Of a DNA stretch of 64,000 nucleotides, positions 1 through 64,000 are shown piece after piece. The notes under the pieces were generated by a model. That model did not search any database, had not been told where the DNA came from, and worked only from the letters and a program-made list of their open reading frames with translations. The DNA comes from a virus, in the IMG/VR virus record IMGVR_UViG_3300032334_001259, positions 274,436-338,435 of that record, one strand, 5' to 3'. Each line of letters starts with the position of its first letter. Within the stretch, counting starts at the first letter, position 1. Position numbers and translations under genes: made by a program.

Positions 1-8
1 ACACGTTA

Positions 9-107
9 TAAGCTAGTTATTACATCTTATATTTTGTAAGTTTTTTAATTTTTAAGCTAGTTATTTTTCTAAAGTTAGTTTTCTACTGTTTCTATTTTAA
101 GCTAGTT
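9..107. repeat. Short direct repeats TAAGCTAGTT
   Basis: The 10-base word TAAGCTAGTT occurs exactly at 9-18, 53-62 and 98-107, with an imperfect copy (TAAAGTTAGTT) at 70-80. The spacing of the exact copies is 44 and 45 bases, about four helical turns. The repeats lie in an AT-rich non-coding stretch at the 3' end of a minus-strand gene cluster. They could be a protein-binding array or part of an element that continues beyond the left edge; the role is unknown. Confidence 0.5.
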
Positions 108-138
108 GTAGGGGAGTTCCGCACTCGCCTACATTTTT
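108..138 (+). terminator. Hairpin, probable terminator
   Basis: GTAGG (108-112) pairs with CCTAC (128-132), and an inner GAGT/ACTC pairing extends the stem past one mismatch. A T-rich tract follows on the plus strand (134-138), so it best terminates rightward transcription coming from outside the window. It could also protect the 3' end of the leftward message from the gene at 141-347. Confidence 0.45.
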
Positions 139-140
139 AT

Positions 141-347
141 TTAGCACTTAATACCGATATCACTCAACATTTCTTTCGCTTCACTACATTCTTGTTCTGT
201 CAGTTCATCACTCATTGCACTTAAAAACAACAATTCAAGTTCAGTTTCATCAAGATTTGTTGTCCAATCAACAGGTTCTTCTTTTTGTGGCCAAGTTTGT
301 TGAAAAGTAAACTTATAATTCCAAAAGTTTTGTTTATCGTTTTCCAT
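141..347 (-). CDS. Small acidic phage protein, unknown
   Basis: About 68 residues, acidic, with no domain I recognise. The start is placed at the ATG that overlaps the upstream stop as TAATG (position 347), the coupling used across this cluster; another ATG lies two codons upstream at 353. It is the last gene of the minus-strand group before the hairpin and repeats at the left edge. No signal peptide or membrane segment is visible. Confidence 0.55.
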   Translation of the reverse strand: MENDKQNFWNYKFTFQQTWPQKEEPVDWTTNLDETELELLFLSAMSDELTEQECSEAKEMLSDIGIKC

Positions 348-568
348 TACCATGCCTCATAATCAGTTACATCTTTTTTAGCGATTTGTTGACCATCGTC
401 ATCAAAAGCGATAGCATTAATACTTTGACCAATGCCAGTAACATTTTCAGAAATAATCTTTACACTTCTGGCAGTCATCATTAAATCACCATCAAGCCAC
501 TCTTTAATTTTAAAGAGTTCGTTAGTGAGAATGTGAACGCCAGTAGTGTTACGTTTTCTTTTAGTCAC
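347..568 (-). CDS. Small phage protein, unknown
   Basis: About 73 residues if translation begins at the GTG at 568, which overlaps the stop of the upstream gene (561) by 8 nt; the frame is open upstream to 613 but that part overlaps the neighbour. Basic start (VTKRKRN) and acidic end (DVTDYEAW). No recognised domain. Probably translationally coupled between its neighbours. Confidence 0.5.
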   Translation of the reverse strand: MTKRKRNTTGVHILTNELFKIKEWLDGDLMMTARSVKIISENVTGIGQSINAIAFDDDGQQIAKKDVTDYEAW

Positions 569-767
569 GATCCATTGCAGCCGCTTCGTTGATAAGTTCA
601 ACAAGTTCTTCAACTGAACTTACAAGAATCTTTGCACTCTTCCAATCTTCGTTACTATCACGACCACTAATTTCAAACATATAACCATTGTCATACATTC
701 TAATAGTAATATCTTCATTTACCTTTGCAAGTTTATCACCGATCTTCATAGTTTTTCCTTTTGCCAT
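561..767 (-). CDS. Small phage protein, unknown
   Basis: 68 residues beginning MAKGKTMKIG. The start is set by a strong ribosome site (AAGGAGAGAG) directly upstream of the ATG at 767, so the longer open frame to 815 is not used. A near-consensus sigma70 promoter (788-815) lies just upstream, making this the first gene of an early-type leftward operon. No recognised domain. Confidence 0.65.
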   Translation of the reverse strand: MAKGKTMKIGDKLAKVNEDITIRMYDNGYMFEISGRDSNEDWKSAKILVSSVEELVELINEAAAMDRD

Positions 768-787
768 TTCTCTCTCCTTATAAACAT

Positions 788-815
788 AGTATAGCATTAA
801 ATTAGCATATGTCAA
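788..815 (-). promoter_or_regulatory. Sigma70-type early promoter
   Basis: Minus strand: TTGACA (815-810), 16-bp spacer, TATACT (793-788). It reads into the gene starting at 767, whose ribosome site follows at once. Near-consensus host promoter, typical of early phage genes. Confidence 0.75.
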
Positions 816-818
816 GTA

Positions 819-1181
819 TTATTTTAACGAATATTTTTCTAACATATACAGCATATAATGAAAGACTTTTGCACCATATCTTATTTTAAACGTATAAGTT
901 CCAGGTGTATCCATATATCCATAGTGATTATAAAGAATTTTGTTATCAGATGACCTATATACCCCAAATCTATCCAATAAAACTAAATGTGTATCATCAC
1001 ACATGATTTTTTTAATAATTACTTTACCATAATCTAATTTGACACAAATGTTTGTTATAGTTTTAGGATCATGTTCAAACACATATACTTTGACCCCATC
1101 ATCTGATTCTTCAATACAGTTAGGAGTTAAAGAATATTTTGAATTATCAAATGTTTCGAGATATAATTTTATTTTTTGCAT
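819..1181 (-). CDS. Unknown protein, 120 residues
   Basis: No recognised domain. The N-terminal 12 codons overlap the 3' end of the radical SAM gene (stop at 1147) in another frame, so it is probably coupled to that gene. No clear ribosome site precedes the ATG at 1181. Contains alternating hydrophobic strands (KVYVFEHD, KVIIKKIM) suggesting a small beta-rich fold. It ends just before the sigma70 promoter for the next cluster. Confidence 0.6.
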   Translation of the reverse strand: MQKIKLYLETFDNSKYSLTPNCIEESDDGVKVYVFEHDPKTITNICVKLDYGKVIIKKIMCDDTHLVLLDRFGVYRSSDNKILYNHYGYMDTPGTYTFKIRYGAKVFHYMLYMLEKYSLK

Positions 1182-2682
1182 TGGTTTCTTTATATATTTT
1201 CATCAAGTTATCAACTTCGGCAACCCATTTATTAATTACAAAAGCATCATGTCTTTCATAATTTAAACTATCTGCAAATTCAATTAGTCTATACCAACGG
1301 TCAATTCTTACATCAAAAGTATTTTCTGGGTTAACAGTGCTTGTCCAAAATTTTTGATATAAGTGTAAATCAACATTATGTGTTAACCCATGAGATTTCA
1401 TTATTTCTCGATTGGTAAAAAGAGGTGCATTTTCATTTAACATGAGTGTTGGACTTGCAACCCATGTTATCATCTTATTTGCAGCAAGATGTGAATGTCT
1501 TTTAAACATTTCTAAAGTTTGTTGAAAATCTTCTTCGGTTTCTGTTGGATAACCAACAATCATTAACCATATTTGTTTAATGCCAACCCTGTGCAAATTT
1601 TGAATACTATAATCAAGATCGTCATTATTGAATTTCTTTTTCATATCAAACCTTACACGTTCACTACCGCTCTCTACACCAATGCTCCACCGTTTGCAAC
1701 CTGCTCTTGCAGCCAAGTCAAAATCTTCTTCTGGCATTTGATGTTTTCCACGGAAAATAGCATAGCCTTGATAACTAATTTCATTGGGAATTTCTTTTGC
1801 TAAAATTTCATTGATGCGTCTATAATTGGTGACACTACCGTTTATTAAGTTATCTGTAAACTCTACATTACGAATACCAGTATTTCTATAATAAGAAATT
1901 ATTTCGTTTGCTACTTTTTCAGGATCTCTATATATAAATTTTGGCCAAAAACTTTCAACATCACAAAATGTGCATTTTCTTATACAACCTTTACTTCCTG
2001 TTACAACAAAATAAGGTTCTTGAACTATTCTCTCTAGGGTAGGATGGTTTTCAAGTTTTTTGTATTTAGTTAAATCATAATCACTATATTTTGGAAGTGG
2101 AACTAAATCTAAATCTTCTTTAGTTTGTTGTGGAGATTCATAAATTCCTGTAATATTTTCTTTTATTACTGTTATAATACTACTTTCCGCATCACCTACT
2201 ACAACAGTGTCAGCAATACCATTCTCAATAAAATTGACATAGTGTTTTTTAGAATTTGTAGTTAAACCACTTGTAACTTCTAAACCCTTACCACCAGCAA
2301 TAATTTTAATATGGGGGTAATATCTTCTTATCAAATAACTTATAATAAAAGAAAAATCTAAACTTTCACTTGTAAAAATACTTAAACCAATCCATTCTGG
2401 ATTATGTGTGATTACTAAATTGTTTAAAAATTTTTTAGTAAATTTTAATATATCTAAAAATAATCTACGTGGAAGTTTAAAGTCATACACATATCCAATG
2501 CAAAAAGTATTTTTTACCCCGATCCAATGGGGATTATCTATAAATTTTTCAAGAAAAAGTGTATTAAAATCAACAGCAGTTGCAGTTATGCCTGCATCAT
2601 TTAAGCAAGCACTTAATAAAATCGGCGCAACTTGAGGATGTGGGTGTATATAAGGAACACTTAATATTACTACTTTAGACAT
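1147..2682 (-). CDS. Radical SAM protein with B12-binding-like N-terminus
   Basis: 511 residues. The N-terminal 170 residues have the cobalamin-binding-like Rossmann layout of B12-dependent radical SAM enzymes (VVILSVPYIHPHPQVAPILLS; IIAGGKGLEVTSG), followed by the radical SAM core with the CxxxCxxC cluster motif CIRKCTFCD near residue 235 and an ELP3/MiaB-like strand pattern. Such enzymes reduce SAM with a 4Fe-4S cluster to start radical methylation or rearrangement. Substrate unknown. A second, different radical SAM gene lies at 7233-9185. Start chosen at ATG 2682, with AAGG upstream. Confidence 0.85.
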   Translation of the reverse strand: MSKVVILSVPYIHPHPQVAPILLSACLNDAGITATAVDFNTLFLEKFIDNPHWIGVKNTFCIGYVYDFKLPRRLFLDILKFTKKFLNNLVITHNPEWIGLSIFTSESLDFSFIISYLIRRYYPHIKIIAGGKGLEVTSGLTTNSKKHYVNFIENGIADTVVVGDAESSIITVIKENITGIYESPQQTKEDLDLVPLPKYSDYDLTKYKKLENHPTLERIVQEPYFVVTGSKGCIRKCTFCDVESFWPKFIYRDPEKVANEIISYYRNTGIRNVEFTDNLINGSVTNYRRINEILAKEIPNEISYQGYAIFRGKHQMPEEDFDLAARAGCKRWSIGVESGSERVRFDMKKKFNNDDLDYSIQNLHRVGIKQIWLMIVGYPTETEEDFQQTLEMFKRHSHLAANKMITWVASPTLMLNENAPLFTNREIMKSHGLTHNVDLHLYQKFWTSTVNPENTFDVRIDRWYRLIEFADSLNYERHDAFVINKWVAEVDNLMKIYKETNAKNKIISRNI

Positions 2683-2687
2683 TGACC

Positions 2688-3005
2688 TTATTTAAACGCA
2701 CAAAATAATGGTTTAACATCTTTAGAACCATCACTCATTGTAAAAAATCCCCAAGCCTCTTTTGTTTTAACATTCCAAACAACCTTAAACATATTGCCAT
2801 TTGCATATTGTACAACTGTGAGATTAGGGTCATCCCAATAAGTTTTAGCGGGTTGAAAATCTCTATCACCCCACTGTATCATAGCAGTGCTTCCACCTTC
2901 AACGACAGTGAAATTTTCACCAGTTTGAAAAGCACATACAATACTATTTGTTTTAGCCACTGCAGGCGTAGCAAAAAGCAACGCTGCTAATAAAATCTTC
3001 TTCAT
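2688..3005 (-). CDS. Secreted protein, 105 residues
   Basis: Starts MKKILLAALLFATPAVAK, a clear Sec signal peptide with cleavage expected after AVA. The mature part is about 85 residues with two cysteines (IVCAF and PLFCAF) that could form a disulfide. The ATG at 3005 overlaps the stop of the upstream gene as ATGA, preferred over a start four codons upstream. No known family. In a phage such periplasmic proteins may act on the host envelope or block superinfection; this is inference. Confidence 0.65.
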   Translation of the reverse strand: MKKILLAALLFATPAVAKTNSIVCAFQTGENFTVVEGGSTAMIQWGDRDFQPAKTYWDDPNLTVVQYANGNMFKVVWNVKTKEAWGFFTMSDGSKDVKPLFCAFK

Positions 3006-3364
3006 GCTACGCTCCATGTATAATCATCAACTGTCATAACAGTTTCCATACCATCATATTCATCAATCCGATACTTTGTGCCAGATGGTAATTCACGGAT
3101 TTGCAAATCACTAAAACGGTCACTTGCCTTATCACCCAATTCTTCTACAACCTGCACAAGGTTAGGATCAGTGCGTGAAATATCATGGTCGGACCAGTAT
3201 TCGCCATCACGTTTCCAATGGCTAAAAAACTCGTTATCATTATCTTCACCAAGTGTCATTTTGGCACTTTCCAAAGTAAAGCCACTCAATTCAGCATACC
3301 GAAGAATTGCCTCTTTAGACAATCCAAATCCACCATAACATGCATTATATACAATTTTGGTCAT
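3002..3364 (-). CDS. Conserved-looking phage protein, unknown
   Basis: 120 residues starting MTKIVYNACYGGFGLS, a beginning that I recognise as widespread among hypothetical proteins of large phages, with no assigned function. Acidic, soluble, no membrane segment. ATGA overlaps link it to genes on both sides (3364/3361 and 3005/3002), so the three genes are one translational unit. Confidence 0.7.
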   Translation of the reverse strand: MTKIVYNACYGGFGLSKEAILRYAELSGFTLESAKMTLGEDNDNEFFSHWKRDGEYWSDHDISRTDPNLVQVVEELGDKASDRFSDLQIRELPSGTKYRIDEYDGMETVMTVDDYTWSVA

Positions 3365-3633
3365 ATGCCTACTGCCTCTGCTCTTTCACGATCTATACTC
3401 ATAATAACACTGTTACCAATATCTGTCAAGTCATTATTTGGGAAGAAAATGTAAGCATTTGGGTCATTTACCTTGGTGCCGTTTAGCCGTATGCCGCCGC
3501 TATCTACCAAACGGTTGAACTCACCTTTACTTTTAGCAAGTTTAGCATCTACGCCAATCTGTGCCAAGTCAATAGCACGAGCATATTCTGCCAGTGGAAT
3601 ATATTGCCAAGTTGTCAAGATTTCTTCTAACAC
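3361..3633 (-). CDS. S4-domain RNA-binding protein
   Basis: 90 residues that read like the C-terminal S4 domain of tyrosyl-tRNA synthetase: LAKSKGEFNRLVDSGGIRLN followed by GTKVND, the usual S4 helix-loop-strand pattern, after a short helical lead. S4 domains bind structured RNA. There is no catalytic synthetase domain, so this is a free-standing S4 module; a target among tRNAs, rRNA or phage RNA is possible. It starts with GTG at 3633, overlapping the stop of the upstream gene as TAGTG. Confidence 0.65.
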   Translation of the reverse strand: MLEEILTTWQYIPLAEYARAIDLAQIGVDAKLAKSKGEFNRLVDSGGIRLNGTKVNDPNAYIFFPNNDLTDIGNSVIMSIDRERAEAVGI

Positions 3634-3914
3634 TATACGTAATCCTCACTACATGTTGGACACAACAGTGTGCGTGTCATTTCTTTTATATCTGGGTTAT
3701 CAAATCTTGAAAATGCATCCCATACTGGTTCCATCTTGTAATAAGAATAGTTCCAACCACGCAACTGTTCTTTGCGCTTTGCTGCACGGTTTTCAATATT
3801 ATCAGCAAGGTTATCCCGCTCGCTTTCCTCATGTGCGTGTTCTTCTGTATGGCTACACGCATCACACGTAAGCGTAAGATGATATGTTTTAACTGTGAAG
3901 GTATCTAAACCCAT
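3633..3914 (-). CDS. Small protein with two CxxC motifs
   Basis: 93 residues starting MGLDTFTVKT at ATG 3914, which overlaps the stop of the gene at 3914-4090 as TGATG; the frame is open to 3962 but the upstream part lies inside that gene. CDAC near residue 19 and CPTC near residue 88 form a probable zinc-binding pair, with His-rich HTEEHAHEE between. Function unknown. Confidence 0.65.
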   Translation of the reverse strand: MGLDTFTVKTYHLTLTCDACSHTEEHAHEESERDNLADNIENRAAKRKEQLRGWNYSYYKMEPVWDAFSRFDNPDIKEMTRTLLCPTCSEDYV

Positions 3915-4090
3915 CAGTAAGTCTCTACTTCTTTCAACAACCGCTGACAGCGTTTGCGCCAATCATCACGCTGCTGTTGTGCCTTTTCATAACTCAATTC
4001 ATGCGAGTCATTAGCAATAAACCATACCAAATCACGATACTTCTCTAACTTGGCAATCTTTTCACGGATTGCGGTAATTTCCGCTTCCAT
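3914..4090 (-). CDS. Small coiled protein, 58 residues
   Basis: An ATG frame of 58 codons starting MEAEITAIREKIAKLEKYRD and ending KEVETY. Charged, helical, heptad-like spacing of I/L suggests a short coiled coil. It fills the gap between its neighbours exactly: its ATG overlaps the upstream stop (TAATG at 4090) and its stop overlaps the next start (TGATG at 3914). Function unknown. Confidence 0.65.
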   Translation of the reverse strand: MEAEITAIREKIAKLEKYRDLVWFIANDSHELSYEKAQQQRDDWRKRCQRLLKEVETY

Positions 4091-4539
4091 TACCGATACA
4101 CTCCTGATCCAGCAATATCTTTTAAGGTATGACCATGCAAGTCCTTGCGGAAGTTATCACGACCTTCTGCACTCATTTCAGCATAATCTAATTTGTATGC
4201 CAACCGACCACATCCAAAATACACGCAAATGTGGGTTTCGTGCCTGACCACTACCGTGTAGGCACCCGAAATTGCAGCACCACCCATGCCACCATAACCA
4301 AGTGCAGTGCTGCCCCAAGTCTGTGGGAACATTACTACTTCAACTTCATCTGCCTGAACACGGCGAGTTTTAGTAACTCTTGGTACGGTGTCGGTCTTCA
4401 TTGCCGCACCTTGTTGTTCCTTGCTCAAAGCACGGTAAGCATCCCAATCTCGGTCTTGGTAGGTAATTTCAGGCAAGTCACGATGCACAGCAGCGGCTAC
4501 GGCTTCATGCAGTGCATCAAATGGTGTTCCTAATCTCAT
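4090..4539 (-). CDS. Unknown phage protein, 149 residues
   Basis: Soluble protein with a Gly-rich centre (GYGGMGGAAISGAY). No recognised catalytic motif. TAATG overlaps join it to both neighbours (4539 and 4090). Base composition here is somewhat higher in G+C than in the surrounding late genes, as in most of this early-type cluster. Confidence 0.6.
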   Translation of the reverse strand: MRLGTPFDALHEAVAAAVHRDLPEITYQDRDWDAYRALSKEQQGAAMKTDTVPRVTKTRRVQADEVEVVMFPQTWGSTALGYGGMGGAAISGAYTVVVRHETHICVYFGCGRLAYKLDYAEMSAEGRDNFRKDLHGHTLKDIAGSGVYR

Positions 4540-4769
4540 TATTCAACTCCAAAATATTTCTTTATATCATCACGAATCTTTTGAGCAGTGCCATCAATTG
4601 TAGCATGAACATCACACCATTCCATACATTCACGCACAATCAACTGCGCAAACTTCTCAACATCTTCTTGTTCGGCATGTCCATTAATAAAGTAGTGTCT
4701 AGGTGTTTCATGATCTACATAGTTCAACAGACCAGCATCTAACGCAAGTTCTTTAATTCGCTCGTTCAT
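4539..4769 (-). CDS. Small phage protein (MNERIKELA type)
   Basis: 76 residues starting MNERIKELALDAGL at ATG 4769; an upstream extension to 4838 overlaps the neighbour and lacks a ribosome site. This opening and the segment EKFAQLIVRECMEWCD resemble small hypothetical proteins found in many myoviruses. Function unknown. A sigma70-like promoter (4829-4857) lies inside the upstream gene and would drive it. Confidence 0.7.
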   Translation of the reverse strand: MNERIKELALDAGLLNYVDHETPRHYFINGHAEQEDVEKFAQLIVRECMEWCDVHATIDGTAQKIRDDIKKYFGVE

Positions 4770-5061
4770 CATCCCAATTTTCCCAACACTCATACTCATC
4801 GTCCCAATGACGATTATCATATAATTTAATACTAACATAGAACCATAGTATTGTCAAGTCAAATTCTGGACCAGCATGATCACGACCAAACCACCAAGTG
4901 TCAAGATTGATGCTAAAAAATTCATCTAAACCGCTCCAAAATGAAACTTGTATTTCAAAATGTTTATGTCTGGTAATGCGGTAATTTCGTAAAAAAACAT
5001 TACGAGTTGATACCCAAGACTTGGCAAATGGATTGCCTATTCTCAAATGAAATCCTATCAT
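4753..5061 (-). CDS. Unknown phage protein, 102 residues
   Basis: Starts MIGFHLRIGNPF at the ATG that overlaps the upstream stop as ATGA (5061); a start three codons upstream is less likely. Aromatic-rich (many W, F, Y), soluble; the C-terminus ENWDDERAN overlaps the next gene by 17 nt. No function known to me. Confidence 0.65.
   Translation of the reverse strand: MIGFHLRIGNPFAKSWVSTRNVFLRNYRITRHKHFEIQVSFWSGLDEFFSINLDTWWFGRDHAGPEFDLTILWFYVSIKLYDNRHWDDEYECWENWDDERAN
4829..4857 (-). promoter_or_regulatory. Intragenic sigma70-type promoter
   Basis: Minus strand TTGACA (4857-4852), 17-bp spacer, TAGTAT (4834-4829), located inside the 102-residue gene and pointing at the gene starting at 4769. 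Consensus -35 and ideal spacing; function inside a coding region is inferred. Confidence 0.5.
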
Positions 5062-5297
5062 TCTGCCCACCTCATTGCAAATAGTGTTGCATGTTCTGGA
5101 TTATTAAACCTTATCTTTGTTTGTTTATACGTTGGTTTAGTTCTACTATCTGTATGCCACATTTCCCAACCATATGCTTTTAATCGTCGTTCATACGTTT
5201 TAACTTGACCTACATTTTCAACAAGCCAAATTACAATCTGCGACCACTCTTCGCCACCACGCCCATACAAACCAGGTATTGTAATTGTTTTGCTCAT
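5058..5297 (-). CDS. Small F-x-x-RW family protein (paralogue 1)
   Basis: 79 residues starting MSKTITIPGLYGRG at the ATG overlapping the upstream stop (ATGA, 5297). Its last residues NNPEHATLFAMRWAE match the ends of the products at 5294-5482 (EAYILFLVRWS), 5473-5697 (EDFLLWAVRWA) and 17144-17392 (EDATHFTLRWVD). The four also share a middle in which a Trp or Tyr-rich helix is followed by a beta strand. A local paralogous family of unknown role. Confidence 0.65.
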   Translation of the reverse strand: MSKTITIPGLYGRGGEEWSQIVIWLVENVGQVKTYERRLKAYGWEMWHTDSRTKPTYKQTKIRFNNPEHATLFAMRWAE

Positions 5298-5482
5298 GAC
5301 CAACGAACCAAAAATAAAATATACGCCTCTTTATCAAAAAAGTCAATAGTTTCCCAACCACGATAGCCAAATGAATTGTTTGGTAAGTTATCCAAGCACC
5401 ATTTTAGTATTTCTTCAAAAGAAGCAATACCATTATATTGCCATTCATTATACCATTGCCAATTCTCTGCTTTTATGCCCAT
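5294..5482 (-). CDS. Small F-x-x-RW family protein (paralogue 2)
   Basis: 62 residues starting MGIKAENWQWYNEW at ATG 5482; the upstream ATG at 5494 is an alternative. Overlaps the upstream gene by 10 nt. It ends DKEAYILFLVRWS, the family signature. Function unknown. Confidence 0.6.
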   Translation of the reverse strand: MGIKAENWQWYNEWQYNGIASFEEILKWCLDNLPNNSFGYRGWETIDFFDKEAYILFLVRWS

Positions 5483-5697
5483 CGTACTGCCCACAATAAA
5501 AAATCTTCCTCACTGGCAAATTCAAGTGATACAAATCTTCCTTGGTCTCTGCCTATCGTTATACCTTGATCCTCATGCCACACTTCTGCTAATTGAATTA
5601 AGTGTTTTGGGTATTTTAGTTTACCATTATATTTTTTTACAATATAGGTATTACAACGATCAAACTGCCGTGAAACTTGGTTTATATCAATTATCAT
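5473..5697 (-). CDS. Small F-x-x-RW family protein (paralogue 3)
   Basis: 74 residues starting MIIDINQVSRQF. The start at 5697 is fixed by a good ribosome site (GAGGTAGGT) directly before the ATG; the longer frame to 5787 runs into the RNA ligase gene. Ends SEEDFLLWAVRWA, the shared family signature. Possibly a small regulator or inhibitor, by size only. Confidence 0.65.
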   Translation of the reverse strand: MIIDINQVSRQFDRCNTYIVKKYNGKLKYPKHLIQLAEVWHEDQGITIGRDQGRFVSLEFASEEDFLLWAVRWA

Positions 5698-5725
5698 ACC
5701 TACCTCAAAAAAGTAGTGGGCAACA

Positions 5726-6997
5726 TCAGTCGCCCACTGCACCATCATAGTTCCACTTAAATGAACCCCATAGTGAACGGGCTTCATCTACTTTGGTCTG
5801 GCTACCAAGATGCTTGCGGATCAAATCCATAACCATCTTACGAGTATTCTTACCATCAAACTTACCAAACACAATACCAGGTGCAAACTGGTCTTGTGCC
5901 TTGATAGTAGGCATCCACTCTAACGCATAACGCTTGCGGTCAAGACCATGAGCAACAACCGTGTCAAAATAGTGATCATATGACTTCACGGTTTGGTTTA
6001 CACCAATCCAAAAATCGGTTTCAAAATCTTCAACACGCTTGCGGTCATCATCCAACATAAACGCCTTTGCATCATCCATCTTTTCTTCAACAAGAAGTTC
6101 AATGATGTTCTTCTCGTGAAGCAGATGATCCTTGGTCTTATGAATACGCAAATACCACTCACCCTTGCACTTGACCATGTGACCATCGTCAAAGCGTATG
6201 ATATAACCTTCAATGCCTTCTGCATCTTTGGTTTCATCCATAAGGTGTGACATAGATTGTGCAGAACCTTGGTAAGTCTGCACCACTTCTATGTCAAACA
6301 TATCACCGTATTCTTGCAACCATTGTAGGCTTGCATACACGCCGCTATCCTTACGACGAGCAGCAATCAACACAAGACGATCTACAGGATAGTCCACAAC
6401 AATACGTTGCTTACGTGAACACCATTCAAAGATAGGAGTGTAACCTGTCTTGTTTTCACACCAACGAGCAAATTGCTCATACTGTGGATGACGAGCAACA
6501 AACTCTTCTGCTTGCATAGAGACTTCGGTCAAACCCATCTTGGTTCCCCAACGGATGCTACCATCAGGCATGTAGACAGGCGTGATCATAGAGCCGTCTA
6601 ACTTCTCCAAGATAACATGTGGCTGCGTGAAGTCAATCACACCAAACTGCGTTTCATCACGTTCACCAATGTTGAAGAACTTGTGCAGACGGCGTGACAT
6701 GATAGAGCCGTCCTTGTGGAACAGCATACCACGACACTCACGACGAATAGCCGCAAGGTTGACAGATTCAGGGCAACGCTGTGAACCACAGTGATCAATA
6801 TCCTTGATCAATTGCTTGCAACCAGGACACCAGTATTCATCTTCCGTAACAGGAGGAAAGGTATCGGTCATGGATACCATGTAGTTGACTACATAGCCCC
6901 AATCACGTTCTGCAATGATAAACTCATCACGACCTTCAATCGCAGGACGAACCTGATCAAGGTGGGTGATGCGTGGGAAATCATACTTCATAGCCAT
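5726..6997 (-). CDS. RNA ligase, T4 Rnl1-like
   Basis: 423 residues. Nucleotidyltransferase motif I EKLDGS (adenylated lysine, near residue 133), motif Ia RECRGMLF, motif III-like PIFEWCS, motif IV EGIEGYIIRF and motif V MVKCK are all in order, as in T4 RNA ligase 1, which is of similar size. Such enzymes reseal tRNAs cut by host anticodon nucleases. Odd feature: a four-Cys insert (CPGC ... CGSQRC, near residues 57-75) that could bind zinc. Early promoter at 7011-7038, ribosome site GGAG before ATG 6997. Partners: kinase at 19036 and phosphatase at 19885. Confidence 0.88.
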   Translation of the reverse strand: MAMKYDFPRITHLDQVRPAIEGRDEFIIAERDWGYVVNYMVSMTDTFPPVTEDEYWCPGCKQLIKDIDHCGSQRCPESVNLAAIRRECRGMLFHKDGSIMSRRLHKFFNIGERDETQFGVIDFTQPHVILEKLDGSMITPVYMPDGSIRWGTKMGLTEVSMQAEEFVARHPQYEQFARWCENKTGYTPIFEWCSRKQRIVVDYPVDRLVLIAARRKDSGVYASLQWLQEYGDMFDIEVVQTYQGSAQSMSHLMDETKDAEGIEGYIIRFDDGHMVKCKGEWYLRIHKTKDHLLHEKNIIELLVEEKMDDAKAFMLDDDRKRVEDFETDFWIGVNQTVKSYDHYFDTVVAHGLDRKRYALEWMPTIKAQDQFAPGIVFGKFDGKNTRKMVMDLIRKHLGSQTKVDEARSLWGSFKWNYDGAVGD

Positions 6998-7010
6998 TCT
7001 CCATTAGGCT

Positions 7011-7038
7011 ATAATACCACAATTTAGCGGTTTGTCAA
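7011..7038 (-). promoter_or_regulatory. Sigma70-type early promoter (RNA ligase)
   Basis: Minus strand TTGACA (7038-7033), 16-bp spacer, TATTAT (7016-7011), followed by a GGAG ribosome site and the RNA ligase ATG at 6997. Confidence 0.75.
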
Positions 7039-7236
7039 GAGATCAATTCGGGTCTTAAGTACTTCTAATTCAAAGAGTTTTCCAAAGGCTTTACGGGCTT
7101 CCCGTTCACATTGGTCCTCTAACCTGTCAAAATGGTCTACTAACAGGTAGGCTTGATAGGAATAAAATACTAAAATAGCACATATTCCCATGCCCAATAA
7201 CCAAGCCAAAAATAGCGACAAATAATATAATATCAT
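7024..7236 (-). CDS. Small membrane protein
   Basis: 70 residues. One long N-terminal hydrophobic segment (about residues 2-27, YYLSLFLAWLLGMGICAILV) then a charged helical tail (EDQCEREARKAF). Its ATG overlaps the stop of the radical SAM gene (ATGA). A sigma70 promoter at 7243-7270 has its -10 box ending 6 nt before the ATG, so an almost leaderless message is possible. Function unknown. Confidence 0.6.
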   Translation of the reverse strand: MILYYLSLFLAWLLGMGICAILVFYSYQAYLLVDHFDRLEDQCEREARKAFGKLFELEVLKTRIDLLTNR

Positions 7237-9185
7237 GCTGCTATCATAGCATGATCTTGGGGTTTGTCAACCTTTAAATTTTCGGTTTTAATATGGGCAA
7301 TACCAAAGTTTTCACGGCGTTTCCAGTAGATATATTCCAAATACTGTGCTTCGGTAAGATTAACATCGCCATTATACTTGAATGTTACATGAACTGGTGT
7401 TTCAAGTTTAGTATTGTGCAGTAGATAATTGTAGAAATCGTAGTTGTATGTTCCAGTTACAGGATAGTTTTTAAGTGTATGATAATCAATTACACTCTTG
7501 CGTTGGAAGTCAATCAATTCATCAATAAACTTCTTGTCAACTTTGTATGTCTTACGCACAAATGCTTCAACCAAATTAAGAACATGTTCGATCTTATTAT
7601 TAGCAACAATACTAATAATAATCTTCCACATCAAACTCATGCGACGAATAGTAAAGTTATTAACCATCATCTTTTCATTACCACCAGTCCAACTATCATA
7701 GAAGTCAGCGATAGATTGGAACTCATTGCGCATAAACTCATCGCCTTGAAAATATTCATACAAGTTTTCATAGAAGTCAGCATAACTTACGCCAAACTTT
7801 TTGTTCAATACACGTGCAACATAACTTGTAATACCATTGGTATGCAGACCCATAAGATAACAACTGAATATAAGTGACTTCTTAAAATCTTCTGGTGGCA
7901 TATCTTTTGTTGCAACAGTGATTTCCACGCTCTCTTGCAAATCATCAAAGTTGTTTACACCATGGAAATAATCTGGTGCAAGGATTGTTTTAATTTGGAA
8001 CTCATCACGTTGCGCCAAGTTAAGTTCAGCATTTTCAAGCAACATACTGATCCATACTTCAATACCGTTGTGATTACCTGCTTCAAAGATGCGATAGAAG
8101 TTCTTGCGCCAAGTATCATATGTTTCACCTGGCAAACCAAGAATGAGTTCACTATAAACAGGAATATTTGCTTCTTCACAAAGTTTATAAATTTCACCTA
8201 CACGGTTGATTTCAAGGTTCTTACGCTTAATATTAGCCAACACATCTTCATCAAGACTTTGGAATGATACTGTTAAACCATAATTTGGGAAGTTACTGTT
8301 GATAAACTTGCTTACGATCTCAACAACTTCTTTCTTCTGGTTCTTGGCATAGTTAATAACATAGTTACGTGGATAACCATACTTGTAATTGGTTTCAATA
8401 AGTTTATCCGCAATCAACAAATCACGTTCTGGAAAAATACCAAAGTTAGCATCACAAATTGTAAAATGGTCTAACTTGTTTTGTCCCATCCATTCAATTT
8501 CAGCAAATACACGTTCTAAATCAAACTGCTTAATCTTGCTTTGTGTGATACTACCCCAATCACAGAATGTGCACATATATGGGCAACCACGATTGGTTTC
8601 TAACATACCATTCCAAGTAACAAGTGGATTGTCTGCCATAATCTTTTGGAATAATCCGCTTGTATATGGACTTGGAATTTCATCAAGTTTATCAATACGT
8701 TTGCTTACACCAGTATCAACACGTTTACCATTATCGTTTACAAGAATACCCTTGACACTTTTTAAATCGTCACGGTTAAGTAACATGTTTTTAAAACTGA
8801 TTTCACCTTCATTCTTAATGACTACATCCATAAATGGATAACGTTCAAAGATGTCCATCTTTTCAATCTGTGGTTCTGGACCACCAAATACAATCAATAT
8901 ATGCGGATATAATTTCTTAATAGTTTTAGCCAGTTTGTAATTATAATTACGATTCCAAATATATGTAGAGAAACCTACAATATCTGCATCTTTAAGTTTT
9001 TCAACAGCGACATCAATATCGTCTCGTCTCCATAACATTTCACCAAGTTCATATTGGTCAGTTACTTCACTAAACTGACTTACATAACTCCACAGCAGTC
9101 CTACGCTGTAGGGTAGATAAAATGCGTTAAGGTGTGTTGGACCTTGTTGGAAGTTGACACTTACGAAGCTGATTTTCTTTTTCAT
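7233..9185 (-). CDS. Radical SAM / B12-binding protein
   Basis: About 650 residues starting MKKKISFVSVNFQQGP. Residues 1-150 form a B12-binding-like domain (DIVGFSTYIWN, LIVFGGPEPQ), then a radical SAM core with NRGCPYMCTFCDWG (CxxxCxxC) near residue 200 and SELILGLPGET. It resembles the large B12-binding radical SAM oxidoreductases seen in aquatic phages and in cobalamin-dependent methyltransferases; substrate unknown. Start placed at ATG 9185, behind a late-type box AATAAATA (9193-9200); the frame opens ten codons earlier but overlaps the neighbour. Confidence 0.82.
   Translation of the reverse strand: MKKKISFVSVNFQQGPTHLNAFYLPYSVGLLWSYVSQFSEVTDQYELGEMLWRRDDIDVAVEKLKDADIVGFSTYIWNRNYNYKLAKTIKKLYPHILIVFGGPEPQIEKMDIFERYPFMDVVIKNEGEISFKNMLLNRDDLKSVKGILVNDNGKRVDTGVSKRIDKLDEIPSPYTSGLFQKIMADNPLVTWNGMLETNRGCPYMCTFCDWGSITQSKIKQFDLERVFAEIEWMGQNKLDHFTICDANFGIFPERDLLIADKLIETNYKYGYPRNYVINYAKNQKKEVVEIVSKFINSNFPNYGLTVSFQSLDEDVLANIKRKNLEINRVGEIYKLCEEANIPVYSELILGLPGETYDTWRKNFYRIFEAGNHNGIEVWISMLLENAELNLAQRDEFQIKTILAPDYFHGVNNFDDLQESVEITVATKDMPPEDFKKSLIFSCYLMGLHTNGITSYVARVLNKKFGVSYADFYENLYEYFQGDEFMRNEFQSIADFYDSWTGGNEKMMVNNFTIRRMSLMWKIIISIVANNKIEHVLNLVEAFVRKTYKVDKKFIDELIDFQRKSVIDYHTLKNYPVTGTYNYDFYNYLLHNTKLETPVHVTFKYNGDVNLTEAQYLEYIYWKRRENFGIAHIKTENLKVDKPQDHAMIAA
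7243..7270 (-). promoter_or_regulatory. Sigma70-type promoter
   Basis: Minus strand TTGACA (7270-7265), 16-bp spacer, TATGAT (7248-7243), within the last codons of the radical SAM gene and directed at the membrane-protein gene starting at 7236. Confidence 0.6.
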
Positions 9186-9192
9186 GATAAAA

Positions 9193-9200
9193 TATTTATT
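9193..9200 (-). promoter_or_regulatory. T4-like late promoter box
   Basis: AATAAATA on the minus strand, 7 nt upstream of the ATG at 9185 of the radical SAM gene. It sits inside the last codons of the upstream gene. Confidence 0.5.
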
Positions 9201-9867
9201 GTCCTGTGATTTCACATAATTGTTTTATTGTAGTTATTTTACTATCTTGATTACATAAGTCAATATACTTTTGTGTATCACGACTCCATTCAGCACCTGT
9301 CCACCATTCAAAACCTGATAACTTTGCTTTGTAAATAGAACCTTTTTCATATCCACTACCTATATAGAGATAATTTAATCCTAATTGTGCTGCGCAGTTT
9401 ACTTCAAAGTTTAACATATCTAATCCAAACTTATTTTTTGGATGCGGTATGTAGGCATTAAATTGACTTTCTAATCCACCCGTATATTTTGCAAACTTTG
9501 TGAAACCAACTAATTCATCATTTACATAATACTCCATCCAACGATCACGTTCATTTGTTACAAATGGGTCATAGATTGGTGGATATTTTTTGCTTGTAAT
9601 ATAAGTTTGCCAGATTTGTTTGTATAATTCTATATTTGGATTATTTTCTATAAAAAATATACGGCAGTTTTGTTGTTGATAATTTAGTTTCCAATTCGCA
9701 ATACAAATACGTGTGCTACGTGACTGATACCATAGGTCATTATATAGCAACCAACCATTCGCTAATGCTTCACCTTCTTCATGTGGTTCACATTGCAGAT
9801 TTACATTATATAATTGTATACTGTTGTTTTCTTGTTGACCGTAATAGTGGTCATAAGTAATCTTCAT
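9196..9867 (-). CDS. GNAT protein like arginyl/leucyl-tRNA-protein transferase
   Basis: 223 residues starting MKITYDHYYGQQ. The C-terminal half follows the pattern of ATE/Bpt N-degron transferases: an incoming strand (WMEYYVNDELVGFTKF), the LGLNYLYIGSGYEKGS stretch, then IYKAKLSGFEWWTG and a late Trp. The N-terminal part (LANGWLLYNDLWYQSRSTRI) also recalls ATE_N but lacks its Cys cluster. Such enzymes move an amino acid from tRNA to a protein N-terminus, tagging it for ClpS/ClpAP; the window also encodes ClpS (54678-55004). Other GNAT roles are possible. Start at 9867 behind a TATAATTA box. Confidence 0.5.
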   Translation of the reverse strand: MKITYDHYYGQQENNSIQLYNVNLQCEPHEEGEALANGWLLYNDLWYQSRSTRICIANWKLNYQQQNCRIFFIENNPNIELYKQIWQTYITSKKYPPIYDPFVTNERDRWMEYYVNDELVGFTKFAKYTGGLESQFNAYIPHPKNKFGLDMLNFEVNCAAQLGLNYLYIGSGYEKGSIYKAKLSGFEWWTGAEWSRDTQKYIDLCNQDSKITTIKQLCEITGQ

Positions 9868-9872
9868 ACAGG

Positions 9873-9880
9873 TAATTATA
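9873..9880 (-). promoter_or_regulatory. Late-type box, possibly bidirectional
   Basis: TATAATTA on the minus strand ends 5 nt before the ATG at 9867; the same bases read GGTAATTA-TAG toward the plus-strand ATG at 9882. The two genes diverge with their starts only 14 bp apart, so one small element may serve both. Confidence 0.4.
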
Positions 9881-9881
9881 G

Positions 9882-10376
9882 ATGGTTGACATAGATATCG
9901 CAAAAAGTAAAATCAGCGATTGGATAATTAATTTTTTAGATGTTCCGCAAGAAACACTTAATAACATTGCTCCTTGTCCTTATGCTAAAAATGCATTATT
10001 GGGTAATAAAATAAAGTTTGTTGCTGGTGGTGAAAACATAATAGATGATATGTTATATTTTCATTATCGTTGGGATTTTAATTATGACGGTGTAGTTATA
10101 GTATATCCAAAAACAATTGATGCTGACCGTTTTGTAAACAGTGTGGCAGAAGTCAATACTGGGTATTATACTTTTAGTGGATTGCTTGCACTTGAAGATC
10201 ATCCACAAATAGATGAAACTATTGCTGGTGTTAATTTAAATAATGGCGATTATGCATTGGTCATTATTCAACCAGCAGTTAAGCTACAAAAAGCTATGAA
10301 AATTTTACAAACCAAAGGTTATTATAAAAACTGGACACAGCAAGATTTAGACAATGTTGTTAATTGGAGATGGTAA
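9882..10376 (+). CDS. Unknown protein upstream of amidinotransferase
   Basis: 164 residues starting MVDIDIAKSKISDW. A CPYAK motif near residue 31 and the strands KIKFVAGG and DGVVIVYP give a weak resemblance to DUF1415-type proteins (CPFAK motif); I do not assign a function. It ends exactly where the amidinotransferase begins (10376/10377), so the two are co-translated and probably work together. Confidence 0.65.
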   Translation: MVDIDIAKSKISDWIINFLDVPQETLNNIAPCPYAKNALLGNKIKFVAGGENIIDDMLYFHYRWDFNYDGVVIVYPKTIDADRFVNSVAEVNTGYYTFSGLLALEDHPQIDETIAGVNLNNGDYALVIIQPAVKLQKAMKILQTKGYYKNWTQQDLDNVVNWRW

Positions 10377-11429
10377 TTGTATAGCGTTTACCAACATTGG
10401 GACAAACTTAAAACGTGTGTAGTTGGTCAAAGTTATCCACCAGAATTTTATAGTTATATTACTAATCCCCGTGTTCGCAACGTTATGGAACGTATTGCCA
10501 TTGAGACAGAAGAAGACTATCAAAAATTAATTACATTATTAAAAAGTTTTGATGTTAAAATATTACGTCCTGAATTGAAAGATTCAATTGAATTTTATAA
10601 AATTGAAAATAAAAAATACTCACCTCCACCAATGAATCCACGTGATGATTCTGGCATGTTTGGAAATACTTTTTACATCAACAACCATTTTGATTTTTAT
10701 ACTAACATTATTAAAGATATACAAAATACTAATACAGTAATACAAGGTAAAAATATTAACACAGCCTCAATAACAAGAATAGGCAAAGATTTGTATTTTG
10801 GAACACCATCTGAAAAAGATTTATACAAATTTATTGAACCTAAGTTTGCACATAAAGAAAAATTTTTAAAACAAAAAGAAAAAATTTTAAAACAACATAT
10901 GGTAAAACAAACAGAGAATTTTCCATCTTATAGATGTCATGTTGTTAAAAGTGAAGGACACATTGATGGATGTTTTTGTCCAGTTGTTCCAGGTCTTATT
11001 GTAAGTTTATATAATGTTCAAACTTACAGTAAATCATTTCCTAAATGGGAAGTTATATATTTGCCAAATCAAAGTTTTAATGTAATTGAGTCTTTTAGAA
11101 AACTAAAAAATAAAAATAATGGTAAATGGTGGATACCAGGTGAAGAATTAAATGATGATTTAACTGATTTTATTGAATCATGGTTAAATCATTGGGTAGG
11201 ATATGTTGAAGAAACAGTTTTTGATGTTAATATGTTGGTAATTGATAAAAAAAATGTAGTTTGTAACAACTACAACAAAACTGTGTTTGATGCTTTTGAT
11301 AGGCATGGTATAACACCTCATGTAATCAATTTTAGACATCGTTATTTTTGGGATGGTGGTCTACATTGTATTACAAGCGATTTAGACCGTGATGGTGTTA
11401 TGGAAGATTATTTTCCAGAAAGACTTTGA
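10377..11429 (+). CDS. Amidinotransferase-family protein (GATM-like)
   Basis: 350 residues in the guanidino-group-modifying superfamily. Visible motifs: CVVG at the start, PRDDSGMFGN (Asp of the substrate pocket), EGHIDGCFCPVVPGL (catalytic His with Asp), and GGLHCITSD at the C-terminus (catalytic Cys). Members move an amidino group from arginine to an amine or hydrolyse guanidines. Substrate here unknown; glycine, lysine or a phage-made amine are options. It starts with TTG at 10377, with GGAGATGG upstream, right after the 164-residue gene. Ends converge on the cyclotransferase gene with a 22-nt overlap. Confidence 0.82.
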   Translation: MYSVYQHWDKLKTCVVGQSYPPEFYSYITNPRVRNVMERIAIETEEDYQKLITLLKSFDVKILRPELKDSIEFYKIENKKYSPPPMNPRDDSGMFGNTFYINNHFDFYTNIIKDIQNTNTVIQGKNINTASITRIGKDLYFGTPSEKDLYKFIEPKFAHKEKFLKQKEKILKQHMVKQTENFPSYRCHVVKSEGHIDGCFCPVVPGLIVSLYNVQTYSKSFPKWEVIYLPNQSFNVIESFRKLKNKNNGKWWIPGEELNDDLTDFIESWLNHWVGYVEETVFDVNMLVIDKKNVVCNNYNKTVFDAFDRHGITPHVINFRHRYFWDGGLHCITSDLDRDGVMEDYFPERL

Positions 11430-11887
11430 TATTCATTATATAAATCATAATAAGCATCGCTTACTTGTTGCGGTGTAATACCAGCATGACGAAATCCATT
11501 TAAGATAGACCTTACATAACTCATACTTGGTAAATCACCATCTAAACTTTCACGTGCTACAGGTGTCATATAATATACCCATGCTTCATAACGTTTTCCA
11601 CCACTTATAACTGGAACAGTTTTACGACCATAAAAACGTGGGTAACCTTCAACTGCATCTAACTCACGAATATAATCAGTTGGCAATTCCCAAAGAACAC
11701 CATCTACACTGCTACCACCACGTTCATAAACATTTGCAAATCTTGCAAATTCATAAGCATAATTTTGTAGCACTGCAGGTCCAATAAATTTAGCACCAGG
11801 CATCATTTGTGGATCAGTAAGCATACCATAAGCGAAGTAATAAATTGGTTCACCACCTGCTTCTGTAATAATATCTTTTACTTGCAT
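11408..11887 (-). CDS. Gamma-glutamylcyclotransferase-like, with capsid-targeting-like leader
   Basis: 159 residues. After a 12-residue leader comes the GGCT/AIG2 fold: YYFAYGMLTDPQMM (glycine loop), then LDAVEGYPRFYG with the catalytic Glu. These enzymes release 5-oxoproline from gamma-glutamyl peptides or glutathione. The leader MQVKDIITE followed by AGG matches the T4 internal-protein pattern, where the prohead protease cuts after I-x-E or L-x-E before A, G or S. A late box AATAAATA lies 4 nt before the ATG. It may be packed in the capsid and injected to alter host glutathione (inference). Confidence 0.78.
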   Translation of the reverse strand: MQVKDIITEAGGEPIYYFAYGMLTDPQMMPGAKFIGPAVLQNYAYEFARFANVYERGGSSVDGVLWELPTDYIRELDAVEGYPRFYGRKTVPVISGGKRYEAWVYYMTPVARESLDGDLPSMSYVRSILNGFRHAGITPQQVSDAYYDLYNEYQSLSGK

Positions 11888-11890
11888 ATG

Positions 11891-12289
11891 TTATTTATTG
11901 CGGTCTTTCCAGACTTCATCATTGGCAATGGGTTGCAAAAAATGTATTAGTGCACCTTCCATTGCACTTAACTCAGTTTCTTTTTGCAGTGGAATATAAT
12001 ATGTTTTCCAAAATTCAGTAGGATAATTAGAATTTTCCAATAAAGTTTTCCAACCTTCTGGCATGTAGATATTTTTATTACCAATAGTTTTTTGATAGTG
12101 CATATCTTGACGGGTTCTAATATTACCTTTGCCTATATAGACAATATCAGTATTATTATGAACAATAATATAAACACCACGCATTTTTTGTCTTGGTATT
12201 TTACGCCAATCTAAAAAAGATATTTCTTTTATTTCACAATCAATATTAAAAAAATCAGAGCATTTTTTTACTGTATCTAATATTTTCAT
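11891..12289 (-). CDS. GIY-YIG domain protein
   Basis: 132 residues. GVYIIVHNNTDIVYIGKGN near residue 38 is the GIY-YIG signature, followed by a catalytic-type Arg (RTRQ) and a Glu in MEGALIHF. This family makes single DNA strand cuts in homing or repair enzymes. It stands beside tRNA-Arg and between phage genes. Ribosome site AGGTGA before ATG 12289. The end of the gene contains the late box for the next gene. Confidence 0.78.
   Translation of the reverse strand: MKILDTVKKCSDFFNIDCEIKEISFLDWRKIPRQKMRGVYIIVHNNTDIVYIGKGNIRTRQDMHYQKTIGNKNIYMPEGWKTLLENSNYPTEFWKTYYIPLQKETELSAMEGALIHFLQPIANDEVWKDRNK
11892..11899 (-). promoter_or_regulatory. T4-like late promoter box
   Basis: AATAAATA on the minus strand, 4 nt upstream of the ATG at 11887 (cyclotransferase). 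It overlaps the stop codon of the GIY-YIG gene. Confidence 0.55.
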
Positions 12290-12303
12290 AAATCACCTGT
12301 TAA

Positions 12304-12380
12304 TGGCGATCTCACGTGGACTCGAACCACGACTCTGCCGCTTAGAAGGCGGCCGCTTTGTCCAGTTAAGCTATGAGACC
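12304..12380 (-). tRNA. tRNA-Arg (anticodon TCT)
   Basis: 77 nt with CCA encoded (12304-12306). Anticodon stem GCCGC/GCGGC holds the loop CTTCTAA, anticodon TCT, reading AGA/AGG. Acceptor GGTCTCA/TGAGATC and a normal T arm are present. The upstream protein gene (12366-12737) runs 15 nt into its 5' end. Confidence 0.92.
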
Positions 12381-12737
12381 ATCTAAATTAAATTCATCTT
12401 CCAAATATATTTTATCTACTTTTTGTATAAAGCTATTTGATAATCTTTTTGGTATAATTGTTTTACATATTCTTATACTAACATCATGTGTTATTTTGTC
12501 AACTGCATTATTATGTCTTTGATCAATTACTAAACATAAAGTTTTACTAGCCTTATATATTTTACTAAAAGTTGCCACACGGTTAGTAATGTATTCACTA
12601 TAACCTACTTGAATTACTCCACCTTTGTAGGGTGTGTCTTGTGATACTTCAAACTCATCAATAACTTTTAGATTTGTATCTTGACGAAGTAATTGTGAAA
12701 TTTTTTCTATATCTTCAACAAGAAATAAAATTTTCAT
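12366..12737 (-). CDS. Unknown protein ending inside a tRNA gene
   Basis: 123 residues, starting MKILFLVEDIEKIS; ATG overlaps the nucleosidase stop as ATGA. No recognised domain; the protein is mixed alpha/beta with a basic centre (KASKTLCLVIDQRHNN). Its stop (12366) lies 15 nt inside the 5' end of tRNA-Arg on the same strand, so processing of the tRNA from a joint transcript would cut the messenger near its stop. Confidence 0.6.
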   Translation of the reverse strand: MKILFLVEDIEKISQLLRQDTNLKVIDEFEVSQDTPYKGGVIQVGYSEYITNRVATFSKIYKASKTLCLVIDQRHNNAVDKITHDVSIRICKTIIPKRLSNSFIQKVDKIYLEDEFNLDGLIA

Positions 12738-13267
12738 ACTAATATTTCTAAAAATTTTTCCGCACCCTTGTGCATATTTTCTTTCCAGTGTGCACTTGCA
12801 TCTTCATCTGCAAAATCAGTCATGTATTTGTAGCATTCAAATTGTTTATTAAATCTTTTACATACTTTTGCAATAGCATATGCTTCCATATCAACAGCGT
12901 CAGTTAATAATTCAGGTTTAGATTTTACAAAGTTATCACCAGTGCTCAATGTGAACACACTATCATTCAGAACAATAGGACCACCATCATCTTCAAATGG
13001 TGTATAACCTAACTGTGTAAGTGGTCTTGTATCCATATCACGTTGATAAACAGTTCCAATATTGATTAACCGTCCAATAATATCTTTATTAAGTGCACCC
13101 GCTGTTCCATAGTTTATAATTTTAGAACAATTAGGATCTAATGCACAAATCTTCGTTGCGGCAATAGTTGCATTTATTTTTCCAACACCAGTATAAACTA
13201 TGCTTATACCAAGTGAATCAAACTTAATTGGAAATTCTGGTTCAAGTGCAACTAATATGTAAATCAT
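12734..13267 (-). CDS. Nucleoside phosphorylase/MTA-SAH nucleosidase-like
   Basis: 177 residues, shorter than the usual 230 of MTAN. Motifs: TGVGKINATIAAT (substrate loop), NYGTAGAL (phosphate or ribose site), VDMEAYAIAKVC (purine and ribose Glu/Met) and MTDFADEDA (catalytic Asp), all in family order. MTAN-type enzymes split MTA, SAH and 5'-deoxyadenosine, the products of SAM-consuming enzymes encoded here (radical SAM, SpeD-like, methyltransferase). A short central part is missing relative to the family. No clear ribosome site before ATG 13267. Confidence 0.82.
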   Translation of the reverse strand: MIYILVALEPEFPIKFDSLGISIVYTGVGKINATIAATKICALDPNCSKIINYGTAGALNKDIIGRLINIGTVYQRDMDTRPLTQLGYTPFEDDGGPIVLNDSVFTLSTGDNFVKSKPELLTDAVDMEAYAIAKVCKRFNKQFECYKYMTDFADEDASAHWKENMHKGAEKFLEILV

Positions 13268-13281
13268 AATAAAAAAAATAA

Positions 13282-13367
13282 TGGCGGAGCGTATAGGAAT
13301 CGAACCTATTCAACCTTTCGGTTGTACACATTAGCAGTGTGCTGCATTACCGGCCTGCCCACGCTCC
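13282..13367 (-). tRNA. tRNA-Ser (anticodon GCT)
   Basis: 86 nt including CCA, with the long variable arm expected of tRNA-Ser (ACAACC/GGTTGA pairing region). Loop CTGCTAA gives anticodon GCT, reading AGC/AGU. The endonuclease-like gene at 13331-14062 ends inside its 5' half. Confidence 0.9.
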
Positions 13368-14062
13368 ATTATTTTACTTATATCATCCTTTTTCCATACT
13401 GTCAACTTATTTTTAAACTGTTGCCATTTACAACGGTCTAAATCTGTTTCATAACCCTTAACTTCTAAATACCCACCCAATTCTTCAACATAAAAGTCTG
13501 GAGTATAGTGACTTATTTTACCAGATAAATTTACATAAGCAAATCTTTCAGTGTTTCTTTTCCAATTCCAATTTTGGGAATCCATATATTGTGCAGCTTT
13601 AAGTTCCCAAGTTCCATCTAACAAAACTTCACCAGCAATAGGACTAATGTATTTTATTTTTTTGCATCTACCCGCTTTTGGCATCCATCCAGTTTCATAT
13701 CTTGATAAAATAATTTCTCTATGCCTGTCTCTAAATTTTTGTTTTTTTTCTTCGCTAAAAGTATGCCAATTTGTTTTTCCTAAATTTGCATTACGTAATT
13801 TTTCTTTTTGAATTATAGCACCTTGCGGTCCAAATATTTCATCGTATGTTTTTCCTTTAAGACTTGTTCCATTCGATGAACCTTTAGGATGTCCATTTTT
13901 CCAATAATTATTGCCTAAATCTTTTCTTAAATTTTTTATTTTTGAACGATTTATTTCTTTCATTCCATTACAGGAACTTGTAGATTTACAACAACAATTT
14001 TTTCCATTTTTTAATTTGTATTTTGCTTCTGTTCCGCAACCATAATCACATAAATCTGTCAT
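13331..14062 (-). CDS. Homing-endonuclease-like protein, stop inside tRNA-Ser
   Basis: 243 residues. N-terminal Cys-rich segment (CDYGCG ... CCCKSTSSC) looks zinc-binding; the middle has NUMOD3-like stretches (GKTYDEIFGPQG); the C-terminus has the PD-(D/E)XK-like core SHYTPDFYVEELGGYLEVKG with PD ... ExK spacing. This suggests a free-standing homing or VSR-type nuclease. A late box TATAAATA (14068-14075) ends 5 nt before the ATG. The last codons (13331-13367) overlap the 5' end of tRNA-Ser, so the gene and tRNA may move as one cassette. Confidence 0.7.
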   Translation of the reverse strand: MTDLCDYGCGTEAKYKLKNGKNCCCKSTSSCNGMKEINRSKIKNLRKDLGNNYWKNGHPKGSSNGTSLKGKTYDEIFGPQGAIIQKEKLRNANLGKTNWHTFSEEKKQKFRDRHREIILSRYETGWMPKAGRCKKIKYISPIAGEVLLDGTWELKAAQYMDSQNWNWKRNTERFAYVNLSGKISHYTPDFYVEELGGYLEVKGYETDLDRCKWQQFKNKLTVWKKDDISKIMERGQAGNAAHC

Positions 14063-14067
14063 ATAAT

Positions 14068-14075
14068 TATTTATA
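14068..14075 (-). promoter_or_regulatory. T4-like late promoter box
   Basis: Perfect TATAAATA on the minus strand, then 5 nt (ATTAT), then the ATG at 14062. A start point about 6 nt after the box would give a leaderless message. Confidence 0.6.
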
Positions 14076-14110
14076 CAAAATAATTAAAAAGGTGCTTTTA
14101 ACCTCTAAAT

Positions 14111-14184
14111 TGGTAGGCGATGACAGAATCGAACTGCCGTAGCCGCCGTGTAAAAGCGGAGTTTTACCATTAAACTAATCGCCC
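14111..14184 (-). tRNA. tRNA-Val (anticodon TAC)
   Basis: 74 nt, CCA encoded. The anticodon stem CCGCT/GGCGG (one G-U pair) holds the loop TTTACAC, anticodon TAC. Acceptor GGGCGAT/ATCGCCT starts with a G-U pair; the T arm GGCAG-TTCGATT-CTGTC is normal. Confidence 0.88.
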
Positions 14185-14205
14185 CAATAGTTTATATATA
14201 TCATA

Positions 14206-14793
14206 TTATCCAATTTTGTCAACTATTATTTTAAATAATTTTTCTGCCATTATTTCATGTGCAATTTCATCAGGATGACCATCAGGCAGTTTATGTGGAT
14301 ATGTTATGCTACACATGTTTTCACTATTAAACCAAATATAATTGTTGTCAATATTTTGACAGTAATGGTTAATAGGCATTACATCAAAGAATACATAAGG
14401 AACTTTATTGTGATTAAGATATGCAGAAAAAAGTTTTACTTGATTTATGAACTTTTCATAATAATATAATTCATCATAATAATCATGCCAGAATATATTT
14501 TCAAACTCTGTTAAACCACGGCGATTTGGAATGGTTGTAAATTTTTTACCAGTTTTATTATCTTTAAATTCTACACGACTTGGCTGTGTAAATCCGCAGA
14601 CAACAAAGCTATTATGTAAATCTTTTTCAATTATACTTTGTATAATATGTTCATTACCCATGCCCTCTCGTGCAAGATTAATGACACTTAAGTTTAATTT
14701 TTCAGCCAGCAAATACGGCCAAGAATTAATTGCGTTCTTTAATCCATATCCACTGGTAAAACTACAACCACTACATATTAATTTTGAAAACAT
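14206..14793 (-). CDS. SGNH-like protein (1 of 5)
   Basis: 195 residues. N-terminal SGCSFTSGYG is the block-I Gly-x-Ser motif of SGNH/GDSL hydrolases, followed by NLAREGMGNEHI (block II/III-like) and a C-terminal DGHPDEIAHE with the Asp-x-x-His pair. Such proteins cleave esters, often acetyl groups on glycans. The start overlaps the end of another SGNH gene by 16 nt. Tailing enzyme, glycan modifier or structural protein are all possible in a phage. Confidence 0.7.
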   Translation of the reverse strand: MFSKLICSGCSFTSGYGLKNAINSWPYLLAEKLNLSVINLAREGMGNEHIIQSIIEKDLHNSFVVCGFTQPSRVEFKDNKTGKKFTTIPNRRGLTEFENIFWHDYYDELYYYEKFINQVKLFSAYLNHNKVPYVFFDVMPINHYCQNIDNNYIWFNSENMCSITYPHKLPDGHPDEIAHEIMAEKLFKIIVDKIG

Positions 14794-15587
14794 TCAACAA
14801 TCTTTGGTAATATAAGTTGTAACCAATCAATATGTGCATTGTGACCAGGATGATTACCACATTTTGGATAATCTTTTGCCCATTCGTTAAATGCTGCATC
14901 ACGATACCAATGAGTCCAGTCTAGATCATATAATCCACTATTGATAATATCATTTGGCTGTGGTTTAAAAAGTTCGTCACTAGCACTGCAAAAGAAATAC
15001 GGTATGTTTCTTTGTTTACAAAACATTTCTAGAAACATCATTTCTTTTAATGAATTATAATTATGATAGCTGTAATCACCAGTTACTTTATAAAAACTGT
15101 CACTTGCATGTACAATTCCAATTTCATTTAATTTATTATGTTGTTCAAGAAAAAATTTTCTTTGTTTTTCATCTAATCCGTTTGGGAAAAATTCCATCTT
15201 TTCATCAAAAGATAAACCATGCCATGCGTTAAAATTTATCCAATAATCGTCAATATCAAAACGTGCTGCAACAATTGGATTTTTAACTATAGTATTGTAT
15301 GGGTGCATGTTGCGAATTCGTATTTCACTGCGATGAGTGTATGTCCACATAACCGCAACACATAATTCTTTATCTTTATTATCATTAATTGCTTTTATAA
15401 TACGGCGGCTAATAGTATTATTTGCACCACCTGGTTTAGCAACACAAATATATTCCATATTATACTGCCTTGCTAAAAGAGCACTCCAAGTTTGTTGACT
15501 TGGAGTGTGTTCTGTGCTACTAAATTTATCATCACCTAGTTCACTTCCCCAAGTGAAACTATCACCGCCTGCAATAAGGGTTGGCAT
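14778..15587 (-). CDS. SGNH-like protein (2 of 5)
   Basis: 269 residues. GGDSFTWGSELGD at the N-terminus (nucleophile Ser), AKPGGANNTISRR (Gly/Asn blocks) and near the end GNHPGHNAHIDWLQ (His). Similar phage proteins are common in T4-like marine viruses without known substrate. Its ATG overlaps the endolysin stop as TAATG (15587), so it is cotranslated with the endolysin; a role in lysis or glycan removal is possible. Confidence 0.72.
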   Translation of the reverse strand: MPTLIAGGDSFTWGSELGDDKFSSTEHTPSQQTWSALLARQYNMEYICVAKPGGANNTISRRIIKAINDNKDKELCVAVMWTYTHRSEIRIRNMHPYNTIVKNPIVAARFDIDDYWINFNAWHGLSFDEKMEFFPNGLDEKQRKFFLEQHNKLNEIGIVHASDSFYKVTGDYSYHNYNSLKEMMFLEMFCKQRNIPYFFCSASDELFKPQPNDIINSGLYDLDWTHWYRDAAFNEWAKDYPKCGNHPGHNAHIDWLQLILPKIVECFQN

Positions 15588-16201
15588 TAGTCACCTAATA
15601 CTGAACGTGCTTTTTCCCAAAGATGTGTACGTTCTTCAAGACCAATGGTTCCACCATTAATAATCTTTGTGCACTTTACAATGTCACCAGTATCAGCTAC
15701 TTCATTGCAACCATTTTGTTGAAAGAACCAACCAGCACTACGTGCTGCACCTTCTGGTGTAGCAAGATAATCACTGTTTTCTACAAGGTCCATGCCTAAT
15801 GCTTCACCACATGCAGTGTAGTTATTCTTACCAGTTAACTGAATTAAACCACGACCACGAAAACGGAAACCATCGCCGCTGTGTTCATCACCATTACCCA
15901 TACGTGAAGCATAAACACGATTAGCAATCTTTTCTGGTTGCTTTGCAAAATCATTTGGATCTACATCACGGAAATATTTTGGAAATATCTTTGTAAGTGT
16001 TTCTGCTTTGTAGTTTAAATTTTCACTTACAGCACTGAACATACCACTTTCATGTGCACACTGTGCAAGAAACATAGCACAACGAGCGGGTGTATTAATT
16101 TCAAATTCATGCATTGCTTCATTAAGTGCATCACAATATTTCTCTAAATTCTCACCTTTTGCTTGTGGAAAAATTTCTTGTAGTTGTTCAAAAGTTGCCA
16201 T
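15587..16201 (-). CDS. GH19 lysozyme/chitinase-type endolysin
   Basis: 204 residues, single catalytic domain without signal peptide. Family 19 signatures: AQCAHESGMFSAVSENLNY (catalytic His-Glu helix), FRFRGRGLIQLTGKNNYT, and GWFFQQNGCNE. It cuts murein or chitin-like chains; in phages this is the usual endolysin. It has a late-type box GGTAAATA (16230-16237) and a strong ribosome site (AAAAAGGAAA) before ATG 16201, so late, high expression is likely. Holin candidates are at 26780-29629. Confidence 0.88.
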   Translation of the reverse strand: MATFEQLQEIFPQAKGENLEKYCDALNEAMHEFEINTPARCAMFLAQCAHESGMFSAVSENLNYKAETLTKIFPKYFRDVDPNDFAKQPEKIANRVYASRMGNGDEHSGDGFRFRGRGLIQLTGKNNYTACGEALGMDLVENSDYLATPEGAARSAGWFFQQNGCNEVADTGDIVKCTKIINGGTIGLEERTHLWEKARSVLGD

Positions 16202-16229
16202 TTTATATTTCCTTTTTGATTGTTATCAG

Positions 16230-16237
16230 TATTTACC
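16230..16237 (-). promoter_or_regulatory. Late-type box (endolysin)
   Basis: GGTAAATA on the minus strand about 28 nt before the endolysin ATG, followed by a ribosome site. It lies back to back with the plus-strand box at 16253-16260. Confidence 0.45.
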
Positions 16238-16252
16238 ATTCACCAACCTTCA

Positions 16253-16260
16253 TATAAATA
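16253..16260 (+). promoter_or_regulatory. T4-like late promoter box
   Basis: Perfect TATAAATA, then 5 nt (TCATT), then the ATG of the Ntn hydrolase at 16266. Best example of the box-N5-ATG layout in the window. Confidence 0.65.
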
Positions 16261-16265
16261 TCATT

Positions 16266-17147
16266 ATGTGTGTTATAGTTGCAAAATATTTTGATAATGT
16301 AGGTTGGGTTGGTGTAAAAAATCGTGATCGCAACTATGTTCCTGATTTAAGTTTTCGTAAAAAGAAAAATAAAAATACAGAAGTATTATATTTTTGGGAT
16401 GATATTACACAATACTGTGAAGGCATGAATGACAGCGGAGTTTGTGTGTTATCTGCAAGCCTTATGGTGCTAGATGATGAAAAAGAAATCACTGTTCGCA
16501 CCAAGACACCAAGCAAAGATGGCGTAAAGATTCAAAAGGCATTGCGACTAACTGATATTAAAGCAGTAGCAATGAGTTTAATTAAACAAAAGCTACCAGG
16601 ATGCACAATTATATTTGATCGTGAAACTTGTTATCTACTTGAAGGTGCATGGGCACCTGGTGGATATGAAGATAAAGATTACAAATATAAGATAGAAGAA
16701 ATACCACATGACGAAACTGTTGCAAGAACTAATCACGGCGTATGGTTAAAGTGGGCAGGATATCAATATAGCAGTGATGACAGTGAAACTGCCAGTGCTA
16801 TAAGCAGTCGCAGTCGTTTAATCATTGCAGAACATATTGCAAAAAATGCTGAAACACCTGCACAACTTATTGATTGGTTAACTAAAAAATATGTTGATAA
16901 CTGGCAATTAAATGCACTACGTCTTACAGATGAAAAGAAAATGATGCGAACAACAGCACAACTTATGTTAGTTCCAAAAGAAAATACAATGTTTGTTCGT
17001 CCAATTCAAAGTAATATTACTTTTAATTTTTGGAAACTTAATGGTAGTGATAGTAAACTTTGGGTAGAATTATTAAGTAATCGTGTGCTACGCAGTGGTG
17101 AAGATGATCCAAGTATTCCTACTAATTTAGGTCATATCACAGACTAA
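16266..17147 (+). CDS. Ntn hydrolase (choloylglycine hydrolase/C45-like)
   Basis: 293 residues beginning MCVIVAKYF: after Met removal Cys-2 would be the N-terminal nucleophile. GVKNRDRNY and GMNDSGVCVLSASL match the family 'own nucleophile, Arg, Asn' pattern of linear amide hydrolases (bile salt hydrolase, penicillin V acylase, peptidase C45), and RTNHGVWL is the usual autolysis/active-site region. These enzymes break amide bonds of acylated amines; some degrade acyl-homoserine lactones. Role for a phage unknown, perhaps signal quenching (inference). Convergent with the next gene, 4-nt overlap. Confidence 0.75.
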   Translation: MCVIVAKYFDNVGWVGVKNRDRNYVPDLSFRKKKNKNTEVLYFWDDITQYCEGMNDSGVCVLSASLMVLDDEKEITVRTKTPSKDGVKIQKALRLTDIKAVAMSLIKQKLPGCTIIFDRETCYLLEGAWAPGGYEDKDYKYKIEEIPHDETVARTNHGVWLKWAGYQYSSDDSETASAISSRSRLIIAEHIAKNAETPAQLIDWLTKKYVDNWQLNALRLTDEKKMMRTTAQLMLVPKENTMFVRPIQSNITFNFWKLNGSDSKLWVELLSNRVLRSGEDDPSIPTNLGHITD

Positions 17148-17392
17148 ACTGGATGCCACATCATACCCCAATCACTATCTACCCAACGTAGGGTAAAGTG
17201 AGTTGCATCTTCTGCTTTATCAAATTCAAAAACGACTTGAAATTTTCCTACAAGCGTTCCATCTTCAAAATATGAAAGTTCTGGATACTTAAAAACATAA
17301 TTATTTTCAAGACAAAATCGTATCATTTCATCAATCCAATAATCTTTAGCTAAAACATGTTGATGTGGAATGTGAACTTTTACTTCTGTCAT
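17144..17392 (-). CDS. Small F-x-x-RW family protein (paralogue 4)
   Basis: 82 residues. KAEDATHFTLRWVDSD near the end is the family signature shared with the three genes at 5.1-5.7 kb, 12 kb away. The fourth copy stands alone between a hydrolase and tRNA-Leu. Function unknown. Confidence 0.65.
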   Translation of the reverse strand: MTEVKVHIPHQHVLAKDYWIDEMIRFCLENNYVFKYPELSYFEDGTLVGKFQVVFEFDKAEDATHFTLRWVDSDWGMMWHPV

Positions 17393-17408
17393 TTTAAAAC
17401 TTTTTAAT

Positions 17409-17485
17409 TGGTGCCCACGGTCGGATTTGAACCGACACTGTGGCGATTTTAAGTCGCCTTTCTCTACCTGTTGGAATACGTGGGC
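17409..17485 (-). tRNA. tRNA-Leu-like (anticodon TAA), short variable loop
   Basis: 77 nt, CCA encoded, discriminator A. Anticodon stem GGCGA/TCGCC holds loop CTTAAAA, anticodon TAA, reading UUA. The variable loop between anticodon stem and T stem is only about 5 nt (ACAGT), whereas bacterial tRNA-Leu has a long variable arm. It is otherwise a normal cloverleaf. Amino acid identity is inferred from the anticodon and is less certain than for the other tRNAs. Confidence 0.8.
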
Positions 17486-17491
17486 ATTAAC

Positions 17492-17908
17492 TTAATCTAC
17501 CACATCCATAGTGGCTTTACCTAATTCTTTATAACCTTTTGCAGTAGGATGGATTTTATCTTTACTCAACCAATCTTTATGTAGTTTAATTGTGCCATCA
17601 TTAAAATCTCTGGCAAGTGCTTCAATATATTCTATGGTTTCAGCACGAGTATCATTAGGTAGTATCCAAATAACATATTGTGCGTCGATACGTTGACGGA
17701 TCAACCAAAGATTTTCATGTGTGTGCATATCTTTAGAATCATTGGTGCTTAAACTTATAATAACAATATTACTTGTCGGAAGTTTTGTGCTGTATGTCCC
17801 AAGAAAATCTTGTGAATTGATACCAACTTTAGCAATAGTCATGCAGTCACGACGAACATCACCAAGACCCTTTGCAATACTGTCACCTATAATCAAACAA
17901 TCTATCAT
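17492..17908 (-). CDS. SGNH hydrolase (3 of 5), compact
   Basis: 138 residues. LIIGDSIAKGLG (block I Ser), ISLSTNDS (block III Gly/Asn replaced by STND) and DKIHPTAKGYKEL (catalytic Asp-x-x-His) are in order. This is the clearest esterase-like member among the five; probably acts on an acylated glycan or lipid. Ribosome site AAGGAAG before ATG 17908. It lies between two tRNA genes. Confidence 0.75.
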   Translation of the reverse strand: MIDCLIIGDSIAKGLGDVRRDCMTIAKVGINSQDFLGTYSTKLPTSNIVIISLSTNDSKDMHTHENLWLIRQRIDAQYVIWILPNDTRAETIEYIEALARDFNDGTIKLHKDWLSKDKIHPTAKGYKELGKATMDVVD

Positions 17909-17925
17909 AATACTTCCTTAATTTA

Positions 17926-18001
17926 TGGTAGGCGTGGCCCGACTCGAACGGACACTAGTGCTCTTATGAGGAGCAGGTACTAACCATTATACGACACGCC
18001 C
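17926..18001 (-). tRNA. tRNA-Met (or Ile-lysidine type), anticodon CAT
   Basis: 76 nt, CCA encoded (17926-17928). Stem TGCTC/GAGCA holds loop CTCATAA, anticodon CAT. It lacks initiator marks, so it is elongator tRNA-Met or an AUA-reading tRNA-Ile that needs lysidine; sequence alone does not decide. The GIY-YIG gene stops 15 nt inside its 5' end. Confidence 0.87.
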
Positions 18002-18469
18002 ATGTTTTTTTAACCAAGATTCCCTTAATGCCTTTTTATGTTCTTCACTTTTTGGTTTACCCTTCAATGCAATTCCACCTTTACGACCATTTTCCTTAAG
18101 TTGTTCTGTTGTGAATTTTTTGACATTTTGCCTTCCATTTTCTGCCAATAATTCTTTAGACCAATTTGCTGCATCGTAACCTTTTTTTGCATTTTCTTTT
18201 GTAAAACCACCAACACCACCAAGTTTCATATTATAGTTGTTTCTATTATAAAAGTCAAGTGTTAATTCTTTTTCTTTATTGAACGCTTCATTTTTATTTT
18301 CAGTAGTGAAAAGAATTTCTTTTTTAAAATTTTCCTTACCATAATTTTTAATTGCATTTTTAATAGCAATGCCACTTCCCATATATGAATCATTTACATT
18401 TTCAGTTTTATGAACCCCAATATAATATTTTTCATTAATAGTATTAGTTATTTTATATACAATATACAT
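17987..18469 (-). CDS. GIY-YIG endonuclease, stop inside tRNA-Met
   Basis: 160 residues starting MYIVYKITNTINEKYYIGVH, a typical GIY-YIG start, and carrying NUMOD3-like repeats at the C-terminus (GGVGGFTKENAKKGYD, KGGIALKGKPKSEEHKKALR), like SegB/SegF-type homing enzymes. Start at 18469 with GGAGAG before it; the frame opens further upstream at 18517 but that covers the promoter. The last 15 nt are the 5' end of tRNA-Met, the third such overlap in the window. Promoter at 18525-18553. Confidence 0.8.
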   Translation of the reverse strand: MYIVYKITNTINEKYYIGVHKTENVNDSYMGSGIAIKNAIKNYGKENFKKEILFTTENKNEAFNKEKELTLDFYNRNNYNMKLGGVGGFTKENAKKGYDAANWSKELLAENGRQNVKKFTTEQLKENGRKGGIALKGKPKSEEHKKALRESWLKKHGRVV

Positions 18470-18524
18470 ATGAAACTCTCCATATGTATTTATATAGCGG
18501 CTGGCTTTACTGTCCATTAACTAT

Positions 18525-18553
18525 ATATTAACTTTTTTTGACCGTTTTGTCAA
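18525..18553 (-). promoter_or_regulatory. Sigma70-type promoter
   Basis: Minus strand TTGACA (18553-18548), 17-bp spacer, TAATAT (18530-18525), upstream of the GIY-YIG gene; a TATAAATA late box follows within its leader. Confidence 0.6.
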
Positions 18554-18986
18554 CTATATTTTTATTTTCTATGAACATTCTATATAATCCAAGTTCACGA
18601 CCAAATGCTTCAATTTCCCAAGGCATGTCCCAATAATTCATATTTGCTTCTTTATAAACTTGCCCCTTATACCGACTTACTTTTTTTCTTTCGTTATATG
18701 ACAATTCACGCTTAACATATTGCTTAACATGAACCATTTCATGTGCAAGAGCAATCAAAATTTTACGTTTGCTAAATGAGGAGTCAACAGTAATAGTATA
18801 TTTTCCACCACCCTCGTTGACACAATATGCTTCGTCACCATGTTTTTTCTGTAGATTGCGTTCAAAGTCAAGCCATAGGTCAACTTTATTTTTTGTTATA
18901 TTAAGATAATCGGCGTAGAACGCCACTGCCCTCTTAATAATATCACGGTTAACATTTTTACATTTACCAGTAATAGTAAGTTGCAT
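18528..18986 (-). CDS. SprT-like zinc metalloprotease-fold protein
   Basis: About 152 residues starting MQLTITGKC. IALAHEMVHVKQY near residue 90 is the HExxH zinc site of the SprT/Spartan family, with MPWEIEAFGRELG as the likely third ligand region. Spartan-type proteases cut DNA-protein crosslinks; phage versions have unknown targets. Start at 18986 set by GGGGAG nearby; the longer frame to 19010 is discounted. Promoter 19011-19039. Confidence 0.72.
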   Translation of the reverse strand: MQLTITGKCKNVNRDIIKRAVAFYADYLNITKNKVDLWLDFERNLQKKHGDEAYCVNEGGGKYTITVDSSFSKRKILIALAHEMVHVKQYVKRELSYNERKKVSRYKGQVYKEANMNYWDMPWEIEAFGRELGLYRMFIENKNIVDKTVKKS

Positions 18987-19010
18987 AGTGAACTCCCCAG
19001 ACACTAACAA

Positions 19011-19039
19011 AATATAAACATAAATTTGGGCTTTGTCAA
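19011..19039 (-). promoter_or_regulatory. Sigma70-type promoter within an inverted repeat
   Basis: Minus strand TTGACA (19039-19034), 17-bp spacer, TATATT (19016-19011), before the SprT-like gene. The -35 box lies in the loop of a perfect inverted repeat (AATTTGGGCTT ... AAGCCCAAATT), which could be an operator or a terminator for the upstream kinase gene. Confidence 0.6.
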
Positions 19040-19497
19040 GCCCAAATTATCTCATCCCAACCTTCTTTCAAATCAGGAACTTCCAAGTTGTCAATCATAG
19101 ACTTCATAACATCCTTTGGAATGCTCTTGCCTACACGACTATCAAGACGGCGTTGCAATTCCTCTGGTTCAGGAGTTGCAAAGAATACACAAATCTTACG
19201 CCATTCTTTTGGAATACGACCAAGTTTAACCTTACGACCTTTGGCAGTCGTGTTGGTTTGATCCCATATAAGGGTCTTGTCCAAGTTGATAGCACTTTGC
19301 ACTTGACCATCCACAAACTTTTGTGCATAGCCAATAGCACGGCTGAAAATCTCGTTATAGGTCTTGTTGCTTTGTGCTGCAACACGGTCAATATAATCAT
19401 CGCTTGATGCAATAATTACATCATCAAAGTCTTGGTTCTTTATCCATGTTGACTTACCAGAACCTGGTACACCAACTAACATATAAAGCGTGGTCAT
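19036..19497 (-). CDS. P-loop kinase, polynucleotide kinase domain
   Basis: 153 residues. Walker A GVPGSGKST at residues 8-16, Asp (SSDDYID), and RRLDSR near residue 120 match the AAA_33/T4 PNK kinase half. With the HAD phosphatase (19885-20355) it would form a split Pnkp: 5'-phosphorylation and 3'-end cleaning of broken RNA, feeding the RNA ligase at 5726. The two halves are separate genes here, unlike T4. Three short genes lie between them, all on the same strand and overlapping. Confidence 0.8.
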   Translation of the reverse strand: MTTLYMLVGVPGSGKSTWIKNQDFDDVIIASSDDYIDRVAAQSNKTYNEIFSRAIGYAQKFVDGQVQSAINLDKTLIWDQTNTTAKGRKVKLGRIPKEWRKICVFFATPEPEELQRRLDSRVGKSIPKDVMKSMIDNLEVPDLKEGWDEIIWA

Positions 19498-19736
19498 TTT
19501 AACACCTTGATTTCACCAATAAATTCTACTTCACTTTCAGTTTCAATCCAAACCTTTGCACCACAACTTAATGGTTTATCTGGACTGTAAACAACCTTGC
19601 TTGGTCCATGAATAGCAACCTCGTGAGCGTAAGTATTCTTACGACCTTGTTTGACCGTAAGAGTAGGCTCACGCTCACCAGTTTTACTATTGCGTTTAAT
19701 CACATGTTGATTTACATGTATAATAGATTTAGTCAT
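19494..19736 (-). CDS. Small phage protein, unknown
   Basis: About 80 residues starting MTKSIIHVNQHVIKRN at ATG 19736. The sequence looks like small beta-strand-rich proteins common in T4-like phages (VYSPDKPLSCGAKVWIETES). Overlaps the kinase by 4 nt and the upstream gene by ATGA, so it is translated in a chain. Function unknown. Confidence 0.65.
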   Translation of the reverse strand: MTKSIIHVNQHVIKRNSKTGEREPTLTVKQGRKNTYAHEVAIHGPSKVVYSPDKPLSCGAKVWIETESEVEFIGEIKVLK

Positions 19737-19888
19737 ATTGTATTCCACTTATCTATAATTGCTGTTACAATCAAATAGATAAAAGAAGTAATTCCAAGAA
19801 TAAAGAACGCTTCAACCGTATTATATTTTAATGCAGTAAGAATACCATCTGCAATAAAAACTGCCAACACACTTGTCCAAAAGTTCAT
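19733..19888 (-). CDS. Small two-helix membrane protein
   Basis: About 51 residues starting MNFWTSVLAVFIADG at ATG 19888, which overlaps the phosphatase stop as ATGA. Two hydrophobic segments (residues 4-18 and 27-43) give a small hairpin membrane protein. No known family. Confidence 0.6.
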   Translation of the reverse strand: MNFWTSVLAVFIADGILTALKYNTVEAFFILGITSFIYLIVTAIIDKWNTI

Positions 19889-20355
19889 ATGAAATTTCCT
19901 TCTGCTACTTGTAACACACGAACACCACACGCACGGATTGCATCAACAACCTGCTGACGATCATCAAACCATAGATAAGGCTCGCCATAATCCTTGCGGA
20001 TTTGTTCAAGCAATTCTACCTTGACGATGCTATCCTTGCGATAGTCTTTCTCTGCTCGCATATACAGTTTGTCCCAATAGAAATCGTTATCACGCAACCA
20101 CTTTTCAGTAACTTCACGATTTTCTTCACCACGTCCACTACAAAATAAACGAATAATTTTATCTTCATACTTAGGGTGGTTCACATTCAAAAATGTCAGT
20201 GCATCCCAGATAAACTTAATATCAGCATGGACTGTATCGTTAGCCATGCCAGCGTTCCAAGCTGCCCAATTTTTAGGCTTACTTGCAACATACTGACGAC
20301 GATGGTCAACGTTAGCCATAGTGCCATCAATGTCAAAAACGATAACTTTGTTCAT
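19885..20355 (-). CDS. HAD phosphatase, Pnkp 3'-phosphatase-like
   Basis: 156 residues. N-terminal VIVFDIDGTMANVDHR is HAD motif I (two Asp); FCSGRGEENREV is motif II; WFDDRQQVVDA is the C-terminal acidic motif. The length and RQYV-KPKNWAAW context match the T4 PNK phosphatase family. It would remove 3'-phosphates from cut RNA. Start at 20355 with GGAGG upstream; driven by the promoter at 20375-20402. Confidence 0.82.
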   Translation of the reverse strand: MNKVIVFDIDGTMANVDHRRQYVASKPKNWAAWNAGMANDTVHADIKFIWDALTFLNVNHPKYEDKIIRLFCSGRGEENREVTEKWLRDNDFYWDKLYMRAEKDYRKDSIVKVELLEQIRKDYGEPYLWFDDRQQVVDAIRACGVRVLQVAEGNFI

Positions 20356-20374
20356 AATTGCCTCCATCTAACCC

Positions 20375-20402
20375 AATATAACACAAAAATAGTGATTGTC
20401 AA
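20375..20402 (-). promoter_or_regulatory. Sigma70-type early promoter (RNA-repair operon)
   Basis: Minus strand TTGACA (20402-20397), 16-bp spacer, TATATT (20380-20375). Reads into the phosphatase-kinase group. Diverges from the plus-strand promoter 15 bp away. Confidence 0.75.
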
Positions 20403-20416
20403 GGGTTATTTTTCAC

Positions 20417-20444
20417 TTGACAAAGCCTAAAAATGTGTTATTTT
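20417..20444 (+). promoter_or_regulatory. Sigma70-type early promoter
   Basis: TTGACA (20417-20422), 16-bp spacer, TATTTT (20439-20444), followed by an AGGAGAACC ribosome site and the ATG at 20466. Confidence 0.65.
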
Positions 20445-20465
20445 ACAGGTATATAGGAGAACCAT

Positions 20466-20681
20466 ATGAATCAACGTGCTGGTAAAACCCATAAAGCTGC
20501 CCTTGTGGACAGTGATAAAATCCGTTATACTGACCTCGTAGAGTTTTGTAAACGTGCAAGGACTGATCTTGAAAGCGAAGGTGACGGTGATGCCGCCCTA
20601 CGTTTTGAAATCCTTGAAGACTGGCTACGTAATGAGTTTCGTGGTAATTTCAAGTATAATTCAAAAATGATTGGGTTATGA
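20466..20681 (+). CDS. Small phage protein, unknown
   Basis: 71 residues, charged (many E/D/K/R), helical. ATG preceded by AGGAGAACCAT, an ideal ribosome site, and an early promoter. Its stop overlaps the next start (ATGA). Function unknown. Confidence 0.7.
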   Translation: MNQRAGKTHKAALVDSDKIRYTDLVEFCKRARTDLESEGDGDAALRFEILEDWLRNEFRGNFKYNSKMIGL

Positions 20682-21355
20682 TGAAAAATATATTAGTTTG
20701 TGGTGATAGTTTTTGCGCAAATTATGATAAAAAATATTCTTGGACTAACATTTTAGCTGAATTGCTAAATGTTAATGTAAAATCAGTAGGAATACGTGGA
20801 TGTAGCAATTATTTAATTTATAATCAATTTTTAAAATTTAATTCTGATGAATATGATTATGTGATCGTAATAAAGACTGCAGAAAGCAGAATTCCAATAG
20901 TAAACAAACATCCTCATATGTGCGCCACTCTTGATTGGAAAAAAATAAATTTTGATAGAATCAAATTTAAAAATTATGAAAAAGCCTTAGAATATTATTA
21001 CTATTACTATTATGATTTAGATTTTGTAAAATGGACAAGCTATAATGCGTTTAGAAGTATTGAAAATTTACAATTAAAAAATCAAAAAATTATTTGGATT
21101 AATGCCTTTGAAAGTTCGTATGTTCATGAAAAAAAAGCAAATAATATAATTGTAAATGGTTACTTATCTTATGTAAGCACAATGTCTATTGATAATAAAC
21201 ATATCACAAATTATCATGGTGATCACGACATAAATGGAAGTGCAAATCATCTCTCACCAATAGACAATCATAATTTGGCAATTTTTTTAAAAGAACTTAT
21301 AAATGATAATAATGGGAATAATGATTTAAATAAACATAATTGGTCTTGGATGTAA
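20678..21355 (+). CDS. SGNH-like protein (4 of 5)
   Basis: 225 residues. CGDSFCANYDKKYSWTNI at the N-terminus is block I with a Ser; GIRGCSNYLIYNQF follows with conserved Gly/Asn; the C-terminus GSANHLSPIDNHNLAIF has the His region. Overlaps the preceding gene by 4 nt. Same fold class as the products at 14206, 14778, 17492 and 48082. Substrate unknown. Confidence 0.68.
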   Translation: MMKNILVCGDSFCANYDKKYSWTNILAELLNVNVKSVGIRGCSNYLIYNQFLKFNSDEYDYVIVIKTAESRIPIVNKHPHMCATLDWKKINFDRIKFKNYEKALEYYYYYYYDLDFVKWTSYNAFRSIENLQLKNQKIIWINAFESSYVHEKKANNIIVNGYLSYVSTMSIDNKHITNYHGDHDINGSANHLSPIDNHNLAIFLKELINDNNGNNDLNKHNWSWM

Positions 21356-21396
21356 AAATAAAAAAATTAAAACTTTTATTTACAGTTACAATATTA

Positions 21397-21404
21397 TATA
21401 ATTA
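21397..21404 (+). promoter_or_regulatory. Late-type box (TATAATTA)
   Basis: TATAATTA, 5 nt (CCTTT), then the ATG at 21410. Same variant and nearly the same spacer start (CCT) as the box at 9873-9880. Confidence 0.5.
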
Positions 21405-21409
21405 CCTTT

Positions 21410-22624
21410 ATGAATAATTGCAAACCACTTCGTAAATGTCTTTGCTGTGATAGTAATGACCTCAAACTTACATTAGATTTAGGTTCTCAACCTCTTGCCA
21501 ATAGTTTCAAGGCAACAGCAATAGAACGTGAAGAAACATATCCACTTGCTGTAAATTACTGTCCACATTGCCATCATCTGCAATTAACCCATGCAGTTGA
21601 TGCTAATATAATTTTTAAAGATTATGTATATGTAAGTGGAACATCACTTACTATGCAAGAATATTTTAAGTGGTTTGCTGCATTTGTTATGGAATATTTT
21701 CAAGATGTTCCGCCAAAGCGTGTGCTTGAAATTGGCTGTAATGATGGCACACAGTTAAACTATTTTAAGAAATATGGATTAGAAACGTGGGGCATTGATC
21801 CTGCGGAAAACATTTATCCAATCAGCAGCAAAAATCATAACATTATTTGTGACTTTTTATCTCAACATGCTTTGGATAAACTCAAGCGTCCAGTAGATAT
21901 TATATACGCACAAAATGTTTTTGCGCATCAAGACAATCCACAACAATTCCTTGAACTTTGCAAATCTGTGATGAACCCTAACACACTGTTGTTCATACAG
22001 AATAGTCAAAGTGATATGATTCAAAATAATGAATTTGATACAATCTATCATGAACATAGAAATTTCTTTAGCATTAGTAGCCTTAATACCCTTGCTAACC
22101 ATGTTGGACTACACCTTATTGATGTAGTAAAGGGTACAATTCACGGTGGTAGTAATATCTTTGTGTTCAGCATAGATGATGAATGTCCTGCACGTGTCAA
22201 GGGTTATATGGATTGGGAACGTATCCAAGGATTATATAATTACAAAACCTATCAGAATTGGGCAGATGGTGCTAAACGTACAGTTAATGATTTAAGCATT
22301 GTGTTAGATGCACAGCGCAAAGCACACAATCGTGTGATTGTAGGTTATGGTGCGCCAGCCAAAGGTAATACGCTATTGAACTTTGGTAATATATCACTTG
22401 ATTTTATTATAGATGATAATCCATTAAAGCAACACAAATATACACCTGGTATGAGTATTCCTGTTGTTCCTATTGAACACTTACAGAAGTATGTTGGTGT
22501 AGACATTTGTTTTGTGCCGCTTGCATGGAACTTTTTTGATGAAATTGTAGATCGTCTTAAAAAGGTTCGTAATAATAGTGGTGATGTATTTGTAAGATAC
22601 TTTCCAAGTATCCAGATACAATAA
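21410..22624 (+). CDS. SAM-dependent sugar C-methyltransferase-like protein
   Basis: 404 residues with the three-part layout of NDP-sugar C-methyltransferases: N-terminal zinc motif CLCCDSNDL ... CPHCHH (Methyltransf_13 type), a SAM-binding Rossmann core with VLEIGCNDG, and a C-terminal domain with VGYGAPAKGNTLLNF. Related enzymes add a methyl to deoxy sugars. The substrate may be a NDP-sugar made through the dehydratase at 39948. Late box directly upstream. Confidence 0.82.
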   Translation: MNNCKPLRKCLCCDSNDLKLTLDLGSQPLANSFKATAIEREETYPLAVNYCPHCHHLQLTHAVDANIIFKDYVYVSGTSLTMQEYFKWFAAFVMEYFQDVPPKRVLEIGCNDGTQLNYFKKYGLETWGIDPAENIYPISSKNHNIICDFLSQHALDKLKRPVDIIYAQNVFAHQDNPQQFLELCKSVMNPNTLLFIQNSQSDMIQNNEFDTIYHEHRNFFSISSLNTLANHVGLHLIDVVKGTIHGGSNIFVFSIDDECPARVKGYMDWERIQGLYNYKTYQNWADGAKRTVNDLSIVLDAQRKAHNRVIVGYGAPAKGNTLLNFGNISLDFIIDDNPLKQHKYTPGMSIPVVPIEHLQKYVGVDICFVPLAWNFFDEIVDRLKKVRNNSGDVFVRYFPSIQIQ

Positions 22625-22627
22625 ATA
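22620..22627 (+). promoter_or_regulatory. T4-like late promoter box
   Basis: AATAAATA, 5 nt (TCTAC), then ATG 22633. Its sequence and spacing match the box before 23551. Confidence 0.6.
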
Positions 22628-22632
22628 TCTAC

Positions 22633-23529
22633 ATGCGAATTAGTGAAATTATTGTTGAAGCACCAACTGATGTAAGTCGTCGTGGATTTCTTAAAGGATT
22701 AGCAAGCATTGCTGCATCTACTGCAATGCCACAAAATGCTGTTGCAAAAATATTAAAGGCAGTTCCTAAATCACAAATTGAAATATTAGACGATCTTTTT
22801 AAAAATGTACATCCAATTGTACTAGACACCGTAGGCAGTGAATATGGCAGGGTGGGAGTACACGGAGAACACGCTATAAGTGCTTTTACTAACTCAGAAT
22901 ATGATGCTTTACATAGATTGGTAAGACCTCTTTATAAAGAACAAGGTTTTGCAACTGAACGTGATGCAGTAAATGCATTAAAAAAAATAGCAACTATGAG
23001 CAGCAAAACTACTAATGAATATTACAAGGTATTTGAATACCTACTTGGAAGACCACTTGAAGTAAGAAAATTAGAAAACATACTGGCATCACATGGCACC
23101 AATGTAGACAGTTTTTTTGGTCAAATGATGAAGAATGAACCATTTGAAGAAGCGTTTATGCAATTATCAAATGAGGCTTATATGAATATTGGTGGCACAC
23201 GTTATTTTGAACCTATCGCAAATTTAAAACCGCTACCACCAAATTGGGCAACGGCACTTGGACAGTCAGTAAAACGATTTGCAAATAATGCAGGACAAGT
23301 AGCAAGATTTACAGGTAAAAACTATCTTGATAAAAAACTTCCTGATTTATCCCCTCAACAACTTGACCAGAGAAACGCAACTCAAGACAGGGTAGATAAA
23401 GAAAAAAAAGAACCACAAAAACCAAAAGAACTTGAAAAACCAAAAGATGATGAAAAGAAAATTACATCATATGGCGGTAGTGCAACTGGTAAGTTTGTAA
23501 AACCAATTGCTGCAAAAGTTAACGCTTAA
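22633..23529 (+). CDS. Capsid-targeted Tat-signal-like protein
   Basis: 298 residues. It begins MRISEIIVE-APTDV, a T4-type capsid-targeting leader with a prohead protease site after IVE, then SRRGFLKGLASIAAS, a twin-arginine motif with a hydrophobic stretch and AVA as a possible export cleavage. The rest is helical, then a charged, Pro/Lys-rich C-terminus (residues 250-285). If cut after Glu-9, the new N-terminus would start the Tat signal. This suggests an injected protein re-exported by host Tat. No catalytic motif recognised. Confidence 0.7.
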   Translation: MRISEIIVEAPTDVSRRGFLKGLASIAASTAMPQNAVAKILKAVPKSQIEILDDLFKNVHPIVLDTVGSEYGRVGVHGEHAISAFTNSEYDALHRLVRPLYKEQGFATERDAVNALKKIATMSSKTTNEYYKVFEYLLGRPLEVRKLENILASHGTNVDSFFGQMMKNEPFEEAFMQLSNEAYMNIGGTRYFEPIANLKPLPPNWATALGQSVKRFANNAGQVARFTGKNYLDKKLPDLSPQQLDQRNATQDRVDKEKKEPQKPKELEKPKDDEKKITSYGGSATGKFVKPIAAKVNA

Positions 23530-23537
23530 TAATATTC

Positions 23538-23545
23538 CATAAATA
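23538..23545 (+). promoter_or_regulatory. T4-like late promoter box
   Basis: CATAAATA, 5 nt (TCTGT), then ATG 23551. Confidence 0.55.
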
Positions 23546-23550
23546 TCTGT

Positions 23551-24264
23551 ATGCGTTTTACACAATTCAAACCAATAATTCTCGAAGGTGGAAATATGTT
23601 TAAGGGAACAACATCCTATGATCAGGCTGTTGTTCCACAAGTATTAAAGATAATTAATGATGCGCTAAGTGGTGCAAGACTTAAAGTTACGCCAGTTGGT
23701 AGTGGTGCAAATCCTGTCAAGGGTAAAATCAGTAACGATTTTGATGTTATGACAGATGAAGATGCTGTTAAGGCTTTCTTTAAAACCAATGATGCCAAGG
23801 AAGCACGTAAGAAATTAGCAGAATATCTTAAGAATCTTGGATTTCAAACTGCACAAAGTGGAATAATTGTGCATGTGTTGGTTCCTGTAGCCAATATGGG
23901 TGTGCAAGCTGATATTATGGTAACACCACAAGCAGATGCAATTGCCAAGTTTCATACTCATAATATTCCACAAAATAGCCCATTCAAAGGTAAGAACAAA
24001 GTTCTGACCATGGGAGCAATCGCTAAGGCCAAAGGTTATATGTTTAGCCCATGGCAAGGGTTGTTTAAACGCACACCAGATGGTAAAAAAGGTGAACTTG
24101 TAAGTAATGATATTGAAACAGTTGCTAAAGTATTACTTGGCAATTCCGCAACTGCCGCTGACTTGGGTAGTGTAGAAAGCATTCTTAAAAAACTTCCACG
24201 TGCAGATGCAGATAAACTTCTCGCAACTCTACGTGCTGATCCAAATTGGGAAGAACTTAAATGA
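23551..24264 (+). CDS. Nucleotidyltransferase-fold protein, capsid-targeted leader
   Basis: 237 residues. The N-terminus MRFTQFKPIILE-GGN fits the prohead protease site (I-L-E before G). The core has GSGANPVKGKISNDFDVM: Gly-Ser and two Asp as in the DNA polymerase beta superfamily, and VQADIMVT gives the third acidic residue. So it may transfer nucleotides to RNA or protein after injection. Stop overlaps the next start (ATGA). Confidence 0.68.
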   Translation: MRFTQFKPIILEGGNMFKGTTSYDQAVVPQVLKIINDALSGARLKVTPVGSGANPVKGKISNDFDVMTDEDAVKAFFKTNDAKEARKKLAEYLKNLGFQTAQSGIIVHVLVPVANMGVQADIMVTPQADAIAKFHTHNIPQNSPFKGKNKVLTMGAIAKAKGYMFSPWQGLFKRTPDGKKGELVSNDIETVAKVLLGNSATAADLGSVESILKKLPRADADKLLATLRADPNWEELK

Positions 24265-25613
24265 GAGCCTCGCAGTTTATTTCAGAGTCTAGAGGCATGT
24301 TTGGTCGTAAAAAGGGCGATCTGTATATAAATGACAATGGTCAAACAGCAACGTTTAATCATGCTGAAATGTTTCCAAATACTAAAACAAATGATGCTTA
24401 TAAAGATCATCCTACTGCTTTAATAGAAATAAATCGTATTGAAGCAAGAGAAGGTTCAAAAATTAGTTGGGTTAATGCTGAAAAACAAAATACCAATGCT
24501 TTTGCTATAGTTTATATGGATAGTGATGATGGCAGTAAAATGCTATGGGGTAGATGGTATAACGTTGTGCCAGCAAATGTAGATTCTACTTGGAAAAATG
24601 ATCAATTACCACAAGGTTGGGTATGGAGTAGTAAAACTGCTACAAAAGCAAAAAGTGGTATGACCCCACAAGATTTGATTAAAACTGAAAAAACATTTAA
24701 TAGTTCCGAAGAACTGCTACAAACTATTTCAAATAATGGTGCAAGTCCTGAAATTATGGAAGGATTGCAGATGGTTAGTGCAGGTTCAAAAGTTGTTGTA
24801 TTTAAAGGATTAGGTGATAAACTAACTAGTGTTCGTGATCATCTTGGTGAAATTATAACACCCCTTGCCCTCATTAGTGAAGTTATCAATGATACAAATG
24901 CAATTAATGCTAAAAAAGATATTTTAAAAACAGAATATAGTAGTTGTGCTATAAGATTTCCACAAAATAAAAATAATAATCTTGTTGATAGTGAATTTAT
25001 TGCTCCAAGTGGTGAAATTTTAGGAATAAGCACTAAAGGTAATAAAGGTGCAGATGCAAGTATTATTAATATATGGAATGCAATGAACAAACAAGAAAAT
25101 GTTTCTCTTGCAAAAAAATACAAGTATGCAGTAGACGTTGTTAGAATTATTGCAGATAACGGTCAAAAATTAGGTCCGCTTGTTCTTGGTGAACAATTAG
25201 GCATCATTGACAAATATTTAAAAGATGAAATATTACATCATATTGATAATAAAACAAATAAACCAGAAGAAATGAGTGAAAATGCTCAAAGATTGTTTAT
25301 TGCTTATAAAAGTGAAAGCGATACACCTGGTTTCAATATTGGATATGTATTATTAGCAAATTGCGCAAAAAAAGTTGCAGAAGAAATTAATAAAGATAAA
25401 AGATTTGAAGAAGCGTGTCGTGCTTTCTTAAATCAAGCAAGTATCATACAAGTTTATACTGATGCTAAAGCATCTGGCAATGATGTTCAAATTACAGGAT
25501 TTAGAAGTGTATATCCACCAAAATTTGAAGGTTCAATTAAACTTGAGGCCGGTAAAACTTATATGAGTACCGGCATCAAGGGTAAATTTGTTTTTAAAAT
25601 TGGTAAAGGTTAA
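24261..25613 (+). CDS. Unknown protein with capsid-targeting-like leader
   Basis: 450 residues beginning MRASQFISE-SRGMFG, again an I-x-E before S leader. No recognised domain. The central part (SCAIRFPQNKNNNLVDSEFI, APSGEILGISTKGNKGAD) hints at a nuclease-like beta core in which Asp/Glu and Lys follow, but this is too weak to call. It is the last gene of a three-gene head-cargo operon and convergent with the SpeD-like gene (4-nt overlap). Confidence 0.65.
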   Translation: MRASQFISESRGMFGRKKGDLYINDNGQTATFNHAEMFPNTKTNDAYKDHPTALIEINRIEAREGSKISWVNAEKQNTNAFAIVYMDSDDGSKMLWGRWYNVVPANVDSTWKNDQLPQGWVWSSKTATKAKSGMTPQDLIKTEKTFNSSEELLQTISNNGASPEIMEGLQMVSAGSKVVVFKGLGDKLTSVRDHLGEIITPLALISEVINDTNAINAKKDILKTEYSSCAIRFPQNKNNNLVDSEFIAPSGEILGISTKGNKGADASIINIWNAMNKQENVSLAKKYKYAVDVVRIIADNGQKLGPLVLGEQLGIIDKYLKDEILHHIDNKTNKPEEMSENAQRLFIAYKSESDTPGFNIGYVLLANCAKKVAEEINKDKRFEEACRAFLNQASIIQVYTDAKASGNDVQITGFRSVYPPKFEGSIKLEAGKTYMSTGIKGKFVFKIGKG

Positions 25614-25972
25614 GCATCACGACTGATGTAATGCATACGAACCTTTTGTGGTTTAAAGTATTTGTCAACAGTTTCAATTACTGTTTCATTAACAAATGGC
25701 TTGCATGAAAATACATCAATATAGAAGTTACCATCATTATCACAGAAATGTCCAGTGATGTTTGATGTCTCAATCATCTGGCAAAATGAAATACCAGCTT
25801 TATCTGCTGAATGAGTAGCAAAACGTTCAATCCATGGTTCACCAAATGCAACCATATCAATTGCTATAACCAATTCCTTGATGAAATTGTAGATGTTTTC
25901 TTTTGAACCAATAAGTTCTTTGTCACCCGCAGTGCAGTCAAGCAACAAATGATAACCCCATGTCTTGTTCAT
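25610..25972 (-). CDS. SpeD-like pyruvoyl decarboxylase
   Basis: 120 residues, the length of bacterial SpeD prozymes. IETSNITGHF lines up with the SpeD processing and catalytic segment: the Ser that becomes pyruvoyl, then T and the catalytic His, and IDVFSCK carries the catalytic Cys. The residue before the cleavage Ser is Thr instead of the usual Glu. SpeD decarboxylates SAM for spermidine; some phage SpeD relatives are reported to decarboxylate ornithine or arginine instead, so the substrate is open. Ribosome site upstream (AGAAAAGAAT region) is weak. Confidence 0.75.
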   Translation of the reverse strand: MNKTWGYHLLLDCTAGDKELIGSKENIYNFIKELVIAIDMVAFGEPWIERFATHSADKAGISFCQMIETSNITGHFCDNDGNFYIDVFSCKPFVNETVIETVDKYFKPQKVRMHYISRDA

Positions 25973-26002
25973 TCTTTTCTCCTATAAAGACAATTTAAGA
26001 AA

Positions 26003-26551
26003 TTATTTATTAGGATATCTTCCTAATTTTTCAAAACATTCAGTCAATCTTTGGATTTGATTAAGACAATCCCAAAGCGCATGATGTTTACTATTACCAG
26101 GTATAAAATGTTCTGGAACCATCTTATAAATGGTTCTTGCATCTAAAACTTGCCAGAACTTCCATGGACTTTGTAATCCAAGTTCACGATTACAATCTTC
26201 TAAAATTACATAATCAAAGCCAGCACCATTTGCCCAATAACGGTCTGTTCCACTTGCCCAACTATTCAATGCAATCATTGCATCACGAAGTGGCAATCTA
26301 TCATCAGGATGAAATGCTTCATCACGGGTTTCTTTTGCTTGTTCAGCCCACCATTGAACTGTATCATCGTTTATTTCACGATTTTGATTATCTACTTCAA
26401 CACGACAATAAAAATAGTCTAAATCTCTTGGGTCAGCAATAGTTCTGTAATCAGCATAGCGGTCAAAAGTTACGCCAGCAATGGTTAACACCGTGGCTTT
26501 TGGAGTATTACCAAGTGTTTCAATATCAATCATAATGTCACGATGTTTCAT
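26003..26551 (-). CDS. 3'-5' exonuclease, DexA/Rv2179c-like
   Basis: 182 residues. Exo I IMIDIETLG, Exo II with NGAGFDYVIL, Exo III KHHALWDCLNQ (His and Asp) form the DEDDh set. T4 DexA and mycobacterial Rv2179c share this layout and trim DNA or RNA 3' ends. A sigma70 promoter (26558-26585) ends 6 nt before the ATG, so the message is probably leaderless. Confidence 0.82.
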   Translation of the reverse strand: MKHRDIMIDIETLGNTPKATVLTIAGVTFDRYADYRTIADPRDLDYFYCRVEVDNQNREINDDTVQWWAEQAKETRDEAFHPDDRLPLRDAMIALNSWASGTDRYWANGAGFDYVILEDCNRELGLQSPWKFWQVLDARTIYKMVPEHFIPGNSKHHALWDCLNQIQRLTECFEKLGRYPNK

Positions 26552-26557
26552 AGTCCA

Positions 26558-26585
26558 AATATACCATAGTTCAGGTATTTGTCAA
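26558..26585 (-). promoter_or_regulatory. Sigma70-type early promoter
   Basis: Minus strand TTGACA (26585-26580), 16-bp spacer, TATATT (26563-26558). Drives the exonuclease, whose ATG lies only 6 nt past the -10 box. Confidence 0.7.
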
Positions 26586-26605
26586 GCTATTTTTTACATA
26601 TTTTT

Positions 26606-26613
26606 GGTAAATA
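26606..26613 (+). promoter_or_regulatory. Late-type box
   Basis: GGTAAATA upstream of the small membrane gene at 26638, which has a GGAG ribosome site. Probably drives the 26.6-29.6 kb group. Confidence 0.45.
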
Positions 26614-26637
26614 TATACAGGTATTCTTGGAGCCAAC

Positions 26638-26778
26638 ATGACCACGCAAGAGTGGCAACTTATTAGAAAGTATATGCCAAATTATTTTAGTTGTGTTTAT
26701 ACTTGGTCAGGAGTAGTTCTTGGCTCACTTGTTGGTGTGATATTATTAGAATCAATTATAAGAATGATAGGTCAATGA
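26638..26778 (+). CDS. Small membrane protein, 46 residues
   Basis: ATG frame of 46 codons after a GGAG site: MTTQEWQLIRKYMPNY, then a hydrophobic segment (VVLGSLVGVILLESIIRMI). The stop is 1 nt before the next ATG (26780). One transmembrane helix; possible partner of the adjacent holin-like protein. Confidence 0.6.
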   Translation: MTTQEWQLIRKYMPNYFSCVYTWSGVVLGSLVGVILLESIIRMIGQ

Positions 26779-26779
26779 A

Positions 26780-27058
26780 ATGGATTTTTTCAAATTAGTT
26801 GGTGAAGTTGGATTTCCTATTGCAGCCGCCTGTGCAGGCGGTTATTTTGTTTTTTTAACCTTAAAATTTATATTAGCTGGTGTTACTGGCAGTGTTAATG
26901 GTATCAAGGGTATCATTATGGCACTTGATAATCGTGTAAAAACAATGAACCACGATGTTATAAGAATTGATACACTTATGAGTAATGCTCTTGGTGTTCG
27001 TCCCGATCTTGACCGTATTGCACGTGCAGACGGTAAAAATGATGCAAGGAGAGATTAA
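26780..27058 (+). CDS. Holin-like small membrane protein (paralogue A)
   Basis: 92 residues. One membrane segment (residues 9-34, GFPIAAACAGGYFVFLTL) followed by a helical region and charged tail. The arrangement 'GFPI-A-A ... GY-xx-F', then a helix with VIRID and LD, matches the product at 28992-29363 (GFPIVAAGGVGYM), so the two are paralogues. Holin-like in shape, but unproven. Stop overlaps the next start (TAATG). Confidence 0.6.
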   Translation: MDFFKLVGEVGFPIAAACAGGYFVFLTLKFILAGVTGSVNGIKGIIMALDNRVKTMNHDVIRIDTLMSNALGVRPDLDRIARADGKNDARRD

Positions 27059-27537
27059 TGAAAAAGACAACTATATTACTTCTAACACTATTTTCTACTT
27101 CTGCATTTGCAGGTAATAATATAATGAATTTATCACCACATAATGTTTATAATTTAACACCATCAGGAGCAAATAATATAGCATTTGAAAGTGTTGCTGT
27201 TTTATCAGACCATAATAAAGTAAAAGAACACAAGCCAAATATTGATAAAGTAGCAAAAGGTAAACTAACTGGTAAAATTATTGGTAAACCAATTAATAAA
27301 TTAGAAGCCATTGATGAGTTTCCTATAGATGAACCAGGTGATGGTGTAATTATTGATGATAATGATGAAGTGGTAGTAATTACTACTGATCCTAGAGAGT
27401 GGAAAGGTATTGAAGAGGGTGGATGGGTACCAGAACTAGAACCAAGATGTGCTTGTATTGGTATTGATCATATACCTTTTGATGATCTACAACACGAATT
27501 ACCTGTTGATGACTCAAGTAATAATATAATTTATTAA
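27058..27537 (+). CDS. Secreted acidic protein
   Basis: 159 residues with a Sec signal (MKKTTILLLTLFSTSAFAG). The mature part is acidic with a low-complexity middle (DNDEVVVITTD) and a CAC pair (RCACIGID). No known family. It sits between membrane and secreted genes next to a tail-fibre-like adhesin. Confidence 0.6.
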   Translation: MKKTTILLLTLFSTSAFAGNNIMNLSPHNVYNLTPSGANNIAFESVAVLSDHNKVKEHKPNIDKVAKGKLTGKIIGKPINKLEAIDEFPIDEPGDGVIIDDNDEVVVITTDPREWKGIEEGGWVPELEPRCACIGIDHIPFDDLQHELPVDDSSNNIIY

Positions 27538-27553
27538 AGTTTCGGAGAAAAAA

Positions 27554-27790
27554 ATGAAGAAGATTATTTTAGTAGCAACAATGTTAGCATTTAGCACAAG
27601 TGCATTTGCTGCAGAAAAACCAAAAGCAAAAGCAAAAGAACCATATAAGCCAAAGACAGAATTTTCAAAGTGTGATCCTGTAAATCATCCAGAACTTTGC
27701 AAGTCAAAAGTTCATAAGAAAGCACCAAAGAAACCTAAAGTTGAAGCGTGTGATCCAAAGAAAACTCCAAAAACTTGTAAAAAGAAATAA
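27554..27790 (+). CDS. Secreted lysine-rich protein
   Basis: 78 residues: signal peptide ending AFAA, then Lys/Pro-rich, with four Cys in CDP/C-K patterns (KCDPVNHPELCK and ACDPKKTPKTCK), a duplicated CDP-x-x-x-P-x-x-C unit that could form disulfides or bind metal. Ribosome site CGGAGAAAA. A basic periplasmic protein might bind LPS or DNA; function unknown. Confidence 0.6.
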   Translation: MKKIILVATMLAFSTSAFAAEKPKAKAKEPYKPKTEFSKCDPVNHPELCKSKVHKKAPKKPKVEACDPKKTPKTCKKK

Positions 27791-27828
27791 TTAACTATTT
27801 GTTAAGTATTTGGTGGTAGAATAATGAA

Positions 27829-27996
27829 GTGGAAAATAAACAGTATCCTTACCTGATTCAAGAATACCGTGGTTTCAACGGTAATAGGTATTTTTCTGTT
27901 TATTGTGGTGGTAGATTAGTAGCAAGATTAAGAACAAAACGGGCAGCAGAAGAATATATAATTTTAAACGAAAAGTATAAAAATGAAAATGGATAA
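27829..27996 (+). CDS. Small basic protein, 55 residues
   Basis: GTG frame VENKQYPYLIQEYRGF to NEKYKNENG, basic and beta/helix-like (RYFSVYCGGRLVARLRTKRAA). The start codon is uncertain; no strong ribosome site. It fills the space between the lysine-rich gene and the fibrinogen-like gene. Confidence 0.5.
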   Translation: MENKQYPYLIQEYRGFNGNRYFSVYCGGRLVARLRTKRAAEEYIILNEKYKNENG

Positions 27997-28005
27997 GGAT
28001 TTGAT

Positions 28006-28989
28006 ATGCCCTTTTATGTATGGAACGGAACAGAGTTTACTAAAGATATCAAGTGGGTACCGAGTCAAGATGGTTCAGTGTTTCAAGCCGTTCCTCATGG
28101 TGACTATCAGAATATAGAGGAAGAAATTGTGAATCAGGAAACTATATTAAACTATTATGAAACACTGAATATAAGTGAACGTTCGGCGTTGATTGCAGCA
28201 CTACGCACAGATGAAGTGGCTATATTAGCACGTGAACGTGCTGAACTTATAGCACGTAATCTAGCACTTGGTGTACCTAATGGCAAGACTAGAGAAGAAT
28301 ATAGCACCAGTGCTTGGCAAATAAAACAAGACTATCCAGACAGCGAAGATGGTGTATACTGGATTCGTAATGATAACTTTAACAACGGCAACCCAGTACA
28401 AGTCTATTGCGATATGACTACATTAGGTGGTGGTTGGACATTGGTTGTTCAAAATACTTATTGTAATTGGACAGAAGAACAAGTGTTTAGTCGCAACGCT
28501 ACTACTTGTCCTACTCAACTAGCCACCTATGAAAATAGATCTAGTGAACAGAATTACAGTATTCTATCTTGGGCAGACAAGATCAAACGTGCAGAGTCAG
28601 GATTTGATTTTATGATTTGTGCTCGTGAACATGGATCAGCTGGTGGTGCATGGACTGCTAACGAATCATATTCATTTGTGCAAACTCTTGAAGAAGGTAG
28701 TTTGGGCGATCCAGATTTAGGAACAGCAGGTTGGCGTAAGAACATTACAGAATTGGCACGTTGGGGCTACAATGGTAACACATGGAACTATACGTCAGAA
28801 GCCATGGAAGCACGTATGCCTTGGGTAGGTATTGGTATTAACTATGGTTGGCTAACTACAGATGGATTCCGTGGCGGATGGTGGGGCACAATAATCAGCA
28901 ATCCCAATGGTGGGTTTGATCCAGCACCTTGGTTAAGCAATCTCCAAGACTGTGGAAGTCCAGGTGTCATCTGGTATTGGGTAAGGTAA
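28006..28989 (+). CDS. Tail-fibre-like protein with fibrinogen-like C-terminal domain
   Basis: 327 residues. The first 95 residues are a tail-protein-like stretch (FYVWNGTEFTKDIKWVPSQD). From residue 105 the pattern DGVYWIRN, VQVYCDMTTLGGGWTLV is the start of a fibrinogen-related (FReD) domain, followed by Cys/Trp-rich sequence to the C-terminus. Such domains bind sugars or acetylated groups in animals and some bacteria; in a phage it would be a receptor-binding tip. Start ATG 28006 after GGATAAGGAT. Confidence 0.75.
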   Translation: MPFYVWNGTEFTKDIKWVPSQDGSVFQAVPHGDYQNIEEEIVNQETILNYYETLNISERSALIAALRTDEVAILARERAELIARNLALGVPNGKTREEYSTSAWQIKQDYPDSEDGVYWIRNDNFNNGNPVQVYCDMTTLGGGWTLVVQNTYCNWTEEQVFSRNATTCPTQLATYENRSSEQNYSILSWADKIKRAESGFDFMICAREHGSAGGAWTANESYSFVQTLEEGSLGDPDLGTAGWRKNITELARWGYNGNTWNYTSEAMEARMPWVGIGINYGWLTTDGFRGGWWGTIISNPNGGFDPAPWLSNLQDCGSPGVIWYWVR

Positions 28990-28991
28990 GA

Positions 28992-29363
28992 ATGGAAATG
29001 GATTTAGTAGCAAACATCAACAAATATGGGTTTCCTATTGTAGCAGCAGGTGGAGTAGGTTATATGATCTACTTCGTATGGAAATGGGCAACCACAGAAG
29101 TTAAACCTGTATTAAGTGAAGCAAACACAGTTCTTATTGCACTTATAGATCGTATCCGTATGCTTGACAATGACTTAATACGCCTAAATCAAAAACTTAA
29201 TATTGTCCTCATGTTACGTGGCAAAGAGATTGAAAGTCAACGTCATCTTGATGATGCAAAAGCCGCAGTAGCTGCACAACAAGTAGAGTTGGAAGCAGAA
29301 AAAACTCTTAAAGAAGCTGCTGACAAGTTAAGTGAAGCAAATCAACAAAAGGATAAAAAATAA
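28992..29363 (+). CDS. Holin-like small membrane protein (paralogue B)
   Basis: 123 residues starting MEMDLVANINKYGFPIV, start at 28992 two nt after the adhesin stop. A membrane segment (GFPIVAAGGVGYMIYFVW) then a coiled, charged tail (AAVAAQQVELEAEKTLKEAA). Paralogue of the gene at 26780. Stop overlaps the next ATG. Confidence 0.62.
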   Translation: MEMDLVANINKYGFPIVAAGGVGYMIYFVWKWATTEVKPVLSEANTVLIALIDRIRMLDNDLIRLNQKLNIVLMLRGKEIESQRHLDDAKAAVAAQQVELEAEKTLKEAADKLSEANQQKDKK

Positions 29364-29629
29364 TGGCTATAGATGCAATACAAAAACAAGATTTAACAGA
29401 AGCACGTAATCGTGAAGTAGAACTACTTAAAAGTGGTGATAAAACAGCAAGTCACTTCTTATATTGGTATGCTTGGTTTTGGGCTGTAACCAGTGCGGCA
29501 TACTTCTTTACAGTTACTCTTGTTCCAATTACTGATAATGGTCAGCACTTTGCAGATATTATTCTTGGATTCTTGCTTGGAACAGCAGTAGCAACTATAA
29601 TTGGTTACTTCTACGGTAGTAGTAAGTAA
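29363..29629 (+). CDS. Probable holin with two membrane segments
   Basis: 88 residues. Two transmembrane helices (about residues 32-52, WYAWFWAVTSAAYFFTVTL, and 65-83, ADIILGFLLGTAVATIIGYF) with a short loop and a charged N-terminus of 30 residues: class II holin shape. It follows two holin-like genes and closes the plus-strand group. The endolysin (15587) is 13 kb away, as is usual for large phages. Confidence 0.6.
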   Translation: MAIDAIQKQDLTEARNREVELLKSGDKTASHFLYWYAWFWAVTSAAYFFTVTLVPITDNGQHFADIILGFLLGTAVATIIGYFYGSSK

Positions 29630-31675
29630 TTACTTGGTGCTGGTTCTGTAAACAGTATCCCAACCAGCGCCTGGTGGGTTTGCAGCCATTTCTTCACAAC
29701 GTTCAATCCACATATCATAATATCCATCCATTTGCCCGTCAAATTGACCTTTAATTTTTTTACAAATTTCTATTGCACTTGTAAATCTTTGAGCACGATA
29801 GTCATCCATCATGTGTTTATGATTAGTTTTAGCAGCAAGATATGCAATTCTATCACTGCGTTGTTCTAATACTGTAAAGATATCAACACCTTCTTTTTTA
29901 CCTTTAACCGCAATGCAGTCTAATTCAAGTGTAAAGTAATCATCTTTTACATATTCATTTGTCTTTGGTCCAATAACCATAGCAACATGATATGGTTTAC
30001 TTTGCCCTTCTAAACGTGAAGCAAGATTAACGCCATCACCAAGACAAGTATAATCAAATCGCTGGCTACTACCCATGTTACCAACGACGACAGTAGCAGT
30101 GTTGATACCAAGTCCCATTCCAAAAGGTGGGACTCCCTCTTTGGCAACTTCTTCATTAAACGCATTTAAACTTCCTAACATTTGTAGTGCTGTCTTTACA
30201 GCGTTCTTGGCATGATCTGCATCATCAAGTGGTGCGTTCCAAAATGCCATTTGTGCATCACCGATATATTTGTCAAGTGTGCCTTCATTCTCTAATATCT
30301 TAGCAGTCATCGCTGTCATATAGCGGTTCATTATTTTGGTAAGACCTTGAACGTCACTACCGTAATGCTCAGAAATGCTAGTAAAACCCCTAACATCGGT
30401 AAATATAATTGATAACTCACGTGACTCTCCTCCCAATGCTAATAGTTCTGGATTCTTTTGAAGTTTTTCAACCATTGCAGGTGAAAGATAAGTTCCAAAT
30501 TGTTTCTTTATTTGTTGCTTTTGTAAGAACTCACTGACGAACTTAACACCGTAGGCATGCAAAGCGACCAAGATGATTCCAGCAACAGGAGCGGTTGCGT
30601 CCCATAACTGTAAAGCGTGATTAAACTGATAGAAAGAAAAAGCAATACTGCCGCCGACCAATACAATAACCGAACCAAGCCCAACATATACCCACCTCGT
30701 CAAGAATAATAATAACAGTCCACCAATTACGAGTGCAATAAGTTCTGCACCTTCTGCATAACTTGGACGTTCAATGTTAACCTTATTTGCCAACGTAGCA
30801 ATAATCTTTGCTTGTATATCTTGTGGATATACTGCACCAACAGCAGTAGGAACAGGGTTTGCAATACCAGCAGCACTAACACCAACAATAACAATTGCGC
30901 CATCAAACTTTTCTGGCATATTTGTAACGCTTACTTGTTTGTGTTGTTGACTTAAATCAATCCATACACGACCTAAACTATCAGTTGTGAATATATTTTT
31001 ACCAATACCAAGTTTATCAATTCCAAGTTCATTTAACTTAACTTTCATATTCTTTTCATTATAAAGAACACGAAGTGTTTCAAGACCGATTGTAGGATAA
31101 AGTTTACCACCACTGCCAACAAGCAGCGGAATACGACGATTAACACCATCTATTTCAGGAAATACGTTTGTTGTTCCAACACCAATTGCACTATTTTCTA
31201 AATCTGGAATGTTGGCAATAACACCAGGATAATTGTAAATTCTATCAATAAAATTACTGTTGACAATGGCGGCACCATTTGGGCGTGGTGTGTTCTTGCC
31301 TACGCTACTTGGAATATTACTTAAAATTACTGGATGATTTTTAAGAGTTTCAGCAAGTGCAGCGTCACCACCTTGGCGGTCTGCTTCTGGCATTAACACT
31401 GTCCAAACAACAATGCTTGCACCACGTGCATAAATGTCGTTAATTATATCCGCATATATCTGTCTATTAAACGGCCATTGTCCATACTTGTTAAGTGCGG
31501 CTTCATCAATATTAACTGTATAAATTGGGTTTTCAGTTTGTGTTTTATTTGTGATAAGTTGGTCAAAGTATTTTAACTTGACGCTTTCAACAAATGTAGG
31601 TGATGAAACTTTTATGGCAACTACGATTGCCAATGTTATGAGTGCAGTCCATGGGCTTAATAGAATTTTTTTCAT
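29630..31675 (-). CDS. CHASE2-domain adenylate/guanylate cyclase
   Basis: 681 residues from MKKILLSPWTALI. The N-terminal membrane helix, a periplasmic CHASE2 sensor (IYTVNIDEAALNKYGQWPFN, then DADLAET-like), further membrane helices near residues 310-380, and a class III cyclase: FTDVRGFTSISE (metal Asp), KYIGDAQMAFW (second Asp), GMGLGINTATVVVGNMGS, and CLGDGVNLASRLEG. It should make cAMP or cGMP in response to an external signal. Its own late box GGTAAATA lies 5 nt before the ATG (box 31681-31688). It sits next to FecR and curli genes, a pairing also seen in bacteria. Confidence 0.88.
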   Translation of the reverse strand: MKKILLSPWTALITLAIVVAIKVSSPTFVESVKLKYFDQLITNKTQTENPIYTVNIDEAALNKYGQWPFNRQIYADIINDIYARGASIVVWTVLMPEADRQGGDAALAETLKNHPVILSNIPSSVGKNTPRPNGAAIVNSNFIDRIYNYPGVIANIPDLENSAIGVGTTNVFPEIDGVNRRIPLLVGSGGKLYPTIGLETLRVLYNEKNMKVKLNELGIDKLGIGKNIFTTDSLGRVWIDLSQQHKQVSVTNMPEKFDGAIVIVGVSAAGIANPVPTAVGAVYPQDIQAKIIATLANKVNIERPSYAEGAELIALVIGGLLLLFLTRWVYVGLGSVIVLVGGSIAFSFYQFNHALQLWDATAPVAGIILVALHAYGVKFVSEFLQKQQIKKQFGTYLSPAMVEKLQKNPELLALGGESRELSIIFTDVRGFTSISEHYGSDVQGLTKIMNRYMTAMTAKILENEGTLDKYIGDAQMAFWNAPLDDADHAKNAVKTALQMLGSLNAFNEEVAKEGVPPFGMGLGINTATVVVGNMGSSQRFDYTCLGDGVNLASRLEGQSKPYHVAMVIGPKTNEYVKDDYFTLELDCIAVKGKKEGVDIFTVLEQRSDRIAYLAAKTNHKHMMDDYRAQRFTSAIEICKKIKGQFDGQMDGYYDMWIERCEEMAANPPGAGWDTVYRTSTK

Positions 31676-31680
31676 GGTAA

Positions 31681-31688
31681 TATTTACC
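31681..31688 (-). promoter_or_regulatory. T4-like late promoter box (cyclase)
   Basis: GGTAAATA on the minus strand, 5 nt (TTACC), then the cyclase ATG at 31675. It follows directly after the terminator at 31698-31721. Confidence 0.6.
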
Positions 31689-31691
31689 CAA

Positions 31692-31721
31692 GAAAAAACC
31701 CCGTAAATTTCTTTACGGGGT
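31692..31721 (-). terminator. Intrinsic terminator
   Basis: Stem ACCCCGTAAA / TTTACGGGGT (31698-31707 with 31712-31721), GAAA loop, and a T tract on the minus strand (TTTTTT). It ends the GHKL ATPase message (stop 31731). Confidence 0.8.
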
Positions 31722-31730
31722 CTTATTAAA

Positions 31731-33608
31731 TTAAAATTCAAAGACTTTTTCTAAATTATCAGAAATTAAAATACCATCTTCAATTTCTTTAACTTTTACT
31801 TTAAGTTGCTTTGTGCAGTCAGTTAAATCATAAATTAAACTATCCGCATGAGTAGTAAGTGAAACTGGGTGCAATGCCTTTTCAATTTCTTCTTGATCAT
31901 ACCCAATTCGTTTCTTTTTTGCCATTGAGTAAACCACCGCACGAGTAACTAACCATGCCATTTCATTAGATGCAATTTCTTTTGCTGCATCTTTTATTTT
32001 TTCAAATATTTCTTCTTCTCTGGTTTGATATTCTGCAACTAGTTCTTCTACTGCCTTATCTACAACTTCATACATGCAATTTACATAAATTGCCTGATCT
32101 TCAATATATTCTGCAGCACGATGTTCTAAACTTGTAGCACTTGCTTTTTCTAAATCATCTTCTGTTCTAATAAATTGAATTGCAGGCACTGTGGCGGCAA
32201 TTTGAAAATTACTGCCTGGCACATATGGAATTTGTTTTGTTTTAGGACTTTTTACAGCGTTGAAACTATTGCCAGCACCTTTTTTCTTACTAGGTGCCAA
32301 GAATCCTGTTTGCCCTTTATCTCTTGTTACGGTAACCATAAGTTCATCAAGTAATTGTTGTGCACGTTTAGTAATATCTTCACTACTGACATTTGATGGT
32401 GCATATTCTCTAATTTTTTCTTTAAACCATTCAGGCATATTTTCACGAATTTCACGTGCATATTCTAACATTTGAATTTCAGTTTTTTCAGCATTTGGTT
32501 TTAATATTTTTTGACGATACTGATCTGGTTGTACATTGCTTTCGTCTGGCAACTCAACAAAAATGCGAAAATATCTAGCACTGTATAAAACACCTAATGC
32601 ACCTGCAATCTTTTTCCATTTACTATCAGTTGCAACATCATAAATTTCATTTTTATAAACAAGACCACTAAAGGAAGCAACAGTAGCATAACCTAATGCA
32701 GTAGTAGTTGGTTTATCTTGGTTAGCATATCCTGAAAAACCACTTGGACCATCATAAACATACCAAATTTTTATACCACTTCCATTTTTGTCATTAACAA
32801 ATTCTTGAATAACCTTATCGGGTTTTGACATAGAAGTATGTGTAATATGTTCTAAAATTGTTAAGAATCGTATATTAAGATGTTTATGTTTTGAAAAACC
32901 AACTTCTAATCGCAAACTGACGGTATTTGGAATTCGGAAAAAACGACGATACATTTGATTGATTAACCATGCACTAGGTTTCTGTTCTTCACCATCATAG
33001 GGACGTTCAACCGTATTTTGATTAGGATTATTACCACAAAGCACAATTGCTGTCCAATCTTCATTGGTATCCCATGGTATTGTTGCAAGTCCAGTAATAT
33101 CCCAAACATCCTTATACCCAGTTGGACTTTCACCATCTGTTTCTACAAAATCATAACGGCAATAATTTGCTTGTCCTTTGCTATTAATTTCTTTTCGTAA
33201 AAGTGAAATGGAAACTTTCTTATTCTTACATGAAATCCAAATCATTCCTTCTTGATTTACACCCATTGCTGTAACTTTTGCGCCGATACCAAAATTTTGA
33301 TCAAGGCGTTGAATTTTGTTGAGTGATGATGATAAATTAGTAACTTCTCGCAATTCTTTGGCAGACATACCAGTGCCATTATTCCAGAAAGTAAGTTTTT
33401 TTATATTAAAACCAAAATCACCAAAAACATTTTCGTTAAATCCAAAAACAGAAGGATCAGTTTCTAGTATTTGAATTTTTGGTTCTTTTGCTGTGATAGA
33501 TGCTTCAATGGAATTTTGAATTAATTCTCGTATCATCATTTCACTTGGGGCTTGTTCAATTGTACGAGTAATAAGATAAGACGTATTTGTAACGTTTAAT
33601 GCAGTCAT
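31731..33608 (-). CDS. GHKL-type ATPase, unknown role
   Basis: 625 residues with the Bergerat fold motifs: N box RELIQNSIEA, G1 NNGTGMS, G2 NFGIGAKVTAM, near residues 24-115. No histidine-kinase phosphoacceptor or response regulator is seen, so it resembles Hsp90/MORC/MutL-type ATPases rather than a sensor kinase. The middle contains long beta-rich and helical regions; the C-terminus is acidic. Ribosome site AAGGAAA before ATG 33608. Role unknown; defence-related ATPases of this class exist in phages and bacteria. Confidence 0.72.
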   Translation of the reverse strand: MTALNVTNTSYLITRTIEQAPSEMMIRELIQNSIEASITAKEPKIQILETDPSVFGFNENVFGDFGFNIKKLTFWNNGTGMSAKELREVTNLSSSLNKIQRLDQNFGIGAKVTAMGVNQEGMIWISCKNKKVSISLLRKEINSKGQANYCRYDFVETDGESPTGYKDVWDITGLATIPWDTNEDWTAIVLCGNNPNQNTVERPYDGEEQKPSAWLINQMYRRFFRIPNTVSLRLEVGFSKHKHLNIRFLTILEHITHTSMSKPDKVIQEFVNDKNGSGIKIWYVYDGPSGFSGYANQDKPTTTALGYATVASFSGLVYKNEIYDVATDSKWKKIAGALGVLYSARYFRIFVELPDESNVQPDQYRQKILKPNAEKTEIQMLEYAREIRENMPEWFKEKIREYAPSNVSSEDITKRAQQLLDELMVTVTRDKGQTGFLAPSKKKGAGNSFNAVKSPKTKQIPYVPGSNFQIAATVPAIQFIRTEDDLEKASATSLEHRAAEYIEDQAIYVNCMYEVVDKAVEELVAEYQTREEEIFEKIKDAAKEIASNEMAWLVTRAVVYSMAKKKRIGYDQEEIEKALHPVSLTTHADSLIYDLTDCTKQLKVKVKEIEDGILISDNLEKVFEF

Positions 33609-33724
33609 AATGTTTTCCTTTTATAAGTTCTTAAAACTAACCAACTATGTGGTAACTATGTTTTAGGTAATAATACTTATTATACACACTCTGCATAAAA
33701 AAATAAAATTAATTTTTTTAAAAA

Positions 33725-33856
33725 AGTGCGGGTAGGATTTATACCTACAATTTGATGGTATTAACAAGCTACAGATTTAACAGACCCTTGCTTTCTAGTT
33801 CCTTTATTTCCATCATGCCGATACTCCAATACGTGTCCTGCCCACGCCGCCGCACT
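33725..33856 (-). ncRNA. tRNA-like structured RNA
   Basis: GC-richer stretch of about 130 nt in the leader of the ATPase operon. On the minus strand the ends pair (AGTGCGG with CCGCACT), GTAGG-TATAAAT-CCTAC forms a T-arm with a non-standard loop, GCGT/ACGT can make a D-type stem, and TGATGG/CCATCA closes an inner arm; an internal TCTGTTAAATCT segment resembles an Asn or Tyr anticodon loop with an extra base. It ends in T6. Best described as a degenerate or modified tRNA; tmRNA-like or novel RNA are alternatives. Confidence 0.4.
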
Positions 33857-33887
33857 TATCTCTTTATATATTATTGTATTAGTGCTG

Positions 33888-34889
33888 TCAATGTATTTGT
33901 TGTAAGTTTTTTAAAAAACTATTTGTGCATTTTTCCCAAGTATAATCTTTGCTTATTTTATGTACATTTTTGCGATTACAGTCTAGTGCATATTCAATGG
34001 CAATTTGTAAATTGTCATCCATAGCACCATTTACACCATTTATTATAATATCAGTTGGACCTGTAACTGGATATGCTGCAATTGGTGTTCCACATGCCAT
34101 TGCTTCTAACATTACCACACCAAAGGTATCAGTCTTACTTGGAAATACAAATACATCTGAGTTAGCATAATATTCAGCAAGTGCATCACCATGTTTATAA
34201 CCTGTAAAAATTACGTCGTTATATTTCTTTTTTAATTCTGCCAAGTATGGACCATCACCAACTAATATTTTTGTTCCGTCAGTTTTTAGACTGCAAAAAT
34301 CATCTAAACCTTTTTCTATGCTTGCACGACTTACGCAAAGTAATATAGGTTTAGTTGCTTGATTTGACTTACGTTTTTTGGGATTAAATATTTTAGTATC
34401 AACTCCACGATTCCATACAGCAAGACGTTCAAATCCACGTCCTTGTAATTCTTGTCGCATAGTTTCATTTGTAACTAAAACCCGTGTGCTAAACTTATGA
34501 AACCAACGAATAAACCAATAACCCCAATCTACGGGTATATTAAAATATTTGTTAAAGTATTCTGGAAATTTTGTATGATAACTTGTGTTATGTGGAATAC
34601 TGCGCTTATCTACTTTGCAATACCAACGTGCGGCAAATCCTAATGGACCCTCTGTAGCAATATGAATAGCATCTGGCTTAAACGATTCAATCATGGGACC
34701 AACACGCCAAATATTAAGTGTAAGTTTTATTTCTGGATAACCTGGCGCTGGCACAGTCTTAAATTGACTAGGTTCAATAACCTGAACTATATGTCCAAGT
34801 CGTTCTAACTCTGCAACAGTGTTTATAAGAGTTGTAACAACACCATTTACACTTGGTGCGTATGTATCAGTTACCAGTGAGATTCGCAT
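33888..34889 (-). CDS. GT4 glycosyltransferase, likely glycolipid (Agt-like)
   Basis: 333 residues, GT-B fold: N-terminal VTDTYAPSVNGVVTTL (glycine-rich lobe of lipid GTs), HIATEGPLGFAARWYC, and the donor-site FPSKTDTFGVVMLEAMACG with the E-x7-E motif. Its 23-nt overlap with the PlcP-like gene matches the bacterial plcP-agt operon, in which PlcP makes diacylglycerol from phospholipid and Agt adds glucose or glucuronate. So a glycolipid-forming enzyme is likely, although plain GT4 is all that sequence proves. Confidence 0.75.
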   Translation of the reverse strand: MRISLVTDTYAPSVNGVVTTLINTVAELERLGHIVQVIEPSQFKTVPAPGYPEIKLTLNIWRVGPMIESFKPDAIHIATEGPLGFAARWYCKVDKRSIPHNTSYHTKFPEYFNKYFNIPVDWGYWFIRWFHKFSTRVLVTNETMRQELQGRGFERLAVWNRGVDTKIFNPKKRKSNQATKPILLCVSRASIEKGLDDFCSLKTDGTKILVGDGPYLAELKKKYNDVIFTGYKHGDALAEYYANSDVFVFPSKTDTFGVVMLEAMACGTPIAAYPVTGPTDIIINGVNGAMDDNLQIAIEYALDCNRKNVHKISKDYTWEKCTNSFLKNLQQIH

Positions 34890-35616
34890 TTTTATATTTA
34901 ATTATAAACCAATGACCATTATAATCTTCAACTAATGCTGTGCAACTTTCAACCCAATCACCGCAATTCATATATTTTATATCACCTATTTCACGTATAT
35001 TTGCGTGATGTATATGTCCGCATATAATTCCATTTGCACCACGTGTTCTCGCAAAACTAGCAAGATTATCTTCAAAATCACCAATAAAGTTTACTGCCTT
35101 TTTAACTTTATATTTTGCCCAAGCACTTAAACTCCAATATGGTAACTTAAATAAATTTCTAATTCTTGCTATAACAACATTTAATGCAATTGTTAAATCA
35201 TATGCCCAACTACCAATATGACTTAACCATTTCATATTTTTAATAACAACATCAAACTGGTCTCCATGCATAACAATATATTTTTTACCATCTAAGCTGG
35301 CATGTGTAATATTATCCACGAGACAAATATTACCAAAGCTATACTCTCCAAATGTTCGTAAAAATTCATCGTGATTTCCTGGCAAATAATAGACTTGAAC
35401 GCCTTTTCTTGCCAAACGCATAAGTTTTTGGATTACATCATTATGATGTTGCGGCCAGTAAAAACTTTTAGCCATTGCCCAACCATCAATTATGTCACCA
35501 ACAAGATACAGACGTTCACACTCAAAAGTTTTAATAAATTCAAGCAAATCATTTGCTTGACTCATACGAGTGCCTAAATGCACATCGCTTATAAAGACAC
35601 TACGATAATAATTCAT
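34867..35616 (-). CDS. PlcP-like metallophosphoesterase
   Basis: 249 residues. Calcineurin-like motifs in order: FISDVHLGT, VGDIIDGW, LPGNHDEF, VMHGDQFD, CGHIHHAN, and a characteristic MNCGDWVESCTA near the end. The whole pattern matches PlcP, a manganese phospholipase C of phosphate-starved bacteria that is often mis-annotated as UDP-2,3-diacylglucosamine hydrolase (LpxH). LpxH is less likely because of the C-terminal GDWVESCTA. A late-type box (35623-35630) lies 6 nt before ATG 35616, then the GT4 gene follows. Confidence 0.78.
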   Translation of the reverse strand: MNYYRSVFISDVHLGTRMSQANDLLEFIKTFECERLYLVGDIIDGWAMAKSFYWPQHHNDVIQKLMRLARKGVQVYYLPGNHDEFLRTFGEYSFGNICLVDNITHASLDGKKYIVMHGDQFDVVIKNMKWLSHIGSWAYDLTIALNVVIARIRNLFKLPYWSLSAWAKYKVKKAVNFIGDFEDNLASFARTRGANGIICGHIHHANIREIGDIKYMNCGDWVESCTALVEDYNGHWFIIKYKNANLTGN

Positions 35617-35622
35617 ATAAAA

Positions 35623-35630
35623 TATTTACC
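35623..35630 (-). promoter_or_regulatory. Late-type box (PlcP-like gene)
   Basis: GGTAAATA on the minus strand, 6 nt before ATG 35616. Confidence 0.5.
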
Positions 35631-35660
35631 TGACCATTTATGTAAGTTTTATGATGCTTT

Positions 35661-36191
35661 TTAGTGTTTAGTATAAGAATAACCACTACAAGGAGGAGTT
35701 AAACATTGTATATTCATATTGCTACTATCTGGTGTATTAAGGTTATCTTGCACAACAGTTGCACCAATATCACTACCACTCAAATTAAGAACAAAACTTT
35801 TATTAGCATCGCCAGTTTGGGTAATACTTGCATTATTATTGTTGTTTTGTGTTGTAGCATCCAAATTAATGGCGGCAGTATGATTACCGCTACCATTTTG
35901 TAAAATAGTAAGTGTGTTGTTATTGTTATTTGAAGCATTTGTATTAGTATTGTAAGTCCCATCATAATTTTTTCCTACTGGTGGTGTTCCAATAAAAGCA
36001 AGATGATCTCCGCTTCCTTCTTGAACTATTGTATGATTATTACTATCGCCTTTGTTTAGTAGAATTGCTTCACTATTTCCACTTGAACTTTGGTCTAGGT
36101 AAAAAATATTTCCATTTCCAACTTGATCAATATAAACACTGCCTGCGTAACAAGGTGTGGTAATCATTAGTAAGAATAATAATTTTTTCAT
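35661..36191 (-). CDS. Curlin-repeat protein, CsgA/B-like (short)
   Basis: 176 residues with signal peptide MKKLLFLLMITTPCYAG. The mature part has curlin-like units: VYIDQVGNGN, LDQSSSGNS, NHTIVQEGSGDH, NTLTILQNGSGNH, SITQTGDANK, each with a Q/N-x-G-x-x-N spacing, but interrupted by Asn-rich linkers. C-terminal Cys pair (QCLTPPCSG) is unusual for curlins. It follows the FecR gene by a 4-nt overlap. Confidence 0.75.
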   Translation of the reverse strand: MKKLLFLLMITTPCYAGSVYIDQVGNGNIFYLDQSSSGNSEAILLNKGDSNNHTIVQEGSGDHLAFIGTPPVGKNYDGTYNTNTNASNNNNNTLTILQNGSGNHTAAINLDATTQNNNNNASITQTGDANKSFVLNLSGSDIGATVVQDNLNTPDSSNMNIQCLTPPCSGYSYTKH

Positions 36192-37306
36192 TGTGATTGT
36201 GCAATCCTTATCAAGCTACCGCCAGCATGTTGAACATTTTGAATAAGTGTAGTTCCATCTTGTGTTAATTGTATAGTTGTTGCACTATCCTTATCAACTC
36301 CAATTTGGCTAAAACTATTTGCGCCAACACGATATAGCACAACGGTTTGGTCTTGTTTATAATATAATAAACCAGCAGCTTTATTAGGTTTATAATTTGG
36401 CAACATTTGATTTTCACCACCCAACATACTTTCAAGTAGTGCAGCATTTAGCAAGTCAAGTTGATTTACCAATAATACAGAATCAAGTTGGTTAATATCA
36501 AGTTTGTTGAATCCCATAAGATAATTCATATCAAGTTCATCAAACTTTAGAAAATCTTTATCAAGAAAATTAATATCAAGTGCAGTTTTTTGTGTTGTTT
36601 CATTTTCTGCTGATTTCTTTGGTGGGGTTAAAATTAACATATTATTAATTTGTTCTTGATTTAACACAAGTATAACGGGTTTAGTTGGATTCTGTTCTTT
36701 TGCACTTGTAGTTGTTGCTTGAAATGGTTTATCAAGATGAACTGTACCCATATCAGTAGTGACATCAATCTTTCCAGTAACACAATCTTTTTCAATATTT
36801 TTGTAACCTACAGGACAGCTTGGCAACAGAACTACAAGACTGCGACCTAATTCATCAACTGTCATACTAAAGTCAGTTCCACGAACACCAATGACAGCAG
36901 TTGGTGTTTCAATTTTAACTTGCTGTGGATTTTCTTTTGCTATTTGTCCACTGGCATAGGTTGCAGTTCCAATAGCAACTTTAATACCAAGTTTGCTTGC
37001 ACTTGCATTATTTGGATCATATACAAAGTCATCAATTACAAGTTTACTTTGTTCAGTGATTTGCACTTTGGTATCATCTTCGAAAGTAATACCTACACGT
37101 GCACGAGCGGTGACAACGGCATCATTCATTTCAACGCCGCTGTTCACCGCACTTGGTATACTTTCTTTATCTCGTTGAATTTCAGTTGGTCCAGTTTGTT
37201 CAGTTACTTTACCAACAGCCGCCCAACAATCAGTTACTGCTGTTAACAGTAATACTGTTGTTAGAACCGTTGCTCTTGATATCAACTTTACTATCGATTG
37301 TGCCAC
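36188..37306 (-). CDS. FecR-domain protein with curlin-like tail
   Basis: 372 residues; N-terminal signal segment (VLTTVLLLTAVTDCWAA) and FecR domain with the hallmark PTAVIGVRGTDFSM near residue 135. It then has a Leu/Asp-rich part built of LD-x-N-x-LD units (residues 245-285) and a C-terminal tail (TTLIQNVQHAGGSLIRIA) like a curlin repeat. FecR proteins transmit or scaffold surface signals. Start uncertain: the frame begins 76 nt inside the upstream curlin gene, with ATG at 37306 or TTG at 37285. Paired with the CHASE2 cyclase nearby. Confidence 0.78.
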   Translation of the reverse strand: MAQSIVKLISRATVLTTVLLLTAVTDCWAAVGKVTEQTGPTEIQRDKESIPSAVNSGVEMNDAVVTARARVGITFEDDTKVQITEQSKLVIDDFVYDPNNASASKLGIKVAIGTATYASGQIAKENPQQVKIETPTAVIGVRGTDFSMTVDELGRSLVVLLPSCPVGYKNIEKDCVTGKIDVTTDMGTVHLDKPFQATTTSAKEQNPTKPVILVLNQEQINNMLILTPPKKSAENETTQKTALDINFLDKDFLKFDELDMNYLMGFNKLDINQLDSVLLVNQLDLLNAALLESMLGGENQMLPNYKPNKAAGLLYYKQDQTVVLYRVGANSFSQIGVDKDSATTIQLTQDGTTLIQNVQHAGGSLIRIAQSQ

Positions 37307-37916
37307 CTTGTGTCACTCCAACGTTATTTGAACTACCTGTTACATCAACTTTTGCATCAAAACCAGTAGCGCCAGCAGGACCACTTTGTTGAACGCTTAC
37401 TACATTACTGTCACCAGTTGCTTTAATATCAGCCTTTGCACCTAACATATTAGTAGTGCTACTGTTGATACTTGCATTATTATTGTCACCAGTTACAGCA
37501 ATACCCATAGTGCTTTTTGCACTTGCAGTCACACTTAATGTATTTCCACTACCAGTTGCGTTTGCAGTAATGCTTGTATCAGTACAAGTTGTTGTTGGTG
37601 CGGCACCGCAAGCAACATTCACAGTGTTGCTATCACCAGTTACAGTGCTGTTTAAACTACTACTTGCACCTTGCATATTAACATTATGTGTATTTTGGCT
37701 TCCTACTTGATCAATGCTTACAGTTTGCGTATTACCATTAAAAGTGGCACGAGTCGTGTCATTACCGACTTCATTACCACTACCTGTTTGAGTGATGCCG
37801 ATAGTGCTTCCACTACCAACTTGGTCGATATACACGTTATTGGTTGTACCTGCAAACACATTGCTTGCATACAGCAACCCAACAGCCATTAATGCTGTTC
37901 TTAATACCTTATTCAA
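37230..37916 (-). CDS. Curlin-repeat protein, CsgA/B-like (long)
   Basis: 228 residues, signal peptide ending SNVFAG. Repeats such as NVYIDQVGSGSTIGITQTGSG and VSIDQVGSQNTHNVNMQG match the curlin S/N-x-x-x-x-Q-x-G-x-x-N pattern; about seven more relaxed Asn/Ser/Thr-rich repeats follow. Start is TTG at 37916 behind GGAGTAGG, and the ribosome site lies in the palindrome ACTCCTAAAGGAGT. Its 3' end overlaps the FecR start by 76 nt in another frame. Confidence 0.8.
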   Translation of the reverse strand: MNKVLRTALMAVGLLYASNVFAGTTNNVYIDQVGSGSTIGITQTGSGNEVGNDTTRATFNGNTQTVSIDQVGSQNTHNVNMQGASSSLNSTVTGDSNTVNVACGAAPTTTCTDTSITANATGSGNTLSVTASAKSTMGIAVTGDNNNASINSSTTNMLGAKADIKATGDSNVVSVQQSGPAGATGFDAKVDVTGSSNNVGVTQGGTIDSKVDIKSNGSNNSITVNSSN

Positions 37917-37941
37917 ATGCCTACTCCTTTAGGAGTATTGC

Positions 37942-38751
37942 TTACTTTTTATCGGAAGCAAAACCCCATAAACCTTTATTTGCACCCTGTTTGATCATAT
38001 CCACAACGGCTGCTTCTGTTGCCAGACGCACAGCATATGTGGTGGGTTCGTTGACATTTGCACCTGCTTCTAATTGAATACTCATAGTTCCTTGGTCAAG
38101 AAATGTTAGTGCATTTCCATTTCCACCAGTGCTTAAAATAGTTTTTGTGGCACCAGCACTTACAAGGACTTCACCTGTATGAACACTGATTAATCGTAAA
38201 ACAACTGTGACTACATCAGTTCTATATTGTTGACTTATTCCAATACCTAACATGGCAGCTCCTGCACCACCACTTTGAACATTCGTATCGTAACCTACGA
38301 TACCACCTTCTACCATTACACCAGCAATAAGCATTGGTGATAATGGTTTTGCATCTTTACCTTCATAAGTTTCACGTTGATTACGAATAAGTTGACGTTC
38401 TTTAATAAGATCATCTAAACCCACACGTTCTACAACTTGAAACCATTTACCACGACCAGCATCTTGCAATGCTTTAATTAAAAATACTTCACCACCTTGT
38501 GTTACTGCACTGCTTAATACACTAAATTTGTCATTTTCTTTACGTTGTCCAGTCTTATCATTAAAACCATACATGGCAATAGTGATAGGTGGACCCGCTG
38601 GTGGTGGCATACTTGATAATTCATTATATGTACTTTTTTTAATTATTTGTGGCATGGGCGTAGCCTTTTCAGGAACCTTTGCCTCATATGGTATGGTTGT
38701 ATTACAACCAGCTAACATCATTGCCATAATTGAAAATACTATCTTACGCAT
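37942..38751 (-). CDS. csgG: CsgG, curli secretion pore lipoprotein
   Basis: 269 residues, the length of E. coli CsgG (277). Lipoprotein signal MRKIVFSIMAMMLAGC (lipobox LAGC, Cys-16). Family features: PITIAMYGFNDKTGQRK, GKWFQVVERVGLDDLIKERQ, AGVMVEGGIVGYDTN, QQYRTDVVTVVLRLISVHTGEV. The protein forms an outer-membrane nonamer that exports curlin subunits. Start overlaps the csgF stop as TAATG, so they are cotranslated. Confidence 0.92.
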   Translation of the reverse strand: MRKIVFSIMAMMLAGCNTTIPYEAKVPEKATPMPQIIKKSTYNELSSMPPPAGPPITIAMYGFNDKTGQRKENDKFSVLSSAVTQGGEVFLIKALQDAGRGKWFQVVERVGLDDLIKERQLIRNQRETYEGKDAKPLSPMLIAGVMVEGGIVGYDTNVQSGGAGAAMLGIGISQQYRTDVVTVVLRLISVHTGEVLVSAGATKTILSTGGNGNALTFLDQGTMSIQLEAGANVNEPTTYAVRLATEAAVVDMIKQGANKGLWGFASDKK

Positions 38752-39200
38752 TAGAACTTGAAACTCCCTATTGGAACTGTGACATCAGTCCGATTACCAG
38801 TAGCATCAATGACAGTAAGAGTAATAGTTTGGTTAACAGTATCTTTTAACCATGTTAAAGTGCTACCCTCAAACTGCATTGTACCAGTGGTTGCCCCATC
38901 AGCAAACATAGCATTGCTTAATTGCAAACTTAATTGTGCATAGATACGGCTTTCCAGATTGTTGAGAAACTTATTTAAATTTGTGTTATTTGCCTTTGAT
39001 TCAGCTGCTTCTTTTGCAGCTTTTTCTTCTGCTTCACGTGCTTTACGACGAGTGTATTCTTCATTTTCAATAGTCAGTGCATGACTACTGTAACCATCGC
39101 CGCTAAACTCTGGATTTTTAAAACCAAAAACCATTCCACTTGCAAAGACAGGTGTAGAAAACATCATTCCAGTGATGAAAAAAGGCACAATTTTACGCAT
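38751..39200 (-). CDS. csgF: CsgF, curli nucleation/anchoring factor
   Basis: 149 residues, signal peptide ending VFASG. The mature N-terminus VFGFKNPEFSGD matches CsgF (F-x-N-P-x-F), the segment that binds the CsgG pore, and the C-terminal part (GSTLTWLKDTVNQTITLTV, DVTVPIGSF) is the beta-rich CsgF tail. A middle stretch (EYTRRKAREAEEKAAKEAAESK) is a charged insertion not in E. coli CsgF. The ribosome site AGAGGATT lies in a hairpin (AATCCTC/GAGGATT) just before ATG 39200; a late box is at 39216-39223. Confidence 0.85.
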   Translation of the reverse strand: MRKIVPFFITGMMFSTPVFASGMVFGFKNPEFSGDGYSSHALTIENEEYTRRKAREAEEKAAKEAAESKANNTNLNKFLNNLESRIYAQLSLQLSNAMFADGATTGTMQFEGSTLTWLKDTVNQTITLTVIDATGNRTDVTVPIGSFKF

Positions 39201-39215
39201 ATTAATCCTCTTTTT

Positions 39216-39223
39216 TATTTATT
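39216..39223 (-). promoter_or_regulatory. Late-type box and ribosome-site hairpin (csgF)
   Basis: AATAAATA on the minus strand lies in the loop of a hairpin AATCCTC ... GAGGATT (about 39204-39235) whose 3' arm contains the csgF ribosome site. Transcription from a promoter further upstream would place the ribosome site in a stem; from this box, only the 3' arm would be transcribed and it would be free. Confidence 0.45.
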
Positions 39224-39243
39224 ATGAGGATTTTTTAATAATA

Positions 39244-39771
39244 TTAAGACAATTTCTTTATAGGTCTGCGAAATTCAACTATTGATGCTACAGGATATGC
39301 GCTTATGTTAACACTGTCGTCTTGGTTTCCACCAAGAAGTTGAACATACTTTATACCATTATCAAATGTCCAACCATAAAAGAAAGCGACATGGCGACCA
39401 CTTCCACCGCTACGGCGCATTAAGACAATATCGCCTGGTTGGGGGTCTGTAACTTTTATTCCGTAGTTATGATAACTTGCTGCACTTAAATTACCAGTGG
39501 AATCATAACCAGCACGTTCTAATACATAGTTTATAAAACCAGCACACCAAGGAATTTTTACAGGATCAATATCTAATATGGCTTGTAATTCTTTACGATT
39601 CTTTTTTGCATCATAACCATTATAATTCATGGCTATTTGCATTATATCACCACGTGTTTCACCAAATGTTAAACCATTGGAGTCCCAATTAAATGGAATC
39701 GTTAATTCAAATGCGCTTGCACTATTGAAAGGTATTAGACAAATACCAATTATTGCTAATAATCTTTTCAT
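39244..39771 (-). CDS. Secreted cysteine peptidase/amidase, TIGR02594/CHAP-like
   Basis: About 175 residues. Signal peptide (RLLAIIGICLIPFNSASA), then IPWCAGFINYVLERAG (catalytic Cys), QPGDIVLMRR and GRHVAFFYGW (His): the layout of NlpC/P60-CHAP family murein amidases. It may open the murein for the curli machine or release virions. The ATG at 39771 is preferred since a late box AATAAATA (39776-39783) lies 4 nt upstream; another ATG lies one codon before. Confidence 0.75.
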   Translation of the reverse strand: MKRLLAIIGICLIPFNSASAFELTIPFNWDSNGLTFGETRGDIMQIAMNYNGYDAKKNRKELQAILDIDPVKIPWCAGFINYVLERAGYDSTGNLSAASYHNYGIKVTDPQPGDIVLMRRSGGSGRHVAFFYGWTFDNGIKYVQLLGGNQDDSVNISAYPVASIVEFRRPIKKLS

Positions 39772-39775
39772 CATA

Positions 39776-39783
39776 TATTTATT
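39776..39783 (-). promoter_or_regulatory. T4-like late promoter box
   Basis: AATAAATA on the minus strand, 4 nt before ATG 39771. It may also serve the csgF-csgG-curlin genes downstream. Confidence 0.5.
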
Positions 39784-39793
39784 TTAGGCTGGC

Positions 39794-39869
39794 TGGCTGG
39801 GGAGCCAGGGATCGAACCTGGAATCTCTTGAGTCAAAGTCAAGCGTGTTGCCAATTCCACCACTCCCCA
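39794..39869 (-). tRNA. tRNA-Gln (anticodon TTG)
   Basis: 76 nt, CCA encoded. Acceptor TGGGGAG/CTCCCCA starts with U1-A72, as in bacterial tRNA-Gln. Loop CTTTGAC gives anticodon TTG. Promoter at 39881-39909 stands upstream. Confidence 0.92.
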
Positions 39870-39880
39870 ATCGTTTTTAT

Positions 39881-39909
39881 AATTTAGCATTAAATTATTG
39901 ACCTGTCAA
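39881..39909 (-). promoter_or_regulatory. Sigma70-type promoter (tRNA-Gln)
   Basis: Minus strand TTGACA (39909-39904), 17-bp spacer, TAAATT (39886-39881), just before the tRNA-Gln 5' end. Confidence 0.6.
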
Positions 39910-39926
39910 GAAATATCCTATATATT
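39898..39926 (+). promoter_or_regulatory. Sigma70-type promoter (dehydratase)
   Basis: TTGACC (39898-39903), 17-bp spacer, TATATT (39921-39926), then a CGGAGAAA ribosome site and ATG 39948. It overlaps the -35 box of the divergent tRNA promoter. Confidence 0.6.
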
Positions 39927-39947
39927 ATTAAAATACACGGAGAAAAT

Positions 39948-40982
39948 ATGTCAAAGAACGTTCTTATTACTGGCGGCGCAGGATTTATTGCACACCATGT
40001 TATTGATCATATCCTTAAAACTACAGATTGGAATATTGTCAGTCTTGACCGCTTGGACTTTAGCGGTAACCTAAATCGTCTGCATGATATGATGCAAGAT
40101 CATGATCCACAAACACAAAAACGTGTAAAGGTAATATTTCATGATCTCAAAGCAGAAATTAACCCTCTTACTAAAACTCGTATCGGTCCTGTTGATATTA
40201 TTCTTCACTTGGCCGCTGGTTCTCACGTTGATCGTAGTATTGATTACCCTATGGAGTTCGTTCTTGATAATGTTGTTGGAACTTGTAATATTCTTGAATT
40301 TGCTCGTAAATGTGATAATTTAGAACGTTTTGTATATTTCTCAACTGATGAAGTATTTGGTCCTGCACCGCATGGCGTAAACTATGGTGAGTATGATCGC
40401 TATAACAGCGGTAATCCATATAGTGCTACCAAGGCTGGCGGTGAAGAATTAGCAGTATGTTATGAAAACACTTATGGTCTTCCAGTTTATGTGACACATA
40501 CCATGAACGTATTTGGTGAGCGTCAGCATCCAGAGAAGTTTATTCCTATGTGTATCCGCAAAGCTCGTGATGGTGAAACTATTACAGTTCATAGTGATAG
40601 AACTCGCACTATTCCTGGTTCACGTCACTATATTCATGCCAAGGATGTTGCCAGTGCACTTATGTTTATTCTTGGTCTTAAGGATTTTGTAATGCCACCA
40701 GAGTTTGGTGGTGCAAAATGTCCAAAGTTCAACATTGTAGGTAAACAGGAAATCAATAACCTAGAACTAGCACAGATTATTGCCGATAGTCAAGGCAAAC
40801 CCCTTAACTATGAAATGGTTGACTTCCATAGCAGCCGTCCTGGTCATGATCTTCGTTACGCACTTAGCGGTGAGTTTATGAAGAACCTTGGTTGGGAACC
40901 TACTATTGAACTTACAGAACGTATTAAACAAGTTGTAGATTGGACCCTTGCTCGTCCAGATTGGTTGAACTTAGATGTCTAA
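39948..40982 (+). CDS. NDP-sugar 4,6-dehydratase-like (SDR)
   Basis: 344 residues, extended SDR fold: GGAGFIAHH (NAD), LHLAAGSHVDRS, STDEVFG (catalytic Asp-Glu of dTDP-glucose 4,6-dehydratase), and YSATKAG (catalytic Tyr-Lys). It should make a 4-keto-6-deoxy sugar, the substrate for sugar methylation or amination. It is cotranslated with the next gene (8-nt overlap). Companions: methyltransferase (21410), glycosyltransferases nearby. Confidence 0.85.
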   Translation: MSKNVLITGGAGFIAHHVIDHILKTTDWNIVSLDRLDFSGNLNRLHDMMQDHDPQTQKRVKVIFHDLKAEINPLTKTRIGPVDIILHLAAGSHVDRSIDYPMEFVLDNVVGTCNILEFARKCDNLERFVYFSTDEVFGPAPHGVNYGEYDRYNSGNPYSATKAGGEELAVCYENTYGLPVYVTHTMNVFGERQHPEKFIPMCIRKARDGETITVHSDRTRTIPGSRHYIHAKDVASALMFILGLKDFVMPPEFGGAKCPKFNIVGKQEINNLELAQIIADSQGKPLNYEMVDFHSSRPGHDLRYALSGEFMKNLGWEPTIELTERIKQVVDWTLARPDWLNLDV

Positions 40983-41709
40983 GAAAAAAGAAAAGAAATA
41001 TGGTGTTTTTATCACCAGTGCAATTAATGCAAAGTTTTCACTTTATAGTCCAGCAGAGCGACTAGAACAAACACTTGAAACTATTGCAAGTGTTCGTGAA
41101 CGTATTCCAAATGCTGTTATTTGTTTAACAGATTGTGGTATTCCTGGCTTGACTGATGAACAAATTGAAACATTAACAAAAGATGTAGATCATTTTATTG
41201 ATTTTAGTCTTGATGATAATGTTGTTGAAATTCATAAAAATATTCAAGTTCAGGATATTGTAAAAAATCTTACTGAAATGTGTGTAGTTCGTAGCTTTTT
41301 CACATATGCACTTGAAGAAGGTTGGTTTGATGGTTGCGACCGCATTTTTAAAGTAAGTGGTCGTTACACACTCACTGACCGCTTTAATACTAAAGATTAT
41401 GAAAATGATATAATTGGTGACAAATATGTTGTAAGCAAACGCTTGTTAAGTCAGTTTGCTCACGGTATCACTGGTATTGACCAACAATATATGTTACGTG
41501 TTTATAGCTTTGGTGCAAACCGTCAACGTGAATTTTTAATGCTTCTTGAAGATATGATTAACCATATGCAAGAACGTGTAAGCGTTGGTGGATATATTGA
41601 TATAGAACATCTTTGGCATAAGTTTTTACCTCGTGATGCAATCATTGAATTTGATCGCACAGGTGTTCGTGGACACGTAGCACCAAACGGAACCTTTATT
41701 GAGAATTAA
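40975..41709 (+). CDS. Probable glycosyltransferase-like protein
   Basis: 244 residues. FKVSGRYTLTDRF and the N-terminal strands GVFITSAINAKFS resemble GT-A-type sugar transferases of large viruses, but the DxD motif is not clear. Follows the dehydratase with an 8-nt overlap, supporting a sugar role. Convergent with the next gene. Confidence 0.6.
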   Translation: MSKKKEKKYGVFITSAINAKFSLYSPAERLEQTLETIASVRERIPNAVICLTDCGIPGLTDEQIETLTKDVDHFIDFSLDDNVVEIHKNIQVQDIVKNLTEMCVVRSFFTYALEEGWFDGCDRIFKVSGRYTLTDRFNTKDYENDIIGDKYVVSKRLLSQFAHGITGIDQQYMLRVYSFGANRQREFLMLLEDMINHMQERVSVGGYIDIEHLWHKFLPRDAIIEFDRTGVRGHVAPNGTFIEN

Positions 41710-42652
41710 TAACTTTTTCTATTTCTGGAAAAAACACATTTTCTGAATATTGATTTATTTGTTTTTTTTGATAGAAATTATTATAATTTAATTCTAGTTT
41801 TTCTTTTGTTATAGAATCATATGGTGAATAATTAAAGTTTTCAATATTATCTTGTATAATTTTAACTTTTTTAATAAAATCTTCTTCTTCATCATATGAT
41901 TCATCAAATAAATTTTCAAAGGTTTGGAAGCCCCAATCCTTCATAAGTTTAAGAGAATTTTTCGAACCCATAACCATGTATGGATGAAAATATTGTATTG
42001 GTTTAAATGTTTTTTCCGTTATAAAAATTGAGTTATTGTTTATATTTGTTTCAAGAACTAACGAAAAAAATGTAGAATCATACCAACTTGGATTAAAAAA
42101 TCTATCATTAAAACTATTATTAGATCCATCATTGGGAAGATATATTTTTTTGTATACTTGACTATAAATTGCATCTTTTAAATAAAATGTCATATAGTGG
42201 ATAAATCTTTCTCTCCATTTTTTATATTGTGCAACTGGCATTAAAAACTTTTTCTCGTAGTTTTTTTGAGGTATATAAGTTTTTTTACAAATTGACTCAA
42301 TCAACCACCAGTAAAAAGGAAAATAAAAATAATTTTGTTTTTTGATTGATGGGTAATTTCCATAAAGAAAATACAAATTACTATGTTCAATCTTAATATT
42401 AAAATCTTCTTCACCAATTAAATCATAAAAAATAAAATTATTTGGATATTTTTCTATAATTTTTTGAATACGGTAAGGTTCGTTTTTTAAATCTAAAGAA
42501 AAATTTTTAGAGTTAAGAGTTAATACTAAAATATCTTCATCTTTAATTTTATATTCTTCACTAAAATTAACAAATTGATAATTTTTATTAGAGTAAAAAC
42601 ATACAGTTTCAAAAGATGAAATTTTTGAATCAAATTTTATAAATTTTTTCAT
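41696..42652 (-). CDS. Glycosyltransferase, GT10/exostosin-like C-terminus
   Basis: 318 residues starting MKKFIKFDSKISS. The C-terminal part IFITEKTFKPIQYFHPYMVM and GSKNSLKLMKDWGFQTFENLF follows the donor-site pattern of fucosyltransferase GT10 and exostosin families (E-K-x-x-x-P, G-F-x-T-F). The gene is unusually AT-rich (many K, N, I, F), unlike its neighbours, which suggests recent transfer. A late-type box (42658-42665) lies 5 nt before the ATG; the frame opens further upstream in the next gene. Confidence 0.65.
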   Translation of the reverse strand: MKKFIKFDSKISSFETVCFYSNKNYQFVNFSEEYKIKDEDILVLTLNSKNFSLDLKNEPYRIQKIIEKYPNNFIFYDLIGEEDFNIKIEHSNLYFLYGNYPSIKKQNYFYFPFYWWLIESICKKTYIPQKNYEKKFLMPVAQYKKWRERFIHYMTFYLKDAIYSQVYKKIYLPNDGSNNSFNDRFFNPSWYDSTFFSLVLETNINNNSIFITEKTFKPIQYFHPYMVMGSKNSLKLMKDWGFQTFENLFDESYDEEEDFIKKVKIIQDNIENFNYSPYDSITKEKLELNYNNFYQKKQINQYSENVFFPEIEKVINSQ

Positions 42653-42656
42653 TTTT

Positions 42657-42884
42657 TTATTTAATATTATAAATTTTTTCAATATCATATTCACGCAAAT
42701 CAAGCAGTTTTGATGTACCATCAGTGGTAACAATAGCAACGCCAAGACCACTTTCTTGGCGTTCATCAGGATAAGTCACTGCACTTACATAATCAGCATA
42801 ATCAGTATTAGCAATAATACGCTTAATATGATTAAGAATTTTAAGATGTTTGAATTTATTTGAACAATCGATAACTTCGGACAT
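42657..42884 (-). CDS. Small phage protein, unknown
   Basis: About 75 residues starting MSEVIDCSNKFKHL; ATG overlaps the SWIM gene stop as TAATG. Alternating strands (GVAIVTTDGTSKLLDLREY). The late box of the next gene lies at its end. Function unknown. Confidence 0.6.
   Translation of the reverse strand: MSEVIDCSNKFKHLKILNHIKRIIANTDYADYVSAVTYPDERQESGLGVAIVTTDGTSKLLDLREYDIEKIYNIK
42658..42665 (-). promoter_or_regulatory. Late-type box (ATTAAATA)
   Basis: ATTAAATA on the minus strand, 5 nt (AAAAA), then ATG 42652. Confidence 0.4.
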
Positions 42885-43228
42885 TATGCAGCCTCTACGA
42901 CATGACGACAGTTGCGACGAAATTGAAAACCACTGCAAGTGCAAGATTTATACTTACCATCAATGGTTACAAGATATGTGTTACCTTTGCTACCACTAAC
43001 TTTAATCGTGCGTTTTGCAACAGGTTCAGCAACAAACTTTTGTTCAACAAGTTCATTGTCAATTTTAGTAATATGCTCACGTGCGATGATACGAACAGGA
43101 AATTGGCGATCACCCGTTGATAATGCGATGGCAGGATAATCTACCCATTTAGGAAGTGGCATTTCCTCACCACTATACACAATTTTGGTTTTACGACCAT
43201 AAAGGGTGTTTTGGACTGTAACGTTCAT
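42884..43228 (-). CDS. SWIM zinc-finger-like protein
   Basis: 114 residues. The C-terminus KYKSCTCSGFQFRRNCRHV fits the SWIM pattern C-x-C-xn-C-x-H, a zinc finger used in DNA or protein binding. The first 80 residues are beta-rich. Part of the three-gene group with the small genes at 42657 and 43239. No catalytic domain. Confidence 0.7.
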   Translation of the reverse strand: MNVTVQNTLYGRKTKIVYSGEEMPLPKWVDYPAIALSTGDRQFPVRIIAREHITKIDNELVEQKFVAEPVAKRTIKVSGSKGNTYLVTIDGKYKSCTCSGFQFRRNCRHVVEAA

Positions 43229-43238
43229 ATCGCACCTA

Positions 43239-43475
43239 TCAAGCCGCTTGACGTTTTTCTTGCATCATTTCGGCAAGAATAAACTTGGCGATATTCATCT
43301 GTTTGCGGATGCGTTCTTTGGTATCGACGCCGTAGTTCTGCATTTCTTGGCAATCGCTCAAAATACCCATAACAACCATTTCCAAACCTGACAACTTGGC
43401 GGTAATATTATTGATATATTGGTCACGGATATCGGCTTTGGACATACCAAACATGGCAAAATCAGTGTCAGTCAT
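43239..43475 (-). CDS. Small helical phage protein
   Basis: 78 residues, helical, with Met-rich hydrophobic spacing (LEMVVMGILSDCQEMQNYG). Ribosome site GGAGAAAC before ATG 43475; promoter at 43505-43532. First gene of the group. Function unknown. Confidence 0.65.
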   Translation of the reverse strand: MTDTDFAMFGMSKADIRDQYINNITAKLSGLEMVVMGILSDCQEMQNYGVDTKERIRKQMNIAKFILAEMMQEKRQAA

Positions 43476-43504
43476 ATTGTTTCTCCATCAACAATCTATG
43501 ACTT

Positions 43505-43532
43505 ATAATATCATATATTTGGGGTCTGTCAA
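43505..43532 (-). promoter_or_regulatory. Sigma70-type early promoter
   Basis: Minus strand TTGACA (43532-43527), 16-bp spacer, TATTAT (43510-43505), right after the terminator at 43542-43560, before the gene at 43475. Confidence 0.75.
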
Positions 43533-43560
43533 GCAAAAAAAGCACCGTAAAAAACGGTGC
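43533..43560 (-). terminator. Intrinsic terminator
   Basis: Stem GCACCGT / ACGGTGC (43542-43548 and 43554-43560) with a long T tract on the minus strand. Ends the LamG gene (stop 43592). Confidence 0.85.
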
Positions 43561-43591
43561 TTTTTCAATGGGTTAGCAATTATATAATATA

Positions 43592-44527
43592 TTATTTCTT
43601 ATAAGTTGCCTTGGTAGCTTCAAAATACTGCTTAACTTCCTCTACGGTCAAGGCTCTGTTATAGACAGTTACCATACCAACAGAACCAGTTAAACTTTCG
43701 TTAAACTTTGCTTCTGTATTAGTAGTTACTGGTTGACGACCAATATAGAATAAGTCTGGTATTGTATTAAGTTGTGTTCTTGGAACCCATGACTGTTTAG
43801 TTTCACCATCGTCAATATAAATTGTGTTGGTTGTGCCATCAAATGTAGCAACCATCAATATCCATTGATCAACAAATGCTGTTGACATTTCTTGTTTTTG
43901 GTAATTATTAGTTCCTACTTGAGGATCTGTAAATGAAGTCCAGCCATCATAGTTACCATTGTATAGCATTGGACGAGCATCCCAAGTACTACCTAATGAG
44001 TATAGATAACCTGATTCATTACGGCCAAAACCGAGAACATACTGACTAACAATTTTACCGTATCCAGGAATAACTGATTGTCCAAATGGTTTAAACTTTA
44101 CCCATGTTGCAAAGGTACGAGGCTTCTTAGCATTTAACTGATAACCTAATTGTTGTGTTCCGTTAGGATCACTCATTTTAGCAAAGTCAGCTGCACTCAT
44201 ACCAGGTATACTGGTAACATGCTTCTTTGTATCAATTTTAAATGCGTTATGATTAACAACGTCAAAATTGAAACATTTATTTACTGCATCATAAGTTGGA
44301 GTGTTTGTCGCTGCTACGGGAACAGCATCTAAACCACGACCTGTTTGATCAATCCAATTACCAGTGCCATTATATTTTGAACCATCAAGATGTAAAAATG
44401 GGTCTTTTGGTATTTCTACTTTAGGAACAAATGTGCAATAATCACTTAAAATTGTTCCAACTGCACATAATTTTGCTTTTATATCGTTTATTTCAGCTTG
44501 TAATGAATCTAATGTAGGTGCTGCCAT
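43592..44527 (-). CDS. LamG/concanavalin-like tail or adhesin protein
   Basis: 311 residues. From about residue 60 the pattern FLHLDGSKYNGTGNWIDQTG, PRTFATWVKF, DQWILMVATFDGTTNTIYID, and SVGMVTVYNRALTVEEVKQYF is a laminin-G-like jelly roll, the usual carbohydrate-binding unit in phage tail and capsid decorations. N-terminal helical attachment segment (residues 1-30). Late box GGTAAATA (44565-44572) and AAGGAG ribosome site precede it, so it is a late structural protein. Confidence 0.82.
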   Translation of the reverse strand: MAAPTLDSLQAEINDIKAKLCAVGTILSDYCTFVPKVEIPKDPFLHLDGSKYNGTGNWIDQTGRGLDAVPVAATNTPTYDAVNKCFNFDVVNHNAFKIDTKKHVTSIPGMSAADFAKMSDPNGTQQLGYQLNAKKPRTFATWVKFKPFGQSVIPGYGKIVSQYVLGFGRNESGYLYSLGSTWDARPMLYNGNYDGWTSFTDPQVGTNNYQKQEMSTAFVDQWILMVATFDGTTNTIYIDDGETKQSWVPRTQLNTIPDLFYIGRQPVTTNTEAKFNESLTGSVGMVTVYNRALTVEEVKQYFEATKATYKK

Positions 44528-44564
44528 CTATGTCTCCTTTTGAGTGTGAAATACGCTGCACCAA

Positions 44565-44572
44565 TATTTACC
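44565..44572 (-). promoter_or_regulatory. Late-type box (LamG gene)
   Basis: GGTAAATA on the minus strand about 37 nt before the start codon, with a ribosome site (AAAGGAG) between. Confidence 0.5.
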
Positions 44573-44599
44573 TAAAGGACGCTTCATAAAAACGTCAAA

Positions 44600-44621
44600 G
44601 AAAAAGACCGCCGAAGCGGTC
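44600..44621 (-). terminator. Intrinsic terminator with UUCG loop
   Basis: Stem GACCGC / GCGGTC (44606-44611 and 44616-44621), loop TTCG on the minus strand, then TTTTTC. Ends the gene with stop at 44628; it may also work in the other direction. Confidence 0.85.
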
Positions 44622-44627
44622 TTTTAA

Positions 44628-45023
44628 TTACTTTGCTTTTTTAGCCTTGGGCTTTTTAGGCTTTTCAGCGGCTTCTGTCGCTTTTTTTGGCTTTGCGGCA
44701 CGTGCCTTCTTTGGGGCAGATGCGGCTTCGGTGGTGGTGCTTGGTGTATCGGCAGTTACAACTACTGGTGCAACTTCAACACGGTTTGGGTTCTTATCGC
44801 TTATAGCCCATTCAGCATCACTCAACTTATGCAATCCAACACAATAACCAGTTGAACTGCGACCACAACCACACTTTGGTGGTTCCTTCTTTGCTGCTTG
44901 CTCAACAATTTCATCAACTTTTAAAGTTTCAGATTGTTCAGAAGCATCATCTTTGTGACTTAAGAGTTTGTAAATTAATGCAACTCCAGCGGCCACTACT
45001 AGTAGAACGAGAATAGTTCCCAT
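44628..45023 (-). CDS. Membrane-anchored Lys/Ala-rich protein with CDGSH-like motif
   Basis: 131 residues: N-terminal membrane helix (VLLVVAAGVALIYKLL), then CGCGRSSTGYCVGLH, which has the C-x-C ... C-x-G-x-H layout of CDGSH iron-sulfur domains but is one residue short and lacks the Asp and Pro; last a long Lys/Ala/Pro tail (APKKARAAKPKKATEA). It may be an anchored iron-sulfur or zinc protein with a DNA-binding tail; both are guesses. Promoter at 45058-45086. Confidence 0.6.
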   Translation of the reverse strand: MGTILVLLVVAAGVALIYKLLSHKDDASEQSETLKVDEIVEQAAKKEPPKCGCGRSSTGYCVGLHKLSDAEWAISDKNPNRVEVAPVVVTADTPSTTTEAASAPKKARAAKPKKATEAAEKPKKPKAKKAK

Positions 45024-45057
45024 TGATATCTCCTTGGTATTACTATTTACGTTCTAT

Positions 45058-45086
45058 AGTATGCCATAAAACAAAATACTTGTCAA
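45058..45086 (-). promoter_or_regulatory. Sigma70-type promoter
   Basis: Minus strand TTGACA (45086-45081), 17-bp spacer, CATACT (45063-45058), before the membrane gene at 45023, whose ribosome site is AAGGAG. Confidence 0.7.
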
Positions 45087-45089
45087 GTA

Positions 45090-45461
45090 TTATTTGTAGC
45101 TTGGAGTATAATATTTAAATGCTTCTTTCCAGAAAGTGCTGTAAAGGTCATTACTAACCTGTTCTTGCATCTTCTTGAAATGCTTGCCACTGTAAATCTG
45201 ATCAGCAGTCTTTTGGATTTCGCTTGCAATTGTACCAGCTGCGGCTGATGTTGCCTTTACTGCTTCTTTTGTATAAGTTGTTTGAGCATCAATAAATTCA
45301 TTCATAGTCTTTGAAACATTATCACTATAAACAAACATCTTTACCCAATCTTTCTTTGCTTTTTGTACTGTATCAATAAATTCATCCGCATTGTTAAACA
45401 TTTCTTTATCCTTTTCTATGTTGTAAAGCGTATCCGCTTCTTCGTTTGTGTAAGGCCACAT
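45090..45461 (-). CDS. Phasin-like helical protein
   Basis: 123 residues starting MWPYTNEEADTL at ATG 45461 (ribosome site AAGGAAG). Long amphipathic helices (KTMNEFIDAQTTYTKEAV, SAAAGTIASEIQ) resemble the phasin family and related structural proteins of aquatic phages. Function unknown. Both sigma70 and late promoter elements lie upstream. Confidence 0.6.
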   Translation of the reverse strand: MWPYTNEEADTLYNIEKDKEMFNNADEFIDTVQKAKKDWVKMFVYSDNVSKTMNEFIDAQTTYTKEAVKATSAAAGTIASEIQKTADQIYSGKHFKKMQEQVSNDLYSTFWKEAFKYYTPSYK

Positions 45462-45486
45462 TTTTACTTCCTTATTGCACTGCATA

Positions 45487-45494
45487 TATTTATA
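45487..45494 (-). promoter_or_regulatory. T4-like late promoter box
   Basis: Perfect TATAAATA on the minus strand, before the phasin-like gene; it overlaps the -10 (TATAAA) of a sigma70 promoter whose TTGACA is at 45517-45512. Confidence 0.55.
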
Positions 45495-45517
45495 CCGCAG
45501 TGCAACAATTATGTCAA
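45489..45517 (-). promoter_or_regulatory. Sigma70-type promoter overlapping a late box
   Basis: Minus strand TTGACA (45517-45512), 17-bp spacer, TATAAA (45494-45489). The shared TATAAA means the same site could be used early and late. Confidence 0.55.
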
Positions 45518-45526
45518 TATATTATT

Positions 45527-46618
45527 TTAGAAAAGATCAACAGTTTCCCATGGCAATCCATCCTTACCAAAGTGACCATAGTTTGTAGTAGAACTATAGA
45601 TAGGACGGAACAGGTCAAACTTATTGATAATACCAAGTGGTGTTAGATCAACATTATCACGTATCCATTTTGTCAAACCACGACTATCGCCATTGCTTTC
45701 AACATAGAAACTCATTGGTTGTTCAAGACCAATAGCATAAGATACCTGAACTGTTGCCCAATCTGCACGACCACTTGCTACAATATTCTTGGCAAGATAA
45801 CGCATCATATAAGCTGCAGAACGGTCAACCTTTGTAGGGTCTTTACCACTAAATGCACCACCACCATGTGGAGCATAACCACCATAAGTATCAACAATAA
45901 TCTTACGACCAGTTAGACCAGTATCACCATCTGGACCACCAATAACAAAGCGTCCAGTAGGATTGATATGAAACTCTGTGCGAGTATCAACTAAGCGGTC
46001 AGGAAGAACACTACGAATAAGTTGTTCTACTCGTGTGCGAACCGCATACATATCAGTATCTTCACTGTGTTGCGTGGAACAAACTACCTTGTCAATACGA
46101 TAAGGAAGATTATCATCATTGTATTCAACAGTAATTTGGCTTTTGGCATCTGGACCAAGCCAATCACGACCGCTTTTACGATGTTCAGCAAGTGCCTTTA
46201 CAACTTCATGGCTGTAATGAATAGCACTTGGCATGAAGTTTGGTGTTTCATTAGAAGCATAACCAAACATTAAGCCTTGGTCACCAGCACCAAATGTATC
46301 AGTGCCAAGTGCAATATCAGCACTTTGTCCATGCATTAGATTAAGAATATTGACCGTGCGCCAATTAAATCCATTTTGCTCGTAACCAATATCTTTAATA
46401 GTATTGATAACAGCGGCATCAACTAATTGTGGATCAAGTTCGCCTTTATATTCACCTGCGATTACCACTTGATTAGTAGTAACAAGTGTTTCACACGCAC
46501 ACCGATAAGATTTATCCTGTGGTGCCATCATCAAATCCAGAATCGCATCACTGATTGCATCAGCGACCTTATCTGGATGTCCTTCACTTACGCTTTCACT
46601 AGTAAACAGATAACTCAT
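45527..46618 (-). CDS. metK: S-adenosylmethionine synthetase
   Basis: 363 residues, slightly shorter than E. coli MetK (384). All domains are seen: TSESVSEGHPDKVADAISDA (start), GAGDQGLMFGYA (ATP/Met loop), GPDGDTGLTGRKI, HGGGAFSGKDPTKVDRSAAY. It makes SAM from methionine and ATP. It would refill SAM for two radical SAM enzymes, a methyltransferase and a SpeD-like decarboxylase in this window. Ribosome site AAGGAAAA before ATG 46618. Confidence 0.95.
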   Translation of the reverse strand: MSYLFTSESVSEGHPDKVADAISDAILDLMMAPQDKSYRCACETLVTTNQVVIAGEYKGELDPQLVDAAVINTIKDIGYEQNGFNWRTVNILNLMHGQSADIALGTDTFGAGDQGLMFGYASNETPNFMPSAIHYSHEVVKALAEHRKSGRDWLGPDAKSQITVEYNDDNLPYRIDKVVCSTQHSEDTDMYAVRTRVEQLIRSVLPDRLVDTRTEFHINPTGRFVIGGPDGDTGLTGRKIIVDTYGGYAPHGGGAFSGKDPTKVDRSAAYMMRYLAKNIVASGRADWATVQVSYAIGLEQPMSFYVESNGDSRGLTKWIRDNVDLTPLGIINKFDLFRPIYSSTTNYGHFGKDGLPWETVDLF

Positions 46619-46640
46619 TATGTATTTTTCCTTTTTAATA

Positions 46641-47030
46641 CTATTTTCCGTATTTGTAGTCTAATTTTTTATAAAAACTTTTTCGTAATCTAACGATAGG
46701 TTCTGGTTCTTTTATATTTCTTTTATTAGCAGAACCTTTTCCACCATCTGTGTAATTTTCTAATATTCCTGTATTGTTGTCTAATCTACCATAATGTTTT
46801 ATCAAACCTTTTTCAATTTCATATGCTTCATCTTCTGATAAATCATCAATGATAATATTAATTCTATCGTTATAGCGAGGAACTAAAATGTCATCATGCT
46901 TACGAAAAGCACGACTTCCTTTTCCTTTCCCAATGTAATAAGGAGTTCCATCTTCACGAAGATATTCGTAAACATAATATCTCCTATATACATTTCCTGT
47001 TGCTGTGTGTGTTCTAAAAGATTTATGCAT
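46641..47030 (-). CDS. GIY-YIG domain protein
   Basis: 129 residues. YYVYEYLREDGTPYYIGKGKG near residue 18 is the GIY-YIG motif. No NUMOD repeats and no tRNA next to it. Single-domain nuclease; starts 8 nt before the end of the UvdE gene. Confidence 0.72.
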   Translation of the reverse strand: MHKSFRTHTATGNVYRRYYVYEYLREDGTPYYIGKGKGSRAFRKHDDILVPRYNDRINIIIDDLSEDEAYEIEKGLIKHYGRLDNNTGILENYTDGGKGSANKRNIKEPEPIVRLRKSFYKKLDYKYGK

Positions 47031-48051
47031 TTGTCAGATATTTGTATAATTCAGTGCTTGCAAGGTTCTTGGCTTTACTTTCTACTTGAATATCAAAGTT
47101 TTCCCAAAACTCTGCAACATATTGGTTGACAGCAGTATTCCACATGAAATCACTGTGAGCACGAAGTTTTTGTTTTTTATGTCCACTTTCAAGTAGTGTT
47201 GTCATGGTAGGACGAACGCTATTGTCATGATTAATAAGAATAGACTCACTGCTGACGCTATAATGCATAGTTGGGCGCACACCACGCCAACTGTCAATAA
47301 CACGCTTGATTTTGTCATCAGTAGGTTCAATATACTCTCCCGTTTTAACCCAATGATGGTGACAATCAAAAACAGTAGGAATGATATCTGCAAGAGATAA
47401 AGTGTCATCCAAACCATAACTATTCTCCTCGTTTTCTATTGTGACGAGGTTTCTGGCTTCTGTTGAAAGTTGGTTCCAAATGGCTCTAATACCGTCTGGA
47501 CCTTTACGACCCGATATATGGACATTAATTTTAAAACCATGGTCGTGAAAGCTATTCCCATAACCCATCCATCTAGCCAAATCAGTGTGATACTCAAATT
47601 CACGGATTGAGTTGGTAACAATAGTTTCGTTATCACTAGCCAAAACGCAAAACTGACCAGGATGAAAACTAACCCGTACATCAAGCATACGAGCGGTCTC
47701 GCCAATAATAGCGCATTTTTTGGCAATGGCTTCTTTAACATCTGGTAACTGATAAAAATAAGAGTAAGTTGACTCAGTATAAACTGGAAACATATCGCTA
47801 GATAGCCTAACCATGCGTTGTCGTGGTTCCAAAGTTCCAACACGTTTGACCAATTCAAGTGTAGCATTTGTATTGTGCTCCATAATATCCCACAACCGTT
47901 GTTCGGCAACGGCACGTTCTTGGCGGTTAAGCCAAGCTACTGTGGTTGTTTTATTGTTAAGTTTCAGTGCTTCATCCTTGGGTTTAAACCCATCCACTTG
48001 GCGTGGAAGATCAAGCCATTTGCAGCAAAAACCGATACGTTTGTGTGTCAT
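47023..48051 (-). CDS. uvdE: UV damage endonuclease
   Basis: 342 residues. UvdE/Uve1 TIM-barrel: RIGFCCKWL, SFHPGQFCVLASDN, INVHISGRK, VTIENEENSY, and C-terminal DFMW with metal-binding His/Glu (FDCHHHW, HYSVSSES). It nicks beside UV photoproducts and abasic sites. A near-leaderless sigma70 promoter (48058-48085) drives it. Confidence 0.9.
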   Translation of the reverse strand: MTHKRIGFCCKWLDLPRQVDGFKPKDEALKLNNKTTTVAWLNRQERAVAEQRLWDIMEHNTNATLELVKRVGTLEPRQRMVRLSSDMFPVYTESTYSYFYQLPDVKEAIAKKCAIIGETARMLDVRVSFHPGQFCVLASDNETIVTNSIREFEYHTDLARWMGYGNSFHDHGFKINVHISGRKGPDGIRAIWNQLSTEARNLVTIENEENSYGLDDTLSLADIIPTVFDCHHHWVKTGEYIEPTDDKIKRVIDSWRGVRPTMHYSVSSESILINHDNSVRPTMTTLLESGHKKQKLRAHSDFMWNTAVNQYVAEFWENFDIQVESKAKNLASTELYKYLTNA

Positions 48052-48057
48052 ATTACC

Positions 48058-48085
48058 ACTATAACATAGTTTTTTACAGTGTCAA
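48058..48085 (-). promoter_or_regulatory. Sigma70-type early promoter (uvdE)
   Basis: Minus strand TTGACA (48085-48080), 16-bp spacer, TATAGT (48063-48058); the ATG lies 6 nt past the -10 box. Confidence 0.7.
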
Positions 48086-48648
48086 GAGAAAATTTCAGGG
48101 TATAAACTAGCAATATGGAATTGTTGGTCAGAATTAATATAATTTCTTATATGAGGAATTATATTGTTTGCCATTATTTCGTGCCCACGAGGACTAAAGT
48201 GATTTAGTCTTTTATCATTGTTTTTGTAATCCCATGTAGGATCATCAGCTTTACTGCAAATCATTAATCCACCAGGTGCAAGAAACCACAGACCATAATC
48301 TTTATCTAAAAAACCATGTTCAAAACAAGGAATATTAATCATTTTAATATTTCTTATTTTACATTGTTCTTGCATATCTTTGATTAGTAATCGTTGAATA
48401 GTTTTAGCAAATTCAATATCAGCCAATCCTTCATTATACAATCTTGTAAATTCAGTATGGCATACTATTATAACATCTGGTTGTGGGACTAAAGTTTTAA
48501 TAAAATTATCATAAATTTTATACTGACTTTGTCCTCTAAATCCATAACAACTTATCATTTCAAGATTAAGTTCATTACATACTCGTTCTATCCAAGTGTT
48601 TTTGTAACTGTATGTAAAACTATCACCTGTAATTAATATACGCATCAA
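48082..48648 (-). CDS. SGNH-like protein (5 of 5)
   Basis: 188 residues starting MMRILITGDSFTYSYKNTW (block I Ser), CYGFRGQSQYKIYDNF (block II) and LNHFSPRGHEIMANN near the end (His). Its start overlaps the stop of the carbamoyltransferase gene by 4 nt, so the two are cotranslated, a pairing that suggests both modify the same sugar. Substrate unknown. Confidence 0.7.
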   Translation of the reverse strand: MMRILITGDSFTYSYKNTWIERVCNELNLEMISCYGFRGQSQYKIYDNFIKTLVPQPDVIIVCHTEFTRLYNEGLADIEFAKTIQRLLIKDMQEQCKIRNIKMINIPCFEHGFLDKDYGLWFLAPGGLMICSKADDPTWDYKNNDKRLNHFSPRGHEIMANNIIPHIRNYINSDQQFHIASLYPEIFS

Positions 48649-50108
48649 AATATCCGCACATTATTCAACTGACTAAATCTTTGGGCATCTTCCCATGTAT
48701 TCACCAATGGTTCACCCTTGATATTCAAGCTAGTGTTTAGCAACATTGGACAACGAGTTCTACTATACCATGCTTCCAATATTTTATACATAATACTTGG
48801 AGTAGGTTGGTCAATAGTTTGAACACGTGAAGTGCCATCAACATGACAGATTGCTGGAAAAGATTGTGGGTCTATACACGCATCTGCCCATTGCATATAA
48901 TCGTGATTAACTTGCATCTTACTATAAAAGTATTCACTAAACCAAGATTTCAATATGATTGGAGCGAATGGACGAAATGGCTCACGTTTCTTAATTTGGT
49001 TTACACGGTCTTTTACATCTGGTCCACGAGGATCAGCAATCAGCGAACGATTGCCTAGCGCACGTGGTCCAAACTCTGCACGACCATTGGCGATACCAAC
49101 AACTTGACCTGCTTCTAATGCATCAACTACATCACGCACATTTATTGTGCGATTAATATCGTGACCAAGAAACGCATGTTCTAAATGCACATGTTTTTTA
49201 GTATGATAGGTAACTGCGCCTAAACTTAAACCAGCATCACCAGGATTTGGTGGCACCCATATTTTACTAAATCCAGTAAATGTTTTTAATCGGCTATTTG
49301 CTACACAGTTGAGAGCGCAACCACCAACCAATACAAGATTATCACTGCCAATTACTTCACGAGTATAACGACAAATTGCCATTAGGTATTGTTCATATAA
49401 TGCTTGTGCAGAAGCGGCAATATCTTCTGGTTTCCAATTTTCATCTTTAGGTTTAGTCCACCAACGCATACCACGATGTAGGTTATGCTTAAACTCTATA
49501 TCAGGTGGTGACCACTGCCCAAAAAACTCGTTAAGCATTTCTTTAAGATGTCTTGGTTCACCACATGCTGCCATACCCATGACAATATATTCTTCTTCAT
49601 TAGGTTTAAACCCAAGATAATCTGTTACCGCACTATAAAAAAGTCCGATACTTTGCGGATAAACATTGTGCCAAACTCTGCTAATTTTATCACCATGTCC
49701 ACGACATATACTAGTGCACTCTAACTCACCAATCGCATCAATAACCACAACTGCTGCATCACTAAACCCACTACTATAATAACCCATAGCAGCATGTGCA
49801 CCATGATGTGGCGTTGTCACAACTGAAATATTGCCTAACCCATTGTTTTTTAAGTATTTTTTTAAGTTATAGTGTAGTGGACGCTGACCACTTATAAGGT
49901 TACGTATTGTGCGCTTCCATGGTTGTTCATACCATACTATTTTATCTGGTATACCATATTGTAACGCATCGTCAATCAATGATTCATTTAGATGTGGATC
50001 ATTCTTTACTCTGCTATACCGTTCAGCGTGACCAGCAAACAGAATGTTAGAGCCATCAACAAGAGCGATACTTGCATCGTGATTATTAGCATTGATTCCA
50101 AGAAACAT
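48645..50108 (-). CDS. Carbamoyltransferase (NodU/TobZ family)
   Basis: 487 residues. N-terminal LGINANNHDASIALVDG and HHGAHAAMGYYSSGF (ASKHA-like fold), then VGGCALNCVANSRL and PGDAGLSLGAV, and the C-terminal ANGRAEFGPRALGNRSL, REPFRPFAP. These enzymes move a carbamoyl group onto sugar or antibiotic hydroxyls. A sugar target is plausible given the dehydratase and SGNH partner. Confidence 0.88.
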   Translation of the reverse strand: MFLGINANNHDASIALVDGSNILFAGHAERYSRVKNDPHLNESLIDDALQYGIPDKIVWYEQPWKRTIRNLISGQRPLHYNLKKYLKNNGLGNISVVTTPHHGAHAAMGYYSSGFSDAAVVVIDAIGELECTSICRGHGDKISRVWHNVYPQSIGLFYSAVTDYLGFKPNEEEYIVMGMAACGEPRHLKEMLNEFFGQWSPPDIEFKHNLHRGMRWWTKPKDENWKPEDIAASAQALYEQYLMAICRYTREVIGSDNLVLVGGCALNCVANSRLKTFTGFSKIWVPPNPGDAGLSLGAVTYHTKKHVHLEHAFLGHDINRTINVRDVVDALEAGQVVGIANGRAEFGPRALGNRSLIADPRGPDVKDRVNQIKKREPFRPFAPIILKSWFSEYFYSKMQVNHDYMQWADACIDPQSFPAICHVDGTSRVQTIDQPTPSIMYKILEAWYSRTRCPMLLNTSLNIKGEPLVNTWEDAQRFSQLNNVRIF

Positions 50109-50116
50109 GTTTACCC

Positions 50117-50224
50117 TTAATAAATGAAAGGGTCACGTTTTTTAAGTTCTTTTAATAGTTGACGGCGTTTATGTTTGTAAACTAAATCATCAAAGAAGTT
50201 ATAAATCCAACGAAAAATACGCAT
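50117..50224 (-). CDS. Tiny basic phage protein, 35 residues
   Basis: ATG frame MRIFRWIYNFFDDLVYKHKRR to KKRDPFIY, a short aromatic and basic peptide. The start overlaps the stop of the tail-fibre gene as TAATG. I recall similar RDPFIY-ending peptides in T4-like aquatic phages. It is also where the ribosome site AAGGG for the next gene lies. Confidence 0.6.
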   Translation of the reverse strand: MRIFRWIYNFFDDLVYKHKRRQLLKELKKRDPFIY

Positions 50225-51411
50225 TATAGAATCTTCCCCCAAATATTTTGACCACGGCAACTGTATATAGCACTACCATCACGCAATATGGCGATTTCAT
50301 TTGGCTCACCGATGCGTTCTGGTATACGATCTACTATGTCTAACAATAAACCATTCCAACGTATTTTTCCATTTAATTCTATAATATTATCAGTTTTAAG
50401 TACAATTTGATTTTGATTGTTACTGCCTAACGTAATATCATTACTACGAGTGCTACCAACAAACATATTTTTTTGTGCATATTTTACTATGCTTAATTCA
50501 CTGTCTTGATCCCAAATACTTAAAACACCAGCAGTTTCTTCTGTATTAATTCCAACTCTACCCATGTTAACTGTAAGAGTCTCACCTATAAGTGCTTGAC
50601 CACTTACAACTAATTCTTGTAGATTTCCTACCTTACGTAAGTTACTGTTAATAATATGTGGACCAAGTGAATTGTTACCTAATACGTGCTTGTCGCCATC
50701 AACAATATTACGGTTAGCAATATTGATATCTTGACTATTAACGTTTTCTATATTCTGTGTACTCGTAGTATGACTTACTTGTTGGATATAACGTTGTAAA
50801 CCTGGACTTTCTAAAATATTACCATTAACAGTTATATCACCATCTATTGTTACATTTTTTAAAAATGTATTATCTTCAATTAACAAGTTTTCAGCAGTGA
50901 TACTATTTGTAGTAATAATACCATCATCAGTAATTTCTAATTGTAACTTGCTTGCGCTATCTTTGATACCGCTGCTTGTAAAGTTTCTATAGATACCATT
51001 ATTAATCCAACCAGCATTAAATTCATTGCCATCCATACGAATACTTTCAAATGAAATACTTTGTGGCGGAAAATTGTAATTGCTTGCGGCACGATTAACT
51101 TCATTTTGAACACTGCTTACAATGACACGATTTAAATCACTGCCTTGAATATATTCATTAATTTGTTTACTACCAATTTCTATAAGTTGTTCAAGGACAA
51201 TACCTTTTACAAGTTGTGTGACTTCATCTGCAAAATCACGTTTAGTCGTGATTTCATTATAAACTCTACCAGTAAGATTAATAACAACATTGTTAATCTG
51301 TTTTTGCAGCGTATCAGCAATTACTGCTGACAAATCAGTGTTTTGTAGATATGTTTCTACGTTATTACGCACACTCTGTGCGATTGCTTCTTGAATATTA
51401 ATATCAACCAA
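50224..51411 (-). CDS. Tail-fibre-like structural protein
   Basis: 395 residues, start TTG at 51411 behind GAGGA. N-terminal helical bundle (residues 1-130), then parallel beta-rich segments (SITAENLLIEDNTFLKNVT, IDGDITVNGNILESP) typical of trimeric phage fibres, ending in AILRDGSAIYSCRGQNIWG. No enzymatic motif. Neighbour to the unknown structural-like gene at 51421. Confidence 0.68.
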   Translation of the reverse strand: MVDINIQEAIAQSVRNNVETYLQNTDLSAVIADTLQKQINNVVINLTGRVYNEITTKRDFADEVTQLVKGIVLEQLIEIGSKQINEYIQGSDLNRVIVSSVQNEVNRAASNYNFPPQSISFESIRMDGNEFNAGWINNGIYRNFTSSGIKDSASKLQLEITDDGIITTNSITAENLLIEDNTFLKNVTIDGDITVNGNILESPGLQRYIQQVSHTTSTQNIENVNSQDINIANRNIVDGDKHVLGNNSLGPHIINSNLRKVGNLQELVVSGQALIGETLTVNMGRVGINTEETAGVLSIWDQDSELSIVKYAQKNMFVGSTRSNDITLGSNNQNQIVLKTDNIIELNGKIRWNGLLLDIVDRIPERIGEPNEIAILRDGSAIYSCRGQNIWGKIL

Positions 51412-51420
51412 TTGGCGTCC

Positions 51421-52119
51421 TCAAAATTGCACGGTTATAATATGTTCATAATTTCTTTTAAAAAACCCACGATATAACATGTTCTTTTGTATAACATAAT
51501 CGCTTCCACCAAGGTCGCTGCTGTATTTTGCAAGTTGCTTGAAATACATTGTGCGGCGTTCTACTGGACCGATAACTGTTAAATCACGGTTATTTTCTAT
51601 AAAGTATATATGATTTTGCCAATTCTGTTTATTATTTTTATCTACTTGACTTTGTTCAAGTATGATTGTATCACCATAAACACCACTTTCAACATGGTTG
51701 CGTTTATGTGGTGCACTATTTTTGTAATCTTGTAGGCTTGTAACAAGATAACCACGAGTTACACTTTTAATTTCACTTAATAATTGTCGCTGGTCATTTT
51801 CACTTGTAGCAAATGTAAAATATTCATCAAGTGCGATAGTAACATCTACTATATTTTTAACTTGTGTAATGTTATCAATAAATGTGCTACTGCTTTGATA
51901 AGCATATTTTACACTTTGGTCACCAACAACAATGCAATTATAGTGTTGTTCTAAAAGCAATACAATAGGATTAAAATGGGTAAAGAGTAGGGTTTTTGGT
52001 TGAATTTGTAATCCACCAAATAGTTTTTGTAATATTTCAACTTTTGCTTGTGCTTGTTCTAACCAACGGGTTGGATCTGCTACTGGTTGCAATTTTAACC
52101 AATAATCACCTAAAATCAT
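51421..52119 (-). CDS. Unknown phage protein, structural-like
   Basis: 232 residues. No known catalytic motif; contains hydrophobic strand LLFTHFNPIVLLLEQHYNCIVV. It precedes the tail-fibre gene by 9 nt and shares its message; probably a virion assembly partner. Ribosome site AAAGGTGGG lies in the terminator hairpin upstream. Confidence 0.6.
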   Translation of the reverse strand: MILGDYWLKLQPVADPTRWLEQAQAKVEILQKLFGGLQIQPKTLLFTHFNPIVLLLEQHYNCIVVGDQSVKYAYQSSSTFIDNITQVKNIVDVTIALDEYFTFATSENDQRQLLSEIKSVTRGYLVTSLQDYKNSAPHKRNHVESGVYGDTIILEQSQVDKNNKQNWQNHIYFIENNRDLTVIGPVERRTMYFKQLAKYSSDLGGSDYVIQKNMLYRGFFKRNYEHIITVQF

Positions 52120-52123
52120 TAAA

Positions 52124-52163
52124 GCCCACCTTTACCTAACATAATATTTAGGAAAAAGTGGGC
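52124..52163 (-). terminator. Long hairpin before the 51.4-52.1 kb operon
   Basis: GCCCAC (52163-52158) pairs with GTGGGC (52129-52124), and an inner CCTAA/TTAGG extends it; the 5' arm carries a CTAAATA late-type box and the 3' arm the ribosome site AAAGGTGGG for ATG 52119. It may be a terminator for the gene at 52170 or a translation control hairpin. Confidence 0.55.
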
Positions 52164-52169
52164 TATTTC

Positions 52170-52367
52170 TTACTTGATAAGCAAACCAAGTTCCTTTAAG
52201 TCTTCATAAAGGATATGATCGTTAGGAATGGTTTCGGTTTTACCATCCTTGACATTCTTGACAATCTTCTCAATATCGGTTGCAGTCATTTCTGTGCAAC
52301 GCTTGATAGCTGCACGAACCTTACCCCACTCTACAGTTCCACGATAACCCATGATCAACATTGTCAT
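52170..52367 (-). CDS. Small phage protein, unknown
   Basis: 65 residues starting MTMLIMGYRGTVEWG, ribosome site AGAGAGAG. Charged, helical (AIKRCTEMTATDIEKIVKNV). Early promoter at 52395-52423. No domain recognised. Confidence 0.65.
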   Translation of the reverse strand: MTMLIMGYRGTVEWGKVRAAIKRCTEMTATDIEKIVKNVKDGKTETIPNDHILYEDLKELGLLIK

Positions 52368-52394
52368 ATACTCTCTCTGTTATATTATTTTACC

Positions 52395-52423
52395 AATATA
52401 CTATATATGTTTTATTTTGTCAA
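52395..52423 (-). promoter_or_regulatory. Sigma70-type early promoter
   Basis: Minus strand TTGACA (52423-52418), 17-bp spacer, TATATT (52400-52395), drives the 65-residue gene. It follows the candidate RNA. Confidence 0.75.
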
Positions 52424-52436
52424 GTAGTTTTTAACG

Positions 52437-52620
52437 GGTGGGACGCTACTCCCACGATGGTTTTAGGATGGCCAAATTTTGGGGTTTCAATTGCCTGACG
52501 CAATCACCATTACCTTCACAGGTCTCTCACCTGTCCAGCCCACTGATATAGGTCTGCAGCCCGCACAAATGGATTCTAGTTATACTCGCTCCAACCTTTA
52601 CGCACAGCCGTGCCGCCGTT
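52437..52620 (-). ncRNA. Candidate structured non-coding RNA
   Basis: About 184 nt with no open frame, richer in G+C than its AT-rich surroundings, and full of perfect stems on the minus strand: GGCAC-GGCT-GTGC, ACAGGT-GAGAG-ACCTGT, ATTGC-GTCAG-GCAAT, CCAAAATTTGG and the terminal GTGGGA-GTAGCG-TCCCAC (52438-52455), which could act as a terminator. It lies between the genes ending at 52629 and starting at 52367. No match to tRNA, tmRNA, RNase P, SRP or 6S by eye. Confidence 0.5.
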
Positions 52621-52628
52621 AAAATCTT

Positions 52629-53411
52629 TTACGTCCATAATGATTTACGAAGTTTAACAATGCGTGTCAGCATTTCTGTTTCTTCTTCATCATACTGTTT
52701 TTCAATTTCTATTAAACGCTTATGTGCAATTTTACCACGCTCACGTTCTTCATCTGTTTTTTCTTTGGAAAAAAATCCATCACCATTTGCATGTAACAAG
52801 TCGCAATGTTCACTCCAACCACTAACATCCATAGCATCTGGACGGCTAGGGAAATTCTTGCACCAATTATATAATTCTTCAATTTCTATTGCACTAATTG
52901 CTTGATGTGTTAGTTGTCCATGCTTTTCATCGGTTTTATCAACACCCCAACTTTCATCATAAGTTAAACCTTTTTCCCATGCAATATAATCTAAACCTGC
53001 TTCTGGACAACGCCCATTAACAAACTTCCATTTCTTTTTCCAAGTATTTTTCCAAGCAAGTTCAATTTCAACATGATCAATAATAAGTTGACGCATGCCA
53101 CTTACAAGACGACTATCACTGTCCCACCACTGACCAGGTTTTAAATCCGTTGGCATGATATGTGTGCGATCAATAAAACGATTACGAACATAACGTTTTG
53201 GTTTATTCCAAATTTCAGTTATGCTATAAACAACATCATCTAAAAAATTAGGAACTGTTTCAGTTAAAAAGAATCCAAGTGGTTTTGATTTTTTCAATTC
53301 ATCATCCCACTTTTTCCAACCACCCCATTCAAGAGCAGTTGGTTTTTCAATACCAAACTTTTTACGAAGCCAACGATTTGCTGCACAGTCCATAAAATAA
53401 TAGTTTTTCAT
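52629..53411 (-). CDS. Unknown phage protein, 260 residues
   Basis: Charged, Trp-rich N-terminal half (ALEWGGWKKWDDELKKSK) and a helical C-terminus. FMDCAANRWLRKKFG at the start resembles hypothetical proteins of large aquatic phages. No catalytic motif recognised. It follows tRNA-Thr by 16 nt on the same strand. Confidence 0.6.
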   Translation of the reverse strand: MKNYYFMDCAANRWLRKKFGIEKPTALEWGGWKKWDDELKKSKPLGFFLTETVPNFLDDVVYSITEIWNKPKRYVRNRFIDRTHIMPTDLKPGQWWDSDSRLVSGMRQLIIDHVEIELAWKNTWKKKWKFVNGRCPEAGLDYIAWEKGLTYDESWGVDKTDEKHGQLTHQAISAIEIEELYNWCKNFPSRPDAMDVSGWSEHCDLLHANGDGFFSKEKTDEERERGKIAHKRLIEIEKQYDEEETEMLTRIVKLRKSLWT

Positions 53412-53427
53412 ATCTGCCTCTAAAAAA

Positions 53428-53502
53428 TGGTGCCCAAAGAGAGGATTGAACTCCCGACCTACGCATTACAAGTGCGTTGCACTACCGCTGTGCTATTTGG
53501 GC
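53428..53502 (-). tRNA. tRNA-Thr (anticodon TGT)
   Basis: 75 nt, CCA encoded. Acceptor GCCCAAA/TTTGGGC; stem ACGCA/TGCGT with loop CTTGTAA, anticodon TGT, reading ACA. It lies 1 nt after the stop of the 119-residue gene. Confidence 0.92.
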
Positions 53503-53503
53503 T

Positions 53504-53863
53504 TTATTGTTTAGGAACAGTATGTCTAATACCGTCCCACTTATTTCCTACTATATCATTTTTCTGGCAGAAGTCAATAATATTTTCATAAAAACTATCA
53601 AGTTCACCATTAAATTGTCCCATCAATCCACTGGTGAGTTCCATAGCACGTTGCCAGTTACCACTTTTATATTCACGAATCATATCAATATGCATTTCTC
53701 TAAAGAATGGTAGTGTAGCCAATTCATTTACATTGCTTACTTCAACCAATGCGTGTAGTATAACTGGTTCTGGTAAACCAGGTTGCATAACTGTATCAAG
53801 TTCAAGTATGGTATATTTGTCTGCCATGCTTTTAGCAGTTGCCGCATCAAAAATAATATTCAT
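53504..53863 (-). CDS. Unknown phage protein, 119 residues
   Basis: Soluble, mixed alpha/beta. Starts MNIIFDAATAKSMADKY, a beginning that I associate with T4-like aquatic phages. Its stop almost touches tRNA-Thr. Upstream TATAATTG, 4 nt before the ATG, may be a weak late-type box. Function unknown. Confidence 0.6.
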   Translation of the reverse strand: MNIIFDAATAKSMADKYTILELDTVMQPGLPEPVILHALVEVSNVNELATLPFFREMHIDMIREYKSGNWQRAMELTSGLMGQFNGELDSFYENIIDFCQKNDIVGNKWDGIRHTVPKQ

Positions 53864-53904
53864 AACACAATTATATATAATTATTATTGGAAAACAATAA
53901 AAAA

Positions 53905-54681
53905 ATGCACTTTGATTTAGTTAGTGATCTACATGAAAATTTCTGGCCACCTGAAAAAAACTTGAAATGGGAAGGTCTTGGAACAAGTTTAGTATGCGTT
54001 GTTGCTGGTGATATCAGCAATGATTGGGATTATTCATATAATAAACTTGTAGAAATCGGTGAACATTACCGTCATGTTATATTTGTTGATGGCAATCATG
54101 AACATGGTCATAAGCCTGATTTACACCACCATAATAATGAATTTCAATTACGTATTGCTGAACATAATCATATTACATATTTGCATAAAAGTGTAATTGT
54201 ATTAGATGATGTTGCATTTGTTGGCTGTAACGGTTGGTGGACATATGATTTTTGTATGCCAGAAGTCACTAACTTTGAATGTTGGGATCACCTTATCAGT
54301 GAAGGTTGGAGTGATGATAAGTTAGCAGAAATTATGGCAGTTGCTAAAGTTGAAGCTAAAATGCTGTATACTCAAATAGAAACTTTTAATAATGACCCAA
54401 GAATAAATCATATTGTAGTTGTAACGCATACCTCACCAAAACGTAAATTTAGATACATTACTCCTGAAATGCATGTTGCACACTATGGTCGTGCTGGTAG
54501 TAGTATGATGCAAACAGTTCTATTAGCCAACATCAATAAGAAAATTAAAGCATGGTGTTTTGGTCATTGTCATCACGAAATAGATGAAACAATAGATGGT
54601 ATAAGATATATTTGCCATCCACGTGGTCGTAGTGATGAAGGTATTGGAAATATCTATTTTCCAAAATTAGTTCAATTTTAA
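53905..54681 (+). CDS. Calcineurin-like metallophosphoesterase
   Basis: 258 residues from MHFDLVSDLHENFW. Motifs: SDLHE, AGDISNDW, DGNHEHG, VTHTSPKRK, GHCHHEID in standard order. Broad family (phosphodiesterases, nucleases, phosphatases); not PlcP-like, since the GDWVESCTA ending is missing. Start at ATG 53905; a TTG six codons upstream is possible. Convergent with clpS (4-nt overlap). Confidence 0.8.
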   Translation: MHFDLVSDLHENFWPPEKNLKWEGLGTSLVCVVAGDISNDWDYSYNKLVEIGEHYRHVIFVDGNHEHGHKPDLHHHNNEFQLRIAEHNHITYLHKSVIVLDDVAFVGCNGWWTYDFCMPEVTNFECWDHLISEGWSDDKLAEIMAVAKVEAKMLYTQIETFNNDPRINHIVVVTHTSPKRKFRYITPEMHVAHYGRAGSSMMQTVLLANINKKIKAWCFGHCHHEIDETIDGIRYICHPRGRSDEGIGNIYFPKLVQF

Positions 54682-55004
54682 GATTCTGGTTCTATCTTAA
54701 CAGCAAGAGGAAAGTTGTTTGTTCTTGCAAGTAGTGTTGTTTCTACTGCTTTACTTTCAGCAATCTCAAATGGTAATACAGCAACCATTGCACTACCTTC
54801 TTCATGAATCTTAACTGTTAATTCTTGTGCGCTATCAAAGTTATGATCAAAGATTTCTTGTAATACTGCGATAACAAAATCAACAGTAGTTACATTATCA
54901 TTCATAAAAATAACCTTAAACTTTGGTGGTGGAGTAAGGTCTTTTTTAGGTGTAATTTTAATTTTTGTGCGTGTTTGAACGTCTGCTGTCATTTTGCCCA
55001 TCAT
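54678..55004 (-). CDS. clpS: ClpS-like N-degron adaptor
   Basis: 108 residues. FKVIFMNDNVTTVDFVIAV, SAQELTVKIHEEGSAMVAV and EIAESKAVETTLLAR match the ClpS core: ND in the substrate loop, the conserved His, and EIAE-K. ClpS hands proteins with N-terminal Leu/Phe/Trp/Tyr to ClpAP. The N-terminal 20 residues are a phage-specific extension. Late-type box GGTAAATA (55008-55015), 3 nt before the first ATG. Confidence 0.82.
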   Translation of the reverse strand: MMGKMTADVQTRTKIKITPKKDLTPPPKFKVIFMNDNVTTVDFVIAVLQEIFDHNFDSAQELTVKIHEEGSAMVAVLPFEIAESKAVETTLLARTNNFPLAVKIEPES

Positions 55005-55007
55005 TTA

Positions 55008-55015
55008 TATTTACC
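55008..55015 (-). promoter_or_regulatory. Late-type box (clpS)
   Basis: GGTAAATA on the minus strand, 3 nt before ATG 55004 and 6 nt before a second in-frame ATG. Confidence 0.45.
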
Positions 55016-55038
55016 ACAGTGGGCTTTCGCCCACTGTG
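55015..55038 (-). terminator. Hairpin terminator between hsp20 and clpS
   Basis: Perfect stem CACAGTGGGC / GCCCACTGTG (55015-55024 with 55029-55038), GAAA loop. No long T tract on the minus strand; ATTTTAT follows on the plus strand, so it may end rightward transcripts as well. Confidence 0.6.
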
Positions 55039-55058
55039 ATTTTATATTACCATAACTA

Positions 55059-55493
55059 TTAAGATTTTGCAATAGCTATTTTCTTTGGCTTTTGTGACTC
55101 TGGAATATGAAATTCCAATTTAATCACAAGCAATCCATTCTGCATCTTGGCAGTTTTGACTTCCATATTGTCAGCCAAGTTAAATGTACGGACAAACTTG
55201 CGACTTGCAATACCACGGAAAATATAATCCGTAGGATTTTCATTCTTGATTTCACCAGTAATTACAAGTTGATTGTCCTTTAACGTGATGTCAATATCAT
55301 CATCGCTAAATCCACTTGCCGCAATTTCAATTTCGTAGTCAGTATCACTATTGCGGATAATGTTATATGGTGGATAACTTTGCTGAACTTGCACTGAATT
55401 TACACGAAGCATATCATCAAATAGGCGTTCAAAACCAATTGCAGTGCGATTAAAATGGTCAAAACCATCAAATACTTTAAGTAGATTACTCAT
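55059..55493 (-). CDS. Small heat-shock protein Hsp20
   Basis: 144 residues, alpha-crystallin core: YEIEIAASGFSDDDIDITLKD, NQLVITGEIK, RTFNLADNMEVK, NGLLVIKLEFHIPE. Typical of T4-like phages of aquatic hosts; a holdase for unfolded proteins. The usual I-x-I tail motif may be KIAIAKS. Early promoter at 55554-55581. Confidence 0.92.
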   Translation of the reverse strand: MSNLLKVFDGFDHFNRTAIGFERLFDDMLRVNSVQVQQSYPPYNIIRNSDTDYEIEIAASGFSDDDIDITLKDNQLVITGEIKNENPTDYIFRGIASRKFVRTFNLADNMEVKTAKMQNGLLVIKLEFHIPESQKPKKIAIAKS

Positions 55494-55553
55494 TTTGTTT
55501 CTCCTTCTAAAAGCGAGTAAGTTAGACGACCCAACTTTGGCATCGTCTAACCT

Positions 55554-55581
55554 TATATAGCATTTATTTTAAATTTGTCAA
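55554..55581 (-). promoter_or_regulatory. Sigma70-type early promoter (hsp20)
   Basis: Minus strand TTGACA (55581-55576), 16-bp spacer, TATATA (55559-55554). Consensus spacing; the gene starts at 55493 after a leader with AGGAG. Confidence 0.75.
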
Positions 55582-56678
55582 GGGGTTTTAGAAAAAATAT
55601 TATTAACTTGATTATTAACACTTATAAAAGTGCAACGCTTGCTTAATTCCTTAAGACGGCGGGCACCAACATAAGTTAATGTGCTACGAACACCACCAAG
55701 AACGTCTTGAATAACATCATTTACATCACCACGATAAGGAACTAATACTTCCTTGCCTTCTGCGGCACGGTATGTTTTAAGACCACCGCTATGCTTATCA
55801 TTAGCGGCACGACTGCTCATACCATAGAATTGAACAAACTTACGTTCTTCAATTACATGATTATGTCCATCCTGACTTATTTCATTTGTTTTATAATATT
55901 TGGTAATAACATCGCCGCCACCTTGATCACAGCCAGCTAACATTCCACCAAGCATTACGAAGTCAGCACCACCAGCAAAGGCTTTAGCAACATCACCAGG
56001 ACAAGTGCAACCACCATCACTAATAATATGTCCACCAAGACCGTGAGCAGCATCTGCACATTCAATAACCGCTGATAGTTGCGGATACCCCACTCCAGTT
56101 TTGATACGAGTAGTGCATACACTACCAGGACCAATACCAACTTTAACAATATCAACGCCACTTAAAATAAGTTCCTCTGTCATTTCTGGAGTAACAACAT
56201 TACCTGCAATAATGGTAACCCCTTGATTTTCTTGACGAAATTTACGAACAAATCCAATAAATCGTTCAGTATAACCATTGGCTACGTCAATGCATACAAT
56301 TTTAATATTACCTTCGGGTAACTTACTTTTTACAAGTTTATATTTTTCATAATCTTCATCTTTGATACCAAGACCATATGCCCAAAGGTCATTGATCTTG
56401 TATCCAGTGCGACCAATCCATAGGATAATTTCTTCTACAGTATAATTCTTGCGAAGTGCTGTCATCAAACCATGTTCAGCAAGTGCTTCTGCCATTGTAA
56501 ACGTACCAACACCATCCATATTCGCCGCAATAATTGGTTTGTTTGACCATTGCATACCACTATTACGAAAGATAAATTTACGGTCAAGACTAACTTCATC
56601 ACGACTTACCAGTGTGCTACGTTTTGGCACAATTAGAACATCACTAAAATCAAGTTTAGTGTCATTAATAATACGCAT
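55578..56678 (-). CDS. guaC: GMP reductase / IMP dehydrogenase family
   Basis: 366 residues, GMP reductase length. [14 protein letters not shown] start, [43 protein letters not shown] (catalytic Cys loop), [23 protein letters not shown]. The GMSS form and lack of a CBS domain favour GuaC, which turns GMP to IMP, over GuaB. It would move purines between G and A pools. Ribosome site AGGTGAAA. Confidence 0.9.
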
Positions 56679-56692
56679 TTTTCACCTATTGT

Positions 56693-56941
56693 TTAACGTG
56701 CAATACCAAGATTGCGAAGTTCTTTCAACTTTTTCTGCCAACGTTTTTGTGCACGTGCCTTGGCTTTCTTACGTTTCATGCTTGGTTGTTCAAAACGTTC
56801 ACGTTCACGAAGTGTTTGGAAGATACCATCTTGTTGTAGCATCTTCTTCATCTTGCGAAGTGCTTTATTAACATCATTATTGTGAACTTCTACAAAAAAT
56901 CCACGTTGTTTAACATTTTCAAGTTCTGGTCTGCTAGACAT
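56693..56941 (-). CDS. rpsU: Ribosomal protein bS21-like
   Basis: 82 residues from MSSRPELENVKQRG. VEVHNNDVNKALRKMKKML, QQDGIFQTLRERERFEQPS and MKRKKAKARAQKR are the bS21 signature. Phage bS21 may replace the host protein in the 30S subunit and favour phage messages, for example those with few or no leader bases. Start at 56941 with AGAGGAAA; overlaps the upstream stop by 8 nt. Confidence 0.9.
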   Translation of the reverse strand: MSSRPELENVKQRGFFVEVHNNDVNKALRKMKKMLQQDGIFQTLRERERFEQPSMKRKKAKARAQKRWQKKLKELRNLGIAR

Positions 56942-57323
56942 TATTTTCCTCTTTGATATAATTAGCATGTAGTTGAATAAGCCAAGAATATATATCAAAC
57001 GTTTCACGATGATTATATTTGGCAATATCATTGGAGCCATATCCCCAACAATTCTTTTGTGCAAGCAAATAACCTTTTAATAATTCTTTATTGCCGCTAA
57101 AACGTGTATTAACAAGTGTAGCATAACTGTGTTTGTGTGCATTTAAACACCAAACATCATCAGTTTCATTGCTACCATATAAGAATAATGTAATATCAAT
57201 GTCAAGATTGTTGATAGTATTTGACAGACGTTCTATGTCGCCCCATTCAACATCTACAAGTAGCACCTTGAATCGGTGATCTAAATCAAGATCAGGTGCG
57301 GTTACAATTCTACTTTGGTTCAT
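56934..57323 (-). CDS. Unknown phage protein, 129 residues
   Basis: Soluble alpha/beta: DHRFKVLLVDVEWGDIERL, DITLFLYGSNETDD, then Trp/His-rich helices. Resembles a small Rossmann-like domain, but no motif is complete. Coupled to the membrane protein upstream by ATGA and to bS21 downstream. Confidence 0.6.
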   Translation of the reverse strand: MNQSRIVTAPDLDLDHRFKVLLVDVEWGDIERLSNTINNLDIDITLFLYGSNETDDVWCLNAHKHSYATLVNTRFSGNKELLKGYLLAQKNCWGYGSNDIAKYNHRETFDIYSWLIQLHANYIKEENNV

Positions 57324-58960
57324 TTACTTAAATTATCTATAGCAACTTGTTCAGTTGGTGTCATATCGTCATATTCAACTTCACGACGACCTAATCTACC
57401 TAACTGCCAATTCTGCCAATTCACGTTATCAGTATAGCCAGTATTTTGGTTTCTGTCAACTAAAATCCACTCTGAACCATTCCATTTATACAAATTATTT
57501 GGTTCACGAACAAGTATAAAAAGTTGACCCATATATGGTTGTGTTGGTAAATTATGTCCAACAATATCATTATCTACATCAAGTAGATATGCTTTGTCAC
57601 CAATATCATCGCTTTCTGCAAGACGTTTATCTAGTTCACGTTCTGCTTTAAGTTGATTTATTTCATTATTTTTTGCATCAACTTCTTTAATAAGATGATC
57701 AAGTGCAACAGTCAAGTCCATAAGTGTTTTGTTATCTGTTTTATCAACTTCTACAATTCTATCAACAGGAACTTCAACTATCTTTTCAACAATAGTTTCA
57801 ACAGGGACTTCCACAATTTTTTCTACAATCTTTTCAACTTGAACTTCCTTGATAACTTCAACAGGAACTTCAATTCTATCTACTGTAGTGATGTAAACAG
57901 GTTTTTCAATCTCAACAATCTTTTCAATAGTTTCAACTGTAGGAACTTCTATAATTTTCTCCACAATTTTGTCACGGAATATTGGAACCGCCTGAACAAC
58001 TTCACGTTCAATTATTTCTGGTTCACGATTACGAAATGCTTCTAATTCTTCTTCCAATTCATTTACACGTAATATAGCTTCATTATTATAAACTGTTACT
58101 ACTTTTTCAATAGGCTTTTCAACAACAACTTCTTTAACAATTTCTTTTACAATTTCTTCTGTTTGCGCATCACGTTCTTTGCGACGATTACTGATACCCA
58201 TTGTCGCACCCAAAACCAAGCTGACTGCAAGGGGATCAAACACAGCAACAATAAAAATAATAACCCAACGGACTGCTCGTTCAAGTAATGACTTATCAAC
58301 ATTATCTCCATATATTAATTGTGCGATATACTTAATTGGTCCAACTTCTGCTTCTACCTTAAGTTGTGCTTGTTGAAGTTTTAACTTCTGTGAATTAAGG
58401 TCAGCAATACGCTTATTGGTTTCATCAATAGTTTGGTTTGCCGCAAGACGTTCTTTCTTTTGACTTTCACGTAGTTTAGTTGCTTGTGTAGTTAAAGTAG
58501 CTGTGCGGTTATTATCACGTGTTGCATTGCTTGCACCACTATTCAACAATCCATTTACAGCATCATCCATTTGCTTGATAAGTGCTTGATTATCCTTGAT
58601 TCTTTGCTGTTCTACGCCAAGATTTTGGTCAATCTGCTCAATGAGTAGAGTATTATCACCTACGCTACTTGTAGTTTCAATATGCGCACGTGATAGGAAT
58701 CCAAAGATACCCATACTTGTTACAAACATAAGAACAATAACGGCAAGTGCAAGATACCATTTTACAATGAAGTTTACACGGTTCCAGTTTTGGTGTAGCC
58801 AGACAGTGGTGATGATTTTACCAAACTCTAAGACACCGCCCATAATGATAATAGGGATTACAGCACCACTGAATATTGCTGTAAGACCAGCAATACTGTA
58901 ATATGCCGCCACGCCACTGATGCTGACTGCACTTAAAAGTGCTAAAATATTAAGAAACAT
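57320..58960 (-). CDS. Membrane and coiled-coil phage protein with VEKIVEVP repeats
   Basis: 546 residues. Residues 1-95 hold three membrane helices (LALLSAVSISGVAAYYSIAG, AVIPIIIMGGVLEFGKII, YLALAVIVLMFVTSMGIF), then a coiled coil (residues 110-205), another membrane segment (VRWVIIFIVAVFDPLAVSLV), then a run of EKIVEVP-V-E-T/R repeats near residues 310-395, and a C-terminal domain with WNGSEWILVDR like tail-fibre tips. A protein of this architecture is common in T4-like aquatic phages, with unknown role. Ribosome site GGTGGAAG. Confidence 0.72.
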   Translation of the reverse strand: MFLNILALLSAVSISGVAAYYSIAGLTAIFSGAVIPIIIMGGVLEFGKIITTVWLHQNWNRVNFIVKWYLALAVIVLMFVTSMGIFGFLSRAHIETTSSVGDNTLLIEQIDQNLGVEQQRIKDNQALIKQMDDAVNGLLNSGASNATRDNNRTATLTTQATKLRESQKKERLAANQTIDETNKRIADLNSQKLKLQQAQLKVEAEVGPIKYIAQLIYGDNVDKSLLERAVRWVIIFIVAVFDPLAVSLVLGATMGISNRRKERDAQTEEIVKEIVKEVVVEKPIEKVVTVYNNEAILRVNELEEELEAFRNREPEIIEREVVQAVPIFRDKIVEKIIEVPTVETIEKIVEIEKPVYITTVDRIEVPVEVIKEVQVEKIVEKIVEVPVETIVEKIVEVPVDRIVEVDKTDNKTLMDLTVALDHLIKEVDAKNNEINQLKAERELDKRLAESDDIGDKAYLLDVDNDIVGHNLPTQPYMGQLFILVREPNNLYKWNGSEWILVDRNQNTGYTDNVNWQNWQLGRLGRREVEYDDMTPTEQVAIDNLSK

Positions 58961-58961
58961 A

Positions 58962-59324
58962 TCAAACTTCCACCGTATTTTCTACAACATACCAACCAAG
59001 TTTCTTGAAATCTTCACGTATTTCTTCTGTAATTGTGGCTTCACTAACATAAGAAGAATTATCTTCCATGTTACTTACATAATAACGCATGTAATCGCCA
59101 CTGAAACTACCATCATACAAACTAGCACCAATACCGCCAGCATGTCGCCAACTGCAAGACCAATGTTCTGCCGCTAAAATTGTAAGAACCTCTGCCTTGA
59201 TAAACTCATTGTTGCATAATGCCGCATAAAGATGTTGGCAATATGCATCATTGCCACGTGCTTTATTGCGTATATAATCACTATTATACAAATCTTTTTC
59301 CAAGTCTGGCGCAGTATTGTCCAT
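58962..59324 (-). CDS. Unknown phage protein, 120 residues
   Basis: Charged, mixed, with aromatic patches (AEHWSCSWRHAGGIGASLYD). The ATG lies in the T tract of the terminator at 59331-59361 (TTTTTAATGG), so its message must start at or read through that terminator. It is the first gene of the 59.3-56.7 kb group. Function unknown. Confidence 0.65.
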   Translation of the reverse strand: MDNTAPDLEKDLYNSDYIRNKARGNDAYCQHLYAALCNNEFIKAEVLTILAAEHWSCSWRHAGGIGASLYDGSFSGDYMRYYVSNMEDNSSYVSEATITEEIREDFKKLGWYVVENTVEV

Positions 59325-59325
59325 T

Positions 59326-59361
59326 AAAAAGGCTCCGTGATATTTAATTTACCACGGAGCC
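59326..59361 (-). terminator. Intrinsic terminator
   Basis: Stem GGCTCCGTG / CACGGAGCC (59331-59339 with 59353-59361), then TTTTT on the minus strand. Ends the 951-residue gene; the next gene starts immediately after the T tract. Confidence 0.85.
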
Positions 59362-59375
59362 ACTATATTGTCAAT

Positions 59376-62231
59376 TTAGAAATTAATAGTTAAACCAGCC
59401 ATAATTGTGCCATTATTATAATTATTGCCAACATCAACACCAGCACTTATAAACATACTGGTATTGTCAGTAATTTTTTGTTTTACTATAGCCTTGCCAC
59501 TTACAACAGTGCCATAAATTGGGCTTTCACTTACTTTTGCTTGTAGTGCAACATTATCATTTACTTTATATTGTGCACCTGCATAAGGAGTTGCTGTTGT
59601 TTTACTGCCTGTGTCTGGAGTTTGAGCCAATAATGCGGTGCCACTGCTGCCTTTATCTTCTACATTACTGTTGTTTACAGTAACACCAGCAAATGGTGTC
59701 CATCCACCAATATCTACTGGTAGATAGTAAGCAACATCAGCATAAACATTAGTTTGGTGAAGTTTTTGTGCGTTACTTAAACCAAACTCTGGTATGCTTG
59801 TAACACTGGTATGATCTGTGCTTGCTATACCGCCAGCTACTTTCACTTTACCATTGCCTGTTTCTATTACTGCGTAAGTTGTGCCTGCCAATGTTTTACT
59901 ATCACTACTGCTATTGTTGTATCCACTTGTGCCTGTAGAGCCATAGTAACCTGCTACACCAAATGTGTTACCGTTTGCCTGTGTTTGGAAGCCAAAAGCA
60001 TAACCACTACTGCCAATATTGCCATTACCATTACTGCCTGCACTGTATGATGGTGTTGACCAAGTTCCATTTGGTGTGAAAGCAGGATCTACCATAAACA
60101 AGTTTTGGTTTGCATAGTTTACACTATCTTGTGCGCCTGTCACATTTGCAGTTTTTACTGTATTTGTACTGCTTGCGCTATAATTGTCAGTATAAACATC
60201 ACTACTTACAACTTGGTTAATTGTTGAATCAGTTGCAGTAGGTGCGCCAGTAGAAGTTCCAATTGCATTACCATTAGCATCTACAGTAGTGGTTGTAGGT
60301 GTTACAGTAGTAGTTGTAGTAATCGGTGTTGTTACTGTTGTAGTTGTTGTAGTTGGAGTATCAACTACTGTCACAACGTTTTTATTAATGCTTACAGTAT
60401 TACCACTCTTTGTGCCAGTAAATGTAACAGTATCTAAACTTGTTGAAGGCCAAGTAATAACGCTTGTAGTTGTAGTAGCTGTTCCAGATGATGTAGAAGT
60501 AGTTGTCACTGGTTCAGTAGTCGCTACACTTTGCACAGCAGGATCAGTTATAGATGTAGCAACGCTGTTTGTTACTACAGAAGTTGTTACTGGAGTTCCG
60601 TTAGTAGTAGTTGTGGAACCATCACTATAAGTTGTTACAGTAACAGGTGTTGTTACAGTTGTAGTAGTTGTTGGAGTAGTAGTTGTAGTTGTCACTGTGA
60701 AGTAAGTTGTTACTACAGGATTACCATTTCCATCAGTTGAGTTAACAAGATTTGTATTAGTTACAGTAGTTGTAACTGGTGTTCCATTAACACTGCTACT
60801 TGACACAATTGGTGTACCAGGCGCTGTGCTTACAACAGTTGGTGCGCTTGGTGTTGAATTATTGGGAGCACTTGAACCAGCATTAGGAGCAATAGGACCA
60901 AATGGTGTAGTAAAGTTAAGTGTTGTTCCAACTTCTTTAGTAACAAAAAGAATCGGACTCAATGCAGTATCACTTAAGTTAAATGCACCAAAACCAAGTC
61001 TATATGTGCCAGCTTCATTTGCTGTATATTCTGCTAACTGCCAACCTGTTGCACCATATGAACCAACTGAATAGTTACCTGTGCCTGGATTTGTAAATCC
61101 AAGTAGAGCATATTCTTTACTTTCACCGTTAACAGTTGCAATAATTGTGCCTGTCTTATTAACAAGTGTAGTTACACTACCATCATTAAATGGAACATAG
61201 TCAGTAGAAATATATTGCCATGCCATATGGAATGTTTGACCATTTGTTAGTGTAATGTCTTGGCGAATCCAAGCTGCATTAGTTGGTTGACCATTGCCAC
61301 TTGCTACCATAGCTGCAATAATTTCATTCTTGCTTGCGGTGCTGATACCAAGATCAGTAGCCATATCATCAAATGTATTAACACCTGATGTTTGCATAGC
61401 ATTTGGTTGAATACTTACCATATATGTTCCAGTTGGTGGTCTAACAGTCCATTGATATGGACTACCATTTGCAGTATAACTTGTCATTTCTTGAACAACA
61501 GCAACACCAACACCTACATCACCATATGCAGTTGTTGATTGTGTACCTGTTCCGCCACCTGCTGTCCATGGACCTAATGAACCTGTTGCAAAGTTTGCAT
61601 TTGAACCGCTATCAGTAATGTTATAAATTGTAGGTGTGCTTCCTCCACCACTACCACCACTACTTTGGGTTGCTGTTTGACCAGCAGTAAGAACTGTGGT
61701 GCTTGGTGGAGTATAACTTGCAATTGCAGTTGCATTTGGTGTTCCAGTTCCAACATTTAATGTTGCACTACTACCATACGCATAACCTGTGCTTGGTGTA
61801 ATAACTGTTCCGAAGAAACCACCACCAACATAAAAGATACCGTCTCCAGAAAGTTTGTAGAGATCACCAGTATCGTGAATTACATATGCTTGTGTGCCAT
61901 TGGCATTAAAAACTGCCATACCATATGTGCCAGGCACTGTTGTGCTATTAATAAATCCATAATATTGACCACTGGTAAGATTTGGGTGTTGAAAACTACC
62001 ACCTGGTCCAGTAGATTGATATGGTGCGATTAATCCACTTACATTAAGTGTATCGCAAGAACCTTCATTACCCCAACCGCAACTGGAATCATTTGTGGAA
62101 CTGCTCCAATAATATTGTACATCAAATATTTGTGCTGAACCAACTTTAAGGTCTAAAAGACCAGCATAAGCCGCAGAAGCAAAAGTTATACCTACCATCG
62201 CAGCGATGGTTTTCATAATATTCTTAAACAT
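59376..62231 (-). CDS. Large secreted outer-membrane-like protein
   Basis: 951 residues. Signal peptide (MFKNIMKTIAAMVGITFASA-AYA), an N-terminal globular domain with a Cys pair (SSCGWGNEGSCD), a Thr/Val-rich low-complexity linker (about residues 480-670; many TTTTT and VTTPVT units), and a C-terminal 250 residues of alternating strands ending AGLTINF with terminal Phe, as in autotransporter or porin barrels. So it probably sits in the host outer membrane with a surface domain. Ribosome site AAGGAAA. A phage gene of this type is unusual; possible roles are superinfection exclusion or cell adhesion. Confidence 0.7.
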   Translation of the reverse strand: MFKNIMKTIAAMVGITFASAAYAGLLDLKVGSAQIFDVQYYWSSSTNDSSCGWGNEGSCDTLNVSGLIAPYQSTGPGGSFQHPNLTSGQYYGFINSTTVPGTYGMAVFNANGTQAYVIHDTGDLYKLSGDGIFYVGGGFFGTVITPSTGYAYGSSATLNVGTGTPNATAIASYTPPSTTVLTAGQTATQSSGGSGGGSTPTIYNITDSGSNANFATGSLGPWTAGGGTGTQSTTAYGDVGVGVAVVQEMTSYTANGSPYQWTVRPPTGTYMVSIQPNAMQTSGVNTFDDMATDLGISTASKNEIIAAMVASGNGQPTNAAWIRQDITLTNGQTFHMAWQYISTDYVPFNDGSVTTLVNKTGTIIATVNGESKEYALLGFTNPGTGNYSVGSYGATGWQLAEYTANEAGTYRLGFGAFNLSDTALSPILFVTKEVGTTLNFTTPFGPIAPNAGSSAPNNSTPSAPTVVSTAPGTPIVSSSSVNGTPVTTTVTNTNLVNSTDGNGNPVVTTYFTVTTTTTTPTTTTTVTTPVTVTTYSDGSTTTTNGTPVTTSVVTNSVATSITDPAVQSVATTEPVTTTSTSSGTATTTTSVITWPSTSLDTVTFTGTKSGNTVSINKNVVTVVDTPTTTTTTVTTPITTTTTVTPTTTTVDANGNAIGTSTGAPTATDSTINQVVSSDVYTDNYSASSTNTVKTANVTGAQDSVNYANQNLFMVDPAFTPNGTWSTPSYSAGSNGNGNIGSSGYAFGFQTQANGNTFGVAGYYGSTGTSGYNNSSSDSKTLAGTTYAVIETGNGKVKVAGGIASTDHTSVTSIPEFGLSNAQKLHQTNVYADVAYYLPVDIGGWTPFAGVTVNNSNVEDKGSSGTALLAQTPDTGSKTTATPYAGAQYKVNDNVALQAKVSESPIYGTVVSGKAIVKQKITDNTSMFISAGVDVGNNYNNGTIMAGLTINF

Positions 62232-62369
62232 AATTTTTCCTTGATTTGATTATTTTTTGAAATGCTTTTTTAAATCGAATCGTTGAAAAATAATGTTATT
62301 GAATAGTTGAAAATACTATTGCTGATAGATTGCATGATATTTAGGCGACTATTTCTGTAATAATGTTCC

Positions 62370-62377
62370 TATAAATA
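62370..62377 (+). promoter_or_regulatory. T4-like late promoter box (lipase)
   Basis: TATAAATA, then a leader with AAGGGAG (62385-62390) and ATG 62399. Unlike the box-N5-ATG genes this one has a normal ribosome site. Confidence 0.6.
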
Positions 62378-62398
62378 TGTTTAAAAGGGAGTTCAACT

Positions 62399-63157
62399 AT
62401 GCTTGGTGATAAAACAATACAAGAATTAGCGGTAATATTTGCTGAAATTGCAAGTGCTGCTTATATTGATAATGATGATACTGTTTACAAAAATCTTGGT
62501 TTTACAAAAACAAAATTTATAGACCATGAAGGTGCGCAAGCATATGTTGCCGCAAGCAAAGATGAAGTAATTGTTGCTTGCCGTGGTACTCAACCAACAC
62601 AACCAAATGATTTGTTAGCAGACCTGAATACTATTCCAAAGCGTCATGGTAATGGTTGGGTTCACAGTGGATTTCGCACAGAAGCACGTAAAATTATTGA
62701 TGATGTTTTAGATTGGGCAAAGAAGAACAAAGGCAAAGACATTTACGTAACTGGTCATAGTCTTGGTGCTGCAATGGCACTTTATGTTACACAAGAGTTG
62801 GAATATGCTGGTTTTCCACCAAAGTTACTAATGAGTTATGGTCAGCCACGTTTGGGTAATGCAGATTATGTAGATGGAATTAAAGCCGCACATTATCGTT
62901 TTGTAAATTGCAATGATCTTGTAACACACGTTCCACCACGTGCACTATTATTCAAGCATCATGGCAAACTTTGCTATATCAACTTCTATGGTAATATCCG
63001 TCCTGTAACAAGCTGGCAACGTTTTAAGGATCAGCTACGTGGTCGTATTCGTGCTTGGAAAAAGGGTGAGTTCTTTGATGGTATTCGTGACCATGGCATG
63101 GACAAATATATTGCAAAACTAACAAATATTCGTGATACTGGTCAAGACATTGCGTAA
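62399..63157 (+). CDS. Class 3 lipase-like protein
   Basis: 252 residues. CRGTQPTQPNDLLAD (oxyanion region), VTGHSLGAAMALYV (G-H-S-L-G nucleophile Ser), an Asp in VNCNDLVTHVPP and a His in KHHGKLCY complete the fold. No signal peptide, so it would act from the cytoplasm or with a holin; target may be host phospholipid at lysis. Followed by a lipoprotein gene with a 26-nt overlap. Confidence 0.82.
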   Translation: MLGDKTIQELAVIFAEIASAAYIDNDDTVYKNLGFTKTKFIDHEGAQAYVAASKDEVIVACRGTQPTQPNDLLADLNTIPKRHGNGWVHSGFRTEARKIIDDVLDWAKKNKGKDIYVTGHSLGAAMALYVTQELEYAGFPPKLLMSYGQPRLGNADYVDGIKAAHYRFVNCNDLVTHVPPRALLFKHHGKLCYINFYGNIRPVTSWQRFKDQLRGRIRAWKKGEFFDGIRDHGMDKYIAKLTNIRDTGQDIA

Positions 63158-63548
63158 GTTATTGATTTCATTGAGTTTTTTAAGTTTAACTGGCTGTGTA
63201 AGTGTGGATAGTATGTATAAGTTTATTCCAAGTTTTTGGGATGACAACCAAAGTGCAGCCATTACAAACGTTCGCAACGATATTACCTATATTGATTGTA
63301 GCAAGCCACAACTACAACAAGCACAAAATATTGAGCGTGATGCAAATTGGTTTATATTATACAGTGAAAGCAAAGGCATTACTCAAGGTGATGTTATTGC
63401 TGTTGTAAAACCATTACGTGATACTGCAGCTGAATGGGTAGAACGTGCAAAGACAAAAGAACCAAGCAAAGCATATTGTAAAATCAAGAAAGATATACTT
63501 GATAGTCAAGCAGAGGCTGCGGCTAAAGCAGTATTAGGGAGATATTAA
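63132..63548 (+). CDS. Lipoprotein, spanin-like candidate
   Basis: 138 residues with lipobox LTGC (LLISLSFLSLTGCVS). Mature part is soluble and helical (SMYKFIPSFWDDNQSA; KAYCKIKKDILDSQAEAAA). Start may be GTG 63132 or TTG 63150, both overlapping the lipase stop. Outer-membrane lipoproteins beside lipase and holin genes are often spanins; I cannot confirm the periplasmic coil. Confidence 0.65.
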   Translation: MILVKTLRKLLISLSFLSLTGCVSVDSMYKFIPSFWDDNQSAAITNVRNDITYIDCSKPQLQQAQNIERDANWFILYSESKGITQGDVIAVVKPLRDTAAEWVERAKTKEPSKAYCKIKKDILDSQAEAAAKAVLGRY

Positions 63549-63778
63549 TGTTAGAAGATTTACAGAAACTACTAAATTGTGGTAAACCTTGGGCTGTCAA
63601 ACGTGCAAGTATTGCTAATGACTTGATTGACCAATATAAAAGTGGTGAACTTGCAGAAGATGAATATAAAGAATTAATGAGTGATTTAGTTGCAACTGAT
63701 AAGTTAAATGCAGAAGCAGATGACCTTAATGTTAAGTCTATGCTTATTGGTTGCATTAAAGCCGCAATGAAACTTTAA
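63548..63778 (+). CDS. Small helical phage protein
   Basis: 76 residues, mostly helical and acidic (DLIDQYKSGELAEDEYKELM). Its ATG overlaps the lipoprotein stop (TAATG). Short proteins like this accompany lysis genes in some marine phages; function unknown. Its stop abuts the convergent hydrolase stop. Confidence 0.65.
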   Translation: MLEDLQKLLNCGKPWAVKRASIANDLIDQYKSGELAEDEYKELMSDLVATDKLNAEADDLNVKSMLIGCIKAAMKL

Positions 63779-64000
63779 TTAGCATCCGTATAAAACCAGT
63801 GGTTGCCTATCTTTTTAATAAATTTAAACCCTTTATTCTTGAATGGTTTGTTATTAAAATATAGTGCACCATCAGTTGGGTCATGCATATAAGCATCATA
63901 TAAAATATGACTTGCTAAAAGATATAATTCCATATATTTTTCACTTGTAATTTTTTCATATGGATAACATATAAATGTAAACTGACAGTCTTCTTTGCTA
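63779..64000 (-). CDS. Cell-wall hydrolase, SleB-like (partial)
   Basis: The minus-strand frame is open from the right edge to a TAA at 63779-63781 and gives 73 codons of a C-terminus. It contains HDPTDGALYFNN and IGNHWFYTDAN, the end of the SleB/Hydrolase_2 murein hydrolase domain (D-P-T-x-G-A and G-N-H-x-F-Y). The N-terminal part lies outside the window, so length, signal peptide and start are unknown. A third murein-acting gene, next to the lipase. Confidence 0.72.

Follow-up and report, generated by a model that had tools for sequence, protein, structure and literature searches.

If phages encode amyloid export, this would be a remarkable means of changing the surface of an infected cell; until now the idea has been raised for marine phages that infect SAR11 and OM43 bacteria. 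In pelagiphages, csgF/csgG were reported in 2020 (PMC7029224) and, since 2022, a csgF-csgG-curlin-FecR-curlin-adenylate cyclase set in which the cyclase is frequent but not constant (PMC9599517). We find this set annotated in pelagiphage HTVC008M and in the Methylophilales phage Melnitz, and the pelagiphage module (HTVC008M and HTVC023P-type podoviruses; PMC9599517, PMC7029224) has the same genes in the same order as the jumbo-phage locus analysed here, likewise without CsgE. A sequence-only reading of this locus had taken a CsgG-CsgF-curlin-FecR set to be undescribed, a view that these reports overturn; aggregation and superinfection-block hypotheses were also stated earlier for pelagiphage curli genes (PMC9599517, PMC7029224). 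The authors who described Melnitz saw csgF/csgG only and proposed a lysis role (PMC9004378); the deposited annotation has every gene of the module, FecR and the CHASE2 cyclase among them, together with homologues of two small proteins that we call H93a and H93b. New here are the occurrence of the module in jumbo phages, its apparent exchange between phage lineages, the H93 pair as partners, and evidence from selection and late-promoter boxes.

Bacterial systems share parts of this gene set. The E. coli csgBAC-csgDEFG system has CsgG and CsgF family members and curlin repeats in common with the phage, whereas CsgE is not found on the phage record and the phage adds a cyclase and FecR. Alphaproteobacterial curli loci (Erythrobacter, Hyphomonas, Devosia and others) resemble the phage locus in pairing csgF-csgG with nearby curlin-repeat genes, but are without FecR, CHASE2 cyclase or H93 within ≤8 kb, and their CsgG proteins are ~38–49% identical to that of the phage. 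Viral relatives differ in other respects: CsgG of HTVC008M is ~52% and that of Melnitz 45% identical to the jumbo-phage protein, and the jumbo phage (338 kb, of another lineage) has three genes inserted before the cyclase. In Campylobacterota, CHASE2 cyclases and FecR-domain outer-membrane proteins are found in shared gene clusters (PMC9239204); those clusters contain a phosphodiesterase and a TPR protein, and curli genes are unmentioned (PMC9239204).

Components of the phage module

The window, 64,000 nucleotides long, forms the terminal stretch of a 338,435-base IMG/VR virus record. As first read from the letters, two curlin-repeat proteins, a FecR protein, CsgG and CsgF stand in one minus-strand block (35661–39200), and Pfam confirms all five. 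Adjacent on this strand, csgF (38751–39200) encodes a putative accessory protein or extracellular chaperone of the CsgG pore with a signal peptide and a GFKNPEF start (Pfam CsgF, E = 8e-13; phrog_35372, E = 1e-48), and csgG (37942–38751) a predicted outer-membrane lipoprotein export pore with the lipobox LAGC (Pfam CsgG, E = 4.6e-45), so that the family marks noticed earlier are present and the Pfam matches agree with them. The CsgG profile covers the solved E. coli CsgG over its full length (E = 6e-97). CsgE, which had not been seen in the block, indeed has no match across the whole 338,435-base record (possibly incomplete), and the E. coli control was positive.

Curlin-repeat protein 1 (37230–37916, minus strand, TTG start; Pfam Curlin_rpt, E = 9e-7) is a predicted secreted beta-solenoid fibre subunit. 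Its AlphaFold model is a confident repetitive beta-solenoid with strands every ~11 residues (mean pLDDT 86), and viral 'Curlin associated' proteins match it in structure (E = 5e-9); a PDB fold search with the same model gave no significant match, which counts against an export reading. Curlin-repeat protein 2 (35661–36191, minus strand; Pfam Curlin_rpt in three stretches, E = 4e-7) is a second putative fibre subunit or nucleator. The FecR-domain protein (36188–37306, minus strand; Pfam FecR, E = 1.1e-9; phrog_37870, E = 2e-90), whose inferred GTG start gives a 77-base overlap with curlin 1, is predicted to be exported, as its N-terminus resembles a signal peptide and hydropathy shows no strong hydrophobic stretch beyond it; Pfam finds the FecR domain in 22/22 family members. 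Its tail carries a glutamine motif reminiscent of a curlin strand, a likeness that rests on this short motif and weak profile scores because the structure model is poor (pLDDT 48). Every exported component of the module bears a signal peptide or lipobox. We rejected FecR as an iron regulator, because the sigma partner expected in FecI-FecR iron signalling was not found: the 338,435-base record (possibly incomplete) has no Sigma70_r4_2 match that would indicate a FecI-type (ECF) sigma factor.

The block as originally delimited was right in its five genes but incomplete. The last module gene encodes a CHASE2-sensor class III adenylate cyclase (29630–31741, minus strand; Pfam CHASE2, E = 4e-37; Guanylate_cyc, E = 2e-18), and the H93 pair (26780–29363) also belongs. 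The three minus-strand genes between curlin 2 and the cyclase (31731–35616), which Pfam identifies as a HATPase_c_3 ATPase (31731–33608), a glycosyltransferase (33888–34889) and a metallophosphoesterase (34867–35616), are insertions rather than constant members; the trio is different or absent in most relatives.

H93a (26780–27058, plus strand; phrog_18771, unknown function) has ~93 residues with an N-terminal membrane helix and a coiled coil, and alignment identifies H93b (28998–29363, plus strand; phrog_18771, E = 3e-30) as its paralogue; the open frame of H93b is listed from 28929 and its start at 28998 is inferred from the alignment. H93 homologues adjoin csgF in HTVC008M, whereas in the jumbo phage they lie beyond the cyclase on the opposite strand, and the pair is linked to the module across three main gene arrangements. 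Among 50,697 phage records, H93 relatives occur in curli phages only, bar one negligible match (E = 0.9). One or more 'histidine kinase' genes were reported ahead of csgF in a podovirus set (PMC9599517); the genes ahead of csgF in HTVC008M and Melnitz are the H93 pair, and from this position we infer that the pair is what that report calls HK. The proteins themselves have no histidine-kinase family match and no conserved histidine in the alignment, and we rejected that assignment; the HATPase matches on the record are solely those of the 31731–33608 ATPase. A holin assignment was rejected as well, as Pfam, NCBIfam and PDB gave no match above noise and the PHROG is of unknown function; the resemblance to YvrJ is very weak and non-significant. 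H93a, H93b and the FecR-cyclase pair join the definition of the phage curli system.

Lineage, linkage and selection

The 338,435-base record that carries the curli block also has genes for a Gp23 capsid protein and a terminase, both of the PA5oct (Arenbergviridae)/GAP32 jumbo-phage type: the capsid protein is 68.6% identical to that of PA5oct and falls within the PA5oct/GAP32 clade of a capsid tree. Since capsid and terminase are on the record and the arrangement is repeated in many other IMG/VR contigs, a single mis-assembly or prophage chimera is unlikely. Mis-assembly, a bacterial chromosome and failing profile matches had been named at the outset as what could undo the original reading; instead, capsid and terminase are co-located with the block and the Pfam matches are good. 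That bacterial chromosome DNA was fused to phage DNA, or that the block is a decaying passenger, is very improbable. The possible incompleteness of the 338,435-base record leaves this idea some room, but syntenic phage contigs share genes flanking the block, the module occurs in nine capsid-bearing jumbo records, viral CsgG forms a clade separate from bacterial CsgG in two trees (support 100/99 and 100/100), and omega is low in module genes.

The linkage of the module genes is close. Their order is repeated across IMG/VR contigs, FecR is present in 60/60 csgG loci with ≥2 kb downstream, and CsgF, FecR, cyclase and H93 occur together in 32 of the 36 best-covered loci. Relatives of FecR, the CHASE2 cyclase and H93 are confined, among 50,697 phage records, to six curli-phage records with minor exceptions, which for the cyclase are weak catalytic-domain-only matches in two Acinetobacter records. 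None of ~75 bacterial csgG loci has FecR, cyclase or H93 within a flank of ≤8 kb; five bacterial-MAG contigs with CsgG (L043–L047) that do contain FecR and/or cyclase and/or H93 were left out of this count because they carry viral-module genes and all branch with phages. A Salmonella phage S.Kent record with CsgG is a 1,499-base unverified fragment and was taken as host DNA. No fewer than nine jumbo-phage records contain the module, which appears to have been swapped between jumbo and T4-like phages more than once.

T4-like late boxes had been placed ahead of the block, a claim that needs correction. Exact TATAAATA is absent near the block (the window contains 5 copies against 10 expected by chance), but AATAAATA, which departs from the T4-type late-promoter box at one base, lies 23 bases before the csgF start (39216–39223, minus strand), in agreement with the position of exact boxes in relatives. 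There, exact TATAAATA precedes csgF in 21 of 126 distinct upstreams, 13–33 bases before the start (shuffles 1.8, maximum 5), and precedes H93 in 25/220 (shuffles 2.8); inner module genes of relatives have no upstream enrichment of the exact box. Omega is 0.03–0.24 wherever estimable, curlins included, indicating purifying selection and speaking for functional exported products. Occurrence in unrelated jumbo phages, apparent repeated exchange and purifying selection together argue for a general benefit rather than a peculiarity of streamlined marine hosts.

Proposed function and competing explanations

Profile matches, synteny, trees and selection all support the proposal of a virus-encoded curli-type export set. 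The analysis shows which genes are present, their order and linkage, their descent, the purifying selection on them and, in relatives, the enrichment of late boxes, whereas fibre formation, FecR-cyclase coupling and a benefit to the phage are inferred. The sequence-only reading had suggested that an infected cell could be made to export amyloid in the service of aggregation, superinfection block or virion binding. We consider it somewhat probable that this locus of a jumbo myophage is a curli (type VIII) export module without CsgE, active late in the infection of a Gram-negative host, that exports amyloid-like proteins and is coupled through FecR and the CHASE2 cyclase to cAMP. CsgG would form the outer-membrane pore, capped or guided by CsgF; the two curlins, and probably FecR too, would cross into the periplasm by the Sec machinery of the host; from there the curlins would pass through the pore and build amyloid-like beta-solenoid fibres at the surface of the infected cell. 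FecR most likely serves as envelope partner of the CHASE2 cyclase and may touch the export apparatus or fibre, possibly by its glutamine-motif tail, so that the cyclase would convert the state of apparatus or fibre into cAMP. As no cNMP-binding receptor was found on the 338,435-base record (possibly incomplete), this cAMP would act through the host's own receptor. H93a and H93b may be a dedicated membrane component, and the benefit may lie in cAMP reprogramming combined with an altered cell surface, for example one that promotes aggregation or blocks superinfection. The absence of clumping on infection with Melnitz, an isolate with the module (PMC9004378), counts against this reading, as does the lack of an exact late box beside the block. 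A more specific version, in which T4-like and jumbo phages have repeatedly exchanged a self-contained device that has FecR read exported fibres and CsgG pore state, the CHASE2 cyclase respond with cAMP and the H93 pair serve as an obligate, hitherto unrecognised membrane component, is possible but doubtful.

Two published proposals assign the pore to other ends. Extending one hypothesis (PMC9004378) by H93, the module could time lysis, with CsgG/CsgF as a pinhole or depolarising pore and H93 as a holin-like protein. The small size of H93, its single hydrophobic helix and coiled coil, its faint YvrJ resemblance and the late boxes ahead of H93 and csgF in relatives fit this idea, as does a CHAP hydrolase with a signal peptide adjoining csgF in the window. 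Yet CsgG is an outer-membrane lipoprotein, in the wrong membrane for a pinholin; lysis gives no reason for purifying selection to maintain a cyclase, FecR and two curlins; and the curlins believed missing from Melnitz by earlier authors are annotated there. Because the CHAP-csgF adjacency is found only in the studied phage and a near-identical contig, and a separate endolysin lies ~20 kb off (15587–16201; phrog_181, E = 2.5e-90), we rejected the idea that the module and the neighbouring CHAP gene form a lysis unit, and regard lysis timing in general as unlikely. Nutrient uptake, in which an ungated CsgG pore admits nutrients or cofactors while FecR and the cyclase sense nutrient state (PMC7029224, PMC9599517), would suit a record on which the CsgE gate is not found and known carriers whose marine hosts are oligotrophs. 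It does not account for the conservation and low omega of the curlins and CsgF or for their fixed place beside csgG, and the FecI-type sigma domain of an iron-sensing FecR circuit is missing from the record; we hold it to be quite unlikely.

Closer to the export reading is surface signalling without fibres, with curlins that stay monomeric or cell-bound and whose main role is to give FecR and the CHASE2 cyclase a ligand or sensor load, so that cAMP reprograms host metabolism. That the cyclase stays with the pore genes in almost every long locus, across several rearrangements, would be expected here, and curlin 2 is variable or missing in many loci, which is odd for an essential fibre part. The cyclases bear on this idea in both directions, as the metal-binding motif is conserved in 95 and the lysine-GD catalytic motif in all of 102 relatives, but the substrate-recognition motif, as searched, in only 75/102. 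We judge signalling of this kind improbable, and favour fibre export, since CsgF and curlin 1 accompany the module throughout, as they do in genuine curli systems.

Curli genes in a jumbo phage genome

The minus-strand block at 35661-39200, in which the sequence-only reading had recognized five curli genes, encodes CsgF, CsgG, a curlin-repeat protein (curlin 1), FecR and a second curlin-repeat protein (curlin 2), each scoring above curated profile cut-offs. Profile searches for CsgG, CsgF and curlin thus returned matches for all three, and CsgE, which that reading had not seen, was not found across the whole, possibly incomplete, record. The match between the CsgG family profile and solved E. 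coli CsgG is full-length. Structure prediction for curlin 1 gave, with good confidence, a chain of short strands spaced about eleven residues apart; the closest structural matches were viral proteins annotated as 'Curlin associated', and a PDB structure search returned no significant match. CsgG and CsgF would form an outer-membrane pore through which the curlins would be exported as amyloid-like subunits; one culture study of a module carrier saw no clumping (PMC9004378). Judged from sequence, the block is real and functional-looking, and fibres, cAMP and benefit are predicted.

The whole virus record is 338,435 bases, of which the window covers positions 274436-338435, and carries both a T4-type capsid gene and a terminase gene. 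Their nearest annotated matches (68.6% for capsid, 53.6% for terminase) are in Pseudomonas phage PA5oct and its kin; the other nearest annotated phages are Sinorhizobium phage Phosso, Vibrio phage 2.275.O and Cronobacter phage GAP32, and genome sizes in this group are about 280-470 kb. These neighbours indicate a jumbo myophage far from the pelagimyophages. Flanking genes are shared over long stretches with near relatives (CsgG 67-85%).

Directly before csgF stand a tRNA-Gln gene (39794-39869, minus strand) and a signal peptide-bearing CHAP hydrolase gene (39244-39774, minus strand) that resembles a baseplate hub/tail lysozyme PHROG; this adjacency of the CHAP gene to csgF is confined to the present phage and a near-identical contig of it. 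An endolysin gene (15587-16201, minus strand; phrog_181, E 2.5e-90) lies about 20 kb from the module. In the flank at 45527-62231, a Nol-like carbamoyltransferase is encoded at 48645 and a dehydrogenase at 55578; the 951-residue protein encoded at 59376 matches nothing in PHROGs or the phage records. An Hsp20 small heat-shock gene (55059-55493, minus strand; phrog_432) directly follows a ROSE_3 RNA thermometer match (55488-55549, minus strand; 43.5 bits against a cut-off of 43), possibly forming a temperature-controlled phage chaperone.

Cyclase, H93 pair and FecR

A cyclase search of the record matched 29891-30421, within a 703-residue open frame that combines a CHASE2 sensor with a class III catalytic domain. 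In the carriers HTVC008M (a pelagiphage) and Melnitz (a Methylophilales phage), a cyclase of this kind follows curlin 2; here, ATPase, glycosyltransferase and metallophosphoesterase genes intervene. The region past the cyclase carries, on the other strand, paralogous genes for two membrane proteins of about 93 residues, H93a (26780-27058) and H93b (28998-29363), both of phrog_18771, which has no assigned function; the HTVC008M and Melnitz homologues immediately precede csgF. From this position we infer that H93 is the 'HK' of the published module (PMC9599517), in which case that label is doubtful, because no histidine-kinase match was found for H93 and its histidine is not conserved in the alignment. 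A second cyclase-profile open frame lies near the module in fetched loci L166, L167, L173, L175, L179, L211, L231 and L246.

Apart from its signal peptide, FecR has no strongly hydrophobic segment, and a FecI-type sigma domain was not found on the possibly incomplete record, making the published 'iron regulator' label (PMC9599517) doubtful. Campylobacterota CHASE2 cyclases are clustered with FecR-domain outer-membrane proteins (PMC9239204), and by this analogy FecR is more likely an envelope partner of the cyclase. Its structure model is poor. The FecR tail ends in short glutamine motifs resembling curlin strands, with at least two in the last 60 residues of 89 of 111 distinct, related FecR proteins (3.4 when shuffled); its profile match to curlins is weak. 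No cNMP-binding receptor was found on the possibly incomplete record, so cAMP from the phage cyclase would act on host receptors.

Linkage, selection and late promoters

A broad IMG/VR scan gave at least 599 CsgG-pattern stretches, of which at least 559 encode relatives. Among 68 newly fetched loci, FecR is present in every one of the 60 that extend at least 2 kb downstream, and CsgF, FecR, cyclase and H93 occur together in 32 of 36 well-covered loci, the other four lacking H93 alone within the stretch covered. The reverse scan from H93a revealed a module gene in 72 of 80 fetched loci, and, among the 50 that reach at least 4 kb downstream, in 49, the exception starting at a contig end; fetched loci are the best-scoring ones, mutually related and partly overlapping, and no random sample. 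The three main arrangements place a convergent H93 after csgF through cyclase (n = 41), H93 ahead of csgF (n = 27) or H93 with FecR on one side and an inverted cyclase on the other (n = 11). This survival of linkage through rearrangement argues that the module is a functional unit. Across 50,697 phage records, relatives of H93 and FecR are confined to the six of HTVC008M and Melnitz strains (one further H93 match has E 0.9), and those of the cyclase to the same six, plus weak catalytic-domain matches in two Acinetobacter records. FecR, cyclase and H93 were all absent near bacterial csgG in about 75 loci.

Wherever estimable between close relatives, distant pairs being saturated, omega is 0.03-0.24 for csgF, csgG, both curlins, FecR and cyclase, in the range of purifying selection. 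T4-like late boxes had been proposed before the block; in relatives, exact boxes are enriched upstream of csgF, where 21 of 126 cases have one at distances of 13-33 (shuffle mean 1.8), and upstream of H93, with 25 of 220 (shuffle mean 2.8), counts that overstate independence because the sequences are related; inner module genes show no such upstream enrichment. Before the block in the window itself there is only AATAAATA, one mismatch from such a box, 23 bases ahead of csgF.

Descent and exchange of the module

Viral CsgG forms one supported branch, separate from sampled bacterial CsgG. Five contigs from Rhodobacteraceae, Flavobacteriaceae and Pelagibacter MAGs (L043-L047) carry viral curli-module genes and fall inside the phage branch; they are probably phage contigs in bacterial bins. 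In the capsid tree, carriers form two distant clades, one of nine jumbo records, among them this phage, and one of T4-like records to which HTVC008M belongs. Monophyly is rejected for both jumbo CsgG proteins (p-AU 8e-5) and jumbo-phage cyclases (p-AU 1e-4), and this phage is placed differently in the two trees; the module or parts of it were therefore transferred more than once between the capsid lineages. Module transfer between myo- and podoviruses is already described (PMC9599517), and the CsgG-CsgF-curlin-FecR set, initially taken as undescribed, is a known phage module with a new member here in a new phage lineage. Our literature search, mostly outside subscription journals, found no paper describing it in jumbo phages. 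What the present analysis adds is a wider module definition, with the H93 pair, cyclase and exported FecR, and repeated exchange between lineages. The csgG on a 1,499-base record named as a Salmonella phage (L004, OR851715.1) is of enterobacterial type, and that record is probably host DNA.
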